DNA of 55,720 nucleotides, from IMG/VR virus record IMGVR_UViG_3300022685_000009, positions 1 to 55,720 of that record. One strand, given 5' to 3'. How positions within the stretch are numbered: position 1 is the first letter of the stretch; every line of letters begins with the position of its first letter. This document shows positions 1 to 55,720 of this stretch, piece after piece. A program made the translations under genes and the position numbers. This DNA is from a virus. A model generated the notes under the pieces. The model worked only from the letters and a program-made list of their open reading frames with translations, had not been told where the DNA came from and did no database searches.

Positions 1-60
1 CCCAACTCCCGCGACGGTTACCGCAAGCACATCGCGTTCTTCAACGCCGGACGTGATTAT
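1..60. repeat. Terminal direct repeat, copy 1 (circular junction)
   Basis: Bases 1-60 are identical to 55661-55720. The repeat lies inside the terminase gene, and the reading frame continues exactly across the join. It therefore looks like an assembly overlap of a circular or circularly permuted genome rather than a biological terminal repeat with its own function. Confidence 0.95.
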
Positions 61-2367
61 CGCGAGCGGGTCATTTTTGGCGGAAATCGCACAGGAAAAG
101 CGCAACCACTACAAGAACTTGTAAGCACACCTTATGGCCCGACTAGAATGGGTGACTTGACTGTTGGAAGTCAAGTGACCGGCTCAAACGGGCGGCCTGT
201 TGTGGTCACGCACATACACCCGCAGGGTGAGCGAGAGGTGTGGCGCGTTACAACCAAAGATGGCTCAAGCACCCTGTGCGACAAGGAGCACTTGTGGCAG
301 GTGTCAACACGACGCGGAAAAGTTTATAGAGAAGAGGTTTTGCAAACAGACCAACTACGAGAGAACTTGGCGGCTCGCTCGTACTATCTACCGCCGCGTC
401 CGACTGTTCAGTACCAGTCTCGCGAGCTTTTGGTTGACCCGTATTTGCTCGGACTGCTTCTTGGGGACGGATCACTTACAGCCACACACTGCGCTCTAAC
501 CACGAAAGACGAGGAGCTGGCCGATTTTTGTGCTACGCAGGCTTCGTTGTGGGAGTGCGAGCTGCTGGCTCGCCCGCCTTATGGGTACCACTTCGCCACG
601 CTAATCTCTCCCGGAGGCCGGTGCCGCAACTTACTGACTGACGCTTTGCGAGCGTTGGGGGTGCATGGCTGTAACAGCTACCAGAAGTTCATCCCTGACG
701 AGTACAAGTATTCGCAGCCGCACGAACGACTGGCGGTTTTGCAGGGGCTCATGGACACAGACGGTACTATATCGACCGCTGGCACCCACGCGAGTTTTTC
801 CACGTGTTCACGTCGCCTCGCCGACGACTTTTTGCATTTGGCTCGCAGCCTTGGCTTGTACGCCAGCTTGGCGCAAAAGCGTGGAACCTATAAGCACCGG
901 GAGCGTTTGTCGTGGCGCGTGACACTGTACACCCAAAACGAGGTTCCTCTGTTCCGGCTTCGTCGTAAACTTGAGATTCAGCAGGGTTACACCGCCGCGC
1001 CTAACAAGGTGCTACGAGGGTCTCGTGTGGTGTCCGTTGAGTATGTTGGTGAAATGGAGTGCCAGTGTATTACGGTAGACTCGCCAGACCACTTGTATTT
1101 GACGGCGGAGTTTCTACCAACACACAACTCGGTCGCTGGCGCCACGGAAGTCGCTTACCACCTGACCGGCCTCTACCCCCACTGGTGGAAAGGCAAGCGG
1201 TTCAATCGCCCGATTCAGGCGCTGGCCTGCGGCAAGGAAGGCAAACTGACGCGAGACACCGTGCAGCAGATTCTGCTGGGCAAGCCGGACGAGTTTGGAA
1301 CCGGGCTGATTCCCGGCAACTGCCTCGACCGGGAGCGGTGCACGTCCTCTCGCGCAGCCGCCGGCTTGTTTGACGGGGTGCAGGTGAAGCACAAAGCTGG
1401 CGGTTGGTCGATGCTAAGGTTGAGGTCTTACGATCAGGGCCGAACCGCCTTCGAAGGCACGGAGCGAGATGTCGTCTGGGAGGACGAGGAGGCTCCGCAG
1501 GACGTGCACAACGAGAACCTCATGCGGACGATGACCACCAACGGCATTGTGCTCAACACGTTCACGCCGCTGAAGGGCGAGACGCCGCTGGTCCGCGACT
1601 TGCTTAACAGGGCTGAGGAAGGAACCGTCTTTAGCATTAACGTCTGGTGGGACGACGTAGGTCACATCACGCCGGAAATGATCGAAGACATGAAAGGGCG
1701 TTACCCCAAACACGAGATTCGCGCTCGCAGATTTGGAGAGCCTCAGCTCGGGTCAGGCGCGATTTTTACCGCTGACGAAGACAGCTTCGTTATCCGGCCT
1801 ATGGACTTGCCGGATTACTGGCCTCGGATTTACGGCCTTGATTTCGGCTGGACTCACCCCACCGCTGCTGTTTGGGGCGCCCACGACCGCGAGACGGATA
1901 CCCTGTACGTTTACTCGGAGCATTGCCAGTCGAAGGCGGAGGTTCCGATCCACGTTCAGGCCATTAAGATGCGGGGCGATTGGATCACGGGAATCTCTGA
2001 GACGGCGGGCACCAGCCAAGCGGACGGCAAGCGCATGATTGACTTGTACAAGGCGCACGGCCTAAAGCTGAAGAAGGTGATGAAGGGGGCGGGCAGTGTC
2101 GAGTCCGGCATAATGCGGCTTCAGGAGCGGTTCGCTTCGGGCACACTTAAGATTATGGAGACTTGCCCGATGCTGATCTCCGAACTTCGCCGCTACCACC
2201 GCAACGAGAAAGGGTCGGTGGTGCCGCAGAACGATGACCTCATCGACGCAATGCGATACATGGAGAGCGGCCTGAAGTATGCTAAGACCCGCACCGAAGC
2301 CCGTGGCGCCCTGTCGGGAGGGAATGTTCGGGAAGTTAATTTCTGGAGGCGAGGACTCAATGGCTGA
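1..2367 (+). CDS. terL: Terminase large subunit (TerL), 3' part, interrupted by an intein
   Basis: This is the DNA-packaging motor ATPase and nuclease. The frame is open from base 1 and its 5' end is at 55508-55660 on the other side of the junction. The Walker A motif GGNRTGK|S is split by an intein at 100-1128. After splicing the protein would be about 496 residues (84 N-terminal plus 412 C-terminal), a normal TerL length. The C-extein shows a Walker B-like DVVWEDEEA, a coupling-like NTFTPLKG, and RuvC-like nuclease acidic motifs GLDFGW and DDLIDAMRY. The small terminase lies directly upstream and the portal directly downstream, with its ATG inside the terL end. The apparent ATG at 148 is internal to the intein and is not the start. 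Confidence 0.95.
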   Translation, partial: PNSRDGYRKHIAFFNAGRDYRERVIFGGNRTGKAQPLQELVSTPYGPTRMGDLTVGSQVTGSNGRPVVVTHIHPQGEREVWRVTTKDGSSTLCDKEHLWQVSTRRGKVYREEVLQTDQLRENLAARSYYLPPRPTVQYQSRELLVDPYLLGLLLGDGSLTATHCALTTKDEELADFCATQASLWECELLARPPYGYHFATLISPGGRCRNLLTDALRALGVHGCNSYQKFIPDEYKYSQPHERLAVLQGLMDTDGTISTAGTHASFSTCSRRLADDFLHLARSLGLYASLAQKRGTYKHRERLSWRVTLYTQNEVPLFRLRRKLEIQQGYTAAPNKVLRGSRVVSVEYVGEMECQCITVDSPDHLYLTAEFLPTHNSVAGATEVAYHLTGLYPHWWKGKRFNRPIQALACGKEGKLTRDTVQQILLGKPDEFGTGLIPGNCLDRERCTSSRAAAGLFDGVQVKHKAGGWSMLRLRSYDQGRTAFEGTERDVVWEDEEAPQDVHNENLMRTMTTNGIVLNTFTPLKGETPLVRDLLNRAEEGTVFSINVWWDDVGHITPEMIEDMKGRYPKHEIRARRFGEPQLGSGAIFTADEDSFVIRPMDLPDYWPRIYGLDFGWTHPTAAVWGAHDRETDTLYVYSEHCQSKAEVPIHVQAIKMRGDWITGISETAGTSQADGKRMIDLYKAHGLKLKKVMKGAGSVESGIMRLQERFASGTLKIMETCPMLISELRRYHRNEKGSVVPQNDDLIDAMRYMESGLKYAKTRTEARGALSGGNVREVNFWRRGLNG
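100..1128 (+). mobile_element. Class 3-type intein with LAGLIDADG endonuclease in TerL P-loop
   Basis: This is a 343-residue in-frame insertion between Lys and Ser of the Walker A motif. It begins AQPLQELVSTPYG, so residue 1 is Ala, not Cys or Ser. It ends LPTHN followed by Ser as the +1 extein residue. Splicing blocks visible are A (MGDLTVG), B (CDKEHLWQV), F (ECQCITVDSPDHLYL) and G (LPTHN). Trp two residues after the block B His, Cys in place of the usual Asp in block F, and Thr before the terminal His-Asn form the W-C-T signature of class 3 inteins, which splice without an N-terminal nucleophile. Two endonuclease motifs, LLGLLLGDG (about residues 113-121) and LQGLMDTDG (about 214-222), keep their acidic residues, so the homing endonuclease may be active. 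Splicing activity is inferred. Confidence 0.93.
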
Positions 2368-4849
2368 AAAAGCACCAAAAGTACCCACAGAGCGCGAGCT
2401 AAGGGAAAACGAAGAGCGCCGCGATCGGATGTTCTCCGCGCTGGCGAGTAACCTCGACCGCCAGCTCGGCGTAGCCCTCTCGGACAAGACGGTCACCGAG
2501 GCCCGCATGCTCGCTGACGAGGCGCAGTACTGGGGCGTGTCCGGCCAGATCGACAAAGAGGATGTCGCCGAAGGTCGTAGCAACACCACGCGCCCGAACA
2601 GTTCGATGCCGGTGGACAACAAGACCCGCTCCAAGACCCGCATCGCCGCTTCCCGAATTGGAGACATGCTGTTCCCGACCAACGCCCCCAACTGGGACAT
2701 GCGTCCGACGCCGTACCCCGACGTGCCGATCAAACTTCTCATGGAGGAGTACGAGGCCCAGATGGCCGCTGAGCAGCCCATCATGGAGCCGGGCATGGAG
2801 CCGGGCATGGAGCCGGGCATGGAGCCGGGCATGGAGCCGGGCATGGAGCCGGGCATGGAGGTTGAGGGCGTGGCGCCCGAAGCTTTGCAGCCGCTGGCCC
2901 CTCAAGCGCCGGCTGGCCCGCCTCCTGATTACGCGAAGTTGGCTTTGAAGGTGGCGACCAAACGTTGCCGCCGCATGCGCCAGCTCATTCGAGACGTGTT
3001 GACAGAGAACGACTACAACCGCATCGGGCGGCAGGTCATCATGGACGGCTGCAAGGTTGGCACCGGGGTCATCAAGGGACCGTACGTCACGTACACCACC
3101 AAGCGTAGTTACGAGCAGGTAGAGGACGAAGACGGCACACTTGCCGTGGTCAAGATTGAGCGGAAGACCATTCCCGGTGTCAGCCGGGTCTCACCGTGGA
3201 ACTTCTTCCCCCAACGCGCTTGCTCTATCGAAGACGCGGAGCATGCTTTCGAACTGCACACGCTCAACCGAACCCAACTGCTTCAGATGGTGGAATCGCA
3301 CGGGTTTTTTCCCCGGCAGGTATCCAAACTCCTTCAAATGAGGCCCACGCTCGGGAAAGTTCAGAGCGTGCTGGAGCAGCGAGCTACGATCACGAACTAT
3401 TCCATGCAGCGGTACGAGAACATGTACGCCGTGTGGGAGTACCACGGCCTCATCGACATCGAACTGCTAGAGGAGATGGGCTTCGAAGTCCCCGAGGAAG
3501 AAGACGGGATGCAGAACCTCAAGAGCATGATGGGTTCCGTCTGGTTCTGCGAGGGTGAAATTCTCAGGGTGGACATGGCCCCGATCGAGGCAACCTCCCG
3601 CCTTCCGTATCAGGTCTGGAACTACGAAGCGGATGAAACCAACATCTTCGGGTTTGGCGTGCCCTACATCATGCGTGACGACCAAGCCGTCATCGACATG
3701 GTCTGGTCTGCCATACTCCACAACACGGCGGTGTCCGCCGGGCCGCAGATGGCGATCGAGAAGGGGGTGATCACCCCCGCCGATGGCAACTTTGCGATCA
3801 AGGGGCCGAAGCTCTGGTACAAGAACGACGTAGACGTACCGATGGCTCAGGCCATGGAAGCGTTCGTCGTTCCCAACACGCTGTCAAACACCATGCCCGT
3901 TTACCAGCAGGCGCAAGCGAACGCTGACGAGAACACCATGCTTCCGCACATCTTGGGCACGAGTCAGGCCAAGGGGCAGGAGGGCGGCGCGTCCGGCATG
4001 GCGCACGTGGCGATGATGAACCAATCCAACATCGTGCAGCGACAGGCCGCGCACCAGTGGGACGACAACATCACCGACCCCCTCATCTCCGCCTTGTACC
4101 AGTGGTTCATGGAGAGTGGTGAGTCGGAAGCTGTAGAAGCCCACGGGGACTACGAGGTTGAGGTGCGGGGCGCCAGCCATCTTCTGGTCAAGGACACGCA
4201 GGCTCAGCACGTGCAGCTCCTGATGCAGATGGCAGCCAGCGATCCGAACATGGCCGCACAGTTGAACATGAACGACATCTATCGGTTGTATCTGACGTTC
4301 CTCGACGTGCCGGTAGACACTCTCATTAAGACCCCCGAGGAAGTAGAAGCTGAGCAAGCCAACCAACAACCAGACCCCTTTGTGCAAGCCGAACTTTCTC
4401 TCAAACAGGCTCAAGCGGAAGCTGCTGGCGCGAAGGCGCAGGCTGACATAGCTCGTGCTGAAGCGGACCAGATGCGAGCGCAAGCGACGCTGATGGAGGC
4501 CCAGAAGGGGCAGAGCATGGACGTGCTTGATCACAGCGAGGTCATGGCGCTGGAGCTACGTTACGCGGAGATGCGCGACAAGCAGAACGACCGCGACCTA
4601 CAGCTCCAGCTCAAGCTTATCGAGCGCGAAACCAAGCTGACCGAGATCGCCGCAAAGCAGGGTCTGGAGTACGACAAACTACAGGCCAAGATTCAGAGCG
4701 ACCGGGAGCGTGCGCTCGCCGACCTTCAGATCACGGAGTCGCAGACGCAGTCGAAGGACTACTTCGACGCCGCTCGACTGAGGCTCGACCAGTACAAGGA
4801 AGAGCTGAGAACTCGCAACCTCCAGAAGGGGTTTGACTCCTTTGGCTGA
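2360..4849 (+). CDS. Portal protein
   Basis: This 829-residue protein is called as the dodecameric head-tail portal from its length, its place between TerL and the scaffold/capsid genes, and portal-like central segments (for example VPYIMRDDQAVIDMVWS and NTAVSAGPQMAIEKGV). The ATG at 2360 is preceded by GGAGGCGAGG and overlaps the terL stop by a few bases; it is preferred over in-frame ATGs at 2279 and 2324 that lie deep in terL. Residues about 142-167 are six tandem MEPG repeats encoded by a 12-bp direct repeat. The last 250 residues are Ala/Gln/Glu-rich and probably coiled coil, as in portals with a long C-terminal barrel or crown. The family is inferred, not proven. Confidence 0.85.
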   Translation: MAEKAPKVPTERELRENEERRDRMFSALASNLDRQLGVALSDKTVTEARMLADEAQYWGVSGQIDKEDVAEGRSNTTRPNSSMPVDNKTRSKTRIAASRIGDMLFPTNAPNWDMRPTPYPDVPIKLLMEEYEAQMAAEQPIMEPGMEPGMEPGMEPGMEPGMEPGMEVEGVAPEALQPLAPQAPAGPPPDYAKLALKVATKRCRRMRQLIRDVLTENDYNRIGRQVIMDGCKVGTGVIKGPYVTYTTKRSYEQVEDEDGTLAVVKIERKTIPGVSRVSPWNFFPQRACSIEDAEHAFELHTLNRTQLLQMVESHGFFPRQVSKLLQMRPTLGKVQSVLEQRATITNYSMQRYENMYAVWEYHGLIDIELLEEMGFEVPEEEDGMQNLKSMMGSVWFCEGEILRVDMAPIEATSRLPYQVWNYEADETNIFGFGVPYIMRDDQAVIDMVWSAILHNTAVSAGPQMAIEKGVITPADGNFAIKGPKLWYKNDVDVPMAQAMEAFVVPNTLSNTMPVYQQAQANADENTMLPHILGTSQAKGQEGGASGMAHVAMMNQSNIVQRQAAHQWDDNITDPLISALYQWFMESGESEAVEAHGDYEVEVRGASHLLVKDTQAQHVQLLMQMAASDPNMAAQLNMNDIYRLYLTFLDVPVDTLIKTPEEVEAEQANQQPDPFVQAELSLKQAQAEAAGAKAQADIARAEADQMRAQATLMEAQKGQSMDVLDHSEVMALELRYAEMRDKQNDRDLQLQLKLIERETKLTEIAAKQGLEYDKLQAKIQSDRERALADLQITESQTQSKDYFDAARLRLDQYKEELRTRNLQKGFDSFG
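2783..2860 (+). repeat. 12-bp tandem repeat in portal gene (MEPG units)
   Basis: The unit ATGGAGCCGGGC is repeated six times without change and followed by a partial ATGGAG. It encodes an acidic, Pro/Gly-rich flexible segment. The units are identical at the DNA level, so the array looks recently expanded and could vary in length between isolates. Confidence 0.95.
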
Positions 4850-4869
4850 CAACACGTTGGAAATGTGCG

Positions 4870-5064
4870 ATGCTTGACAAACACAACCCCTCCGTCGTCA
4901 AGTTTAGAGAGGAGGTGGAGGAGCAGATTAAGACTCATCGGGATGCTCTGGAAAGACCGGGCAAGTCCGCTGAGCAGTACGACATCCACCGGGGGCAGGT
5001 AAAAGCCTTTCGGTGGGTTTTACAAACCATCACTCCAGAAGAGGAAAACTCGTTCGATGTCTGA
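4870..5064 (+). CDS. Small conserved-position protein between portal and scaffold
   Basis: This 64-residue charged protein is probably all helical (KFREEVEEQIKTHRDALE) and has no recognised domain. The ATG at 4870 follows a weak TTGGAAATG-type site 21 bases after the portal stop, and the 3' end overlaps the start of the scaffold gene by 8 bases. This coupling supports a real gene. Small helical genes at this place are common in podoviruses with N4-gp56-type capsids; the role is unknown and is presumably in head assembly. Confidence 0.7.
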   Translation: MLDKHNPSVVKFREEVEEQIKTHRDALERPGKSAEQYDIHRGQVKAFRWVLQTITPEEENSFDV

Positions 5065-6115
5065 AGCAGCAAAACGGCAGGAGCCAATACCCGAAGACGA
5101 AGAATTCCTGTCTGATGAAGACCTGTTCGAACGCGCGTATCAAGAAAAGCATGGCGCATCGACTCCACAAGATGCCGAAGAACGCGATGCGGGTGCTGCT
5201 AAACCCGAGGGCTCTCGTGAGCCTGAATCGGAAGAACCTCAACCACGCGAAGGGGAGTCCAGTTCGCGTGGTGATGACGAAACCGCCGAGGATGACACCC
5301 CGGCATGGTTGAATGAACTGCCGGACGAGGCTCGTGACGAGTACATCCGGCAGCAGCAAGAACTTACCAACCTGCGGAACCAGTACAACTCGGTTCACAA
5401 CAGGTTGGCACCAGTCCAACAGGAAAACGCGCGACTTCGTCAGCAGCTTTCGGGAAAAAACCCGTCACCTGCAAACGGACAGAACTCGCAAGCGGCTCCG
5501 GTTGGTCAGTCGCAGTCTCCGGTCAAGTTTTCGCTGGACGATGTCGAGGAGTTCAAGGAATTCCGTGATTCGTTTCCAGACGAAGCCAAGGCCATGGAGG
5601 CTGCTTTAGCTCGGCAGGCCCAGTACGTAGGAAACTTGGAAAGCCAACTTTCCGAAGTGCGTCAGGGGATGCAGACCATACAGCGATCTTCTTACGAGAC
5701 CGCACGCCAGAACGAACTTCAGCGCCTGTCGGAGGCACACCCCGACTGGGCCACGGTTCGGCCATCCGAAGACTTCAACGATTGGCTGGAGACCCAGCCA
5801 GAGAGCGTCGCCCAGTTGGCGAGCTCCGCGAAGGCTGAGGACTGCATCTGGGTGCTCGATCGTTACAAGATGGATGTGTATCTGTACCAGCAGACTCAGA
5901 ACGGTGAGCAGGCTGGGCAATCCCCCGATCGGGACAGTCGAGCACAGCAGACGCGCGAGCGTCGGCAGCGTCTACGGTCTGTGCCCAATCCCCATCCCCA
6001 ACAGGATGGAGGTGTCGGCGCCCCTCAGATGGGGGGTGTCGCCATGTCTGACGAAGACATTTGGGCGCAGGAAGTGGAGCGCCGATTGCGAGCGCAACGC
6101 CAAGCCAATCGTTAA
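5057..6115 (+). CDS. Putative scaffolding protein
   Basis: This 352-residue, strongly acidic and Gln-rich protein lies immediately upstream of the major capsid protein, the usual place of a phage scaffold. The N-terminal 90 residues are mostly Glu, Asp, Ser and Pro. A coiled-coil stretch follows (about residues 95-135, LTNLRNQYNSVHNRLAPVQ), then a helical C-terminal half ending in a basic segment (RRLRAQRQANR), the type of tail that scaffolds use to contact capsid. The ATG overlaps the preceding stop and has GAGGAAAA upstream. The call rests on composition and position, not on a sequence motif. Confidence 0.75.
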   Translation: MSEAAKRQEPIPEDEEFLSDEDLFERAYQEKHGASTPQDAEERDAGAAKPEGSREPESEEPQPREGESSSRGDDETAEDDTPAWLNELPDEARDEYIRQQQELTNLRNQYNSVHNRLAPVQQENARLRQQLSGKNPSPANGQNSQAAPVGQSQSPVKFSLDDVEEFKEFRDSFPDEAKAMEAALARQAQYVGNLESQLSEVRQGMQTIQRSSYETARQNELQRLSEAHPDWATVRPSEDFNDWLETQPESVAQLASSAKAEDCIWVLDRYKMDVYLYQQTQNGEQAGQSPDRDSRAQQTRERRQRLRSVPNPHPQQDGGVGAPQMGGVAMSDEDIWAQEVERRLRAQRQANR

Positions 6116-6137
6116 CCACTTCTAAAGGAGACGGCAA

Positions 6138-7217
6138 ATGCCAACTCAAGTAGGGGGCGATACAGCCCGCCATTACGGAGGTGTAGACACGTACGGTAAC
6201 GGCTCGCCGACTGGCCCCGGTAACCGTACCAACGTCTACGCTGAACTCGACCTTCTGGAACGTGCGCGTCCCCAGCTTGTGCTGGACCTCGCATGTGACA
6301 AGAAGAACATCCCTGCCAACAAGGCGGAAACCATCGCATTCCGCCGCGCAGTCAACGCTGCGGTCAGCACCACGACCGTCACCGAAGGTGTGAACCCGGC
6401 CAGCCGGGGTCTCGCATACGAGGACGTGACCGGCACGCTCGGCGAGTACGCCGAGATTTACGAGATCACTTCTCGTATGCGTGAGCTGGGTGAAGACAAC
6501 GCCATCCGCGACTCCTCCGATGTTTTGGCCGATCTGGTCGCCAACATCAAGGAAGCTGTGTCGTGGGCTGCCTTCATCCAAGGCGCAAACGTGCTGTACG
6601 CTGGCGGCGTTGCCAGCCGTGACACGGTGGTCGCACCGATCAGCCTCGGCGAATTTCAGGAGTCCGTGCGATCCCTGATGGCCGCCAAGGCGCATCGCTT
6701 CACCACGGTCGATCACGGTGGTCTGAACGAGAACACCTACCCGATCGAGGCGGCGTTCTATGCGTTCACCCACACGGACATGCAGCCGGACCTGCGCATG
6801 CTGCCGGGCTTCAAGACCACCGCCGAGTACGGAGCGAAGAAGATCGTCTCCGAGTACGAGTTCGGTGCGATCGAGAACGTCCGCGTCATGACCACGCCTC
6901 AGCTCACTCCGATCATCGACGCCGGCGGCTCGGGCGGAACCAACGTGAAGAGCACGAGCGGCACCGACGCCGACGTGTACATCACGCTGGTGTGCGGCAA
7001 GCACGCTTTGGGCTGTGTCGATCTGAAAGGTGCTGGCAAGAGTGGCTACGGTGGCGCGAAAATCAACGTGCTGTCCGGCGCTTCCAAGTCTGACCCGACG
7101 GATCAGCGGTCTTACGTCGCCTGCCGCTGGTGGGACTTGAAGATGATCCTCAACGACGAGTGGGTCGTGCGGATCGAGTCAGCCTGCACGGACGATCTGT
7201 CCCAGCTGTACGTCTGA
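6138..7217 (+). CDS. Major capsid protein, N4-gp56 family
   Basis: This 359-residue protein forms the icosahedral shell. Its central part shows the pattern of the N4-gp56 family: EGVNPASRGLAYEDVTGTL, then EYAEIYEITSRM, then a helix with DVLADLVANIKEAVSW and ALYAGG-like NVLYAGGVASRD, and a C-terminal TTAEYGAKKIVSEYEFGAIENV segment. The ATG is preceded by a strong AAGGAGA. It sits directly after the scaffold gene, and a 12-bp perfect hairpin follows the stop, which may protect the 3' end of this abundantly needed message. Family assignment is from memory of the motifs. Confidence 0.9.
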   Translation: MPTQVGGDTARHYGGVDTYGNGSPTGPGNRTNVYAELDLLERARPQLVLDLACDKKNIPANKAETIAFRRAVNAAVSTTTVTEGVNPASRGLAYEDVTGTLGEYAEIYEITSRMRELGEDNAIRDSSDVLADLVANIKEAVSWAAFIQGANVLYAGGVASRDTVVAPISLGEFQESVRSLMAAKAHRFTTVDHGGLNENTYPIEAAFYAFTHTDMQPDLRMLPGFKTTAEYGAKKIVSEYEFGAIENVRVMTTPQLTPIIDAGGSGGTNVKSTSGTDADVYITLVCGKHALGCVDLKGAGKSGYGGAKINVLSGASKSDPTDQRSYVACRWWDLKMILNDEWVVRIESACTDDLSQLYV

Positions 7218-7226
7218 CGACAACCT

Positions 7227-7254
7227 GTTGGGAGGGGCACTTGCCCCTCCCAAC
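7227..7254 (+). promoter_or_regulatory. Strong hairpin directly after the capsid gene
   Basis: A perfect 12-bp stem, GTTGGGAGGGGC with GCCCCTCCCAAC, closes a 4-base ACTT loop. No T-run follows on either strand, so it is not a typical intrinsic terminator. A 3' stabilising hairpin or mRNA processing site that raises capsid output is more likely. Confidence 0.7.
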
Positions 7255-7279
7255 GCACTGCTAAGGAGAAGCCATCCTC

Positions 7280-8032
7280 ATGGATTTGAACGAAGCCGCC
7301 GCGAATGAATTCGAAGGCGCTGACCTCGACGCTCTGCGCTCGTACTGCGACCGCTTGGGGGTTGAGTACCATCCCAACATGAACGCCAGCACTCTGCGTA
7401 AAAAGCTCACTGCTGCACTGGGGGAATACCGCGAGACTCACGGGGACGAAACCGAAGGTCTCAACGTTGCCAGTCAGCAGACCGCGATCAAAAAGCTGGT
7501 GAGCTACAACCTCAAGTCCACGGGGGCATGGGAAGGCAAGCGTCGAATGATCCGACTTCATCGGAGCATGAGCCACGACAACACCTCGCGACCGCAGTTT
7601 TTCGCGTGGGGCCGTCTGCACGTTTACGTGCCGTTCGGCCAAGACGTGGCGATTCCGTACCCGATCTGGAACATTCTCAAGGACACGACCGGCAAGCGGA
7701 TGGACCGCAAGCGGCGGGTTGACGAGGATGGCCGAATCCGGTTCGAAGAGGTGTGGGCGCCGACGGAGCGGTTCATGTACTCGGACATGGGTGACGACCC
7801 GGTAACCGCCGATCGTCCCGAGGACGAGATACAGCGGATTCGCATGTTGCACGACCTGACTGATGGCTTCAAAGGCTATGGTGAGCGGCAGTTTCGCGCC
7901 ATGTGCAACGCGCTCCACATCCGCACCGTTGAGGGTTGGTCACCGACCGACCACAAGAACGCGGTGCTGATGCGTATCGGCATGTCTGATACGCACGTGG
8001 ACTTGAGCACGCCGGAGGAAGCTGTCGCCTAA
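7280..8032 (+). CDS. Virion-region protein with N-terminal HeH/SAP-like fold
   Basis: This 250-residue protein has no confident family. Residues about 10-48 (LDALRSYCDRLGVEYH, STLRKKLTAAL) resemble the short helix-extended loop-helix or SAP/Rho-N motif common in phage structural genes. The rest has mixed charge, with SMSHDNTSRPQFFAWGR and VPFGQDVAIPYPIWNIL as distinctive segments. The ATG at 7280 has AAGGAGAAG upstream. It lies between the major capsid gene and the connector gene, so a head-completion or capsid-associated role is inferred. Nothing visible indicates an enzyme. Confidence 0.75.
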   Translation: MDLNEAAANEFEGADLDALRSYCDRLGVEYHPNMNASTLRKKLTAALGEYRETHGDETEGLNVASQQTAIKKLVSYNLKSTGAWEGKRRMIRLHRSMSHDNTSRPQFFAWGRLHVYVPFGQDVAIPYPIWNILKDTTGKRMDRKRRVDEDGRIRFEEVWAPTERFMYSDMGDDPVTADRPEDEIQRIRMLHDLTDGFKGYGERQFRAMCNALHIRTVEGWSPTDHKNAVLMRIGMSDTHVDLSTPEEAVA

Positions 8033-8042
8033 GTGAGGCGAC

Positions 8043-8798
8043 ATGACGTTTCTTGAACTCGTAAAGGCGCTGGCCCAAGAGACCGGCGTAGAGCTACAAA
8101 GTAAGATCGAGACGACTGTCGTCGCTCCCGCCGCCGGGTATGGCGAGACGAAGGAGCACGTCGGTCGTCTTGTTCGTTGGACTCAACGAGCGTGGCGAGA
8201 CATTCAGAACGACCAGCCGCTGTGGAACTTTATGAAGCGGACGGGCGTGATGCCGCTCGCGGAAGGCGAGACGACCTACGACATCAAGCAGATCGTAGAC
8301 GCCTCGCTGCCCGCTGGTTTTGAGGACTGGCAGTACGAGGAACTACTGCCGTGGGTCGCCTCGTTCGACGCTCGCTACATCTGGATGGTCAACGGCGCTG
8401 CGGAGGAACCCCAGCGGAACTTCTGCTACTACGTACCACCTGAGCGGTTTTTTGGCAGCATCTCCCGCTACAACGACCGCAACGAAGGGTTGCCCGGTCG
8501 CTTTACGTTCGACCCCGGTGGGCACATCGTTTTCGACAGCAAGCCCCCGAACGATGACCTGTACATCCGCTTCGACTACCGCGCTGTTCAGCACACCTTG
8601 CAGGACGACGCCGATGAGCCGCGCGGTCTGCCGGAAAAATTTCACGACTTGATCGTCTACGCCGCGATGGCGAAGAACGCGCGGTTCGACGAGTCTGGCC
8701 CGCAGATTCAGGAGTCCCGAAAGTTGTACCGGGACATGATGAACAAACTGCGCTTGGAGCAGCTCCCCGCTTACTCGTTGCCGGGGACGTACACCTGA
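8043..8798 (+). CDS. Head-tail connector (adaptor) protein
   Basis: This 251-residue protein begins MTFLELVKALAQETG and continues with RLVRWTQRAWRDIQNDQPLWNF, which resembles adaptor proteins (DUF6682-like) that bind beneath the portal in podoviruses. The middle carries an aromatic-rich beta segment (FCYYVPPERFFG, DDLYIRFDYRA), and the C-terminal helical part (YAAMAKNARFDESGPQIQE) also fits. It lies one base before the large nozzle gene, the typical connector-nozzle order. Family membership is by remembered pattern, so moderate certainty. Confidence 0.75.
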   Translation: MTFLELVKALAQETGVELQSKIETTVVAPAAGYGETKEHVGRLVRWTQRAWRDIQNDQPLWNFMKRTGVMPLAEGETTYDIKQIVDASLPAGFEDWQYEELLPWVASFDARYIWMVNGAAEEPQRNFCYYVPPERFFGSISRYNDRNEGLPGRFTFDPGGHIVFDSKPPNDDLYIRFDYRAVQHTLQDDADEPRGLPEKFHDLIVYAAMAKNARFDESGPQIQESRKLYRDMMNKLRLEQLPAYSLPGTYT

Positions 8799-8799
8799 C

Positions 8800-11700
8800 A
8801 TGGATGTAATCAACTTAGACGGCGGGGTCGATATGGCCCACAGCCCGACAGCTACTTCGGCGGGCAAGCTGAGAGAGTGCTTCAACTACGAAGTCGGCTG
8901 GTCTCGGGGCTATGCTCGCGTGGATGGGTTTGAGCGTTTTGATGGGCAGGTGAGTCCTTCGTCTACGTCGGTGTGGGTTGTCGAACTTGACTCTTCAGAC
9001 GTAACGGGCACGGATACCTTTACGACCGGCGACGCGTTGACGTGGGAGTTGGATGGAAACTCGGGCGACGCTGGAGTGCTGACCAGTATCCAAGCTTCCC
9101 CGCCGCCTGATTCACGCACCCGCTTTACGATCGCTCTCCGCGATGCCCGTAGAACTCCGCCTTTCGGAGCGACTATTTCCGCCGATGGGTTGGACGCACA
9201 GTTTGTTTTTGAAAAGCCCACGGGATCGCCGGGCGGGTTAACAGTTGAGAGACTGGAAAGCTTCGCTTCAGACCACGACAACTATCTTGGCCTGCTTAGC
9301 GCTGGAGCGGGAGAGCTTAGGAATCGCGTAAGGCCAGTACCCGGTGGCGGTATTATTGTGGGTCTGCATTGGCACGAAGACCGGCTGTATGCGGTACGAG
9401 ATGTGGAGACCATCACGGTTAGCAGTGACGATCTATCCAACTTAATCACTGGTATGTACGTCTACAACGCCGCCGGCCAAGTCGGACAAGTCGTTGAGAA
9501 GAACCCCGACACTTTTCAAGTAGATATTGCACCTGTGACCGACGCCGGGTTTTCTTTGCCGTCGACGACCACTTTAAGCATCGCCTTGCAACTTCGATTT
9601 TCTGGGGGCACCGCGCCCGAGTTCGCTGTCGGCGAGGTGGTAACGGTCCCCTCGCTTGGCGACTACAAGGTAGGTTACGTGACTACTCGCGCCAGCAACT
9701 GGGCCAGCGGTGCAGGTAAGGGCGATCTTGTTCTCATAGGAGGCCCGGACGGCACCGCCGTTTCTAGCGATCAGCTTGACGGCGAAAAAGGTGGGTCGTG
9801 CGTTGTAGACAAGGTTTACTTTGCTCACCGGTCGAATGAGGCCACGGTTATCACAGCTGCGAGTTCTTCGCGCATCGCCACGCTATGGAGAAGCTCGGAT
9901 GATGGGTGGGTGAACGCCGACGTAAGCCGTATCGTTCGGTTTACGAAAGGCACTACTGACCCTTTCAGCACCACCCCGGTGGAAGTAACACAAGAGATGA
10001 CGCTGGGCCGAGCCGGCACCGCAAACGACAACCCAGTGCCGGGCTGGTCCGCCACTGGGCAAGCTGGCGCTGATCCTACTGTTGCCGAGCTTACGGCGGC
10101 CATGCAAATAGACGACAATTTAGTGGGCGGCGCAGCGATTTTTGGCCAGCTTTATCCGGGCGGCCCGCTAATAGGCATGGCCGACCTGCTTGTGGGGGAG
10201 TTCCAACTTACGTCGGACCCGATCCCTAGTACAGCTAACGTCTCCGCAGTTTCAGTAGGGTTTCGCCTTAGCGCACTCGACCCGAGCGCCAGCCTGTTTG
10301 TCTCTCGCAACAGCGTAAAGTCGCCGACTCGGCAGATGGCCATACCCACTTCTCAAACGTTTGTGTGGGTCGGGGAAGATGGGAGCGGAACCCCTATTGA
10401 AAACTGGAACAAGAACTGGACACCCGCAGACATAAATAACGGAGCGTTCGCTTTTCGCCTTGATGGTTTTTACGCGTCTGGTTTCGGCGCCTCTACAACT
10501 GTTTCGATAGATGAGGTCCGCGCGAAGGTGCTTTACGAATTGGTTCCCGGCTCTACGTTGTATTTGTACGATGGGAGTTCTGACATAGGGCAGGTGCAAC
10601 TGACTGAGGCGGTTGTTGAAAGCGGCGCTTTTGATAACAACAACGCGACAGGGTTTTTTGTTTTAGAGGACTGGGACTTAATTTCTATTCCCGCCGGCAC
10701 TTCTATGTACACCGGCCCCGGCGGCACGGGTTTGTTGGTGGCTGAAGCGTCCAGCGATGTGATCCCTGTGAACCTGCCCGGCTCTGTAGCTTTGGCTGAG
10801 GAGCGGTCGCGGTACCAGTTCATCAGCTACAACTTCTACGCGACCGAGGAGCGCAACGCAATTTACGGTTGCTCCGGTGCTGGCCCGGCGTTTGTTTACG
10901 AGCCCCGCACGAACAAGCTGACGTTCATCTCTACAGGCGTGGCGGGAGAGGAAGACAAGCCCCGGCACGTGACGACTCACTTGAGTCGGTTGGCGTTGGG
11001 TTACAAGTGGGGCGAGGTTTATGTGTCCGCCCCCGGCGAGCCGACGAATTTCAACGGTGTAGACTTCGCGGCCAGCTATGGGTTTGGCGACAAGATCACA
11101 GGTATGTCTCCGACGGCAGGCGACGCCACGGCGGTCTTCACCGAGAGCTCCACGTGGATGATGGTGGGCGCAGCGGGTGATGGGTCGAACCCTCCCCGGC
11201 AGCAGGTCATCAACGCGAGAGTGGGGGCCATCGAATACACGGTGCAGTCGAGCGGCAATCGCCCTATCTTTACCAGCTTCAGAGGCATCGAGACGCTGGA
11301 AACCACGGAGCAGTTTGGTGAGTTTTTTACGGCCCCGATGACTTACGACGTGTCTCCGTGGTTGCTTGAGCGCTTGCAAACCGCTGCCGGCATGGAGGCA
11401 ACGAATCGTTCCGTTGTCAACTCGGTGGTAGTGAGGAACAAGAACCAGTACCGCCTGTTCTTCGCGGACGGCTATGTGCTGACTTTGACACAGGTGGGTG
11501 TTGAGAAGACCCCGCAAAGCACGATCCAGTATTACTACTTCAACAGCGATTTCGGCCAGTATGCCCGCGTGTTTGCCACGACCTCGGGCGTGACTGCGGA
11601 CGGTCGAGATCGGGCCTTCTTCTCCACCGAGTCGGCCCCGAAGCCTCCTGCCACCATGCCCCCTCCTTTCTACATGGAGGCTGTCCCGATGCCGCCGAGC

Positions 11701-12123
11701 AGCGACCCGATCGACTTCGCGTATGAGCTGGATCGGGGGGTGAGTTTCGACGGGGGCGTGATCAAGGCGGCGCTGACCCTTTTCTACAACTTCGGCTCGG
11801 GTCAGCAGAACACTATGACCACGGCGAACTACAATGTTATGCACTTGCATGGCCGAGGCGCGGGCTTCTCGTTGCTAAGGCTTAGCAGGGCGATAAACTA
11901 CGAGGACATCGACCTACCTCCACTAAACTACGAGTCGATGACTTTTGGCGCAAAGAGCAACCCGCCGGAGCCTACCCAGAAAGCGAAGTACACTAAGGGC
12001 AGACTCAGCGGACGCGGGTTCGCTATCTCCATGCGGATTGAGAGCGAAACCAACATGGAATTTCCGCACATTCTCCAACAGGTGACTCTGCTGGATGACG
12101 AACCAAACAGACTGAACAGGTGA
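8800..12123 (+). CDS. Large tail nozzle / DNA-stabilisation type structural protein
   Basis: This 1107-residue protein has an N-terminus (NLDGGVDMAHSPTATSAG, CFNYEVGWSRGYARVDGFE) of a kind found in podovirus nozzle or packaged-DNA stabilisation proteins. The remainder is beta-rich with Gly, Ser and Thr. Around residues 680-800 it has LALGYKWGEVYVSAPGEP and FGDKITGMSPTAGDATAVF, which suggest propeller-like repeats as in P22 gp10-type proteins. It directly follows the adaptor gene and starts with ATG one base after that gene's stop. One exact copy of the 13-bp palindrome found in the leftward region lies inside it at 11874-11886. Function is inferred. Confidence 0.75.
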   Translation: MDVINLDGGVDMAHSPTATSAGKLRECFNYEVGWSRGYARVDGFERFDGQVSPSSTSVWVVELDSSDVTGTDTFTTGDALTWELDGNSGDAGVLTSIQASPPPDSRTRFTIALRDARRTPPFGATISADGLDAQFVFEKPTGSPGGLTVERLESFASDHDNYLGLLSAGAGELRNRVRPVPGGGIIVGLHWHEDRLYAVRDVETITVSSDDLSNLITGMYVYNAAGQVGQVVEKNPDTFQVDIAPVTDAGFSLPSTTTLSIALQLRFSGGTAPEFAVGEVVTVPSLGDYKVGYVTTRASNWASGAGKGDLVLIGGPDGTAVSSDQLDGEKGGSCVVDKVYFAHRSNEATVITAASSSRIATLWRSSDDGWVNADVSRIVRFTKGTTDPFSTTPVEVTQEMTLGRAGTANDNPVPGWSATGQAGADPTVAELTAAMQIDDNLVGGAAIFGQLYPGGPLIGMADLLVGEFQLTSDPIPSTANVSAVSVGFRLSALDPSASLFVSRNSVKSPTRQMAIPTSQTFVWVGEDGSGTPIENWNKNWTPADINNGAFAFRLDGFYASGFGASTTVSIDEVRAKVLYELVPGSTLYLYDGSSDIGQVQLTEAVVESGAFDNNNATGFFVLEDWDLISIPAGTSMYTGPGGTGLLVAEASSDVIPVNLPGSVALAEERSRYQFISYNFYATEERNAIYGCSGAGPAFVYEPRTNKLTFISTGVAGEEDKPRHVTTHLSRLALGYKWGEVYVSAPGEPTNFNGVDFAASYGFGDKITGMSPTAGDATAVFTESSTWMMVGAAGDGSNPPRQQVINARVGAIEYTVQSSGNRPIFTSFRGIETLETTEQFGEFFTAPMTYDVSPWLLERLQTAAGMEATNRSVVNSVVVRNKNQYRLFFADGYVLTLTQVGVEKTPQSTIQYYYFNSDFGQYARVFATTSGVTADGRDRAFFSTESAPKPPATMPPPFYMEAVPMPPSSDPIDFAYELDRGVSFDGGVIKAALTLFYNFGSGQQNTMTTANYNVMHLHGRGAGFSLLRLSRAINYEDIDLPPLNYESMTFGAKSNPPEPTQKAKYTKGRLSGRGFAISMRIESETNMEFPHILQQVTLLDDEPNRLNR
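11874..11886. repeat. Exact 13-bp palindrome GCTAAGGCTTAGC inside nozzle gene
   Basis: This is the same palindrome as the intergenic family at 38-46 kb, but within a coding region (it reads L-R-L-S). It is the only exact copy I found outside that region. It may be a chance occurrence or a remote binding site. Confidence 0.85.
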
Positions 12124-12126
12124 CTT

Positions 12127-13308
12127 ATGGCCGCTCGTGAACCAGATAGAACTGGCCCCGTTGAAGAAAGCCCGGTCGAGGGGACGTATGTTCCGCCGAA
12201 TGGAACGGCCCCTCCGGTTGATGCACAAGGCAACCCGTACCAGCCGAACCCTGATCTCAACGAGTACGAGGGCCAGTCCGGCGTGGACGGACAACAAAAC
12301 ACCGACCTCAATCTTGGGGTGCCGGACGCGCTCATGGATTACGGCTCTCGTATCGCGGGCTCTCCTTACGCGGGCGTGGACTACCGGGGGCAAGCCAAAG
12401 CGCAGCAGGCAAGAGCGCACACGCGAGAGGCCCAGCAGAACGAGATGTCGGCCTACCATCTGGATCAGATGCTGGCTAGCGACTCACCGCTCATGCGCCG
12501 CGCGCGTATGCAGGCGATGGCCGGGGCTGGGGGTCGAGGCTTGATGAACAGCAGCATCGCACAGGGCGCAGCTATGGGTAGCATGATTGACCGCGCCCAG
12601 CCGTTCGCGCTTCAAGACGCGACCGCCCATCAGCGGGCGGCCACGGAGTCGCTCACCGCGAAGAATCAGGCGTCCCTCACCAACGCTGAGTTGGGAACGA
12701 GAGCAGGTATTGCAGGCATGCAGGCGAACGCCAACCGCGACCAGCTCATGATGCAGGCGGACATGTCCGGCAATCAGGACGTGCTACGGCACATCCTTGG
12801 TATGGAAGCCCGCGAAGACCAGCAGGCTTTTCAAGCGGCAGAGAATTTCGCCCAGCGGGATTGGCAGACCAAGGAGCGCGAAGGCGGGCAGGAGTTTCAG
12901 AACCAACAGCGCGAGTTCCAGAACATCTGGCAGAGCGAGGAGAACAAGGATCGGGCCGTCGAACGCTGGGTTGAGCTAAATCTCCAACGCAGCTCAAATC
13001 GAGAGGTAGCTATGGCGCAGACGCTAGCGCAGATTTACAGTAACCCGAACTTGACGGCCAGAGAGCAGGATGCTGCCGCCGCGCGGGCGAAGGAGATTTT
13101 GACGGCAAACCAGTCGTCACAAGACGCTTACCCCCCGCACCCGGTTTACGGCCAGAACAACACTTCCACGAGGCCGCCGGTAGACCCAGATGTCGCGGCT
13201 GCCAACGAGACGGCAGGGGAGGTTTACAACAGCCCGTCCAACACGGCAGCCGGGGATGTGTCTGCCGCGCTACCGCCTGTGAACGGCGAGCAGATGGGGC
13301 TAGGTTGA
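12127..13308 (+). CDS. Internal virion protein candidate, Gln/Ala-rich helical
   Basis: This 393-residue protein has a Pro-rich, extended N-terminus (first 75 residues). A long Ala/Gln/Arg-rich helical middle follows (SAYHLDQMLASDSPLMRRA, EDQQAFQAAENFAQRDWQ), then a flexible Asn/Pro C-terminus. No enzyme motif is visible. Its position between the nozzle and the ejection-type genes, and its composition, fit an internal core or ejection protein as in Bcep22/T7-like podoviruses. It overlaps the next gene by one base, TGATG, indicating translational coupling. Confidence 0.7.
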   Translation: MAAREPDRTGPVEESPVEGTYVPPNGTAPPVDAQGNPYQPNPDLNEYEGQSGVDGQQNTDLNLGVPDALMDYGSRIAGSPYAGVDYRGQAKAQQARAHTREAQQNEMSAYHLDQMLASDSPLMRRARMQAMAGAGGRGLMNSSIAQGAAMGSMIDRAQPFALQDATAHQRAATESLTAKNQASLTNAELGTRAGIAGMQANANRDQLMMQADMSGNQDVLRHILGMEAREDQQAFQAAENFAQRDWQTKEREGGQEFQNQQREFQNIWQSEENKDRAVERWVELNLQRSSNREVAMAQTLAQIYSNPNLTAREQDAAAARAKEILTANQSSQDAYPPHPVYGQNNTSTRPPVDPDVAAANETAGEVYNSPSNTAAGDVSAALPPVNGEQMGLG

Positions 13309-13763
13309 TGAAGACACGAATTGCTCAATATCAGGATGTGATGAGGGTAGTCCGATACCTGCGGAAGACCCACGCGATGACGGGTTGGGACTGGGTACCG
13401 TTCGACGAGAAGCGCGTCCGTAACATGGTGACTTACCTTGTTAGAACGCGCGGGTCCGATGTCATCATGGCGGTGAACGACGCGAAACAGATCAAGGGCG
13501 CGTTGCTTGCGCAGACCGATCTGTTTTTCTGGTCAGGAAAGGCAAAGTATGCTTCGTCTGTTCACACTGTCGGCACCGGCGGAGGGCTTCATTGCCTACG
13601 TCGGTTTATCAAGTGGGCGGACGACGAAGGCTGCGACTGCATTGTCGAGTCGGTGGCTACGGACATTGCGCGAGCAGAGAAGGTTTACGAGAGGTTGGGG
13701 TTCAAGCGGCAGGGCAATGCGCTCGTGTACCGCTTCAACGAGGAACAGGAGGAAGCGGCATGA
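13308..13763 (+). CDS. GNAT-family acetyltransferase-like protein
   Basis: This 151-residue protein has a GNAT-like pattern: a central VGTGGGLHCLRRFIKWAD corresponding to the acetyl-CoA loop and helix, followed by CIVESVATD and the C-terminal ARAEKVYERLGFKRQGNAL, the classic yxxLGF segment. The ATG at 13308 overlaps the preceding stop as TGATG and is preferred to the TTG one codon earlier. Such small acetyltransferases often sit among internal virion genes of podoviruses; substrate unknown. It could acetylate a capsid or host protein, or serve in virion assembly. Confidence 0.8.
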   Translation: MKTRIAQYQDVMRVVRYLRKTHAMTGWDWVPFDEKRVRNMVTYLVRTRGSDVIMAVNDAKQIKGALLAQTDLFFWSGKAKYASSVHTVGTGGGLHCLRRFIKWADDEGCDCIVESVATDIARAEKVYERLGFKRQGNALVYRFNEEQEEAA

Positions 13764-13786
13764 GTTTTGCCGAGGAGAATTAGAAA

Positions 13787-14674
13787 ATGTCTTTCGTTAA
13801 AAAAGCCGTCAAGAAGGTCAAGAAGTTTGTGAAGAAGTACTGGAAGGTGATCGTGATCGCTGCGCTCGTCGTGTTCACGGCAGGGGTGGCGACCGTCGGC
13901 TTCGCTGCTTTCGCCGGAGCGTCGGGCTTCTCGGGCTTCATGGGCGCGGTAGGTCAGACCATGGTTGCCGGAGTGCAGGGTATTGCCGCGACCATTGGTA
14001 TCGGGTCGGGCGCGACCACCGCTGGAGGCGCGAAGGTCGGGCTTGGCGCCGCGTGGGGCGCGGGTGGTGGTGGCGGCTGGGCTACCGGCTCGGCGGCAGC
14101 CAAGATCACCGCTGCCAACAAGGCGGCAGCCGCAACCGGCTCGCTCGCCACCCCGCTGGTCTCTACCAAGGGGGCGCTTCAAGGGACGGTCGCCCAGAAG
14201 GCGGCAGCCACCGCTTCGAAAAAAGCCGCCGCTGGAATTCTCAGCACGGGCACTACGACCACTAGCGGCACCACGGTTGGCGGCATCCTCAAGGCGGGCA
14301 GCGCCATCGCTGGCCCGGCCCTGACGGCCTACGCCAAGATGAAAGAGACAGAGGCCCAGAACGCTCCACCCCTCGCCATGTGGGGTGTCGAGGTTGGTCG
14401 CGAAGACGAGTACTACGACAACATCATCGAGAACGAGGGTCAGCCCGCCGTGGGTAACGAAGCGTTGGCCCAGACCGGCGCGAACGCGACGGCCCCGCTC
14501 ATGCCCGGTGGAGCCCCAGTCGGATCGCAGGCGCTCGATCAGGTTGGTGTCCCCGGTGTTGGTCAGGCGGTCGAGCTTCCTTACCAGCCGGGTCAGATGG
14601 AGCAGCCTCAGCAGCCTCAGCAGCCTCAGCAGCCTCAGAACCCACTCATGATGCCGCAAGGAGGCTACGCCTGA
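13787..14674 (+). CDS. Membrane-active internal virion protein candidate
   Basis: This 295-residue protein starts with a very basic helix (KKAVKKVKKFVKKYWK) followed by a strong transmembrane segment (residues about 20-45, VIVIAALVVFTAGVATVGF), then a long Gly/Ala-rich hydrophobic stretch to about residue 150. The C-terminus is Pro/Gln-rich with a QPQQPQQPQ repeat. A basic amphipathic start plus hydrophobic Gly-rich body is typical of ejected proteins that line a channel through the host envelope. It has its own ribosome-binding site (GAGGAGAATTAG) and is followed with overlap by the next gene. Lysis (holin-like) function cannot be excluded but the length argues against it. Confidence 0.7.
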   Translation: MSFVKKAVKKVKKFVKKYWKVIVIAALVVFTAGVATVGFAAFAGASGFSGFMGAVGQTMVAGVQGIAATIGIGSGATTAGGAKVGLGAAWGAGGGGGWATGSAAAKITAANKAAAATGSLATPLVSTKGALQGTVAQKAAATASKKAAAGILSTGTTTTSGTTVGGILKAGSAIAGPALTAYAKMKETEAQNAPPLAMWGVEVGREDEYYDNIIENEGQPAVGNEALAQTGANATAPLMPGGAPVGSQALDQVGVPGVGQAVELPYQPGQMEQPQQPQQPQQPQNPLMMPQGGYA

Positions 14675-15519
14675 TGGAACAGCGAGAGACACCGGTAGGC
14701 CAGTTCCCTGACGACGGGTCGGTAGACAGCGACTTCCTCAACATGCTGTCGGCAGAGGCCATCCAGTACATTCACGAGGACGCCACTAAGCAGATTGTGG
14801 AGGTTCTGACGAACACGGGCGACACGGCTGAGGCCGTTGCGGCCACGACCTACAAGATCACCAAGGGTCTGATGGATCGGCACAAGCCCGAAGCCATCTC
14901 GTTGGAGGCTGACTTGAACCACGCCATGGCTCTGGGCGCGGAGGTCACCGACATGCTTATCGAGGTGGCGCAGGCTGCGCAGCCTGACGCACAGCTCGAC
15001 GTAGAGAAGCTACGAGAGGAGGCACTGCTACGCGCTACCGTCATGCACGGTGAGGATGTGGAAGCCCGAAACGACCCAGAAGCCAAGCAAGAAGCTGCCG
15101 TCATGTACGCCGGGATGATGGAGGACGGCACGGTGGACGAGGCGCTTTCTTACGCGGACACGCGTTCGGTTGAGCTGGGCCTGAACACCAACGACACCAT
15201 GCGCAAGGGGATTGAGGAGGGAACGAAGTTTGGCGCTCAGACGCTGAAGAAGGCGCCGGTGGCTGAAGGCGTCTCGGAGGGAACGAGGCAGCTTGAGCGG
15301 ATAGGCAAGGTTGATCTTAGTGGCTCCAACGCCCCCGTAGCTTATAACCCCGAGCCCCCTATGGCTACGGCGACGCCCGAGACCGACGAAGAAACAACGG
15401 GCCTGATGGGTGAGCCTAGCGGGCTTCAGGGGGCCAACCACGTAGGTTCGGCGCCGCCGGATTCTATGGGCATGGCACTGCCCCGCAATTTGCCGGTTCT
15501 GCCGAGAGAGGAGGAGTAA
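14674..15519 (+). CDS. Virion-region protein of unknown function (helical, acidic)
   Basis: This 281-residue protein is Glu/Ala-rich, mostly helical and without a recognised domain; segments include LSAEAIQYIHEDATKQIVE and AQAAQPDAQLDVEKLREE. Its final 60 residues are Pro/Gly-rich and probably extended. It starts at the ATG overlapping the preceding TGA and ends just before the next gene, which starts after a GAGGAGGAG site. Operon position between ejection-type genes suggests an internal or capsid-associated protein. Confidence 0.65.
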   Translation: MEQRETPVGQFPDDGSVDSDFLNMLSAEAIQYIHEDATKQIVEVLTNTGDTAEAVAATTYKITKGLMDRHKPEAISLEADLNHAMALGAEVTDMLIEVAQAAQPDAQLDVEKLREEALLRATVMHGEDVEARNDPEAKQEAAVMYAGMMEDGTVDEALSYADTRSVELGLNTNDTMRKGIEEGTKFGAQTLKKAPVAEGVSEGTRQLERIGKVDLSGSNAPVAYNPEPPMATATPETDEETTGLMGEPSGLQGANHVGSAPPDSMGMALPRNLPVLPREEE

Positions 15520-15521
15520 AC

Positions 15522-16454
15522 ATGGGACGCGCGACACGACGAGGTAAATCCTACGCTGGGTTGGCTGCTGGCGGCGCGGCCTTGATGGGCGGGTACCAGT
15601 TCATCACGGACGAGGAGAAACGCAAGGCGCAAGAGCAGCGCATGGCCAGCCTTGAGCGGCTGAAGAATGCCGAACTGTCGCTCCAGTCACGCCGTCTCGA
15701 CGAAGCCGCTACGACGCGAGACCAGAACCGAGCCGACGCCGCGATGAACAAGTTCCTCAGCGAAGACCTGCCCGGTTGGCAGGCGAAGTACATCGGTACT
15801 GACGAGGACGCGAAGCTGCGAGAATCCGCGTGGGACGCCGTGTTCAGCGACGGGTACAACCTGACCAGCGAAGACGTGGATTTCGACGCCATCGCCGCTC
15901 GCGTCGAAGGGCAGTTTGGTGTCGGCAAGAGCGGCAAGCCGCTGCTGTCGGCTTCCGACATCGAGGAAGGCATGAAGGCGCTTCGCACGCGAGCAAAGCT
16001 GCGAGGCATTAGCGAAGACAGGCTGACGCCGGACGACCTGCGCAGCCTCATCACGACCGGGTTCAAAGTGGGCGAAGAGGCCGCCACACCTGCCGTGGGC
16101 GACGACGCCTTTGAGGACATTGGTGTCGAGGATTCCGCCGTGGTCGACGCGCTTATGGGTGAGGTCACCGGAGACGACAAACCGTTTGGGTTGGGGCTGT
16201 CGCAGAAGTTGTCGTCTCTGGGTGAGGCGCTCAACATCACAAAAGCGCCCGACTATTACAGAAACGGCGGCAGTGGCAACCAACCCAACCCTGAAGTCAT
16301 TGCGAGAGGTTTTGACCGAGGGATTATGCAGACGCCCAACATGACCGCACCTGCTGATTGGACCGCGAACTACGACCTCGACACGTTGTCGCGGCTTCCG
16401 CGCGAGACCTTGCCCCCGCAAGCTGTTGCCCGACTGGAGGCGGCAGGACTGTAA
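15522..16454 (+). CDS. Virion-region protein of unknown function
   Basis: This 310-residue protein begins MGRATRRGKSYAGLAAGGAALMGG, a basic start with a short hydrophobic Gly/Ala stretch that may touch membrane. Helical charged residues follow (residues 30-110 likely coiled coil: EEKRKAQEQRMASLERLK) and then an acidic C-terminal half. No family is recognised. It precedes the giant protein without a gap and fits the internal/ejection protein cluster. Confidence in coding is high; function is unknown. Confidence 0.65.
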   Translation: MGRATRRGKSYAGLAAGGAALMGGYQFITDEEKRKAQEQRMASLERLKNAELSLQSRRLDEAATTRDQNRADAAMNKFLSEDLPGWQAKYIGTDEDAKLRESAWDAVFSDGYNLTSEDVDFDAIAARVEGQFGVGKSGKPLLSASDIEEGMKALRTRAKLRGISEDRLTPDDLRSLITTGFKVGEEAATPAVGDDAFEDIGVEDSAVVDALMGEVTGDDKPFGLGLSQKLSSLGEALNITKAPDYYRNGGSGNQPNPEVIARGFDRGIMQTPNMTAPADWTANYDLDTLSRLPRETLPPQAVARLEAAGL

Positions 16455-19400
16455 GTGAACACCATCGACATCAACTCACTGCTTAGCAGCGCGGCGGACA
16501 GGACGGGCCTCCCTCCCGACTTGTTGGAACAAATTGTTTTTCAGGAGTCGTCCAACGACCCTAACGCCGTGTCTCTTAAAGGCGCACAGGGGCTGATGCA
16601 GGTCATGCCCGGCACGGCACAGCAGCCGGGTTTCGGCGTGCCCGAGTTTGACCGCCAGCGCCCGCTTAACGACCCCGAAGAAAACGTCCGGTTTGGCGCT
16701 GACTACATCAACGCGATGAAAAAGCGGTATGGGGGAAACATCGAACATGCTCTGCTCGCTTACAACATGGGGCCGGGGAACACGGACGAGTGGGTCCAAA
16801 AAGGCGAAGACGCGACTCGGCTTGATGACGAACCTCTGTTTTATGTGGCCAACATCACCAAGCGGGTTGCCGACCAGCGCGGTGTTCAGATTGACAGCCC
16901 CTACATCCGCGAAGCTCGGCGCCGTTTAGAAGAGCGCGGCGAAGACCCCAGTTTTTTTGACCTGCCGGAGCCGGAGCGGCAGCAAACCGCAAGCCGCCAA
17001 CCGCCACCCGCTAACCGACGGCTGACGCTCGCCGAGGAAGACGACGCACCCGAGGGCGCACTTCAGTGGGTGGCCGACCACGCCGAGATGGTAGGCAAGG
17101 GCTTGTACACCAGCTTTATCGATCTTGCCTCGCTGGTCGCCGACGCCTCTGACCTTGGACAGGGGCCGGACAACGGGATCACCGATCGCATCGCCAACAA
17201 ACTGGAGAACCACGCCAGCCGGGTGCGCAATTCGCTTCCTGAGTACATCCGGCGCGACCTCGCTAAAGAAATTGTGACGCGTGACGAAGATGGAGAGCTT
17301 GAGTTCCACATGCCAAACCTACGGCAGGTGGCAAATCTCGTGCTGCAATCTGCGGCCCCGTCTGGCGCGATCGTGCTGGGCGGCAAGGCGTTGGTGAAAG
17401 GCGCGTCCGCCGTCAAGAAGCTGAAGGGTTTTGTCGAGAAGTCCCCTAAGCTGGCGAACGCCGCAGGATTGGGCACGGCCAACAGCGCGTACAACTCCGT
17501 GTCCGTTTACACCGACACGTACGATCAAGCCTTGGAAGACGCTCTCAGGGACGGGCTACCCAGAGACGAAGCTGAAGAGGAGGCCGCAAAAGCCGCAACT
17601 TTGGCGGCAGGTATTACAGCGCCGCTATCGTTAACCACGGGGGCACTTGGAGAAGGGCTCTCCGCCACCGGAAGCAACGTAACGAGCCGCCTACTCAAAG
17701 GCGTGCTCTACGGAGGCGTGACCGAAGCGCCGGAGGAGGCGGGCCAGTACGCCGCCGGTCAGATTGGCCGGGGCGAGGATGTTGAGTCCGCCGCCCTCCT
17801 GAACGCTGGCCTGATGGGGGCGCTTGGCGCTGGCCCGACCGAGGGTGTGATGGCGGCTGCGTTCGGCAACACCGGCGAAAGTCAAAGCCCCCGCCCGGTG
17901 CCGCCCGGCGACCCCGACCCGTCGCTGGTCGATGAGCCGGCGCCCCTGCCCAATGATGTTCCACGTGGAACAATCGGCGATCCCGACCAACTCAACTTGT
18001 TCCCTGACATTCCAACAGGAGAGTTGCCGCTCATGCCCGAGCAAGGAACGCTGTCGTTGGATGGTGGCCGGGCGGCTGACCCCAACCAACTACGGCTTGA
18101 TCTGCCGCTCCCTGCCGACGCGGCGGTAGCAGAGGACACACTGGAACCCTTGCCGGAGCAGCTCAACCTGTTCCCTGACATCCCGACGGAAGAGTTGCCA
18201 CTCCTTGACAACGGGCGGGGAACCTTGGAGTTGTCCGACAGTCGCTTCGACGCAGACCTGAACCAGCTTGAGCTTGACCTACCCTTCCCCAACGCAGCGG
18301 TAGCGGCGGGAGTCGCTGACACCGAGGCGGCGGTTGATGCCAGCCCGGTTCTGCCGAATGCGCAGGACGCGCTCGATGCCCCGGCTGAGGAGGACTTGGC
18401 TGAGGTTGAAGAGATCATCGAAGAGTCCGCAACAATGGCCTCGCAGATCACGCCGGAAGACGGCGAGATGAACATTCGTAATATCAACGCCTTACGGCCT
18501 GAGCGTGTTCCCGAGAACGAGTCTGCCGAGGACGAACTGGCTCGCCTGATCGCGGAGCAGCAGTCGCAAATGGAAGGGTCTGGCCTTGAGGCGTCGGAAA
18601 CGGCGCAGCGAGCCGCCGAAGTCAACGCCGAACAACGCCGTCGCCGGGCGGCAAAGGAAGCCGAGGCTGAAGCCACGGAGACTACGACGCCGCCAACGAC
18701 GCCGCCAACGACGCCGCCAACGACGCCGCCAACGACGCCCGCTGCTGAAGAACCCACCACGCCCGCTGCTGAAGGTGAGCCGATCTATGAGTTTAACGGC
18801 GCTACCTTCCGGCAGGACGATGTTGATCTGGCCAAGTCCGACCCCGACGCTTTCATCGAGCGCCTACGCGAGAACGGCTTCGATGACTACGAGATCAACT
18901 CAGCCCTTGATCACTTCGGGGAAGAGAAGACCGAGGTTAAGCCGACGCTGACGCTTCCGAACAAGACCGAGGTCGAGGCGCAGGTCGAGGCCAAGGAAGT
19001 GCAAGATGCGGCCAAGACCAAGGTTGAGGAACAGGAGACCCCGACCGAGCCGGACGGCGAGTACGAGTTCGAAGGCGAGACCTACACGAACGCCGACGTG
19101 CTGGAGGCCCGAGCCGACCCGCAAGCTTACTTTGACAGGCTGACCCAAGAGTACGGCTACAACTACGACGAGGCCGAGCGAGCCATTGAGTACCTTGAGG
19201 CCAAGGCCATGGCTTCCGCCGGCCCCACCAAGCAGGAGCTGGAGCTGGCTGAGCTTGCGCGGGAGAACCCGCAGGCTGCCTTCGAACAGGTCTTGAGGCT
19301 GGGCAGAACTCCAGAGGAGGCCGACGCTGTCATGGCCCGGCTCGCGCTTATCAATTCCACTAAGCCGCTGCCTGCGGAATCAGCGACGCCGGAAACGGCA

Positions 19401-22400
19401 CAGCGACAGGGAGAGCTACCGGTCACTCGCTGGCAACCTGTCCGCAACGACTTCGAAAGCCGTCTGCGGAAAGCGTGGCGCAAGTTGGTTGGCAAGAAGG
19501 CTACCCCGACGACCATGCCCGAGTACGAGCAGCGCATGGAGGCCGCTGGTGACCTAAAGGTCAAGCCCGGTGACGTGCTCGACATGTCGCACGGGACCAG
19601 CCGGGAGTTTGACCTGCACCAGCGGGCGGTCGCGGACGAGTCGCGCGGCATCATGTTCTTCACCAACGCCGATGCGGTGGCTTCGAAGTACAGTAACTGG
19701 CAGGGAGGCCGCAAACCACGTCGGTTCACGGCCCGCGCTATCCCGCGCAAGCCCAAGACGCTGCGCTGGGGCACGGAAGACGGCATCCAGAGCATCGAGG
19801 ATGTGCACGTGGCGGCGCTGGAGGCGCAGGCTAGCAAGCACGACATGCTCGTGATTGTTGGTGTGCCCAGCAACGTGGACAGCGTGGCTCCCGACACGGC
19901 GCAGGCGGGCCGAGAAACGGCGGAGTCCGTCGAGCCGGGCGTCCCCGGCCTGACCAACTTTTATGTGACGCTCGACCCGAACGTCGTTACCCACCGACCG
20001 GGAGCGGACACGCTCAATGGCGAGGTGGTGGGAGAGAGCGTACCGCTGGATCAGGACTTTCGAGACGAGAAAGGCGAGACCACGTCGCCGGTTCAGGAAG
20101 AAATGTTTGGTCCGAAGGGCGGGGTAAGGAGGCTGGCTCGCCAAGGGCCGGGTCGCGCGGTTCGTCGAGCTGCCCCGGCCACAGCCACAGCCACCGCGCC
20201 GGAGCCTGAAGCCGCTGACCCTGATGTAAAAGAGATCAAGCTGACCCGGCGTCAGCGAGACTTTCTTGATAAGAACCTGCCCGAGGAAGTGGTTGATCAA
20301 CTCATGCCCCTGCCCGCTGGCAAAAAGAAACGGCCCATGAAGCTGTTCCTCAACGAGGAGCAAGCTGCCGAAGTTCTCGCTCTCGTCAACCGTGAACTGG
20401 GGCCGGGTAAGGGGCGGGACGAGAAGCTCGTTAAGATGGGCGACAACCTGCGCAAGAACATCAACAAACAGTTTAAGCCTGACGAAACGGTGGCCGGAGA
20501 CGTGGTGGATGTTACCGCGCAGTACGCCGAGGCCACGGGCGCCGAGGTGGTGACGGAGGCCGAGAAGGAGGCTGAAGACGCCGAACCCAAGAGCGAGTAC
20601 CTGTACTTCCCCAAGAAGCGGCTCAAGAAGCTGGCCCGCGAGGCGCTCAAGGGCGACAAGAAAGCCCAAGCGTACTTCCGCAAGATGACCGACGACGAGC
20701 TACGCGCTCTGCACCGAGGCATCGCCGAAGAACTCATGGCCGCCAACCCCGGCCAGACCCAGCGTGCGCTCGACACTGCCATGGTCGAGGCTACGGTGGC
20801 GAAGATTCAGGAACTGTCCGGTTACTCTGCACCGGCGCCGGAGACGGAGGCCACTAGTGAACCTGACCCCGACCTTGCCAACGAGGAGGCAGCGGAGGCC
20901 GTCGCTGACAACGCGGCGGCAGCGACGATTACCGCTGCGCGTATGGCGCCGGACATGCAGACCCCGGCGCAGGCCGCCACTGCCCCGGCGGCGCAGCCGA
21001 GGGTGGTTGAAACCACCTACGAAACTCCGACCAGCCCCGAGCAGATTCCAGAGGAGGATCAGTCTGCGGCCAAGGGCAGCGATGCCACGCACAAGGGGGT
21101 GGACCCGAACACAGACAAGACCCAGACGACCCCAACGTCGGATCAGGTAGACGCCGGCTCTGCTTCCAAAATTGAAGCCGCCCAGACTGCCGACGGCGGC
21201 ATGGGTGGGCGGGGCGGCGATGCCGCAACCGAGCCGGGCGACATGCCCGGCGACCGGGGCGCTTCTGAGCAGGCCACCTACGACGAACTTCAGGAGGTTA
21301 TCGAAGCGCACTCTGGCCGGTGGGCTGACGTGTGGTACTACCTGTTCGCAGACACCGCAAAAGGCCGTCGGTACCACAAGCCACAGGCACCGGGTGAGTC
21401 CACGGCCCGAGGCGATGTCTTTGCCATGCAGAGGTACCGGCGCCGCCTGAAGCAGTGGAAGGCAGAGAAAGCTCAGGCCATCAAAGATGCCAAGGCCCGA
21501 GGCGATCAGGATTACGTTTTTCCTGATGACCCTCCCCTGCCGCCGTCCAAGCGGCGGGCGCGAGCCGACACGCGAGTGGATAAGTTCGACTGGGCCGAAT
21601 TCAGAGAGCTGGTGAAGCGGGCCATGGGTCGGTCGCGGGTGTACTGGATGGAGCGCATGGTGGATCAGCACTATGCGGTCAAGCTGATTCAGGACGTGGG
21701 CCGTATCACCGACGAGAACGGCTACATCCAAGACCCGTTTCAGCTCTATGAAGCCCTCACCCGTGTGGGTTCGAAGGTCGACGTGCGCATCAAAAAGTTC
21801 GCTGGCAACCAGAAGAAAGCGATCGAGGACGCTGCCAACGAGGCGGGAATGTCGTTCGACGAGGCCAACGAGTTTGCCGCCGTGTTGCACTCTCTCCAGC
21901 GGAACGAGTACATCTACAACCGCAACCTCAACAAGGAAGGCGTGGTGCCGCAGCGAATCCCCGACAATCAGGTGGGTTACAGCGGTTATTCCAACGAGCA
22001 GGCGCGGTTGGTTCTCGCCGAGTACGAGTCCCGGTTCGACCGTCAGGCGCTGGCCAAGCTGGAGGATGCCATCTTCGAGACGGCCCAGTTCCTGCGCACG
22101 GAGATGGACAACGGCAAGCTCATCGGCGACACCCAGAAGGATCAGTGGACAACCACGCCGGAGGGCAGCAGCTACATCCTCGACCGCTACCGGCAGCTTC
22201 GCAACTCGCAGGGCTACGCGGCGGCGCTTGACCCGGCGAACTACGATCTCAACCAGATTCCCGATAAAGAGTACGAGGGGCTGGACTACTCGCCCGATGA
22301 GGCCAAATTCCGACTGCTCAACGACACGCTGCACAACATCACATACGTGCCTCTGTCCGACATCCGCCCGGTGACCGTGGCCGAGGTCATCACTCAGCAG

Positions 22401-24608
22401 TTGAAGGTGAAGGCGGGCCGAAACTTCTACTCCGAGTACGACATCTGGGGCCAAGACATCGGCACGGCGTATGGCCGACAGGTGGAAGGCCCGGCCACGG
22501 CGCCGCTGACCCACCTCATCAGCCATGCCCAGCAAGCCATCATTCGCGGCGAGCACAACGTGGAACAGGCATCGCGCTTGCAGAACCTCGTCAAGAAGAT
22601 GGACGACCCTTACTTTGGCGTCGTGCTGCCGGAGATGGAGGAGGGACACTACAACGTGCCCGGCAACATCGAGAACGCGATCAACAATCACTACGCGAAG
22701 CTGGGGCTGGAGCCGCCGAAAATGCCGGTGAACGACATCGAGATGATCACATTCCGCAAGAAGAACGGCGACAAGTCCACGCCGACGGTGATCTTCGACA
22801 TGGCCACGGCCAACGCCCTGACCAACAGCTACAACGAGACGAACACGAAGCGGGTGTTCAACGCTATTGGCAACTCGTCCTCGTGGGTGCGGAAGTCCAT
22901 GACTGCGTGGTCGCCCCCGTTCCACGCCACCAACTATGTGCGCGAAGTGTTCAACGCCAAGATTCAGTCGCGCGGGATCAAGGGTCTGACCGAGGAGCAA
23001 CGGGCAGCGGTGTCTGCCAAGGCCGGGTTCGGCGAGTCGATGAAGTGGTTCAAGCCCATCTTCCAGCAGATGCGCGATCCGAACTTCGACGTGAACTCCA
23101 TCACTGATCCGGTGGAGAAACGTCGGGCGGAGACGTTCAAGGAGCTGCACGAGGCCGGGCTGGTCAGCGAGTTCTTCCACATCAAAGACCCGATCCAGTT
23201 GGAGCGGGAGCTAAGGGAGGCTGAGCGCGTCCTGAACAACCCCGGTCGCAGCTCCATGAAGAAGGTCAAGGGCGTGTTCAAGTCACTGGCCCAGAACCTT
23301 GAACTGATGGCTGCGGTGTCAGAGAACGCCGTGCGTATGTCCGTCGCTGCCGAGGTGTTGGCACAGACCGGCGACGTTAACTTCGCGGCGTCAGTGGGCA
23401 AGGACTTGTCGGTGAACTTCCAGCGGTACGGAACGTGGGGGTCTGCCATCAACAGCCTGTTTTTCTTCTACAACCCGACGGTGCAAGGGCTGTACCGGGC
23501 GAAGCGGGCGCTGCACCACAAGGACGTGCAGAAGGTAGTTGCCGGCATCGTCACTTCCAGCGCCATGCTGGCCGTGCTTAACCGGGCGCTGGCAGGAGAA
23601 GACGAGGAAGGGCGGAACTACTACGAGTCAGTGCCGGAATGGAAGCGGAAGACGAACATGGTCATCATGATCCCCGGCGGCGAGGGGCGCCATATCACCG
23701 TCCCCCTGCCGTACGTGTGGAACCTGCCGTATCTGGCGACGGAGAAGATTGCCAACACGATCATGTCCGACAGCGACCCCCGGCCCGCCGGGCAGCAAGC
23801 TACATCTCTCGCTGGCGACCTGCTGGGAGCGACGATGGAAGCGGTCAGCCCGGTCTCCTACTCGTCAGGGAACCCAACCCGCTCAATTATCCCGACCATG
23901 CTCCAGCCGGGGTACGACGTGCTGACCAACCAGACATGGTTTGGGGGTTATATCAACCCGCGCGTCACGGACTTCTCTGGTGCGCCGGTGACGGACGCCT
24001 ACAATATCCGCGATCCCGACCAGAAGAAGGTCTGGCAGAACATCGCCAAGACCGTTGCTATCGGGGGCAGTGAGTTTGAGAAGGGGCTGGTTGACGTGTC
24101 GCCGGGTACGCTGGAGTACCTGTTCAAGTACTACACCGGTGGCGCCGGGACGTTCCTCACCCGCACGATGGACACGACGGCTGCCGTCTTCGCCGGTGGC
24201 ACCGGGGAGACAGCGGAGGAAATCCTTACCAACGCGCCGATACTGAGGCGGGTGTACGGGCTGGGTGAGTTCGAACAGGCTGATGCCGACCGGTACTACC
24301 AGTTGCGGGGCGACCTCGCGGCGGTCAAGAACACGGAGAAGTCGCTGAAGGAGAGCCGAGACCGGGAAGGCTGGCAGCTCTTTAAGAACACGGAGGGTGA
24401 CCTGTACCGCGCCGGGGTCATGCGCGAGTTCGAACGTACCGAGAAGCGACTGCGCAAGCTCCGGCGACTGCGCAACGAGATCGTGAAAAAGGCGAACAAG
24501 ACCGAGGCGCAGCAGCGCCGGATTGACAGCTTGAACCAGCTCATCAGCAAAGAGATGGTGCGGTTCAACACCTACTACTTTGACCGGATTACCAAGGAGG
24601 CACTCTGA
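16455..24608 (+). CDS. Giant polyvalent ejection protein with lytic transglycosylase domain
   Basis: This 2717-residue protein starts at GTG directly after the preceding stop. Residues 1-115 form an SLT-type lytic transglycosylase: catalytic Glu31 in FQESSND, then GLMQVMPGTA and LAYNMGPGN, expected to cut peptidoglycan during DNA entry. Residues 500-620 contain two copies of a repeat with QLNLF and QL-x-LDL motifs, followed by a PTTP repeat near 750. Residues about 775-965 carry three UBA-like helical repeats. Residues about 1030-1190 (DMSHGTSREFD, GIMFFTNADAVASKYS) resemble ADP-ribosyltransferase domains of polyvalent proteins. Residues about 2140-2400 (WSPPFHATNYVREVFNA) resemble the LPD38-type associated domain. 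It is probably packaged and ejected into the host. Domain names beyond SLT are tentative. Confidence 0.88.
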   Translation: MNTIDINSLLSSAADRTGLPPDLLEQIVFQESSNDPNAVSLKGAQGLMQVMPGTAQQPGFGVPEFDRQRPLNDPEENVRFGADYINAMKKRYGGNIEHALLAYNMGPGNTDEWVQKGEDATRLDDEPLFYVANITKRVADQRGVQIDSPYIREARRRLEERGEDPSFFDLPEPERQQTASRQPPPANRRLTLAEEDDAPEGALQWVADHAEMVGKGLYTSFIDLASLVADASDLGQGPDNGITDRIANKLENHASRVRNSLPEYIRRDLAKEIVTRDEDGELEFHMPNLRQVANLVLQSAAPSGAIVLGGKALVKGASAVKKLKGFVEKSPKLANAAGLGTANSAYNSVSVYTDTYDQALEDALRDGLPRDEAEEEAAKAATLAAGITAPLSLTTGALGEGLSATGSNVTSRLLKGVLYGGVTEAPEEAGQYAAGQIGRGEDVESAALLNAGLMGALGAGPTEGVMAAAFGNTGESQSPRPVPPGDPDPSLVDEPAPLPNDVPRGTIGDPDQLNLFPDIPTGELPLMPEQGTLSLDGGRAADPNQLRLDLPLPADAAVAEDTLEPLPEQLNLFPDIPTEELPLLDNGRGTLELSDSRFDADLNQLELDLPFPNAAVAAGVADTEAAVDASPVLPNAQDALDAPAEEDLAEVEEIIEESATMASQITPEDGEMNIRNINALRPERVPENESAEDELARLIAEQQSQMEGSGLEASETAQRAAEVNAEQRRRRAAKEAEAEATETTTPPTTPPTTPPTTPPTTPAAEEPTTPAAEGEPIYEFNGATFRQDDVDLAKSDPDAFIERLRENGFDDYEINSALDHFGEEKTEVKPTLTLPNKTEVEAQVEAKEVQDAAKTKVEEQETPTEPDGEYEFEGETYTNADVLEARADPQAYFDRLTQEYGYNYDEAERAIEYLEAKAMASAGPTKQELELAELARENPQAAFEQVLRLGRTPEEADAVMARLALINSTKPLPAESATPETAQRQGELPVTRWQPVRNDFESRLRKAWRKLVGKKATPTTMPEYEQRMEAAGDLKVKPGDVLDMSHGTSREFDLHQRAVADESRGIMFFTNADAVASKYSNWQGGRKPRRFTARAIPRKPKTLRWGTEDGIQSIEDVHVAALEAQASKHDMLVIVGVPSNVDSVAPDTAQAGRETAESVEPGVPGLTNFYVTLDPNVVTHRPGADTLNGEVVGESVPLDQDFRDEKGETTSPVQEEMFGPKGGVRRLARQGPGRAVRRAAPATATATAPEPEAADPDVKEIKLTRRQRDFLDKNLPEEVVDQLMPLPAGKKKRPMKLFLNEEQAAEVLALVNRELGPGKGRDEKLVKMGDNLRKNINKQFKPDETVAGDVVDVTAQYAEATGAEVVTEAEKEAEDAEPKSEYLYFPKKRLKKLAREALKGDKKAQAYFRKMTDDELRALHRGIAEELMAANPGQTQRALDTAMVEATVAKIQELSGYSAPAPETEATSEPDPDLANEEAAEAVADNAAAATITAARMAPDMQTPAQAATAPAAQPRVVETTYETPTSPEQIPEEDQSAAKGSDATHKGVDPNTDKTQTTPTSDQVDAGSASKIEAAQTADGGMGGRGGDAATEPGDMPGDRGASEQATYDELQEVIEAHSGRWADVWYYLFADTAKGRRYHKPQAPGESTARGDVFAMQRYRRRLKQWKAEKAQAIKDAKARGDQDYVFPDDPPLPPSKRRARADTRVDKFDWAEFRELVKRAMGRSRVYWMERMVDQHYAVKLIQDVGRITDENGYIQDPFQLYEALTRVGSKVDVRIKKFAGNQKKAIEDAANEAGMSFDEANEFAAVLHSLQRNEYIYNRNLNKEGVVPQRIPDNQVGYSGYSNEQARLVLAEYESRFDRQALAKLEDAIFETAQFLRTEMDNGKLIGDTQKDQWTTTPEGSSYILDRYRQLRNSQGYAAALDPANYDLNQIPDKEYEGLDYSPDEAKFRLLNDTLHNITYVPLSDIRPVTVAEVITQQLKVKAGRNFYSEYDIWGQDIGTAYGRQVEGPATAPLTHLISHAQQAIIRGEHNVEQASRLQNLVKKMDDPYFGVVLPEMEEGHYNVPGNIENAINNHYAKLGLEPPKMPVNDIEMITFRKKNGDKSTPTVIFDMATANALTNSYNETNTKRVFNAIGNSSSWVRKSMTAWSPPFHATNYVREVFNAKIQSRGIKGLTEEQRAAVSAKAGFGESMKWFKPIFQQMRDPNFDVNSITDPVEKRRAETFKELHEAGLVSEFFHIKDPIQLERELREAERVLNNPGRSSMKKVKGVFKSLAQNLELMAAVSENAVRMSVAAEVLAQTGDVNFAASVGKDLSVNFQRYGTWGSAINSLFFFYNPTVQGLYRAKRALHHKDVQKVVAGIVTSSAMLAVLNRALAGEDEEGRNYYESVPEWKRKTNMVIMIPGGEGRHITVPLPYVWNLPYLATEKIANTIMSDSDPRPAGQQATSLAGDLLGATMEAVSPVSYSSGNPTRSIIPTMLQPGYDVLTNQTWFGGYINPRVTDFSGAPVTDAYNIRDPDQKKVWQNIAKTVAIGGSEFEKGLVDVSPGTLEYLFKYYTGGAGTFLTRTMDTTAAVFAGGTGETAEEILTNAPILRRVYGLGEFEQADADRYYQLRGDLAAVKNTEKSLKESRDREGWQLFKNTEGDLYRAGVMREFERTEKRLRKLRRLRNEIVKKANKTEAQQRRIDSLNQLISKEMVRFNTYYFDRITKEAL
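17957..17972. promoter_or_regulatory. Perfect chromosomal-type parS site (ParB binding)
   Basis: The sequence TGTTCCACGTGGAACA is a perfect 16-bp palindrome that matches the bacterial parS consensus bound by ParB. It lies in the low-complexity linker of the giant protein gene, coding DVPRGT. I found no second copy or parA/parB genes, so if it acts it would recruit host ParB. A random exact occurrence in a genome of this size is very unlikely. Confidence 0.8.
18690..18745 (+). repeat. 12-bp tandem repeat encoding PTTP units
   Basis: Near-perfect 12-bp units of the type CCAACGACGCCG encode a PTTPPTTPP stretch in the giant protein, a flexible linker between its repeat regions. The boundaries are approximate. 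Confidence 0.8.
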
Positions 24609-25288
24609 TGTCGTGGATGAGCAGGATGTACGGCAATGCCAAGCCGAAGAAAACCCAGACGAACACCGCCCAGATGGGCACCGGGCCGCAGATGAGGCAG
24701 GACACGCCTCGTTACGCAACGCCGGTGGCTCCGCCCAGCCGGGCGGTGACCCCGCCCCCGACCATGCGTGACATGGAGTATCGGGGTGGCGGCAACCCGG
24801 CGGCGTCGGAGCGGATAACACGGTCGACCCCCGGCTGGGCGAACCCCGGCTACGGTGGCGGGCTTGGGCCGGTGACCGGCGACTCGCGGCAGCCGGCGCG
24901 GGCGAACCGCTGGATGGACATGCAGCGGCAGATGATGCTCCGTCAGAAGATGGCCGGGCCGACCCAGCCGGTGATGCGGCCTGCTGTCCAGCCGGGTTTC
25001 CAGTCGCTAAGTCAGGAGGGTTATCAGACTCAGCCCCAGCAGCGGATGCTGGCTCAGCAGCGGATGCTGGCTCAGCAGCAGATGCGGCCTCAGCAGCCGG
25101 GCACCCAGCAGCAGATGCGGCCACCGTCGCCCCAGCAGTTTAACCAGCGCGGCATGCCCGCGCCCAGTCGCGCCAACCTGATCCCCCAACAGCAAGCCAG
25201 CAACATCATGCAGCGCCTGTACGGCGGGCAACGAGGGGCACCGGGCAGCCTGCCGATGCCCTCGATGAACCGCAATCGGGGCTACTAG
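24608..25288 (+). CDS. Gln/Met/Pro-rich structural-region protein, last of rightward operon
   Basis: This 226-residue protein is rich in Pro, Gln, Met and Arg, with a QQRMLA repeat near residues 140-165 encoded by a direct DNA repeat. It appears largely disordered and no family is recognised. The ATG overlaps the stop of the giant gene as TGATG. It is the final gene of the rightward block, and its stop codon overlaps the stop of the convergent primase-helicase gene, with no terminator between. A minor virion protein is likely. Confidence 0.65.
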   Translation: MSWMSRMYGNAKPKKTQTNTAQMGTGPQMRQDTPRYATPVAPPSRAVTPPPTMRDMEYRGGGNPAASERITRSTPGWANPGYGGGLGPVTGDSRQPARANRWMDMQRQMMLRQKMAGPTQPVMRPAVQPGFQSLSQEGYQTQPQQRMLAQQRMLAQQQMRPQQPGTQQQMRPPSPQQFNQRGMPAPSRANLIPQQQASNIMQRLYGGQRGAPGSLPMPSMNRNRGY

Positions 25289-28200
25289 TTCGCCGGTATC
25301 GGCGGGAACACGATGAGCACCCCCTTGTGGGGTGCTCCGTACTCAGCCTCCGACGCCTTCAGAAACACGTTCTTTGGTGGCTCGGACATGAAGCTTGGCC
25401 GGGCGTGGTTCACACCGTAGACCTTGGCTCCTGTCCGCAGCAGCGCCCGATACAGCTCCTCCCAATTTTCCGCTGCCAGCGCCGAATCTTTCTCGACCAG
25501 CGTCCGCAGGGTGCGGATCGGAATCTCCACGGCGCGTTCAATCTGCTTGAGCTTGCCCTTCTCTGACACCTCGGTGGCAAGGACGCGCCAGTTTGGCGAG
25601 TTGATGACAGGGTTGCTGATGTTAGCGAACATGCCGCTCTTCCCCTGCCCCCATTTCCTCTGCCGTGATCGCATCACGGCACGGGTCTCGTCCGCCCAGT
25701 GCGGCCACTTGCCGTCGTCGGTGCTGGCCGTGAACTCGGAGAGGTTGATGTTCACCTTGCCCATCTGGTCGTCGGTCAGCAAATCCCACAGCGCCTCCAT
25801 GTCGGAGTCCTGCGTCTGGTCTGTCATCGCATGCTGCTGGGTCGCCAGTGTGACCCCGGCCTGACCAATGTTCTGCGGGTTCCAGTCCACGAGGTTGAGC
25901 GCCCGGCAAATCTCGGCGGTGCTCATCACGGCTGCGAGGTAGCGCACCCAAAATCGGTACTGCCCTTTCGCTTGCTCACCCAGCTTCCCGGCCAGCCCTT
26001 GGCGGAATAGCTTCTGGTATTCGGTCAGTCGCCGCTTCACTGCCGCCCGGTTGGTAACCACGTACTGGGCGAACTGTTCCAGAGCGTGGCCGTTGTTCTC
26101 GATCAGCAGGTCAGCGGCGCGTTCCCACCGCTCCATGCTTACGCCTTCCACGATCGTGTACTCAGCGGGAATCTCAAGCTGCCGGGACTGGGCCGCCTCC
26201 AGTTGCAGACTGTCACCTTTCCCCTTGCCGCCGAAGGCAGCTGAAGTCGAGTAGTTCGATGTCAGCAGGAGGGACGAGTTCAGCGTCACGTTCTCTGACG
26301 GCGCCCAGCCTCCGTCAGCAGCTTGTTCCAGCCGGATGCGAGGCTTCCCTGACGTTACGGTGGTTAGGAGCGCGGAAACGGTCTCACGGCTCATGTTCAC
26401 CATGTCATCCACGGGTAGGAGAAAGACGCTGGACTGCTTAAGCATGTCCATCAGGGAGTTGATCGTGCTGTCACCCTGCACCACGCCCTCGTCGGGGTCG
26501 CCGACGAAACTGTTCATGGCCTTGATGAGCGTGGTCTTGCCCTTGCCCGCCTCACCGGTGAGCGCCAGCAGAATCCCGCCGCGCATGCTTGGCATCAGGG
26601 GGAACAGCATGTTGGCCAGCCCGCTCAGCAGGAGCAGGTGCGCGTACGGGTTATCGCCGTCGTACACGCTGATGGCTTGCTTCCACAGGCCCAGCTTGCC
26701 CTTGGGCCGACCGGCGCAGAACTTCTCAATCTGCTTCTGTTTCTGGCGCACGTGCTCGTGGTAGGTGTACCCCTTCACTGTCGATCCGTCGGGAAGGTAG
26801 CGTCTCGCTCCCAGCGTGAGGGCACCGAACGGAGTCCAGCCCTTGGTGTTGAAGTACGGTACCGGGCGGGTCGCGCACAGCCGGGCGATGCGTGACAGGT
26901 AGTTGCGGATGGCCGTGCTCTCTCGCGCCGTGTCGGCACGGAACGCCACGCCCACCTTGCGCAGCGGCTCGGTCGCCCGATCCAGTTGGTGCGAGGTCAG
27001 CCGGTCGAACGGCACGGCGATCTCGCAAGACTTGTTCCACGTCTCCACCTTCATGTGGATCATCACGTTGACCCGAACCTCGGTGCCGTCCTCGTACGTG
27101 TCGATCTGTTCAGAGGCGCCGATCAGGTGCAGGTGCCCGAAGATCAGACCCTCTTGTTGGTAGCCCTCTTCCCGGCCCTTGAACACGGGGATGGTGGTCA
27201 CCCGCTCCCTGCTTTCGTTGGTGTACCTGTGGTGGAAGTCAGGCGGGTGGGGCAGGAATCCTTTGTCATCCCGCTTACCCTTCAGCGCGTCCTGCACAAC
27301 GGCCCGTTCTCGCTTCTTGGTGACCTCAGCCTTCTTCTCTCGGGCCGGTATCTGGCTGGGTGTCCAGACCTTGTCACGCCACGGGCAGTGGAAGCAGTGC
27401 TTGGCGCCGCAGGTCTCGCGGAACTCGTCGCAGGACACGGTCGCCGCGTCGAAATTCTTGCGGATGTGGTTCATCTTGAACCGCACCTCGCTGGGTCGGT
27501 ACGACGGGTGACCGCTGCTGAACTTCTGCGCTGCCTTGTCGGCGTCCTTGCAGGTATTCAGCACCCTCAGCATCAGCATCCACTCAGGCTCGGGCACGTC
27601 GCCGAACTTGCTGGAGATGCGCCGCATCTGCCCGCACCCGCTGATGATGGGTCTTAGCGGCAAGTCTTTGAACTCGCTCTTCTTATCGAATCCCCCGGCC
27701 AGACTCTTGGCAGCGCCGGCAGCGTGAACCGGCGGCGCACTGCCGCTGATCAGGGGGCCGTCGAGGACGGCGTTGTCCTTTACCCACACGTTGCGAGTCT
27801 TGGCCTCCGCTGCCAACCCGGTGCGGAGGTCATCAAACGACACGGGTTTGCCGGCGCCCTTAACGGAGCAGTACTGTCGGCTCTCGTGCTTCGCGTTCCA
27901 TGTCTGAGGCAGCCGCATCACTCGTGCGGCGTCCTTCGTTGGTTTCGGGTCGGCAAGGAGCCGGGGGTCTACAGCCTCGGCCACCTTGGAAAACGTGTTT
28001 GCCACCGGCTGCCACTCGTTGACCGTGACGGGTCTGTCGAACACAAAGTAGGCATGGATGCCGTGGCCGGAGTCAATGATCCACGGTTTGGGTAGGCAGC
28101 GGACTTCCTTGTATAGCTTCAGGACGCCAAGCACGGCGTCCCTTTTGTTGGTGTAGTGAGGCCGGTCGCCCTTCAGGTCTACGTCGAGCAGCACGCACTG

Positions 28201-28458
28201 GATGCGGCTGACGTTCTTGCGCTCGCGTTTGCGGCTGGTGTACGACGCCACCCCCGTGTATACGTCCGTGTCCTTGTGCTTGTTTAGCTCGGCAAGGTGC
28301 TCGGCCAGTACGCCGTTCGCTGCCTGTTGGGGGGTAAAGAACTTCTGCGTCCACGGAGCTTTCACTCGGCCTTTGGCCGGAACGTTGCGAACGTGGGCTA
28401 TGCACAAAAGTTCATCGTCGGGTACAATCGCTTGCAGGAACTGAGCTACATCGCTCAT
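25285..28458 (-). CDS. Primase-helicase (AEP-like primase plus SF3/AAA-type helicase)
   Basis: This 1057-residue replication enzyme combines RNA/DNA primer synthesis with duplex unwinding. The N-terminal part shows a primase-polymerase pattern: LLDVDLKGD (Asp92-x-Asp94) and DSGHGIHAYF (residues 129-138), as in RepB/PrimPol-type enzymes. Around residues 340-365 a Cys-rich stretch (CDEF, CGAKHCFHCPW) may bind zinc. The C-terminal half has Walker A (TGEAGKGKTT, about residues 629-638) and a Walker B-like region (FLLPVDDMVNM, about 676-686). The distance between domains and the single-gene arrangement are typical of phage primase-helicases. It is the last gene of the leftward block and its 3' end meets the rightward block. 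Confidence 0.85.
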   Translation of the reverse strand: MSDVAQFLQAIVPDDELLCIAHVRNVPAKGRVKAPWTQKFFTPQQAANGVLAEHLAELNKHKDTDVYTGVASYTSRKRERKNVSRIQCVLLDVDLKGDRPHYTNKRDAVLGVLKLYKEVRCLPKPWIIDSGHGIHAYFVFDRPVTVNEWQPVANTFSKVAEAVDPRLLADPKPTKDAARVMRLPQTWNAKHESRQYCSVKGAGKPVSFDDLRTGLAAEAKTRNVWVKDNAVLDGPLISGSAPPVHAAGAAKSLAGGFDKKSEFKDLPLRPIISGCGQMRRISSKFGDVPEPEWMLMLRVLNTCKDADKAAQKFSSGHPSYRPSEVRFKMNHIRKNFDAATVSCDEFRETCGAKHCFHCPWRDKVWTPSQIPAREKKAEVTKKRERAVVQDALKGKRDDKGFLPHPPDFHHRYTNESRERVTTIPVFKGREEGYQQEGLIFGHLHLIGASEQIDTYEDGTEVRVNVMIHMKVETWNKSCEIAVPFDRLTSHQLDRATEPLRKVGVAFRADTARESTAIRNYLSRIARLCATRPVPYFNTKGWTPFGALTLGARRYLPDGSTVKGYTYHEHVRQKQKQIEKFCAGRPKGKLGLWKQAISVYDGDNPYAHLLLLSGLANMLFPLMPSMRGGILLALTGEAGKGKTTLIKAMNSFVGDPDEGVVQGDSTINSLMDMLKQSSVFLLPVDDMVNMSRETVSALLTTVTSGKPRIRLEQAADGGWAPSENVTLNSSLLLTSNYSTSAAFGGKGKGDSLQLEAAQSRQLEIPAEYTIVEGVSMERWERAADLLIENNGHALEQFAQYVVTNRAAVKRRLTEYQKLFRQGLAGKLGEQAKGQYRFWVRYLAAVMSTAEICRALNLVDWNPQNIGQAGVTLATQQHAMTDQTQDSDMEALWDLLTDDQMGKVNINLSEFTASTDDGKWPHWADETRAVMRSRQRKWGQGKSGMFANISNPVINSPNWRVLATEVSEKGKLKQIERAVEIPIRTLRTLVEKDSALAAENWEELYRALLRTGAKVYGVNHARPSFMSEPPKNVFLKASEAEYGAPHKGVLIVFPPIPAN

Positions 28459-28501
28459 TTTCTCATGTCTCCTTCCTCTCCGGTTGGGCCATGTCTCGGA
28501 A

Positions 28502-28539
28502 GAACGGCGCCGCCTAGTCAGCGGCGCCGTTCGCTTTTT
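28502..28539 (+). terminator. Intrinsic terminator oriented rightward
   Basis: A 12-bp perfect stem (GAACGGCGCCGC with GCGGCGCCGTTC, 7-base loop) is followed by GCTTTTT on the plus strand. It lies between the leftward SSB-like and primase genes, so on the plus strand it would stop transcripts that run through the convergent point from the late operon. In the leftward message it would be a strong hairpin without a U-run. Confidence 0.8.
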
Positions 28540-28544
28540 ATGGC

Positions 28545-29579
28545 TCAGTCGAAGTCGAACTCGGCCAAGGCGTTCTCCAGATCGTCGTCGAATTCAGCGG
28601 CGTCATCGGCGTCATCGGCGTCATCGTCGTCCGCATCTTCGTCTTCAGGCTCAGGCTTCTTGGCGGCCTTCTTCTTGGTCGCCTTCTTCTTGGTCGCCTT
28701 CTTCTTGGTCGCCTTCGCCTTCGGCTTCGGAGCTTCCTCCTCTTCCTGCTCTGCTTCGGCCTCCGGCTCGTCCTCTTCTTCCTCGTCCTTCGGGTCAGGC
28801 TTGGACAGGAGCTTGTCGCGGAAACCGTCGTTGGCAGGGGCTTCTTCCTCGGCGCCGGCGGTCGTGACATCGTCGGTGCTGACCAGCGTCTCCAGCTCCC
28901 CGCTCTCCAGCAGAGGCATCACGTGCTCCTCGTGGAACTCGGCGGAGGTGTAGTCCGTGGCGCGGAACAGCACCTTCGGTACCGACTCGTTGACATCAAA
29001 CTCCAACGTTGTCACCACGGCGTAAGGCATGACTTTGTTCTGGTCGAGACGTTGGGCATAGTCTCGTAGGGAGAACAGCCCCTTGTCGGGGTAGCTTTTG
29101 CCGAACATACTCATAGCCTTCATGTCGGCGACCAGCGGGCCCAGCTCAGGCTGATCCACTAGCAGCAGCACAGTGCGCTTGTAGAAAGAACAGGCTCGGG
29201 TCTTGCCGCCGGTGTCGGTAACGGCGCTGCCCTTCTCGTTCATGGGGCAGACGTTACACGCCTTGGACTGCGGCTCGGCGATGGACGCCAGCGGCGTCAC
29301 GCCGTCGGCGCTGGCGCACTCGGGCCGGGAGCTGCTCTCGGGATCGTAGGCCGTGCCGTAAAAAACACGGGACACGTGCGGGTTGGCTTCAAGGATCACC
29401 ACCTTCAGCTCGGTGCCGCCCAGTACCCGCTCGTCGCCGCCCATGTTGATACGGAAACGGCTGCCTTTGAACCCAAGGCGAGGTGCGCCCGACCCACCCA
29501 TGTCGGACGCGAGGTTGGATTTGCCCGTGGCTTGGGCGTGGGCCGGGAGGTTCCCGTTGCTCTTAATCAGATCATTCAT
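28545..29579 (-). CDS. Single-stranded DNA-binding protein candidate with H1-like and acidic tail
   Basis: This 344-residue protein has an N-terminal globular region of about 240 residues with four Cys (88, 108, 111, 130; CNVCP, ACSFYK) that may bind zinc. A Glu-rich linker follows, then a Lys/Ala repeat (about 285-308, KKATKKKATKKKA) and a C-terminal acidic tail ending AEFDFD. An acidic tail ending in an aromatic residue is typical of SSBs such as T7 gp2.5, used to recruit partner proteins. The gene lies between the primase-helicase and a helicase gene. The SSB call is from architecture and context; a histone-like DNA-compacting role is an alternative. Confidence 0.65.
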   Translation of the reverse strand: MNDLIKSNGNLPAHAQATGKSNLASDMGGSGAPRLGFKGSRFRINMGGDERVLGGTELKVVILEANPHVSRVFYGTAYDPESSSRPECASADGVTPLASIAEPQSKACNVCPMNEKGSAVTDTGGKTRACSFYKRTVLLLVDQPELGPLVADMKAMSMFGKSYPDKGLFSLRDYAQRLDQNKVMPYAVVTTLEFDVNESVPKVLFRATDYTSAEFHEEHVMPLLESGELETLVSTDDVTTAGAEEEAPANDGFRDKLLSKPDPKDEEEEDEPEAEAEQEEEEAPKPKAKATKKKATKKKATKKKAAKKPEPEDEDADDDDADDADDAAEFDDDLENALAEFDFD

Positions 29580-29593
29580 AGTCTACTACTCTC

Positions 29594-29998
29594 TTAGTCT
29601 CGGCGTACGTTAACAACTCGTTCCGTGTTCATGTCCACGCCCGGTGGCAGCTCGCCTTCCGTATCGTAGAACTCCTGCACGGCTCTACTTCCGACCCGCT
29701 TTTGCAGCAGGTCGATGTTCTGCGTTTCGAAGATGTGCTTCCAGAGGGCATCCCAGTCGGTGGCTCTCACGGTCACCTTCTTGGCGAGGTAGGCTTGACC
29801 TACACCCGCAACCTTCAGCGAGTCTGACCCCGCCTTGTTTAGCATCTTCAACAGCTCGCCTTCGACGAGGCCCATTTTCTTCCTTAGCGCCCCGTCGGCC
29901 TCGTCAAACTCGCGCTTGATCTGGCTACGTTTGTCACGCATACGAACGTATGCGGTGAGCAGACGTTCAAGGTTACTGCTTTCCTTCCGTTCTGTCAT
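29594..29998 (-). CDS. Small coiled-coil protein in replication cassette
   Basis: This 134-residue protein is mainly one charged helix in its first half (ERLLTAYVRMRDKRSQIKREFDEADGALRKK) and a mixed second half. The ATG at 29998 overlaps the stop of the helicase gene (ATGA) and has a GGAGCAAG site; an earlier in-frame ATG at 30085 lies inside the helicase gene and is rejected. No domain is recognised. Its tight coupling to the SNF2-type helicase upstream and SSB-like gene downstream suggests a replication accessory role. Confidence 0.75.
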   Translation of the reverse strand: MTERKESSNLERLLTAYVRMRDKRSQIKREFDEADGALRKKMGLVEGELLKMLNKAGSDSLKVAGVGQAYLAKKVTVRATDWDALWKHIFETQNIDLLQKRVGSRAVQEFYDTEGELPPGVDMNTERVVNVRRD

Positions 29999-31608
29999 TT
30001 GCTTGCTCCGATGGTTTCTTCGTACAGTTTCAAAATGCCCGCTTGTTGCGCCTCTCGGTCGCGCAGTCGGCGGTACGCTTTCCACTCCAATGGCGCCGCC
30101 CCAATGTGGACGATCGTCATCTTGTGCTGCTGCCCCGGTCGCGCCATGCGCTCGTTGGCTTGCAGGTATTGCTCGGTTGAAAAGATCGGGTTGAACCAGA
30201 CAATGGTGTCAGCCACCGTGAGGTTTAGCCCGTGACTCGCTGTCTTCGGGTGGGCAATGAGCACCTTCGGGTGCGGCTTGTCCATGTAGGCGGTGAGCAC
30301 GGAGTCACGCGCCTTCCCTGTCACGCCGCCGTGAATGACGGCGTTGGTTATCCCCTCCTTGGTGAGGAACTCCTGCACCCGGTTCAGGGCGTGGCGGAAC
30401 GAGGCAAACACGATCACCTTGCGGTCGCTGCCCTCAATCGCCTCCTTCAGCACGGCCAGCCGGTTGGGCATCGAGACCTTCGCATGCTTGCCGAACTCGC
30501 CGTACACGGCGCCGCTACAAATCTGAAGCAGTTTGCTCATCTTCACGGCGGCGTTTATCGCCGTCACTTCCACCCCGTGGCCAGCCTCGTCCACTGCCTC
30601 GGCTCTGAGCATCTTCTCCATGTCCACGTACGCCCGGCTCTGGTCGCCGCTGAGCGACGCCTCCCGGTCAACATACGTCACGGGTGGGAGCGACACGCAG
30701 TCGTCCTTCTTGAACCGCACGGCGGGCTGTAGGCGGGCGCGTACCACGCTCTGCGCGTTGGTCCTCGGCGCCCATTTGAACTGGGTAACCTTCTTCTCGA
30801 CGCTGTCACGGAACCGAACGAACGACAGGGGCATGCCCTGCGGGTTGGTCTCGGCGTTGAACGGGTTGACCAGTCGGCCCAGCGTCCAGCAGTCGGACGG
30901 TGTGTTGGGCGTGGGCGTACCTGTCATCAGCCACAGGCGTGGGCGGGTCTTGTTGACCATGTCTCGCAGGGTCTTGAACCTACGGGACTTCGGGGCTTTG
31001 ACCGCTGTCGCCTCGTCGTAAATGATCAGGTCGATGTCGCCCCTCGCTATCAGCTCGTCGGCAACGATGTGCAGTCCGTCGTGGTTGATCAGGAAGAAGT
31101 CCGGCATCTCCTCGGACGCCATCTCCTTCCGCTTGTTGCGAGCACCGTGCAGCACGGAGCAGGTGCGGGCGGGCGTGACGTTGAACATCTCCCGCTCCCA
31201 CGTCACACGGATCGTAGATAGGGGGCAGACGATCAACGCCCGCTGCACGAGCTTCTCCCGCATCAGCCAGTCCGCAGCCCACAGCGCTGCTGCTGTCTTG
31301 CCGGTGCCCATGTCGTTCAGGCACAAGCTACGGGTGTGTTGGGTGAAAAACTCAGCGGTCACCAGTTGGTGATCAAACGGTTCGAACTTGCCCGGCCAGT
31401 TGTACCGGGTCTCGATACTGCTCGGCACCGCAAGGCCCATCTTGCGGGCAGCGGCGACGGTGTCACTACGATGCGGCGCCGCCAGCATCAGACGGCCTTT
31501 CTTCTCCACCACCTTGCTTGGCTTCACGGTGGTGAGGAACCGCTCCGTGTCCTCCACGTTGGGAAAGAGCATGACCGGTCTCTCCGGATGCAGCAGAACG
31601 TCACTCAT
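29995..31608 (-). CDS. SNF2/DEAD-type helicase
   Basis: This 537-residue superfamily 2 ATPase has motif I DMGTGKT (residues 99-105), motif II DEAT (198-201), motif III-like LMTGTPTPNT, a second RecA-like domain with KVIVFASFRHALN, and motif VI ANERMARPGQ near the C-terminus. The order and spacing match Snf2-like phage helicases. The ATG at 31608 follows GGGAGG and overlaps the preceding stop; an in-frame ATG at 31698 lies in the upstream gene. It sits in the recombination and replication cassette next to two nucleases. DNA translocation or fork remodelling is likely. Confidence 0.92.
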   Translation of the reverse strand: MSDVLLHPERPVMLFPNVEDTERFLTTVKPSKVVEKKGRLMLAAPHRSDTVAAARKMGLAVPSSIETRYNWPGKFEPFDHQLVTAEFFTQHTRSLCLNDMGTGKTAAALWAADWLMREKLVQRALIVCPLSTIRVTWEREMFNVTPARTCSVLHGARNKRKEMASEEMPDFFLINHDGLHIVADELIARGDIDLIIYDEATAVKAPKSRRFKTLRDMVNKTRPRLWLMTGTPTPNTPSDCWTLGRLVNPFNAETNPQGMPLSFVRFRDSVEKKVTQFKWAPRTNAQSVVRARLQPAVRFKKDDCVSLPPVTYVDREASLSGDQSRAYVDMEKMLRAEAVDEAGHGVEVTAINAAVKMSKLLQICSGAVYGEFGKHAKVSMPNRLAVLKEAIEGSDRKVIVFASFRHALNRVQEFLTKEGITNAVIHGGVTGKARDSVLTAYMDKPHPKVLIAHPKTASHGLNLTVADTIVWFNPIFSTEQYLQANERMARPGQQHKMTIVHIGAAPLEWKAYRRLRDREAQQAGILKLYEETIGASK

Positions 31609-32008
31609 CGTCGGCCTCCCGAATTGCGGCTTGCTTAGCCTCCCAACTTTCTCTGTGAAGGACGGAGCTACCATTGTGGAACTCATACTCGGAGTCAATC
31701 TCCCAAGCCCGTTCGTGCCACCAGTCTTGTTCGGCCTCCAGCCGCTCGGCCTTGGCTTGTAGCTTATTAACGCCGCGCTGCGCCATCACTTTCGCTTCGC
31801 GTTCATCTTTGCGAAGCTGGTTGATGCGTCGGGATTCGGCCTCCAGACGTTTGACCTTGGCTTGTAGCTGCTTGGCCTTCTCCCGAGCTTCCTGCATTTC
31901 ATCATGGAACCAAACAGTGTCGTTTGTTGGCGGGTGGCTAAGCTCTCCCCATCTATAAAGCACAGGGCTGCCGTCGACTCTTTCGATTGTCCATTTATCT
32001 TCACTCAT
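31601..32008 (-). CDS. Coiled-coil protein of unknown function
   Basis: This 135-residue protein has a short N-terminal beta segment (WTIERVDGSPVLYRWG) and then a long coiled coil (residues about 35-95, REKAKQLQAKVKRLEAESRR). The C-terminus has several Trp (EQDWWHERAWEID). The ATG at 32008 has GGAGG upstream and overlaps the nuclease gene; it ends in the helicase gene start. No known family. A structural or partner-binding role in the cassette is only inferred. Confidence 0.7.
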   Translation of the reverse strand: MSEDKWTIERVDGSPVLYRWGELSHPPTNDTVWFHDEMQEAREKAKQLQAKVKRLEAESRRINQLRKDEREAKVMAQRGVNKLQAKAERLEAEQDWWHERAWEIDSEYEFHNGSSVLHRESWEAKQAAIREADDE

Positions 32009-32441
32009 CGTCGACCTCCTTGGCGATCTCTTCCTTCGCCCTGCGCACCACATCCTCGGCCTCTTCCTGCGTCAAAGACTGCATGACCTTGCGCCGTTCG
32101 AAACCCCGCTCGATCTCGCCAAGAAAGAAGTCGAAGCCTTCAATAGACTTCGGCTCAGGGTACAGCGGAGCGATAGCGAGGCCGCCCGCCTTTGTCACCT
32201 TGTCGGCGAACAGGTCTTGCAGCGCCGTGAGTTTGTTGCCCAGCATCTTTAACTCAGCGCTCAGGTACAGTCCGTAATGGCACAGGATCAGGTCATGCAC
32301 ACCGTTAGTCCCCCGTCCCGTGTTGGTAATATTCGATACCAACGTGTTGGGGTAGTGCTTCTTCACCTGCTTCTGAACCCACCGGCTGAACGCAGCCTCG
32401 TTGGCAAACGTTTGCCCTTCTTTAAGTACGATCTTGCTCAT
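32001..32441 (-). CDS. VRR-NUC-like nuclease (PD-(D/E)XK fold)
   Basis: This 146-residue protein has the pattern of VRR-NUC and related phage nucleases. GVHDLILCHYG (Asp50) and SAELKMLGNKLTALQ (Glu63-x-Lys65, Gln75) supply the metal-binding triad and the downstream Gln. An N-terminal KIVLKEG and conserved helix WVQKQVKKHY precede it. Proteins of this kind cut branched or flap DNA such as Holliday junctions. It is embedded between the Cas4-like nuclease and the helicase. The active residues look complete. Confidence 0.85.
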   Translation of the reverse strand: MSKIVLKEGQTFANEAAFSRWVQKQVKKHYPNTLVSNITNTGRGTNGVHDLILCHYGLYLSAELKMLGNKLTALQDLFADKVTKAGGLAIAPLYPEPKSIEGFDFFLGEIERGFERRKVMQSLTQEEAEDVVRRAKEEIAKEVDDE

Positions 32442-32698
32442 CGGCCACCTCCTTGCAGATCAAGCTCTAGTTGTTCCGGTGCCGACTCGTCGGCAGGGGG
32501 CGGAGGTAGCGGTTCGCCGTTGCTCGTGTCGATACTAAAGCTCGTCACTTTCAGCTCTTCCATCCTGATCTTCGCGGTACCAAACATAAGCGTCTGATCG
32601 TGGTTCCACACCTCGTAGACGTACTCGCCACCCCGGTTCACGAAGCGGAAGTCCAGCTTCAGGTCGAGCACATGGTCGTTCGATATTCCTCGTCTCAT
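32438..32698 (-). CDS. Small protein ending in a clamp-binding-like motif
   Basis: This 86-residue protein is mainly beta-like (DLKLDFRFVNRGGEYVYEVW) with a Pro/Glu-rich tail ending APEQLELDLQGG. QLELDL fits the hexapeptide form of sliding-clamp-binding motifs (as in QLVLGL of Pol IV). The ATG at 32698 overlaps the preceding TGA, with GGAGA upstream; an ATG 45 bases earlier lies within the upstream gene. No domain is recognised. It may link the clamp to the nearby nucleases; this is inference. Confidence 0.7.
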   Translation of the reverse strand: MRRGISNDHVLDLKLDFRFVNRGGEYVYEVWNHDQTLMFGTAKIRMEELKVTSFSIDTSNGEPLPPPPADESAPEQLELDLQGGGR

Positions 32699-33381
32699 CG
32701 TTGTCTCCAATGTTTGCAGTCCCTCACCGGGCACCACCCACACAGACCGCTAGGTCGTGCGGGCCAGTCCCCGATGTTGACGGCGTCGGTCAAGTCCCGA
32801 ACCACGGGCAGAATCTGACGCCAGATGTGTTTCTCACGATCTCGTGAGAATGTGACAGAGCTTATGTCGCACCCCTCTTTAAGCCACACGAACCCAGACT
32901 TCACGGTCTTGATCGTGGGGTAGTGCCGGAAGACGAAGGCGGCTTGTATCGCAAGCTGCCGGTCGTCGTCCTTCTTCTTGCCTGTCTTCCAGTCCCAAGC
33001 GACAGCGTTCCCTGTCTCCTCGTTGATGATGAGCAGGTCGAGGATGCAGCGGCCCCATGTCTGTGCGCCAAACCAATTGCACGGCTTAAGCTTCTGATCC
33101 ACGGCCAGCTGCTGTTCGCAGAGAATGTCGCCGGCCATCCGGTCGGCCACCTTGCTGGCCATGACGGCTGCCTTCTCGTACTGCGTCATGTTTGACGGCA
33201 GCTCGGCGCCGACGCCCAGCCTACGCTCCAGCGCTTTGTGCACTTGCTTGCCCCAGCGCATGGCCTCGCTCTCTTCGAACGGCACGTCCTTCGCCACGTT
33301 CAGGTGGAAGAACTTCTTCGGGCACTGAAGGAACGTAGTGTTACGGCTGTGGCTCCATGCAATTACAGGTTGGTTACTCAC
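32695..33381 (-). CDS. Cas4/RecB-like Fe-S exonuclease
   Basis: This 228-residue protein is a PD-(D/E)XK nuclease with the layout of Cas4 and phage RecB-type exonucleases. Visible are Cys20 (FLQCPKKF), His48 (GKQVHK), Asp115 (RCILDLLI), Asp130-x-Lys132 (WDWKTG), then QLAIQAAF, and a C-terminal cluster Cys214, Cys217 and Cys222 (CGWCPVRDC), which with Cys20 would ligate a 4Fe-4S cluster. All key residues are present. It likely resects DNA ends for recombination or recycles DNA. No CRISPR array or cas1/cas2 is in the window, so it is not a CRISPR gene. Confidence 0.92.
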   Translation of the reverse strand: MSNQPVIAWSHSRNTTFLQCPKKFFHLNVAKDVPFEESEAMRWGKQVHKALERRLGVGAELPSNMTQYEKAAVMASKVADRMAGDILCEQQLAVDQKLKPCNWFGAQTWGRCILDLLIINEETGNAVAWDWKTGKKKDDDRQLAIQAAFVFRHYPTIKTVKSGFVWLKEGCDISSVTFSRDREKHIWRQILPVVRDLTDAVNIGDWPARPSGLCGWCPVRDCKHWRQR

Positions 33382-33728
33382 TCTTCATCTCCAAAGTCAG
33401 GGCGGCTCGGCTGGGTAGGGACAAAGATGATGTCCTTGTCCCGCACGTGCCGGTCGCCCTCGATTGTCAACATGTGGCGAACGACCACCTCGCTTTCCAA
33501 CTCGATGCGAGCGATCAGGTTGCGATCTCGTAGTCGTTTCAGCACCTGATACATGTAGTCCCGACTCGTTACCTTGCCGGTCACGCGATACAGGTAGACC
33601 AGAAGCTCGTCGATCGTGGCTGGGCCACGCTCGTTCATGTATGCCATCGTCAGGTCGTGCGTGTTGTGCTCCGTTCGACCCACCAGTTGTTCCGCCAGCT
33701 CGGGCGGTAAATCATTTGCAGTCGGCAT
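33378..33728 (-). CDS. Winged-helix-like small protein
   Basis: This 116-residue protein has a helix-helix-helix-strand pattern at residues 20-85 (DLTMAYMNERGPATIDELLVYLYRV, SRDYMYQVLKRLRDRNLIARIE), which resembles a winged helix-turn-helix as in transcription or replication accessory proteins. The ATG at 33728 follows AGGAGAG and overlaps the polymerase gene end; an earlier in-frame ATG lies well within that gene. It could bind DNA or partner with the polymerase or nuclease beside it. The function is not established. Confidence 0.7.
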   Translation of the reverse strand: MPTANDLPPELAEQLVGRTEHNTHDLTMAYMNERGPATIDELLVYLYRVTGKVTSRDYMYQVLKRLRDRNLIARIELESEVVVRHMLTIEGDRHVRDKDIIFVPTQPSRPDFGDEE

Positions 33729-35094
33729 AACTCTCTCCTGCGTGTGCCTCCCCAAAGACCGGCAAGTCCGGCCACCACTCCGGCGACCTACCGAAGATTT
33801 CTTCTGCCCGATCCAACACCGGCTGTTTGTCCACGTGGTCGGGCACCACGCAGACGCTCTCATCGTGGATGGACATGACCGTGCGACACGCCGGGTCGAA
33901 CTCAGCGGTCAGCGCCGTGTCCAGCTCCACCTGTTGTTCAAACACCACGTTGCGGGCGACCGCTTGGCAGATATTCTCAAATGCCTTGGCGCCCCAGATA
34001 CGCACGTCCTCCTTCGCGGAGCCTCGGCCACCAGCCCAGCGGGTGTAGCTCAGCTCACCGTCCTGTCGCCGTAGCTCGGGGTAGGTGATGGACAGCCCCG
34101 TCCTTGGCATCGTGAAGCCCGCGACGCCCTTCTCTACCGACGGGTTGGCATAGACGATCTCGTCCATCCACCAGCCCTCGGCTTCGCCACGCCTCAGCTT
34201 GTTCAAGATGTAGTCGATCTGCTTCCAGACCCGAACGATCTTGGGGAAGGTGCTACGGTAGAGCGCCACGATCCGCATGGCTTCCTCCGCTTCGATCTCC
34301 ACGCCCCAGTTAAACGATGCGTTCATGAACCCCTGCCAGCCGGTGCCGTACTGGAGCGAGAGCATGGCAATCTTGCCTATCAGTCGCTCAGATTCCGTGA
34401 CCTCGTCCTCGGTCTTTCCGTACAGGTGGGCAGCGAACAACCGGTATAGGTCGAAGTCAGGGTCGTGCATGCGCTCGACCACCTCCCACTCCCCGGCGAT
34501 GCACATGGCGATGCGCAGTTCGATGTTGCTGCTGTCCACGGCGAACATCCAGAAGTTATCCGGTGCGATCACCGCCTTCCTCAGCGGCGACTTGCGCCCC
34601 AGATTCTGCGGGTTGCCGCCGCCACCCATCCCGCCGCTCAACCGGTGGGTAGTCTTCGCTCCCGACAGGTTGAGATCGACGGGCCACGTGCCTCGGTTGG
34701 CCACGTCCAGATAAGACTGCGCCCTCGTTTCGTTGATGCTGGACTTCACTCGCAACCGGGCGGCAACCAGCTTGGCTACCTCCTCGTTCTCGTGTTCTTG
34801 CAGCGCCACGAAATCCCGGTCGGTCTTGCTGAAAGCGTACGTCTCCTTGCCCGTGGTAGGAGACACCTTCGTCGGTGGCTCCACACCCAGCCCTTTCAGC
34901 AGGGTGGCAAGTTGCGCGTTGCTGTTCAGCGCCTTCTTGTTGGCAGCGACGCAGCTCTCAATGGCTGCTTGCTTCTCGCTCTCTTCGATGGCGATCAGCT
35001 CACCTAGCGGGTTGGGGTCCAGCTCCAGCACGGGGTCGGTGAACATGCGGGTCACGATGTCCACGGTTCTCAGGTTGAAATCCAGACTGTTCAT
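33712..35094 (-). CDS. DNA polymerase, family A, polymerase domain only
   Basis: This 460-residue protein holds the family A polymerase palm and fingers: THRLSG...NPQNLGR, motif A VDSSNIELR (Asp187), motif B RLIGKIAMLSLQYG (Arg237, Lys241, Leu245, Tyr249) and motif C IHDE (about residues 409-411). The 3'-5' exonuclease domain is absent and is encoded by the gene upstream. In E. coli Pol I numbering the residue at 762 is Leu (Leu245 here), a known viral variant. Motif A has Ser where Tyr is usual. The ATG overlaps the exonuclease stop (ATGA), so the two are translationally coupled. Catalytic residues are complete. Confidence 0.93.
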   Translation of the reverse strand: MNSLDFNLRTVDIVTRMFTDPVLELDPNPLGELIAIEESEKQAAIESCVAANKKALNSNAQLATLLKGLGVEPPTKVSPTTGKETYAFSKTDRDFVALQEHENEEVAKLVAARLRVKSSINETRAQSYLDVANRGTWPVDLNLSGAKTTHRLSGGMGGGGNPQNLGRKSPLRKAVIAPDNFWMFAVDSSNIELRIAMCIAGEWEVVERMHDPDFDLYRLFAAHLYGKTEDEVTESERLIGKIAMLSLQYGTGWQGFMNASFNWGVEIEAEEAMRIVALYRSTFPKIVRVWKQIDYILNKLRRGEAEGWWMDEIVYANPSVEKGVAGFTMPRTGLSITYPELRRQDGELSYTRWAGGRGSAKEDVRIWGAKAFENICQAVARNVVFEQQVELDTALTAEFDPACRTVMSIHDESVCVVPDHVDKQPVLDRAEEIFGRSPEWWPDLPVFGEAHAGESYADCK

Positions 35095-35651
35095 GCCGCA
35101 GCCCTCCGTTGCATGCTCGTGTAGAAGATGTTGTAGAGCATATGCGTCTTGTCGCAGTCGCCGATGCAGTACACGCCCAGCTCGTGCGCCTCCTCTTTGG
35201 ACAGCCTACGCTTGCCCTCAACACTAAACAGGGCCGTTTGGTCTTTGATCTCGCCCGGCAGCAGCAGCTCGGTCAACGCTTTCAGCGAAGCGGAACGCAA
35301 GCTGTTCCCGTACAACATGTAGGCAAGGGAGCGGGTGCAGACCCAGCCCATCGGTCTTGTGTTGTAGTGGTGCGACAGCACCAGCCCGTCGAACTTGGCG
35401 TTGTGCGCCAGCATGACATGACCGGAGAAGTCCACCTTGTCGAAGAACGCTTTCACGTTCTTGGCTCCGTAAATCCACCTCGTCTGGTTGAACCCTTTCT
35501 TCACACCAACCCCGTGCGTCAGCCAGCGCGGGTGCCGTATGTACTCCTCGGTGTTCTGGTGGCTGAAACCCACCTTCTCCTTCTTGGAGAAGAAAGTTTC
35601 GAAGTCCACCGTTATCACCTTGTCGGGATGGAACATCTGCATGTCGCTCAT
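35091..35651 (-). CDS. DNA polymerase 3'-5' exonuclease (DEDD) subunit
   Basis: This 186-residue DnaQ/DEDD-type exonuclease has Exo I VDFETF (Asp16, Glu18), Exo II HNAKFD (Asn84 to Asp88) and Exo III YCIGD (Tyr161, Asp165). It matches the proofreading half of a family A polymerase and lies directly before the polymerase domain gene with a 4-base overlap, so the phage seems to use a two-gene polymerase. The upstream small gene overlaps its start. No frameshift is visible; the stop is clean. Confidence 0.92.
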   Translation of the reverse strand: MSDMQMFHPDKVITVDFETFFSKKEKVGFSHQNTEEYIRHPRWLTHGVGVKKGFNQTRWIYGAKNVKAFFDKVDFSGHVMLAHNAKFDGLVLSHHYNTRPMGWVCTRSLAYMLYGNSLRSASLKALTELLLPGEIKDQTALFSVEGKRRLSKEEAHELGVYCIGDCDKTHMLYNIFYTSMQRRAAA

Positions 35652-35980
35652 TGAAGCGTCTCCTCGCGGCGGCGAATGGCGGACTGCGTTTCGACAATCA
35701 AGTCTTCTAACCGCGCCTCGTTGAAGTGGTGCAGTACGTTCGCGCAGACTTGCTCGACAGGCGGGTGCTCAGTTGAGCCCGTTCCCAACGTGAAGGCAGC
35801 ACTCGCCACCGTTGCCTTCTTGTCGGCAGGGGTCTTGCAGTCTACCCAGTCTTCAGGCTTGTCTGGCCGGACAAAAGCAACCACGCTAAAAGCGTAGTGT
35901 CCGTTGGGGTCAAGCACCCCCGACTTGTCGTTTGCGGTTAGGTAATCCATCAACCGGATAAGAACCTCTTCTTCGCTCAT
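35648..35980 (-). CDS. Hypothetical protein
   Basis: This 110-residue protein has a helical N-terminus (EEEVLIRLMDYLTAND) followed by a mixed beta segment and an acidic helical end. No known family. It overlaps the exonuclease gene by 4 bases and the preceding secreted protein gene by 4 bases, so it belongs to the operon. It has a good Shine-Dalgarno site (GAGGAAG) upstream. Confidence 0.7.
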   Translation of the reverse strand: MSEEEVLIRLMDYLTANDKSGVLDPNGHYAFSVVAFVRPDKPEDWVDCKTPADKKATVASAAFTLGTGSTEHPPVEQVCANVLHHFNEARLEDLIVETQSAIRRREETLQ

Positions 35981-36222
35981 GACTTACTTCCTCTTTTGTA
36001 GCCGGCCTTGAAGCCTCTGTCGTAACCATCGTGGTAGCTGTCTTCCCCCAAGCGGGGCAGCGGAGCCAGCGGCGGGAACGGGGCGACGCAAAAGTCAGGG
36101 TCTCGACCAGCACCGGTGCACCAGCCTCGGTCCCACCCGTCTTCCCACCCGCTGGCGAATGTGGACGCCAGTGCGGTAGCGGCAACCAACACGGCGACAA
36201 GGAAAATTGATAGGCGTTTCAT
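35977..36222 (-). CDS. Small secreted protein
   Basis: This 81-residue protein starts with a clear signal peptide (MKRLSIFLVAVLVAATALA). The mature part is short, with GWEDGWDRGWCTG and YHDGYDRGFKAGYKRG repeats, two Cys and Pro-rich spacing. It is expected in the periplasm or exported. A secreted product inside the replication cassette is unusual. The role is unknown; superinfection exclusion or lysis-related functions cannot be decided. Confidence 0.7.
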   Translation of the reverse strand: MKRLSIFLVAVLVAATALASTFASGWEDGWDRGWCTGAGRDPDFCVAPFPPLAPLPRLGEDSYHDGYDRGFKAGYKRGSKS

Positions 36223-36425
36223 CGGTCGCGTACCTCCTTCAGGTAGCTTATAAACTCGTCTACCTCAGCCGTGGGGATAACGACGCGTTGCCCCCCTTGC
36301 GTAAGGACAAGACTGTCGCAAACCTCGTCAGACGCAGGCTGCCACTCAATCTCTACGTCGTCGAAAAAGCAGTCTTTGGCGCAAGCGCTACGGTCAAACC
36401 GCACAGTTAAATTTTTCAGGTACAT
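36219..36425 (-). CDS. Hypothetical protein
   Basis: This 68-residue protein is mostly beta-like (LVLTQGGQRVVIPTAEV) with a helical end; no family is recognised. It overlaps the secreted protein gene by 4 bases and starts at an ATG 12 bases after the HTH gene stop, with a GGGGACG site. Confidence 0.6.
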   Translation of the reverse strand: MYLKNLTVRFDRSACAKDCFFDDVEIEWQPASDEVCDSLVLTQGGQRVVIPTAEVDEFISYLKEVRDR

Positions 36426-36436
36426 AGTCGTCCCCT

Positions 36437-36925
36437 TTACTCGGATTCAGATTCAGGTTTGTAGTGGTCAGGGAACCACGGCCACTCCGCTTTCGCGGCG
36501 TCGCTTACCACCACGTCGCCAATAAACTCCGTCCGCTTGTACGGGACGTTGCAGTACGGCGCTTCGTGTGAGCGTATTCGCGATGCGGTGCTCTTGCTCA
36601 GGCCGGTACGATCCGCCGCGCTGACTCCGTTAACGCCTATCATCAACAGGTCGCGGACTTGGTTAATACGTAGCGGCGTGGCTGACTGGTACTTTTTTCG
36701 TCCGGTGATTGTCCGGCCCGCTCTCGGGTTTTCGTCGTGGGCGACCTTGAGCATGTGCTCCAGCAGCTTCTTGATCCCTAACAACGGGGGGCGATGGGAC
36801 GGGGCCAAAGCCTGCGGGTCTCTCAGCACTTGGGTGAGGGCGTTAACCTGCTTAGCAAGCAGGGCTACATCCAACTCACTGATCGTGACAGATGCAAGAT
36901 CAACATCTGGGGAATTAATAGCCAT
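36437..36925 (-). CDS. Helix-turn-helix protein, first gene of the replication operon
   Basis: This 162-residue protein has an HTH-like stretch at residues about 88-118 (INQVRDLLMIGVNGVSAADR, TGLSKSTASRIRSH) and a basic linker TGRKKYQ. Upstream is a strong promoter with a palindrome across its -10 box, so autoregulation is a natural guess. The family is not identified. It has an AGGAGA site 10 bases before the ATG. Confidence 0.75.
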   Translation of the reverse strand: MAINSPDVDLASVTISELDVALLAKQVNALTQVLRDPQALAPSHRPPLLGIKKLLEHMLKVAHDENPRAGRTITGRKKYQSATPLRINQVRDLLMIGVNGVSAADRTGLSKSTASRIRSHEAPYCNVPYKRTEFIGDVVVSDAAKAEWPWFPDHYKPESESE

Positions 36926-36950
36926 TGTTCAGTCTCCTGTAGTCTCGGTG

Positions 36951-36965
36951 CCTGTATAATACAGG
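36951..36965. promoter_or_regulatory. Operator-like palindrome overlapping the -10 box
   Basis: CCTGTATAATACAGG is a 15-bp perfect palindrome with a one-base centre, covering the -10 element of the leftward promoter at 36956-36984. A regulator could bind here, possibly the HTH protein encoded just downstream. Confidence 0.7.
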
Positions 36966-36984
36966 GTGTAAAGTTAAATATCAA
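36956..36984 (-). promoter_or_regulatory. Sigma70-type promoter for replication operon
   Basis: On the minus strand TTGATA and TATTAT are separated by 17 bases, about 30-60 bases upstream of the HTH gene start at 36925. The spacing is ideal and the site lies between the gene ending at 36981 and the HTH gene. Confidence 0.8.
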
Positions 36985-37364
36985 GCGGCTTTTACCGCCT
37001 TCGCTTGCCAGTTAGTCCAGACTTCCTTCCATTCCTCCTCGGCATGATGGAGTTTGATCCCTGCCACCGGGTCGACACCGATGTCAACGCATGAATCCCA
37101 GATCGCTGACAGCACGGTGGCAGGGTCGGAATGGAACCACTCCAGTCGTACTCGCTTGTCGCGCAGGGTGTAGTGCACGCGCCGCTCCAGTTTGCACAGC
37201 AAGTGCGGGTCGAACACCTGCATGTCGAACAGCACGGTGTGTTTGAACGGTGAGCCGGTGTCCCAGTCTCCGATGCGTTTGTAAACGCTACGGCTGGTCA
37301 TGCCCACCTTCAGGTATCGGCCCATGTTGGGCCCGTCCAATCCGACTACGTATAGGTTGCTCAT
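36981..37364 (-). CDS. T5orf172 / GIY-YIG-like protein
   Basis: This 127-residue protein resembles the T5orf172 domain, a member of the GIY-YIG nuclease superfamily. Visible are LYVVGLDGPNMGRYLKVGMT, SRSVYKRIGDWDTGSP and LERRVHYTLRDKRV. The start ATG has GGAGGC upstream and overlaps the previous stop by 4 bases. It may be a small DNA-binding or cleaving protein. Because the full GIY-YIG catalytic set is not obvious, activity is uncertain. The promoter of the next operon lies at its 3' end. Confidence 0.75.
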   Translation of the reverse strand: MSNLYVVGLDGPNMGRYLKVGMTSRSVYKRIGDWDTGSPFKHTVLFDMQVFDPHLLCKLERRVHYTLRDKRVRLEWFHSDPATVLSAIWDSCVDIGVDPVAGIKLHHAEEEWKEVWTNWQAKAVKAA

Positions 37365-37813
37365 GCTGCCTCCTCAAAAATGTCATCCCATGGCCCCCAG
37401 TGTTCACTGCGAACCATTTGCTTAAGGGTTTCTTCTGGGGTGTACCGACGCACTTCGTCGTGGTCGATCTCGCCCAGCTCGTAGTAGTACTGGCGGGGAA
37501 TGTTCACCGCCTGACCGTTGGAGTAGTCCACCATGACAGTCAGGTGATTCATCTTCTCGCCAAGATCGATCTCCACCCACGCATGGGTGTGGCGGCGTCC
37601 GTCTAGGGGCCGGGTCACGCTGCCGTGGACACACCTCACCGACTTGATGTCAGCGTCGTACTTCGCCACCAACTCGTCGTCAATGAGGGCGATGCCTTCG
37701 GACACACCGGGTTCACTCATCAGGAACAGGCGGTCGGCGAAAGCGCCGGCGATGCTTGCCGCCACCACGAAACAATTTCCGTTCGCTTTCTCAGTCGTTT
37801 TCTTCGGGTACAT
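37361..37813 (-). CDS. Transglutaminase/papain-like protein (putative Cys peptidase)
   Basis: This 150-residue protein has a putative Cys-His-Asp triad: Cys14 (GNCFVVAAS), His77 (HTHAWVEID) and Asp96 (MVDYSNG). The order and surroundings resemble transglutaminase-like and NlpC-like folds. No signal peptide is seen, so it may act in the cytoplasm. The triad is only by pattern. The neighbours are hypothetical genes, linked by overlaps of one to four bases. Confidence 0.6.
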   Translation of the reverse strand: MYPKKTTEKANGNCFVVAASIAGAFADRLFLMSEPGVSEGIALIDDELVAKYDADIKSVRCVHGSVTRPLDGRRHTHAWVEIDLGEKMNHLTVMVDYSNGQAVNIPRQYYYELGEIDHDEVRRYTPEETLKQMVRSEHWGPWDDIFEEAA

Positions 37814-38196
37814 CAGGTTGCCTCCTTGTTGGCGGTGTTGGGAACCAGCGCCTCGTAGTGCTGGCGTAGGGCGGTCTTGAGTTGTTGCGCTTCAAGAACG
37901 ATCTCGTCCAGCAGCGTAGTCACGCGCTCGTCACTCAGGTCATCGCACCGGTTCAGGGTGATGGCGTTGCTGGCCACGATGTACACCCGCACCTCGGAGC
38001 CGATAAAGTTTTCCACCATGGTGCGAAGCTTGATGCTTGCTACCAGCAGGTCGGTAACAAAGAGGCGCCAGTCCGTCTGCGCTTCGGGGTTACCGGCTTG
38101 CTGGGCGATGTCGGTCAGCAAGTACTGGATCGTGCCGTGTTCGTTCTTCAGGTTTCTCTCCGCTGCGAGATACAGCGATGCGGTTGTGTTGCTCAT
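37813..38196 (-). CDS. Hypothetical protein
   Basis: This 127-residue, mainly helical protein (DWRLFVTDLLVASIKLRTMVENF, then a C-terminal coiled helix) has no known family. Its ATG at 38196 follows AAGGAGAC and is preceded by one (imperfect) copy of the 13-bp palindrome and two long hairpins. Confidence 0.65.
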   Translation of the reverse strand: MSNTTASLYLAAERNLKNEHGTIQYLLTDIAQQAGNPEAQTDWRLFVTDLLVASIKLRTMVENFIGSEVRVYIVASNAITLNRCDDLSDERVTTLLDEIVLEAQQLKTALRQHYEALVPNTANKEAT

Positions 38197-38210
38197 GTCG
38201 TTGTCTCCTT

Positions 38211-38223
38211 GCTAGGTCTTAGC
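38211..38223. repeat. 13-bp palindrome copy 1 (one mismatch)
   Basis: GCTAGGTCTTAGC differs by one base from the family consensus GCTAAGNCTTAGC. It lies 15 bases before the gene starting at 38196. Confidence 0.75.
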
Positions 38224-38243
38224 AGTCTCGGTTGTGAAAGGCA

Positions 38244-38282
38244 GCCTCCCCACCCCGGCGAACCGGGGCATGGTGGGGAGGC
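38244..38282. promoter_or_regulatory. Long hairpin
   Basis: An 11-bp perfect outer stem (GCCTCCCCACC with GGTGGGGAGGC) contains an inner CCGG/CCGG helix. No T-run follows. It lies in the 198-base spacer between two leftward genes and may act as a processing or attenuation structure. Confidence 0.65.
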
Positions 38283-38329
38283 TTGGTTGCGGCTGCATCC
38301 ACGTAGGTACATGAACCTGATCATCAGGC

Positions 38330-38390
38330 GGGGGCGCCCTACGCTTTGCGGTATCGGCGGGCCGCACCGCCGATAGGAAAATGCGCCCCC
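38330..38390. promoter_or_regulatory. Nested hairpin after the VWA gene
   Basis: An 8-bp outer stem (GGGGGCGC with GCGCCCCC) encloses a 9-bp inner stem (TATCGGCGG with CCGCCGATA). It starts a few bases after the stop of the VWA gene. It may be the 3' end of that message, although no U-run is visible. Confidence 0.65.
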
Positions 38391-38394
38391 CTTT

Positions 38395-39900
38395 CTACAT
38401 CTTCTCCATCGGCAGGACGCAGGTCTTGCCCAGTCCCATGCGGTTGGCTTTGACGATGAACTTGTCGGTGCACCCCCACCCGTTGTTAACGAGCCCCCAC
38501 AGCAGGGGCTTCATGCCAAGGCGGGTGCGCCAAAAATCGTTGACCTCTCGCACCTCGTAATCGGACACGCCGCCGTCAGTCAGGTAGCTGATCACGGCAC
38601 AGTCGCTGTGCTCCTTGGCGATGCGTTCGAAGGCGGGCATGAAGTGGGTGCCACCTCCGCACTTGCGGCGGCGAGTGTCGATCGTGTCGCCGGGCTTGTA
38701 GCTGAACACACCCTCGGGGGGGATGTCATCGGAACACCAGATCACTACAGCCTCGTCGAACTGGACGCTGTCGAGTGCGTGCTGAAGCTCGGCGAGAGCG
38801 TAGCTGATAGCCTGTCCGCTCGTGCTTCCCGACGAGTCGATAACGAACACAATCTTTCCCAACTCCTTGCCAACCTTGCCGGGTCGGATCGGTTGGTTAC
38901 GAGCCACGCTGCGACGTGACCTACGGGAGTAGCTGAAGCTGGTCGGGCCGTTGGACTCAGCGTAGCGGCTGAGCTGCTGCCGCCAGCCGAAGGTGGCTCG
39001 ATACTGCGAGCGTTCGATCTCGCGGATGAACGGGTCAGGCTCGCCACGCCCCTCGCTGATGCCACGCATCGGCTGTGTCATGCGCTCAGCGTTGTGCGAC
39101 TTGGCGGCGTTGTCCAGCTCCATCTCCTGAATCTCCTGCTCGCTGGGCACGTTGTCGATGTCGCCGGCGTACTCGTCCGGCAGCATGATGTCGTCACCGG
39201 CGCCAGCTTGGGCGTCATCGGGGGCGTCGCCCTCGTCGTCACCTGCTCCGCCTGCCCCGCCTGCGTCGTCGTCGTCGGTGTTACCGTCGTCGTTCGTCGC
39301 CTGCTTGTCGGCAGGGTCGTCGCTCGTGTCCGGCTCGTCGGCAGGGGGTGAGCCTGCGCCGGCACTGTCGTCACCTGCGCTGGTCTGCTCGCTGTCTTCG
39401 GGCGCACCGGCGCCGGGGTTACTCGGCGGCTGAAAGGCGGAGGGGTTTTTAAGCAGCTCGTTGGCGATGGACTCGGTGGTGTGACTCATCGGGTTGCACC
39501 GGGGGTCGTACAGCCAGCCATCCATGAGCGGCAAGCCCCACTCGTGCTTGATGATCCAGTTGATGAAGTAGTCCTGCGCTCGGTTGAAAACGTCCAGCAG
39601 TTCTTTGCGAGGCACGTCGGGGTGCAGCTTCGCCCACCGTTCGAAGCGGGGGAAGAAGTTAAGGAACTTGTGGTAAACCTCATGCACCAGAGCTGACATG
39701 CACAGCTCGACGCTGGCAGCCGCGAAGTAACTCGGGGCGTACCAAATCTTGCGGACGCAGTCGGTAGCAGCGGTGCGCACCGACTCGCGTGCCACGATCT
39801 GCATTTGCATCAGGTACATGGCGATGGTGACGAAGCGCACTTCCGTTTGCATGCGGTACACCGCACGTTGAAAGTTGCTGACTTCAGGTTCGTTGTTCAT
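38395..39900 (-). CDS. Metallopeptidase-like plus VWA domain protein
   Basis: This 501-residue protein has an N-terminal predicted metallopeptidase helix HEVYH (residues 73-77, matching HExxH) within a region typical of VWA-like metallopeptidases (DUF2201-type). A 120-residue acidic Asp/Ala/Gly linker follows, then a C-terminal von Willebrand A domain with MIDAS motif FVIDSSGSTSG (about residues 349-359). It is the likely partner of the MoxR-type ATPase encoded two genes upstream, as in MoxR-VWA chaperone systems. Its start has a GGAGATC site. Function in phage biology is unknown. Confidence 0.85.
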   Translation of the reverse strand: MNNEPEVSNFQRAVYRMQTEVRFVTIAMYLMQMQIVARESVRTAATDCVRKIWYAPSYFAAASVELCMSALVHEVYHKFLNFFPRFERWAKLHPDVPRKELLDVFNRAQDYFINWIIKHEWGLPLMDGWLYDPRCNPMSHTTESIANELLKNPSAFQPPSNPGAGAPEDSEQTSAGDDSAGAGSPPADEPDTSDDPADKQATNDDGNTDDDDAGGAGGAGDDEGDAPDDAQAGAGDDIMLPDEYAGDIDNVPSEQEIQEMELDNAAKSHNAERMTQPMRGISEGRGEPDPFIREIERSQYRATFGWRQQLSRYAESNGPTSFSYSRRSRRSVARNQPIRPGKVGKELGKIVFVIDSSGSTSGQAISYALAELQHALDSVQFDEAVVIWCSDDIPPEGVFSYKPGDTIDTRRRKCGGGTHFMPAFERIAKEHSDCAVISYLTDGGVSDYEVREVNDFWRTRLGMKPLLWGLVNNGWGCTDKFIVKANRMGLGKTCVLPMEKM

Positions 39901-39918
39901 GTCGATCTCCTAGTTGCT

Positions 39919-39939
39919 GCCGCCTCGGTGTGAGGCGGC
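39919..39939. promoter_or_regulatory. GC hairpin between VWA gene and its upstream neighbour
   Basis: GCCGCCTC and GAGGCGGC flank a 5-base GGTGT loop. The inner 19 bases are identical to those of a hairpin at 45909-45927. It precedes the VWA gene and lacks a T-run. Confidence 0.65.
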
Positions 39940-39959
39940 ATGTTCGTTGACAACCTGCT

Positions 39960-39972
39960 GCTAAGGTTTAGC
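39960..39972. repeat. 13-bp palindrome copy 2 (one mismatch)
   Basis: GCTAAGGTTTAGC is one base away from the consensus. It lies 2 bases beyond the stop of the gene ending at 39975. Confidence 0.75.
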
Positions 39973-39974
39973 AA

Positions 39975-41114
39975 TCAGGCAAAGGAAAGCAGTTCGTCGG
40001 CGCCGTTGCCAAGCTGGCTCTCCAACTCCTTGCGGGCCTCGGCTGCGCCGCTACGGGATACGTTCTGCCCGGCCTCCATGCGGGTGGCAAGCTGGCCGAT
40101 GTTCTTCGCCAGCGAATCGCGGAGCTGCTCATTCTTCTTGAGCGTGTCGATGTCCACACCGTTGGTGATGGCGAGTGCCTCGGTGGCGTTGCGGGTCAGC
40201 GCACTGTCGCCGGTGACCTCGCCGATAGCTTGCGCCTGCTCAGCCTGCGCTCGTAGGTTGTCGATCAGCTTGGGGTTCAGCGGCACCTTGCGCTGGGACT
40301 TGCGCTTGCCCGTGGTGTTGTTCATCTTCTGCACCGTCTCAGCATCGCTTGCCAGCATGGCGGCAGTGAACGTGAGCGTGTTGGTGAACACAACGCTGAA
40401 GTTCTCCCAGCCCTTGAGCAGGTGGTCCTGCACCCACTTGAGCGTGTTCGCCTTGGCTTGCGCAGCGATGTCGTTGCGGGCCACGTCATCCATGTTGATG
40501 CGGATGTCGGTGGCCGGGAACTCGATGTACTCCAGCTCGATCGACCAGCGGTTCGACCACTCTTCGAAGTCTGGCCACAGTTCAGGGTCGAACATGGTGT
40601 TCAGCTCCAGCTCGGTGTCACGGCGCAGCTCACCCCACGCTTTCTCCAGCGCCTCCTTGCCCTCCTGCTGTGCGGTGCGGCATCGATCCACCGCCATCTC
40701 CAGCGCAGCGAGGCGGCGGCGTAGCACCACTGTCCACGTGCCATCCCACTTCGACAGTCCGAAGTTGGCGTTGCTCTCGTTGGCGGCGTGACCGCCGGCA
40801 TTCTCGGCCTTGCCCACAGTGAGCAGCTCACGGGCGGCATGCATCGGTGCGGACACCGGCGTCACGGCGCCGTTGGCGAACAGCTTATTTTTCACCGTCG
40901 CCCACTGCTCGTTGGCGTTGTGGCGGGAGGCAAGTGCGTTCCTCTCCGCCTTGTTGGCAACGGTGGTCGGTGCACGGGTGGCCACGATGCGGGCCAGCAC
41001 ACAGCCGTCGGCGATCTTCTGCACACGGGTGCCGCCGCCAATGGCTTCGCGGATGTCAGCGTCGCTGATCTCGCCGGTGCGGATCATTTCAAGTACGTCG
41101 TCTCGGTTACTCAT
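39975..41114 (-). CDS. Middle protein of MoxR/VWA module, unknown
   Basis: This 379-residue, mainly helical and acidic protein lies between the MoxR-like ATPase and the VWA gene. The N-terminus (EMIRTGEISDADIREAIGGG) and the C-terminal coiled helices (NPKLIDNLRAQAEQAQAIG) show no known domain. Position suggests a substrate or adaptor for the ATPase/VWA pair. It has a weak GAGGAATGA site before the ATG. Confidence 0.75.
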   Translation of the reverse strand: MSNRDDVLEMIRTGEISDADIREAIGGGTRVQKIADGCVLARIVATRAPTTVANKAERNALASRHNANEQWATVKNKLFANGAVTPVSAPMHAARELLTVGKAENAGGHAANESNANFGLSKWDGTWTVVLRRRLAALEMAVDRCRTAQQEGKEALEKAWGELRRDTELELNTMFDPELWPDFEEWSNRWSIELEYIEFPATDIRINMDDVARNDIAAQAKANTLKWVQDHLLKGWENFSVVFTNTLTFTAAMLASDAETVQKMNNTTGKRKSQRKVPLNPKLIDNLRAQAEQAQAIGEVTGDSALTRNATEALAITNGVDIDTLKKNEQLRDSLAKNIGQLATRMEAGQNVSRSGAAEARKELESQLGNGADELLSFA

Positions 41115-41142
41115 GTCTCATTCCTCTCGGTTGGGTTGGGTT

Positions 41143-41155
41143 GCTAAGACTTAGC
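41143..41155. repeat. 13-bp palindrome copy 3
   Basis: GCTAAGACTTAGC, exact. It lies between the stop of the ATPase gene (41159) and the start of the middle gene (41114). Confidence 0.9.
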
Positions 41156-41158
41156 AGG

Positions 41159-42259
41159 TCAGTCAGACCGGCGCAGTTCGTTGGTGCGGGTGTGGTACTG
41201 CTGCGCCACGCTGGTGGCGAACAGCTCGGGGTGGCGCTTGAGCACTGGATCAACGACCGCCCCCTGCGTCTCAAGCGGGAGCCTCTCAACGTAGCGCATG
41301 ACAGTGTCGAAGTTGTCCGGCGCCGTGCGGTTGCCGACGTTGGAGCACAGCATCATCATGCTGGCGGGGTCGTTGGGGATCGGCGCCTCGCTTGGTGACG
41401 ACAGGATGGCAGAGAAAGGTACCAGCTTGTCGCGCAGGGCAAACACGGCGGCGATCTTGAGCGCAGCGGCGTCATGAATGTGACGGGCAAGGGTCTGCAC
41501 TCGCATGCCGTGGGTGATCTCGGTAGCTGTAGCCTCGCAGTACCGCTCCAGCGCATTCATCGCGCGGCTGGCGGCATGCAGGGAGCGAGGGGTGCTGTTC
41601 CGCATGCGGGTCGGATCATAGTCCTTGATCAGGCCGTCACCTTCCATTTTCATGGCGGCGATGACGATAGGATTCTCCCGCTGCTCCAGCCCCCACTCGA
41701 TGCGCTCCTGCGCAGTCGGGCCAGTCCACCTGATGTGGCCGTGCCTGTTGCCGGTGACCGCATTGTCGATGCACTCCAGCGCACCGTCTTCGACACCGTT
41801 GGCGAGGCCGATGCGGAACACGTGCTCCGGCCCAGTCCAATGCCCAACACGGGGGCGGCGCCCTTCCATGAGCATCATCGCCACCTTGTTGGCACCCTTG
41901 AGCTTGATCTCATCGATCACGAGGGTGTCACCGTAGCGCAAGCCGCTCAGCGTGGGGTGCAGGTGTGACTGGAGCTGGTCGCTACGGTCAACGTAAAGGG
42001 GGCCGGGGAAATCATAGTCCTCGTACAGCCCGATGCGCACCGTGTGCGTCTGCGGCCCGTCAGGGTGGAGCAGGTCGGGGTCGAACCCGTCCTGCATGGC
42101 GGCGGTGTACGCCCCGTCTTCGGTGATGGCTTCGGCGATCTCGGTTTTGCCCAAACCGGGAATGCCTTCGACCACCGTTGTGTTACCGGCGGCGCGGTCA
42201 ACGCCAAGCGCCAGCTTCAGCGCCGCAACGCCGTGTACTACATGCATTTCCTTGTTCAT
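41159..42259 (-). CDS. MoxR-like AAA+ ATPase
   Basis: This 366-residue protein has Walker A EGIPGLGKTE (residues 31-40), Walker B TLVIDEIK (112-119) and a downstream region consistent with a MoxR-type AAA+ lid. It heads a three-gene set with an unknown protein and the metallopeptidase-VWA protein. MoxR ATPases with VWA partners act as chaperones that insert metals or remodel complexes; in a phage the substrate is unknown. A strong promoter lies about 80 bases upstream. Confidence 0.88.
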   Translation of the reverse strand: MNKEMHVVHGVAALKLALGVDRAAGNTTVVEGIPGLGKTEIAEAITEDGAYTAAMQDGFDPDLLHPDGPQTHTVRIGLYEDYDFPGPLYVDRSDQLQSHLHPTLSGLRYGDTLVIDEIKLKGANKVAMMLMEGRRPRVGHWTGPEHVFRIGLANGVEDGALECIDNAVTGNRHGHIRWTGPTAQERIEWGLEQRENPIVIAAMKMEGDGLIKDYDPTRMRNSTPRSLHAASRAMNALERYCEATATEITHGMRVQTLARHIHDAAALKIAAVFALRDKLVPFSAILSSPSEAPIPNDPASMMMLCSNVGNRTAPDNFDTVMRYVERLPLETQGAVVDPVLKRHPELFATSVAQQYHTRTNELRRSD

Positions 42260-42281
42260 GTCGATCTCCTAGTCGGTGGCT

Positions 42282-42294
42282 GCTAAGTCTTAGC
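42282..42294. repeat. 13-bp palindrome copy 4
   Basis: GCTAAGTCTTAGC, exact. It lies in the leader between the promoter near 42.35 kb and the ATPase gene start. Confidence 0.9.
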
Positions 42295-42340
42295 AGCCTG
42301 TCTCGGTTGTGCTCGTCGTTGCCGACGTGCGGGTAAAGAA

Positions 42341-42369
42341 ACCCCACTATACCACATATCAGGTGGGGT
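42341..42369. promoter_or_regulatory. Inverted repeat spanning the promoter (operator candidate)
   Basis: ACCCCAC and GTGGGGT form a 7-bp perfect inverted repeat with a 15-base spacer, covering the -10 and spacer of the leftward promoter at 42346-42374. Confidence 0.6.
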
Positions 42370-42374
42370 ATCAA
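42346..42374 (-). promoter_or_regulatory. Sigma70-type promoter for the MoxR/VWA module
   Basis: On the minus strand TTGATA and TATAGT are 17 bases apart. The site lies in the 134-base spacer upstream of the ATPase gene, giving a leader of about 80 bases with one palindrome copy. Confidence 0.8.
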
Positions 42375-42392
42375 GTCTTGTGTAATGTACGA

Positions 42393-42797
42393 TCAGGTAA
42401 GGGCTGTAAGCTCCCATGATTCAGCCACTTTGTTAAGACGCGCGGGCCATTCGTTTGGGTTATGGTTATCGTGCGTACTTTGCAGATCGGCCAGCAGCAG
42501 CCAGTCCTCCGTAGTTTTCGCGCCGACCTCGTGCCTCAGCACCTCGTACAAGGGGCGTTGTACTTCGGATGGTTCCTCTCCTCTGCGCACATGATCGGCT
42601 ATCGCCTGCGCCACAGCGTTCTCCATGTCCTGCGTATACTTGCTGTCCGGGATCAACGCTCCGACAGCGCACTTGCTACCGTGGTACCCCCGGTACATGC
42701 AGCGGGTGGAGTTCATGTACGGGTCGCGCACTTCCGCCTTTTTGTTTTGCGTCAGCAGGTGGGCGGCCACCTTTTCAAATACCGCTTGTTTATCCAT
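42393..42797 (-). CDS. Conserved-type phage hypothetical protein
   Basis: This 134-residue protein has a central MYRGYHGSKCAVGALIPDSKY pattern split by Cys and Gly, recalling a recurrent small phage family with a CAVG-LIPD motif. The N-terminus is helical. No function is known. It has a weak GAGAA site before the start and a 3-base gap to the small membrane protein gene. Confidence 0.7.
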   Translation of the reverse strand: MDKQAVFEKVAAHLLTQNKKAEVRDPYMNSTRCMYRGYHGSKCAVGALIPDSKYTQDMENAVAQAIADHVRRGEEPSEVQRPLYEVLRHEVGAKTTEDWLLLADLQSTHDNHNPNEWPARLNKVAESWELTALT

Positions 42798-42800
42798 TGT

Positions 42801-42989
42801 TTAGTTCTCCATGTTGATGATGATTTCAGTCATAACGTCGTCGCTTATGACGGGTACGGGGTGGCACTTGCCGTCACCGTGGTGTTGCAGCCACAGCCAG
42901 TGGCTTAGCAACATGCCGGCGACGAAGAGCCCCGCTGCCAACATGATGGCAAGGAGCGCGTGCCAATCGGTTACAGCTCTGTCAGTCAC
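42801..42989 (-). CDS. Small single-span membrane protein
   Basis: This 62-residue protein has one transmembrane segment (about residues 8-28, ALLAIMLAAGLFVAGMLL). It starts at a GTG overlapping the upstream stop (GTGA), which I prefer to an earlier in-frame start inside the neighbour. The periplasmic or cytoplasmic tail is acidic. Small membrane proteins like this may be holin-like or exclusion proteins; undecided. Confidence 0.55.
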   Translation of the reverse strand: MTDRAVTDWHALLAIMLAAGLFVAGMLLSHWLWLQHHGDGKCHPVPVISDDVMTEIIINMEN

Positions 42990-43177
42990 GAGAGCCTCCG
43001 CTTTTCCAGCGACCGCTTGGCGACCTCGCACTCGTGCTTGAGGCGCTCGATCAGGCTCACGGTGGTGGGGCCGATCGCTCCTTCAAACTGGTGCGGTACC
43101 CGCTCCAGCATCCATGCGAGGGCGTCTGCCTCGCTCTCGGTCACGGCCAGCGTGATCCATTGCTTGTGTTGTGTCAT
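42986..43177 (-). CDS. Hypothetical protein
   Basis: This 63-residue protein is helical and charged (SEADALAWMLERVP, IERLKHECEVAKRSLEKRR). The ATG has a GGAGAT site. It overlaps the small membrane protein gene by four bases. No family recognised. Confidence 0.6.
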   Translation of the reverse strand: MTQHKQWITLAVTESEADALAWMLERVPHQFEGAIGPTTVSLIERLKHECEVAKRSLEKRRLS

Positions 43178-43189
43178 GCGTATCTCCTT

Positions 43190-43206
43190 GCCGCCGTGTC
43201 GGCGGC
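43190..43206. promoter_or_regulatory. Short GC hairpin
   Basis: GCCGCC and GGCGGC around a 5-base GTGTC loop lie beside a palindrome copy in the spacer between two genes. No T-run follows. Confidence 0.5.
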
Positions 43207-43210
43207 GATT

Positions 43211-43223
43211 GCTAAGGCTTAGC
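43211..43223. repeat. 13-bp palindrome copy 5
   Basis: GCTAAGGCTTAGC, exact, 13 bases beyond the stop of the gene ending at 43236. Confidence 0.9.
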
Positions 43224-43235
43224 GGTACGCCAGCC

Positions 43236-43703
43236 TTACATGTTGTCGAAGTAGTCGTTCAGGGTTTGCAGGTCGCGCTCGTCCGGCTCTGCCCGGCAGT
43301 CTGCGCAGATCACTACGCCGTCCAGACTGTGCACGGTCACGGTGCCACCCGCGCTACGGGTTTGCGAGACTGTTTCTTCCCGCTCCCAGCTATCGCTACC
43401 GCACTCGGGGCAGGTGGGGTCGGCGGGCACGAGCAACACCAGTTTCCAGACGTACCACGTCGAGACCTCGTCGAAAAACGACACCTTCGTCAGGTGCCCG
43501 CTCTCGCTGGTCTCGCACTCGCACCGCTCGTTGATGAACGCACCGACGGGGGTGCCGGAGTGGCTACGCCACGGGATGGTCTCGTTTTCGATGGACTTAA
43601 TCATTCCGCGCTCAGCGGCGGCGGCGGTGTCGTACTTCGGGCCTACCCACGACTCCAGCTTGTCGCGCTTTGTGCGTGCACCGGTAAATGTGTGCTCAAG
43701 CAT
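43236..43703 (-). CDS. Zinc-ribbon-like hypothetical protein
   Basis: This 155-residue protein has two CxxC pairs, CPECGS (about residue 98) and CADC (about 133), likely a zinc ribbon, after a mixed N-terminal domain. No specific family. The start follows a strong GGAGGCAAGC site and an unusual GTTGAT-repeat leader (see below). Confidence 0.7.
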   Translation of the reverse strand: MLEHTFTGARTKRDKLESWVGPKYDTAAAAERGMIKSIENETIPWRSHSGTPVGAFINERCECETSESGHLTKVSFFDEVSTWYVWKLVLLVPADPTCPECGSDSWEREETVSQTRSAGGTVTVHSLDGVVICADCRAEPDERDLQTLNDYFDNM

Positions 43704-43723
43704 GCTTGCCTCCTTGTTGGCAG

Positions 43724-43767
43724 TGTTGATGTTGATGTTGATGTTGATGTTGGTGTTGGTGTTGATG
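43724..43767. repeat. Simple hexanucleotide repeat in the leader of a leftward gene
   Basis: On the plus strand GTTGAT units repeat, with two units GTTGGT near the end. The minus strand reads ATCAAC repeats, an unstructured leader just upstream of the AGGAGG of the zinc-ribbon gene. Copy number may vary. Confidence 0.9.
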
Positions 43768-43771
43768 AGCT

Positions 43772-43784
43772 GCTAAGTCTTAGC
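43772..43784. repeat. 13-bp palindrome copy 6
   Basis: GCTAAGTCTTAGC, exact, two bases after the stop of the gene ending at 43787. Confidence 0.9.
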
Positions 43785-43786
43785 AG

Positions 43787-44110
43787 TTACGCGCGTCCGC
43801 CCAGTGCGGCCACGCGCTGCTCCCACTCGCGGATTTTCCGCTTGCTGGAGAAGAACCCCGGCGGGTTCGCCGTGAGCTGGTGTAGCTCCTGTTCGCGCGG
43901 GTCGGTGGTGGCCTCGGCGAGCACCCGCTGGGCCTCTTGTAGCTCGCGGTCTGCCTCCGCCTTGTCGGCGAGGAGCGCCAGCGCCTGCTTGATTGCAGCC
44001 GTATCTTCATTCGCCTGTTTGATGGCTGCCTGCACATCCTTCGGATCAGGCAGGTCGATGGTCTCGTCCGCGCCAAGGTAGTTGCGGATCAGGTCAATGT
44101 TCACGTTCAT
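43787..44110 (-). CDS. Hypothetical helical protein
   Basis: This 107-residue protein is a long charged helix (ADKAEADRELQEAQRVLAEA) with a basic end (FFSSKRKIREWEQRVA). No family. The ATG has TAGGAGTACG upstream. Confidence 0.65.
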   Translation of the reverse strand: MNVNIDLIRNYLGADETIDLPDPKDVQAAIKQANEDTAAIKQALALLADKAEADRELQEAQRVLAEATTDPREQELHQLTANPPGFFSSKRKIREWEQRVAALGGRA

Positions 44111-44125
44111 GTCGTACTCCTATGT

Positions 44126-44153
44126 CATGCCCTAGGGCACCATGCCCTAGGGC
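44126..44153. repeat. Direct repeat with CCCTAGGG palindromes
   Basis: CATGCCCTAGGGC occurs twice, three bases apart start to end, each with the 10-bp palindrome GCCCTAGGGC. It lies between two small leftward genes. CTAG is generally rare in proteobacterial DNA. Confidence 0.9.
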
Positions 44154-44167
44154 GGGGGGTGTCTCCT

Positions 44168-44180
44168 GCTAAGACTTAGC
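44168..44180. repeat. 13-bp palindrome copy 7 (contains a stop codon)
   Basis: GCTAAGACTTAGC, exact. Its minus-strand TAA is the stop codon of the gene ending at 44176. Confidence 0.9.
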
Positions 44181-44394
44181 AGGTCGTAACTTTCGCAACC
44201 GGATACACCGGATACGTGAGCTGGCTCACGTGCAGGATGCGTCCGGTCTCGTGGCACACCACGTGGCGACCGTCGACCTTGTGATAGTCCCAGTCATCCG
44301 CGAGAACGGTGTACGTCTTGAACGCACCGTCGGCGACGGTGTCGCCCGGTGCGGCCTTGCGCACGGTGCGCAAGGCTTGCTCAGTTTTGCTCAT
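44176..44394 (-). CDS. Hypothetical protein
   Basis: This 72-residue protein is mostly beta (HVVCHETGRILHVSQLTYPVY) with no known family. The stop codon TAA lies inside a palindrome copy. The start follows TAGGAGGTAAAC. Confidence 0.65.
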   Translation of the reverse strand: MSKTEQALRTVRKAAPGDTVADGAFKTYTVLADDWDYHKVDGRHVVCHETGRILHVSQLTYPVYPVAKVTTC

Positions 44395-44412
44395 GTTTAC
44401 CTCCTATAAGTT

Positions 44413-44425
44413 GCTAAGACTTAGC
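44413..44425. repeat. 13-bp palindrome copy 8
   Basis: GCTAAGACTTAGC, exact, 3 bases after the stop of the gene ending at 44429. Confidence 0.9.
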
Positions 44426-44428
44426 AGG

Positions 44429-44728
44429 TCAGATAACCCTGACCCACTTGTAGGTGTGGCGCGGGAAGGCACGCGACGTTCCCTGCCGCCGCATCTCCCA
44501 TCGCCGGACGCGCACACGGTCAGGCATGACCGCGCAAACGTGCGCGGTGCGGGCGTTTTTCTTCCACTCCGCATTGTTGGAGCCGCGCGATTTTTCGACC
44601 TGCTCTTGGCAGGTCTCTCGGGCGCGGGCTATGGCGTAATCAACGTTCTGCGCTAGGGCATCAACGATGATGCGCTGGTCTCCCTGTTCGAAGGTGACTT
44701 CGTACAAAGCCAACGTGTTCGTATCCAT
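44429..44728 (-). CDS. Hypothetical basic protein
   Basis: This 99-residue protein has a mixed alpha/beta N-terminus (YEVTFEQGDQRIIVDALAQ) and a basic C-terminus (RVRRWEMRRQGTSRAF). No known family. The ATG follows AGGAGGTACG. Confidence 0.65.
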   Translation of the reverse strand: MDTNTLALYEVTFEQGDQRIIVDALAQNVDYAIARARETCQEQVEKSRGSNNAEWKKNARTAHVCAVMPDRVRVRRWEMRRQGTSRAFPRHTYKWVRVI

Positions 44729-44737
44729 GCGTACCTC

Positions 44738-44851
44738 CTAGCGGTAGCGGTTGCCCGCCTTGGGGAAGGCGGGGGTGCGGTGGGCGGGGGTGTAACGGGC
44801 AGGTTTTCCCCTGCCTTGTAACCAGTTGCTAAGTCTTAGCAGCAGCTTCAT
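44738..44851 (-). CDS. Possible 37-residue peptide
   Basis: The open frame starts at an ATG after CGAGGAGAACACCC, a good ribosome-binding site. It encodes MKLLLRLSNWLQGRGK and a basic Pro-rich tail. The frame runs through a palindrome copy and two GC hairpins, so the region could instead be non-coding. Listed because the site and start are good. Confidence 0.35.
   Translation of the reverse strand: MKLLLRLSNWLQGRGKPARYTPAHRTPAFPKAGNRYR
44828..44840. repeat. 13-bp palindrome copy 9
   Basis: GCTAAGTCTTAGC, exact, inside the possible 37-residue peptide frame. Confidence 0.9.
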
Positions 44852-44899
44852 GGGGTGTTCTCCTCGTAAAATGTAAACGGCTTCCGCGCCTTGTGGGCT

Positions 44900-44912
44900 G
44901 CTAAGTCTTAGC
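44900..44912. repeat. 13-bp palindrome copy 10
   Basis: GCTAAGTCTTAGC, exact, 6 bases after the stop of the gene ending at 44919. Confidence 0.9.
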
Positions 44913-44918
44913 AGCGGT

Positions 44919-45140
44919 TCACTTGTACAGGTGCGTGATATCCACGCACTTACTGGGTGCGGCGGCCTCGCGGCGCCACGCGCCCCTGTCCTTGTGCCAG
45001 CGGTTGACCTTCGCCTTGCCCGCTCTGGCACGTTGGCGCGAGGACATCCATGGCTTCCTTGTCTCCTCGATGGCAGCGATGGAGCCGCCAAGGCAGGAAT
45101 TCACCTGATGGCCGGTGTCGGCGCGTTTCTGTGGGTTCAT
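44919..45140 (-). CDS. Hypothetical basic protein
   Basis: This 73-residue protein is strongly basic (SSRQRARAGKAKVNRWHKDR), possibly nucleic-acid-binding, with no family. The ATG at 45140 follows TAGGAGCAAG. A palindrome copy lies at each side. Confidence 0.6.
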   Translation of the reverse strand: MNPQKRADTGHQVNSCLGGSIAAIEETRKPWMSSRQRARAGKAKVNRWHKDRGAWRREAAAPSKCVDITHLYK

Positions 45141-45203
45141 GCACTTGCTCCTATGTAGTGGGTGATGTCATGCACATATCTTGCTCTGGCATGGGTAAAA
45201 GCT

Positions 45204-45216
45204 GCTAAGTCTTAGC
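45204..45216. repeat. 13-bp palindrome copy 11
   Basis: GCTAAGTCTTAGC, exact. It sits in the loop of a longer inverted repeat, GGGTAAA with TTTACCC, so the two together form a cruciform-prone site. Confidence 0.9.
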
Positions 45217-45229
45217 AACCTTTACCCAT

Positions 45230-45249
45230 GCCGCCCCGTGCGGGGCGGC
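45230..45249. promoter_or_regulatory. GC hairpin after 45263 gene
   Basis: GCCGCCCC and GGGGCGGC flank a 4-base GTGC loop. It lies just beyond the stop of the gene ending at 45263 and may end or protect that message. Confidence 0.6.
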
Positions 45250-45262
45250 TGGGGGTGTGGGC

Positions 45263-45793
45263 TTACCCTTCGTCCTTCGTGAATTCGGCCACGAATGCCT
45301 GCAAGTGAGCCAGCGCCTCAGGTGCCCAAGCGGCGGCCTCGCTACGGTGCGCAGCGGCGACCAGCTTAGCGGCGGCTTCAACGTACGCATCCAGCGGGTT
45401 TTCCTTATCAGCGGCCTTGGGCTTGCCCAGTGCGGCCTTGCCGGCCTTGCAGAGCGCGTTGAACGTCATGTCCGCCGCGTCATCGCCGGACACCCAGATG
45501 CCCACGGTGGCTTGCGCCATGTGGGTCACATAGCCACGGTAGGACGAGTCCGTACCGGCGCCCAGTTCCTCCCAGATCGTGCGGGGGCAACCTTCGCCCT
45601 TTTCCATGAGCAGAGCGCGGAAGCCGTCGACGTGCTCAAGAGCGGCCACCGTAGGCGTGCCATCCTTGCGCAGCGGCTTAGCGGGGCCGGACTTGGCGGC
45701 CTCGCGGGCCGTGATCAGGAACAGCGCGTTCGACTTGGCAAACTTGCGCAGGTTGGCGATGAACTGGGCGGTATTGATGATCGACTTAGCCAT
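45263..45793 (-). CDS. Hypothetical protein, first gene of the leftward block
   Basis: This 176-residue protein has a helical fold (NTAQFIANLRKFAKSNALFLITARE, then an Ala-rich C-terminal helix AAAKLVAAAHRSEAA). No known family. It is the gene nearest the divergent spacer on the left and therefore likely early. Its start follows TAGGAGATTC. Confidence 0.7.
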   Translation of the reverse strand: MAKSIINTAQFIANLRKFAKSNALFLITAREAAKSGPAKPLRKDGTPTVAALEHVDGFRALLMEKGEGCPRTIWEELGAGTDSSYRGYVTHMAQATVGIWVSGDDAADMTFNALCKAGKAALGKPKAADKENPLDAYVEAAAKLVAAAHRSEAAAWAPEALAHLQAFVAEFTKDEG

Positions 45794-45875
45794 GGTTGAA
45801 TCTCCTATGTTGGCTGTTGAAATTGGGCAGAATGCCCGTGATTGTGCGCCGCAGGGCGCTTACCGGAACGCAACT

Positions 45876-45888
45876 GCTAAGACTTAGC
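45876..45888. repeat. 13-bp palindrome copy 12
   Basis: GCTAAGACTTAGC, exact, 83 bases upstream of the first leftward gene. Confidence 0.9.
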
Positions 45889-45906
45889 AGCTGCACTCGG
45901 ATAAAC

Positions 45907-45929
45907 GCCCGCCTCGGTGTGAGGCGGGC
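45907..45929. promoter_or_regulatory. GC hairpin
   Basis: GCCCGCCTC and GAGGCGGGC flank GGTGT. The inner 19 bases are identical to 39920-39938. On the minus strand it is followed by GTTTAT, a weak U-run, so a leaky terminator or attenuator for leftward transcription is possible. Confidence 0.6.
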
Positions 45930-45980
45930 ATCATCAATTCCGCATATTCGAAGCTCATTTTTACGTGGCAACCGGTGCGA

Positions 45981-46130
45981 TTCGCAGCGAACATCCGTCT
46001 AGGGTAGTTGCCGGGCTCCGTCATCAGCTGCCAGCCATAGACTGGGGGCAAACGTAAGCGCTGTGATGGGCACTTACTGGGAGCTCGGGCATCCAAGCCG
46101 CAACAAGGGCCGGATGTTCGCTTCGCAGGG
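45981..46130. ncRNA. Candidate structured RNA or structured DNA element
   Basis: An 11-bp perfect helix pairs 45987-45997 with 46111-46121. Inside it GTTGC/GGCT (46007-46017) pairs with AGCC/GCAAC (46096-46104), and two further hairpins (46031-46045 and 46054-46077) fill the interior. The nested helices form a multi-branch structure. No promoter or known RNA family was recognised, and strand is not determined. Confidence 0.4.
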
Positions 46131-46236
46131 TTCAACCTGAGCATGGACTAACCCACCTTGCACCCGGCCCACGAAATCACTTCGTTGGCTACGCCCCGTT
46201 CTCCGGAGCGGCTATGTGCTTGATGGCACTTGTACC

Positions 46237-46257
46237 CCGCAGAAGCCGTCTCTGCGG
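46237..46257. promoter_or_regulatory. Hairpin
   Basis: CCGCAGA and TCTGCGG pair around a 7-base loop within the non-coding spacer. Confidence 0.6.
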
Positions 46258-46332
46258 TTGGCGGGACCGATGCTGCCAGCCTCGCCGCCCATCAGAAGAC
46301 CGCGCCGCGCCGCACGCGCACGCGTGAGGGCT

Positions 46333-46345
46333 GCTAAGACTTAGC
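46333..46345. repeat. 13-bp palindrome copy 13
   Basis: GCTAAGACTTAGC, exact. It abuts a three-way-junction-like element. Confidence 0.9.
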
Positions 46346-46402
46346 GGCGTCATGCCTTCGGCATGGTCGGGCTCGAAACCCCGATTTGCAGGGCGACGCC
46401 GC
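46344..46402. other. Three-way-junction-like structure
   Basis: An 8-bp outer stem (GCGGCGTC, 46344-46351, with GACGCCGC, 46395-46402) encloses a CATGCC/GGCATG hairpin and a TCGGG/CCCGA hairpin. The shape recalls a compact cloverleaf but lacks tRNA features. Confidence 0.45.
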
Positions 46403-46688
46403 CTCATTTCGGACCCTGCTGAGCGGCGAAGCCGCCGCGCCGTCCCACACGCCACACGCACAGGCTGAGCGGCGCTGGGCCTCGCGCATACGTATATATG
46501 CATGGAGTTCGGAAGCGGTCTTAGATTCCGCCTGACACACCTGATACCCCCCTTAGAGGAGCAAGAAAACCTTCTTTTTGCCCGTAGCCGCCGCGAAATC
46601 GGGTGTCGATCCAAAAGATTAGACGTTAGAAAACTCAGATTAGCGACGGTGTCGCCTTTGAAACCTAGCTGCCACGCGGCTTTCAGAG

Positions 46689-46806
46689 TTTAGTCGCCAA
46701 AAACCGACTAAAGTCGCGAAAAAATGATGTCCGACAAAAAACGAAAAAGCTATTTAACTTAAAACGAAAAACAGGTTAACACCCAATTTGACACCGTTTA
46801 AGTTAA
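46689..46806. other. AT-rich inverted-repeat region, origin candidate
   Basis: TTTAGTCG (46689-46696) pairs with CGACTAAA (46705-46712). TTAACTTAAAACG (46754-46766) pairs, with one bulge, with CGTTTAAGTTAA (46795-46806). The surrounding 300 bases are the most AT-rich stretch in the genome by eye. It lies between divergent blocks, as phage origins often do. Confidence 0.4.
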
Positions 46807-47041
46807 CAAAGCCTTGTACATATAAAGAATACAATTACACTACTTATATGTATTAACTAACTAAACTTAGAGCTGGCTGCCCTGAAACCCTCACTCTGCT
46901 TAGGTTTGAAGTTTAGCAGCCTTCTGCTTATCTTGGCCGAATCACTGCTTATCTTTCGTAAGTGGTTGATTTGCGGTATCCCACCGCCTGACGCCGCGCC
47001 ACCCTTGACTTTCTTAATTCCCTGTGGCCAAATACACGGAA

Positions 47042-47068
47042 GGCCCGGCTGCTACCAACAACCGGGCC
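47042..47068. promoter_or_regulatory. Hairpin before the first rightward gene
   Basis: GGCCCGG and CCGGGCC pair around 13 bases, 32 bases before the ATG at 47100. It may be part of the leader. Confidence 0.5.
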
Positions 47069-47099
47069 TCCCTACCAACAAGGTCGCAAGGAGACCCCG

Positions 47100-47615
47100 A
47101 TGGATAAACCCACGCTAAACGACTTCTCAACCGCTGACAATCACGTGGACTTCGACGCCTATGAAGCCGCGAAGCTGGAGTACTACCGCTACCGAAAGAA
47201 GGTCAGGGAAGAGGGGCGTCGCATGGGGCGCCCGCCCAAGGTGTCGAATGAGAACGCCGCGAAACTGACGGAAGCCTACTTTGTAAAGAACCAGCGCGGC
47301 GACGCGCTTGAAGCGTTCGCTCGCGACGAGTTGGGGTTGAAGGTGTCCACTCCCACCCTGTATGCAACCATCACCCGGTTTGCTCAGGGGTCGGATAAGT
47401 TCAAAGGGTGCCGCCCCACCCAGCCGGGAGGTAACCCTTTGTTCAACGACTATCAGGCTATGCTGCTGGCGAGAGCGAAGGCCGAGTCCGGCCTGACGCC
47501 GCGAAAGATTCAACGTATGCTCACCGAGCGCTTTGGCGCTGAGCCAAGCAAAAGCCTAGTGAAGAACACCCTGAAGCGTGGCAAAGCCATACTGGAATCC
47601 CGAGGAGAACTGTGA
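47100..47615 (+). CDS. Putative DNA-binding protein, first gene of the rightward block
   Basis: This 171-residue basic protein has an AT-hook-like RRMGRPPKVS (residues about 40-49) and two helical segments that may be helix-turn-helix (AKLTEAYFVKNQRGDALEAF, LTPRKIQRMLTERFG). No family is sure. The ATG has AAGGAGACC upstream. As the first gene after the divergent spacer, a regulator of late transcription or of the switch is a reasonable guess. Confidence 0.7.
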   Translation: MDKPTLNDFSTADNHVDFDAYEAAKLEYYRYRKKVREEGRRMGRPPKVSNENAAKLTEAYFVKNQRGDALEAFARDELGLKVSTPTLYATITRFAQGSDKFKGCRPTQPGGNPLFNDYQAMLLARAKAESGLTPRKIQRMLTERFGAEPSKSLVKNTLKRGKAILESRGEL

Positions 47616-47905
47616 TGACCAAACAAAAGAACGGCGGTATCTTCCGCGCTCGCTGCGCGGTGTCAGAGGTGACCTTCTACGCATGGCGCTACGATCCCAA
47701 CTTCCGCGACATGCCGCAGGGCTTCAAGGCGCGAACGTCCAGTCAGGGTCCGCAGGCGATACTGCCTCGCTCTGACGGGATTCACTGGACGATGGCGCCT
47801 TTTGATGTGGCGCTGAAGGTGGATGGGGGTGACTGGATTGCCCTCCCTGCTCAGGCGTTCGACGAGCTGTTTGAAGCGGTACCTACTAGGGGAGAAGCGA
47901 AATGA
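47615..47905 (+). CDS. Hypothetical protein
   Basis: This 96-residue mixed alpha/beta protein (VTFYAWRYDPNFRDMPQGF, DVALKVDGGDWIALP) has no known family. The ATG at 47615 follows GAGGAG at a good distance and overlaps the previous TGA; the GTG one codon earlier is possible. It overlaps the next gene by 4 bases. Confidence 0.65.
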   Translation: MTKQKNGGIFRARCAVSEVTFYAWRYDPNFRDMPQGFKARTSSQGPQAILPRSDGIHWTMAPFDVALKVDGGDWIALPAQAFDELFEAVPTRGEAK

Positions 47906-48573
47906 GTGCAATGATGAAAGATGAGATGCCGGTGACGCAGGGGCAGATTGCTTTGCTGGAGGGGTACATTGAGGCCAAGCTGGCGGAGCAGGCCTTACAG
48001 GTTCAGGAGCTGGCGGACGAGAACAGCCGGCTCAGGAAGCAGGTCGAGACGCTTAAAAACAGGGTCGAGGTTAACGAGGTGACCGCAACCTGCTTCGAAG
48101 GAAGGGCTCCAACAAACGTTGTTCAGGATGACGTGATGACCTCGAAGGATATCCAGAACATGCGCGACACGCTCAAGGATATGAAGTCGAAGTGTTTGAA
48201 GTTTGAACCCAGCCAGTGGGTGAATGAGTGGGCGAAATACAAGCTCGCAAACCGGCCAGACCCCGAAACGGTGATCGACCGGTTCGACGACCGGTTCGAC
48301 GCCGAGAATTACACGGCTACAGGTCTGAGCCCACGGAAAAAAGCCATGGACCTAGTCGCTGACAAAAAGGCGTTGTACGAGGAACAAAACGCGATCTGCA
48401 AGGCGGCGGTCGCGTACGCCGAGGCCCAAGACGGGAAAAGCCTTGAGAAACTGGCCAAGTACGCAGAAACCCAAGGGCTTAAGCTGGTGTTCGCTAAGTC
48501 TGTAGTTGACTCTGAAAGCCCCTACATGGTCTCGGCGAACGGGGTGGTCATCTGGCCTACAGCGGAGGGATAA
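47902..48573 (+). CDS. Coiled-coil protein of unknown function
   Basis: This 223-residue protein has an N-terminal coiled coil (residues about 15-55, EAKLAEQALQVQELADENSRLRK, which I read as a leucine-zipper-like heptad stretch). The C-terminal half is mixed. No known domain. The start overlaps the previous TGA and has GGGGAGAAG upstream. A strong inverted repeat follows the stop. Confidence 0.65.
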   Translation: MSAMMKDEMPVTQGQIALLEGYIEAKLAEQALQVQELADENSRLRKQVETLKNRVEVNEVTATCFEGRAPTNVVQDDVMTSKDIQNMRDTLKDMKSKCLKFEPSQWVNEWAKYKLANRPDPETVIDRFDDRFDAENYTATGLSPRKKAMDLVADKKALYEEQNAICKAAVAYAEAQDGKSLEKLAKYAETQGLKLVFAKSVVDSESPYMVSANGVVIWPTAEG

Positions 48574-48576
48574 GTT

Positions 48577-48633
48577 AAAACCCTAGGGTCTCTCCCACGA
48601 GGCCTAGCCACCTAGGTTTGACCCTAGGGTTTT
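48577..48633 (+). terminator. Inverted repeat with CCCTAGGG arms, possible terminator
   Basis: AAAACCCTAGGGT and ACCCTAGGGTTTT form a 13-bp perfect inverted repeat 4 bases after the stop of the gene ending at 48573. The distal arm ends in TTTTACA. The 31-base interior contains further CTAG sites. It may terminate or process the rightward message and, being symmetric with poly-A/T ends, could act both ways. Confidence 0.5.
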
Positions 48634-48733
48634 ACAGGGGGCTTTCTTTTGGAGGCTCCCTGCCAACTCGTCGCTGTGCTATGCTCATAGAGCAACGATC
48701 ATCGCTGCACACCCACAACGCAGGAGGTCTACG

Positions 48734-49021
48734 ATGTCACACAAACGATCCACGCCCGAGTTCAAAGGCGCTGGTTTTACGCAACGCTACGCAAAGAAGC
48801 TTCAGTCCCAGTTTCGGCTGACGTGGTCCGCCGCGCTGGCCAAGGCCCAGCTGGAGTTAGAACCCGCGCCTTTTTCCACGGCCCCCGATGACCTTGAAGA
48901 CATGACGGTCTCGGAGCTGAAGGTACTCGCCTCGCAGGCAGGGCTGATTGGCTACAGCAACATGACCAAGGCCGAGCTGATCGAGCTGATCAACCACCCG
49001 CCGCCCCTGACTGACTCCTGA
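48734..49021 (+). CDS. HeH/SAP-type small protein
   Basis: This 95-residue protein has a C-terminal helix-loop-helix, DMTVSELKVLASQAGLIG and MTKAELIELI, typical of Rho-N/SAP/HeH motifs that bind nucleic acid or proteins. The N-terminal half is basic (KRSTPEFKGAGFTQRYAKKL). The ATG has a perfect AGGAGG. Function unknown; such domains occur in phage structural cassettes. Confidence 0.75.
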   Translation: MSHKRSTPEFKGAGFTQRYAKKLQSQFRLTWSAALAKAQLELEPAPFSTAPDDLEDMTVSELKVLASQAGLIGYSNMTKAELIELINHPPPLTDS

Positions 49022-49191
49022 TGGCCGGTCACGGATCAAACCTAGGACTGAAACCCATCGGCTCTAGGGTGGACAAGTCCAACCCGAGGGAGTACCACCC
49101 GTGCCCGTGCACGCCGAACGAGCGGAACGGGCCGATGAAGCCCGACCGGCCAGATGATCTGAAAGGGTACAAGCCGTTTTCTGACCGGTAA
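49021..49191 (+). CDS. Small basic, Pro-rich protein
   Basis: This 56-residue open frame starts at an ATG sharing one base with the preceding TGA and stops at TAA 49189-49191. It has CPC near its middle and many Gly, Pro and Arg. There is no clear ribosome-binding site, so translation would depend on coupling. No family recognised. Confidence 0.5.
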   Translation: MAGHGSNLGLKPIGSRVDKSNPREYHPCPCTPNERNGPMKPDRPDDLKGYKPFSDR

Positions 49192-49202
49192 GGGGCAAAG
49201 CT

Positions 49203-49907
49203 ATGGCGGGGCGTACGACACCAAAACAACTACTGCTTACAACCGCCATGGAGCTGGCGAAGTGGAAAGGTACCGCCCCTGCCGACGAGCTGGGGCCGGC
49301 GCAGTCGCTTATCGACGCGGTGGCAGCAGGCGACACCACTGAGCCTGTCTTAGCGCACCCCATGACCTATTGGGTGTCAGATCGGTTTAATGTGCCGTGG
49401 TCTATTGCCACTACAGGTAGCCTAGCCGCCGGAATCGGTGACGATACGATTGTCTACCCGCCGCTCACCGTGGACATTACCGCAGGCGCCAGTGGGGATT
49501 TCTATGGGTATGCAGACCCCAGCTCAACAGTTCCTGTTGGCGGTTCAATAACCCCAACTACATTTGATTTGCCGAACAATAGTGGATCGACGCTCTTAAT
49601 CGCGGCAACTACTTCTGATGTACTGGTTCCCGGTTTTACCGGCCCGTATGCGTTCTTGTTTGATTTTGAGCACCCGTCCGGGGTTGAAGAGGTAGATATT
49701 CAGGGCGTCCAAGTGTCGTTTAGCGGGAACACGATGTATCTGCCAAAAGACGCGGCGAACAGCACTGATAGCGTTACGGCTTTCGCGCTTGATGGCGCTG
49801 ACGAACCGCTGGTAGAAACCCTGCACCTAGCCTTTGTTGATTCGGCCAGTTCAGGGCCGCTGACCACCACGGTGTTCCTGACGTTCGAGTTCATCGCTAG
49901 GCCATGA
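49203..49907 (+). CDS. Virion-type beta-rich protein
   Basis: This 234-residue protein has a helical N-terminus (TPKQLLLTTAMELAKWKG) and then a beta-sandwich-like body (GDFYGYADPSSTVPVGG, VSFSGNTMYLPKDAA). No signal peptide. It lies directly before, and overlaps by 4 bases, the large fibre gene, so a tail or decoration role is likely. No family recognised. Confidence 0.7.
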   Translation: MAGRTTPKQLLLTTAMELAKWKGTAPADELGPAQSLIDAVAAGDTTEPVLAHPMTYWVSDRFNVPWSIATTGSLAAGIGDDTIVYPPLTVDITAGASGDFYGYADPSSTVPVGGSITPTTFDLPNNSGSTLLIAATTSDVLVPGFTGPYAFLFDFEHPSGVEEVDIQGVQVSFSGNTMYLPKDAANSTDSVTAFALDGADEPLVETLHLAFVDSASSGPLTTTVFLTFEFIARP

Positions 49908-52900
49908 GCAACAACGATCGAGAGCTGAGAGGTCGGATAGCCGAGCTTGAGAAGCGGTTTCCGCAGGCTCCGCCTGAGAACCCGCCCGGTGTAGTCACCG
50001 AGGCGCCGCAGGACGGCGTTGACTATGTGCGGGTGGATGCCCAGTGGCGGGCCGCCGCCTATTTTTCAGGCCTGTGGGGTGACCTTGGCGGCGTCCCGTC
50101 CACTTTCCCGCCCTCCGCGCACACCCACGTCCTCGCAAACATCATTGACGCCGGTACGTTGGCTGGGTTTGACGACGCGCCCAGCGACGGAAACGACTAT
50201 GCGCGAAACAACGGGCGGTGGGTGCTGGTCTCGGGCGGAGGTTTCCCCGATGCCCCCAGCGACGGGAATGATTACGTTCGCCGCGATGCCAACTGGGAGA
50301 TAGCGAACTACTTCCCTGACGCCCCGTCGGACGGGAAAGAGTACGTCCGCCTGAACGGGGGCTGGGCGATAAACACCGGCGGCTCCGCGATGCCTGACGC
50401 GCCCAGCGACGGAAACGACTATCTACGTCGGGACGGAACGTGGGTGGTGGCCAACTACTTCTCCGGCGCATGGCGCGACCTTACCGGCGTACCTTCGGCC
50501 TTTCCGCCTGATTCCCACACGCACGCACTGGCCGACATTACCGACGCCGGCACGCTGGCGGCGGAAGACTTTCCGGCAGCGAGCAACGGGTTTTTCTTGC
50601 GCGATGACGGGACGTGGGCGCCGCCGGAGACCCGGATGAACTGGCGCGGCACATGGTCGCCGCTGACCTACTACGAACAGGACGTGGTCTACCAGAACGG
50701 TTACGCCATGGTCGCCAACAAGGAGACCACTGATCAGGCCGCGCCGACCGAGGTCGGACTGCCCGAGTACACACTCCCGGACGCCCCTATGTGGCAGAGC
50801 GTCCAGCAGGCTGCACGGATTTCCTCCGGCCACCTGTACGCCTTCACTACGATGGCCGAGGTGCGAGGGTTTCGGGTCTGGATACCGGCGGTCGGGCCAA
50901 GCATCGAGTACATCCTGACCTTTGTCAGAGACGGAGCGACCACACAGAAGGTAATTCTCAACCCGGTCATCGGCTGGAACCTAGTCCCTATCACCAGCAC
51001 CTTGTTCACTCCCGGTGCGCAGGTTCTGGCCTATCTGGAATCGGAAAACTCCAGCGGCAACACGATCATCACGGGCGGCTGGCAGCGAGGATCGAACAAC
51101 AACAATCGCGAGCCTGACAACCAGCAGTGGAACACGAACGTCCAGCAGAACGTACTACGTATTGATTTCAATGATGCCGACTCGGCTAATCGGCAGGCGC
51201 AACTGGAAAGCATCATCGCCGGCTCCACGATTGATTTCGTGGAGACCGCTAGCCCTGAAAACTTTGTCACGTTTCGCGTTACCGGGAACCCGACCACCGG
51301 CGCGACTTCGGTGATCTATCCGGTGCAGGTCACCAACACGGGCGCGGGCACGCCATCTACAGGTGATCTCACGACCATGACCGCCGACGTTCCGGTTGCT
51401 CAGCAGACGGAATTCGTGGGCATTGCGGACGGTTGGGCAGGCAACCAGCCGACATTTGCCGAAGTCACGTCGTACCTCGCCTTTGACGGGGTGGATCAAG
51501 GTGCCTCCTTGAACAACCAGTACGGCCTCGATCCACTGGTGCAGGAGCTGAACGCCAGCCCTGACTGGGACTTCCTGAGCGCCGTCGGCAGCGGTGGTGG
51601 CGGCGGTGGCGGTAGCTTCACCCCGGACATTTTTGAAGGTCCGGGCACGACGGGCTATGTTCCTGATCCCGTAACAGGGGGCAAACGTTACCTCGACGCT
51701 GACGCCAACTGGGGGCCGATTGATTACGACGATATCGCTAACACGCCAGACATTCCTACGGATTCTTTCTGGGAGGGTTCGCTGACAGGCAACATCAGCA
51801 ACGCTAATAGCGGCAACGTCGGTATGGGGACCAGCAGCCCGGTACGTCAGGCGCATGTGGTCAGCACTTCCAACTTCGTCATGCGTCTTCAGAGTTCCAA
51901 CGATTACTCGCTTATCGAGTTTCAGCAGGGCGCAAACAACATCTCGGTCGGGTCGAACCGGGGCGACTTTCAAATCCGCATCGCCAATGTTGGGCAGATG
52001 CTGATCAAGCAAGGCGCTCCGGCAGACAGCATCCACGTTGACGCGTCAGGGAATGTGGGCCTCGGCGTAACCAGTCAAGCGCAGCGGCTCCATGTTGACG
52101 GTGGCGCTAGGCTCGAAGACGGGGCTGTAGAGATACGCAGCCCGACGAATACCCCCCAGAGCCTGATCAGGACCGTAGACGCATCAGGCGCGAGTGTGGG
52201 GCAGTTGTCGGCACATGATTTTGACGGCGCTGGCGCTTCGACCGAGTGGCGCTTTGATTCTACAATCAAGAGCGTTCTCTTCCAGCAGGCTGTCCTGTTT
52301 GAGCCGCTACAGGGAAACGGGACCAGGAACGTCGTGGTCGATTCTACCGGCCAGATTGCTGCCGGTCCTTCGGTATCTGGCAGCGAGCCGTGGACCCCGA
52401 TAGGCAGTCTCAAGTATCGGATAGTCTGGGAAAACAACGTCAACGCAATAAACCGGGCCGCGTTCAACCTTGCGAGTAGCAACGCGACGACGATTATTCG
52501 CCTCGGCGGCGAGTCTATCGGCACGGACGGGGCGGACAGCGGCGCAGGCTCGACAGCGACCCGCCTCGCTAACGTGGTCCCCGGAGACCAGCTAAGGGTC
52601 GCCTCGGCAGAAGACCCCAGCAGGTACGCCTTGTACAACATCACGGCGATTACTGACGGGGGCGTTGATGGCAAAAACTACATCGTCGAGAGGACCGAAG
52701 GGGCCGGGCTGAATTCCGGGTCAGTCCCTGACGGTGAGCAGGTCATCGTGGACTTTGTCCCGAGGCAGCAGTCCGGAGAGTCTGGTACCGTCAACTGCGT
52801 GATCCGGTCCTCCGGCAACGCCAACCGGGGCAGCTTCACAGCGTACTGGGGCAGGACGGGTAGCGTGGTGTTCCTGTCCGGGATTGGCAACGCCAGCGGG

Positions 52901-53137
52901 ACATGGACCGAGATCGAGATACAGTCTCCGCCGTGGATGATGCGGACCAATACCCGTGGAGCGTTTACCGTTTCTGGCACATCAAGGGCAAACGGCTCAG
53001 GCACCTACGGCCCGGTCCGTGCAGCCGTGTACGATGTGGATAACAGGGTGAAGTTCAACAACAGTTTTAACGCGGGGGGTGATGACCATTACCAGAGCGG
53101 CCCGTGTAGTGTTCAGGGTAGCCTTTATGTGGAGTAG
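49904..53137 (+). CDS. Tail fibre protein
   Basis: This 1077-residue protein has five copies of a repeat with DAPSDGNDY-R-W pattern (residues about 28-230). The repeats are flanked by two copies of FPPxxHTHxLAxIxDAGTLA, the SHTH-type collar motif of many fibres. A Gly-rich hinge (SGGGGGGGSF) follows near residue 565, then an NVGMGTSSPVRQAHV/NVGLGVTSQAQRLHV-type repeat and a long beta-rich C-terminus that may hold the receptor-binding part. It is the main host-recognition candidate. The repeats are recent enough to be recognised by eye. Confidence 0.85.
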   Translation: MSNNDRELRGRIAELEKRFPQAPPENPPGVVTEAPQDGVDYVRVDAQWRAAAYFSGLWGDLGGVPSTFPPSAHTHVLANIIDAGTLAGFDDAPSDGNDYARNNGRWVLVSGGGFPDAPSDGNDYVRRDANWEIANYFPDAPSDGKEYVRLNGGWAINTGGSAMPDAPSDGNDYLRRDGTWVVANYFSGAWRDLTGVPSAFPPDSHTHALADITDAGTLAAEDFPAASNGFFLRDDGTWAPPETRMNWRGTWSPLTYYEQDVVYQNGYAMVANKETTDQAAPTEVGLPEYTLPDAPMWQSVQQAARISSGHLYAFTTMAEVRGFRVWIPAVGPSIEYILTFVRDGATTQKVILNPVIGWNLVPITSTLFTPGAQVLAYLESENSSGNTIITGGWQRGSNNNNREPDNQQWNTNVQQNVLRIDFNDADSANRQAQLESIIAGSTIDFVETASPENFVTFRVTGNPTTGATSVIYPVQVTNTGAGTPSTGDLTTMTADVPVAQQTEFVGIADGWAGNQPTFAEVTSYLAFDGVDQGASLNNQYGLDPLVQELNASPDWDFLSAVGSGGGGGGGSFTPDIFEGPGTTGYVPDPVTGGKRYLDADANWGPIDYDDIANTPDIPTDSFWEGSLTGNISNANSGNVGMGTSSPVRQAHVVSTSNFVMRLQSSNDYSLIEFQQGANNISVGSNRGDFQIRIANVGQMLIKQGAPADSIHVDASGNVGLGVTSQAQRLHVDGGARLEDGAVEIRSPTNTPQSLIRTVDASGASVGQLSAHDFDGAGASTEWRFDSTIKSVLFQQAVLFEPLQGNGTRNVVVDSTGQIAAGPSVSGSEPWTPIGSLKYRIVWENNVNAINRAAFNLASSNATTIIRLGGESIGTDGADSGAGSTATRLANVVPGDQLRVASAEDPSRYALYNITAITDGGVDGKNYIVERTEGAGLNSGSVPDGEQVIVDFVPRQQSGESGTVNCVIRSSGNANRGSFTAYWGRTGSVVFLSGIGNASGTWTEIEIQSPPWMMRTNTRGAFTVSGTSRANGSGTYGPVRAAVYDVDNRVKFNNSFNAGGDDHYQSGPCSVQGSLYVE

Positions 53138-53140
53138 ACC

Positions 53141-53476
53141 ATGAGTATCGAATATGCAGACAGAACCCGTAGAATCCTTGAGGGAGTACTTGGGGCGGAG
53201 CCGACGATTGATCAATACGAGTCGGCCTCGCAAGCGTTTTGGGTGCAAGACCCTTACCAGCTAAAGACCAAGCTATTCCCCGAGGTGCCGGAAGACCCGA
53301 GCAACGACGACCTGACCAAGCTGCACACAGAGACCGTGAAACAATTCCACCGGGGGCTGATTAACGCTGCGGCGGATACGATTGCTTTTCGTGACTTTGA
53401 GCAGGACATCATAGACCGTTCCGAAGAACTGAAGAAGCCGTTCGAAGACGAAGAGGTAGAACAACGATGCGACTAA
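53141..53476 (+). CDS. Hypothetical acidic protein
   Basis: This 111-residue helical acidic protein ends in KPFEDEEVEQRCD and overlaps the next gene by 10 bases. Position immediately after the fibre gene suggests a fibre chaperone or assembly factor, but nothing identifies it. Confidence 0.6.
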   Translation: MSIEYADRTRRILEGVLGAEPTIDQYESASQAFWVQDPYQLKTKLFPEVPEDPSNDDLTKLHTETVKQFHRGLINAAADTIAFRDFEQDIIDRSEELKKPFEDEEVEQRCD

Positions 53477-54048
53477 TAATCACCCTGCTGGCAGGGATCG
53501 TGCTGTCGATGCCAGCACTTGCACAGGACGGGTGGTACTACGACCCCGTCACGCCTGACCTTGATAACGAGGGTGTGGTTCTGAACAGGGCCGGGGACGG
53601 TCTCGTGTTCAGTCTCTACAGCCACTTCGAGTCATGCTTTAGTGCTGACACCCCGCCTACCGTGTCGCCGCGACCACCCGAGAGGGAAAGCTGCCAGCCG
53701 GGCAGTCGGCCCCCTACGGTCTCACCACCGCCGCCAGACCCGCCCGGCCCTGTTGAACTGTCGTGCGACTGCGGCTTCCCGTTCTGGCTTACTGGTCTTT
53801 CGACCGAGTACGACCCGGAGCAGGGGCTGGCTAGCGGTGACATTATCTTCTCGCCTAACTTTGTCGAGGACGAAGGGGAAGCTATCCGGATCGGCACCTT
53901 CTTCATGGTGCTGGACCCAGCATCCCAGACCGTAGGGGTCGATATATCGTGGTCGCAGAATCCCTACTTCAACGAGTGCGCCCGAATCTACCGGGAGTAC
54001 CCGCTCGTGCGTCTGATCAATCCCGCTCTTACATCACCGGGCTGGTGA
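53467..54048 (+). CDS. Secreted Pro-rich, Cys-containing protein
   Basis: This 193-residue protein has a signal peptide ending MPALAQ (residues 14-19) and a mature part with Pro-rich segments (SPRPPERES, SPPPPDPPGP) and six Cys (CDCGF), likely disulphide-bonded in the periplasm. It is unlike any endolysin or spanin I know. It is followed by a lipoprotein gene, so both may work in the envelope. Confidence 0.7.
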   Translation: MRLIITLLAGIVLSMPALAQDGWYYDPVTPDLDNEGVVLNRAGDGLVFSLYSHFESCFSADTPPTVSPRPPERESCQPGSRPPTVSPPPPDPPGPVELSCDCGFPFWLTGLSTEYDPEQGLASGDIIFSPNFVEDEGEAIRIGTFFMVLDPASQTVGVDISWSQNPYFNECARIYREYPLVRLINPALTSPGW

Positions 54049-54051
54049 GTT

Positions 54052-54303
54052 ATGCGCACCCGGTCTATTCCGGCAGTCCTTGTCTCCTGTCTGGCCGTGA
54101 CTGGGTGCGCTCTTTTTGACCGGGAAGGGAACGGTCTCATGGCGCAGATCATCTACGCCGAGGGCTGCATCCTGTTTGTCGAGGCCGAGAGTCTGGCGGT
54201 CCTTGAGGACTATCTCAGGGAGTGGGACTTCGCAAAAAACTGCGAGGTCCGGGTCACCACCGGGATCGGTGATGTAGACACACTGGTGCCGGGTTCGCCG
54301 TAG
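54052..54303 (+). CDS. Small lipoprotein
   Basis: This 83-residue protein begins MRTRSIPAVLVSCLAVTGC with a lipobox-like AVTGC, so Cys19 is the likely lipidation site. The mature part is acidic, without long Pro-rich tracts. It could be an outer spanin or an exclusion lipoprotein; no inner spanin is seen next to it. It shares one base with the next gene (TAGTG). Confidence 0.65.
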   Translation: MRTRSIPAVLVSCLAVTGCALFDREGNGLMAQIIYAEGCILFVEAESLAVLEDYLREWDFAKNCEVRVTTGIGDVDTLVPGSP

Positions 54304-54467
54304 TGGCATCTCGTGGCTGTCAGCGTTGTAAGAAGGGTGAGAAACCGATTGAGCCGGGGGGCCGGTGCTTGTACTGCGGCCACCAGCCCATCGACTGGTT
54401 TGAGATGGGGGTTATTCTGTCTGCTGCTGCGGCGCTGATCGCGGGGCTGATCTGGGTCAACCTATAG
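54303..54467 (+). CDS. Small zinc-ribbon membrane protein
   Basis: This 54-residue frame starts at a GTG overlapping the lipoprotein stop. It has CxxC pairs at residues 6-9 and 22-25 (zinc ribbon) followed by one transmembrane segment (about 36-53, GVILSAAAALIAGLIW). It is too short for many gene finders. No family recognised. Confidence 0.6.
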   Translation: MASRGCQRCKKGEKPIEPGGRCLYCGHQPIDWFEMGVILSAAAALIAGLIWVNL

Positions 54468-54479
54468 AGGAAGCGAGCT

Positions 54480-54719
54480 GTGAGCCGAAAACTATTTTTC
54501 TTTGAAGGCCGCAACACAGGCATCGTCGCAAACTCCGCCGCCGAGGCGCGGAAGAAGAAAAAGCGCGGTGGTGATAAGATCGTTGCTGTGAGGTCGCTCT
54601 CCGCTGCCGACAAGAAGGCAGCGGCGAAGAACCGTTGGATTCGCACTCGCAAGGACGGCAAGTCACCAGCCAAAAGTAAGCACGGAAAAGGGAGGGGCTA
54701 CGGGCCACCGAGAAAGTGA
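54480..54719 (+). CDS. Small basic protein
   Basis: This 79-residue, very basic protein (EARKKKKRGGDKI, KNRWIRTRKDGKSPAKSKH) probably binds nucleic acid. It starts at a GTG after GAGGAAGCGAGCT and ends just before the small terminase gene. A role in packaging or assembly is inferred from position only. Confidence 0.65.
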   Translation: MSRKLFFFEGRNTGIVANSAAEARKKKKRGGDKIVAVRSLSAADKKAAAKNRWIRTRKDGKSPAKSKHGKGRGYGPPRK

Positions 54720-54726
54720 ACACCAC

Positions 54727-55524
54727 ATGAACGTTTTTAGAGACCCAGTAGACGAGTGGCTCAAGGAGACTATCGGCTCCGCGTCCAACAAAATGGTCAC
54801 GCTGCTGGACAAGCTGACTGACCAACAGTACCTGTTTTGTCTGGAGTACGTGAAATGCGGTTCGCCGAGAAAGGCCGCCGAAAAGGCGAAACTGCCGAAG
54901 TCGTCCAACCCCCATATGCTCGTGCATCTACCCAAGGTGGCGGCCTGCATAAACATCCTGAACGCCAAGCGTGAGGCGGACGCCGGCGAGAAGTCTACCG
55001 CCGAGATCGTGGATCGCCTGAGCAAGACGCCTCTGCTGGAGGAAGACGATTTCGACTTCTCCGAGGACGCCGTGCTGGATCGCGAGGAGAAGCTCGCTCC
55101 CAACGGGGAGGCATTGAAGGGCCAGTCTGCCAACGAGCTGCTAGAGAACGTTCACGCTGCCACGGTGGATAACGGCATCATGCAGCTCCCCAAGGTCAAG
55201 GTGCCGCAGGCCCAGTCTTTCGGCCCGCAGTGGATTATCGAGCGGTTTGTGACTGTAGCCGAGCGGTGTCTTCAGATCGAGCCGGTGTACGACCGCAAGG
55301 GTCGCCCGATCGGCCAGTTCAAGTTCGAAGCCAACGCCGCGTTGAAGGCGCTGGAGATGTTGGGCAAGACCATGGCCATGTTCCGTGACCGGGTGGAGGT
55401 CGCGCACGAGGTGCAGAACTTCTCCGATCAGGAGCTGGATGGCCGCCTCAAGGTGCTGGCCGAGCAGTTCCCCGAGTTCAAGACGCTGATTGAGGGGGAG
55501 GTTGAAGTTGTCAACGCCGACTGA
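54727..55524 (+). CDS. terS: Terminase small subunit (TerS)
   Basis: This 265-residue protein recognises the packaging site. It shows a TerS-like helix-turn-helix near the N-terminus (LTDQQYLFCLEYVKCGSPR, KAAEKAKLPKSS) followed by long helices and an acidic C-terminus. It is immediately upstream of, and overlaps, the large terminase gene, and the two gene ends fit each other in the circle. The ATG lies 5 bases after the end of the basic protein gene, with a weak site. The family call is mostly by context and the HTH. Confidence 0.8.
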   Translation: MNVFRDPVDEWLKETIGSASNKMVTLLDKLTDQQYLFCLEYVKCGSPRKAAEKAKLPKSSNPHMLVHLPKVAACINILNAKREADAGEKSTAEIVDRLSKTPLLEEDDFDFSEDAVLDREEKLAPNGEALKGQSANELLENVHAATVDNGIMQLPKVKVPQAQSFGPQWIIERFVTVAERCLQIEPVYDRKGRPIGQFKFEANAALKALEMLGKTMAMFRDRVEVAHEVQNFSDQELDGRLKVLAEQFPEFKTLIEGEVEVVNAD

Positions 55525-55720
55525 AATTCCGTTCGAAGCGACCAAAGCTGGATTGCCGGAAGACAAACGCGCCGCAAAAGAAGAACTTCTCAAACTGCTG
55601 GAAGAGCGAGTCAAACGAAAGAACGAGTCAAAACTCCACGACTTTTTCACCGACACCGGTCCCAACTCCCGCGACGGTTACCGCAAGCACATCGCGTTCT
55701 TCAACGCCGGACGTGATTAT
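55508..55720 (+). CDS. terL: Terminase large subunit, 5' part (continues at base 1)
   Basis: This is the N-terminal 51 residues of TerL, then the first 20 codons repeated from base 1 because of the terminal repeat. The TTG at 55508 is chosen because it follows GAGGGGGAG at a good distance; another TTG at 55502 is too close. The frame joins exactly with base 1. It overlaps the small terminase end, as expected for coupled translation. Confidence 0.8.
   Translation, partial: MSTPTEIPFEATKAGLPEDKRAAKEELLKLLEERVKRKNESKLHDFFTDTGPNSRDGYRKHIAFFNAGRDY
55661..55720. repeat. Terminal direct repeat, copy 2
   Basis: Identical to bases 1-60; the assembled end of a circular molecule. Confidence 0.95.

Follow-up and report, generated by a model that had tools for sequence, protein, structure and literature searches.

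Why does a phage genome carry, inside the gene for a virion protein, a perfect copy of a site at which bacteria load ParB to segregate their chromosomes? The question is raised by a single 16-mer in the window (the whole stretch of DNA analysed, 55,720 nucleotides), and the answer depends on what the site resembles, whether it is retained in relatives of the phage, and how often it recurs in other viruses. The features needed for the argument are given below.

17957 to 17972, palindrome with no strand assigned: parS site TGTTCCACGTGGAACA, identical to parS2/parS3 of P. aeruginosa
16455 to 24608, plus strand: gene of the 2717-aa virion protein that holds the site (Pfam SLT, 2.5e-25; LPD38, 6.6e-33)
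17863 to 18400, boundaries approximate, plus strand: P/D/E-rich, poorly conserved linker around the site (from the alignment with the relative G005 and from disorder propensity)
6138 to 7217, plus strand: major capsid protein (phrog_1357, 9e-47), used as the query for relatives
41159 to 42259: ATPase family match (phrog_1297), the only one noted in the window

The site, its gene and its contig

The first-pass annotation had described the 16-mer as a base-for-base match to the bacterial parS consensus and as a perfect palindrome, and both statements were confirmed at positions 17957 to 17972. The same sequence serves as parS2 and parS3 in Pseudomonas aeruginosa (PMC4368675) and as parS in P. 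putida (PMC7022226), and it is bound in vivo by P. aeruginosa ParB with an enrichment spanning more than 20 kb (PMC5098823); the canonical parS in most other species is TGTTTCACGTGAAACA (PMC5450999). The window holds a single copy of TGTTCCACGTGGAACA and no other match with up to two mismatches, the runner-up being located at position 28924 with three mismatches. A first-order Markov model of the window predicts 1.7e-5 exact copies per window, and dinucleotide shuffles of the window yielded an expectation of 0.14 chance matches with up to three mismatches.

The site fits the form TGTTNCACGTGNAACA of chromosomal-type parS, a 16-bp palindrome, as does the corresponding site of the relative G005 described below. 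It is identical base for base to the Pseudomonas type. Unlike chromosomal parS sites, which are expected near the bacterial oriC and parAB, it lies on a phage genome, within a virion gene and not at a host oriC. A six-frame search of the contig, which may be incomplete, returned neither a ParB_N (PF02195) nor an HTH_ParB (PF17762) domain, which bears out the ParB part of an earlier statement that par genes are absent. Accordingly, the possibly incomplete contig does not provide the ParB gene on the same replicon that characterizes cis-encoded ParABS systems. Judged by its sequence, the element is of a familiar kind but occurs in a new context, as a host-type centromere in phages without ParB.

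The 2717-aa protein encoded by the surrounding gene contains an SLT lytic transglycosylase domain at its N-terminus (residues 11–117) and an LPD38 polyvalent domain near its C-terminus (residues 2388–2581), and resembles internal virion proteins with an endolysin domain (PHROG phrog_342, 8.8e-22). The reading frame passes through the site as t-GTT-CCA-CGT-GGA-ACA, coding for VPRGT, and the peptide DVPRGT occupies residues 501–506 approximately. The linker around it had been called weakly constrained, and this description holds: aligned with G005, it shows only 20–44% identity and 12–40% gaps, compared to roughly 50–90% identity in most of the flanking domains, and it ranks at 0.85 for disorder propensity within the protein.

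The contig itself, at 55.7 kb and 60% GC, is recorded as linear in IMG/VR and may be incomplete. Its genes include those for a terminase, a portal, the major capsid protein, a primase-like protein, a helicase and a family-A DNA polymerase, and no integrase or lysogeny genes were present among the proteins scanned, which represent part of the ORFs. Several other genes show features of their own. The ORF for the large terminase subunit (148–2367, plus strand) starts near the contig edge and includes a LAGLIDADG homing endonuclease domain at residues 194–265, probably representing an intein. The DNA polymerase is apparently split on the minus strand, with the polymerase domain at 33712–35094 and the 3'-5' exonuclease in a separate ORF at 35091–35651. 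A putative fibre or whisker protein of 1077 aa (49904–53137, plus strand) matches the fibritin C-terminal (foldon-like) domain at residues 89–110, near its N-terminus, and a small protein (47100–47615, plus strand) shows a weak homeodomain-like HTH_32 match under the curated cut-off.

Retention among relatives

To obtain relatives blind to the site, we used the capsid protein as the query, which yielded 13 IMG/VR records, four of them extending to the virion gene. Searching with the whole 2717-aa protein found no relatives, whereas profiles of the capsid and of the C-terminal part did find some. One of the 13 records, G005 (61.7 kb; 51–61% identical in the virion protein), contains TGTTCCACGTGAAACA at the homologous spot, differing from TGTTCCACGTGGAACA by one mismatch, and the other 12 have no match to TGTTCCACGTGGAACA with up to three mismatches. 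The G005 site combines one half each of the two described forms of chromosomal parS, TGTTCCACGTGGAACA and TGTTTCACGTGAAACA.

The aligned codons are GAT GTT CCA CGT GGA ACA in the window and GAT GTT CCA CGT GAA ACA in G005. The codons for D, V, P, R and T are thus unchanged, and the sole difference, GGA to GAA, turns one canonical parS into another. Around the site, the linker of G005 is about 20 residues shorter and largely replaced, and across this gene pair the codon is kept at only 51% of the identical residues. From the per-residue rates, we calculated a probability of about 0.016 for identical codons at all five conserved residues. In addition, five of the six site codons are uncommon in the gene, whose codon usage would lead to this set of six with P = 4e-6 if the peptide DVPRGT is taken as given. 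Because the same codons persist in an otherwise rearranged linker, the site appears to be kept at the DNA level. The selective maintenance as DNA that is expected of a chromosomal-type parS is indicated here by codon identity and uncommon codons in one independent relative, since a second record with the site, L199, is 99.98% identical to G005 and does not represent an independent case.

Further out, the site is missing. The 25–26 kb contigs of G007 and G009, which share about 90–97% nucleotide identity with each other and 39–47% protein identity with the window in the N-terminal part, differ in their linker and lack the site, and a DVPRGT-type peptide is missing in the distant relatives. A further contig, G010, stops short of the site position. 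The first-pass annotation had proposed looking for retention of the 16-mer in related phages and for synonymous changes that break the palindrome. The one informative relative, G005, keeps the codons and still carries a canonical parS, which supports the annotation's reading of the site as a possible means of recruiting host ParB; the 16-mer is retained there as the canonical variant TGTTCCACGTGAAACA and is missing in the distant clade of G007 and G009. Persistence of the site across considerable divergence, together with its absence in more distant phages, is as expected for gain or loss at the level of lineages.

Broader searches returned no further cases. Among 44 relatives of the N-terminal SLT part, mostly distant phage records, none has a site with up to two mismatches, a result that we took as a background rate, and no relatives of the capsid and virion proteins were found in bacterial genome contigs. 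The 16 cultured or named phages inspected (ten with a homologous portal and six DSL-LC04/HTVC-like) have no parS with up to one mismatch, and the single two-mismatch match among them, in MW202426, is compatible with chance.

Exact parS sites in other viral contigs

Scanning IMG/VR for the 16-mer TGTTCCACGTGGAACA and for the longer word GATGTTCCACGTGGAACA returned at least 120 contigs in each case. Together, the two scans gave at least 205 distinct contigs with an exact parS, holding at least 230 sites in at least 114 sequence clusters (with the site masked before clustering), although some of the contigs counted may contain host DNA. Of the 120 contigs listed for the 16-mer, 35 also contain the longer word, and extrapolation from this overlap points to a probable total of more than 400. 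As controls, we used two palindromes of the same base composition, for which IMG/VR was scanned to the end. Control CTTGTCACGTGACAAG occurred in two contigs, and control TGTTCCAGCTGGAACA, in which both arms are kept and the central step is swapped, in 54 contigs representing 38 clusters. The excess of parS therefore amounts to at least about 100-fold in contigs over the former, and to at least about 4-fold in contigs and at least 3-fold in clusters over the latter; the controls themselves lie 27-fold apart, indicating that counts of palindromes vary widely. Two to five sites per contig, counting those with one mismatch, were present in 19 of the 205 parS contigs listed, compared to none of the 54 contigs with TGTTCCAGCTGGAACA. 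None of the 50 long (>20 kb) parS contigs among the matches listed contained a ParB_N domain, and control genomes matched as expected in the same search. The recurrence of parS in unrelated viral contigs without ParB suggests that some phages may recruit the ParB of their hosts.

In these other phages, occurrences of the 16-mer within ORFs cover all three reading frames, and further ones are found outside long ORFs. The genes bearing it include hallmark genes for a baseplate wedge (L006), DNA polymerases (L013, L039) and a primase-helicase (L043), as well as genes for portal or head-tail adaptor proteins (L048, L062) and transglycosylase virion proteins (L024, L068). Among the matches listed, 47 of the 64 distinct sites within ORFs of at least 250 residues are read in the VPRGT frame, and these favour disordered regions, with a mean rank of 0.68 in their own proteins (KS p = 3e-4, a value inflated by one large family). 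No cultured relatives were found for L039 and L105. Like L269 and L302, the latter contig contains five exact parS sites spaced about 0.7 to 2 kb apart, in and outside long ORFs.

Because the other parS families were fetched by the exact motif, conservation of the site within them does not represent independent evidence, and we used only its presence or absence at a second place. This was informative in a marine family related to Pelagibacter phage HTVC027P and phage DSL-LC04, in which the site is located close to the terminase gene, close to the capsid gene, or in the protein encoded upstream of the latter. Two contigs (L291 and L258) have one of these places occupied and lack another, L045 shows the reverse, and five contigs have two. 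This turnover suggests that possession of a site may matter more than its position. In the five contigs with two exact parS (L266, L275, L284, L312 and L326), about 3 kb separates the two sites, of which one belongs to a ELEQPEEKDVPRGT-type linker in the protein encoded upstream of the capsid gene and the other lies near that gene.

Proposed recruitment of host ParB and its alternatives

We consider it probable that the 16-mer is a parS site kept by the phage to load the host's own chromosomal ParB, and that the resulting complex then positions the phage DNA; that host ParB is recruited in some form is put forward with high confidence. This reading starts from the site itself, a contig without a ParB gene, the codon-level retention in G005 and the recurrence of parS in ParB-less contigs, and from these we infer ParB binding, spreading and a benefit to the phage. 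Loading of ParB-CTP clamps at parS, followed by sliding, is established, according to a survey of the ParB-CTPase fold (PMC12704722). After injection of the phage DNA, ParB-CTP dimers of the host would bind the site and close into clamps, which, going by this biochemistry and by the spreading over more than 20 kb in P. aeruginosa, would slide over a large part of the genome of roughly 56 kb, so that one site could cover much of it. Host ParA and SMC would then act on the partition complex, and the phage DNA would be condensed, positioned, separated or inherited without any need for a phage-encoded par system. Placing the site in a linker would allow VPRGT or VPRET to be carried at little cost to the protein.

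Two alternatives also require ParB recruitment, which is why the confidence we place in them overlaps with that in the preferred explanation. Replicated phage genomes might act as decoys that pull ParB, with ParA or SMC, off the host chromosome and disturb host segregation or division. A site without a ParB gene, as observed, would suffice for such titration, the copy number of the decoy would increase with replication, and up to five sites are present on some contigs; however, most contigs have one, whereas a decoy would be expected to gather many, and we regard this explanation as unlikely. It is doubtful to a slightly greater degree that ParB clamps serve to silence or shield the DNA by spreading over late genes, where they would slow early transcription or block nucleases or helicases. 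This role would be suited by the extent of spreading in P. aeruginosa (PMC5098823) and by the late virion gene in which the site is found, with about 12 kb between it and the capsid gene. In other phages, however, genes for polymerases and primases contain sites too, and some sites fall outside long ORFs, which leaves no consistent association with late genes. If ParB is recruited, we rank positioning, organisation or episomal inheritance first in likelihood, titration second, and silencing or shielding third.

Explanations that dispense with ParB were weighed as well, and contamination, a phage operator and a peptide motif all ranked low. Databases of this size do hold 16-mers by chance, as illustrated by the control palindromes in two and 54 contigs, yet viral parS occurrences are far above both controls, the gene around the site codes for a phage virion protein and shares its contig with those for a terminase, a portal and a capsid protein, and a matching site was present in the independently fetched G005; a random occurrence or stray host sequence in a viral contig is therefore very unlikely. 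Even less credit is given to a constraint on the protein, under which DVPRGT or DVPRET would be a short peptide motif, for example a processing site, and the palindrome incidental. Its conservation inside a fast-evolving linker would fit, but the codons are uncommon in the gene and kept where others change, the 16-mer elsewhere is not tied to one reading frame or to long ORFs, and distant relatives lack the peptide. Least likely of all is an operator for an unrelated DNA-binding protein of the phage: the window does encode at least one HTH-type protein (the weak HTH_32 match), but all 16 bases match the host parS consensus, the site is common to unrelated phages, and no promoter-like site is nearby.

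Centromere-like sites on phage replicons are known from P1 parABS, N15 and the extrachromosomal prophages of mycobacteriophages, which encode their own ParA and ParB together with cognate sites of their own type (see, for example, PMC7157519); the window, in contrast, lacks ParB_N and HTH_ParB and carries a site of the type found on host chromosomes. Phages also draw on ParB-related biology through DdrB-like ParB domains in polyvalent proteins (PMC5512222) and, in ParB-only staphylococcal phages, through ParB itself (PMC10286716), and the window gene itself codes for a polyvalent LPD38 protein. These reports and the fold survey (PMC12704722) concern proteins and, in their available parts, describe no host-type parS, whereas the window has the site without the protein. 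In the open-licence literature, with subscription papers and preprints outside the scope, we found no account of host-type parS in phages without ParB.

The chances appear evenly balanced that parasitism of host ParB is a common strategy. Many ParB-less phages, some virulent-looking podoviruses among them, would then have one or a few parS sites of the host type, often as VPRGT in disordered virion linkers, and would rely on the centromere machinery for organising, segregating or holding their genomes, either while infecting a cell or in a carrier state. If the proposed recruitment is true, viruses use a bacterial centromere in trans, and a 16-bp site ties phage DNA to the ParB-CTP clamp, the ParA gradient and the SMC loader of the host. 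Synonymous disruption of one site would then provide a simple genetic handle on the positioning and organisation of phage genomes in cells, and the parS variant carried would help to predict the host clade. A further consequence would be an explanation of how phages could persist despite having no partition or integrase genes.
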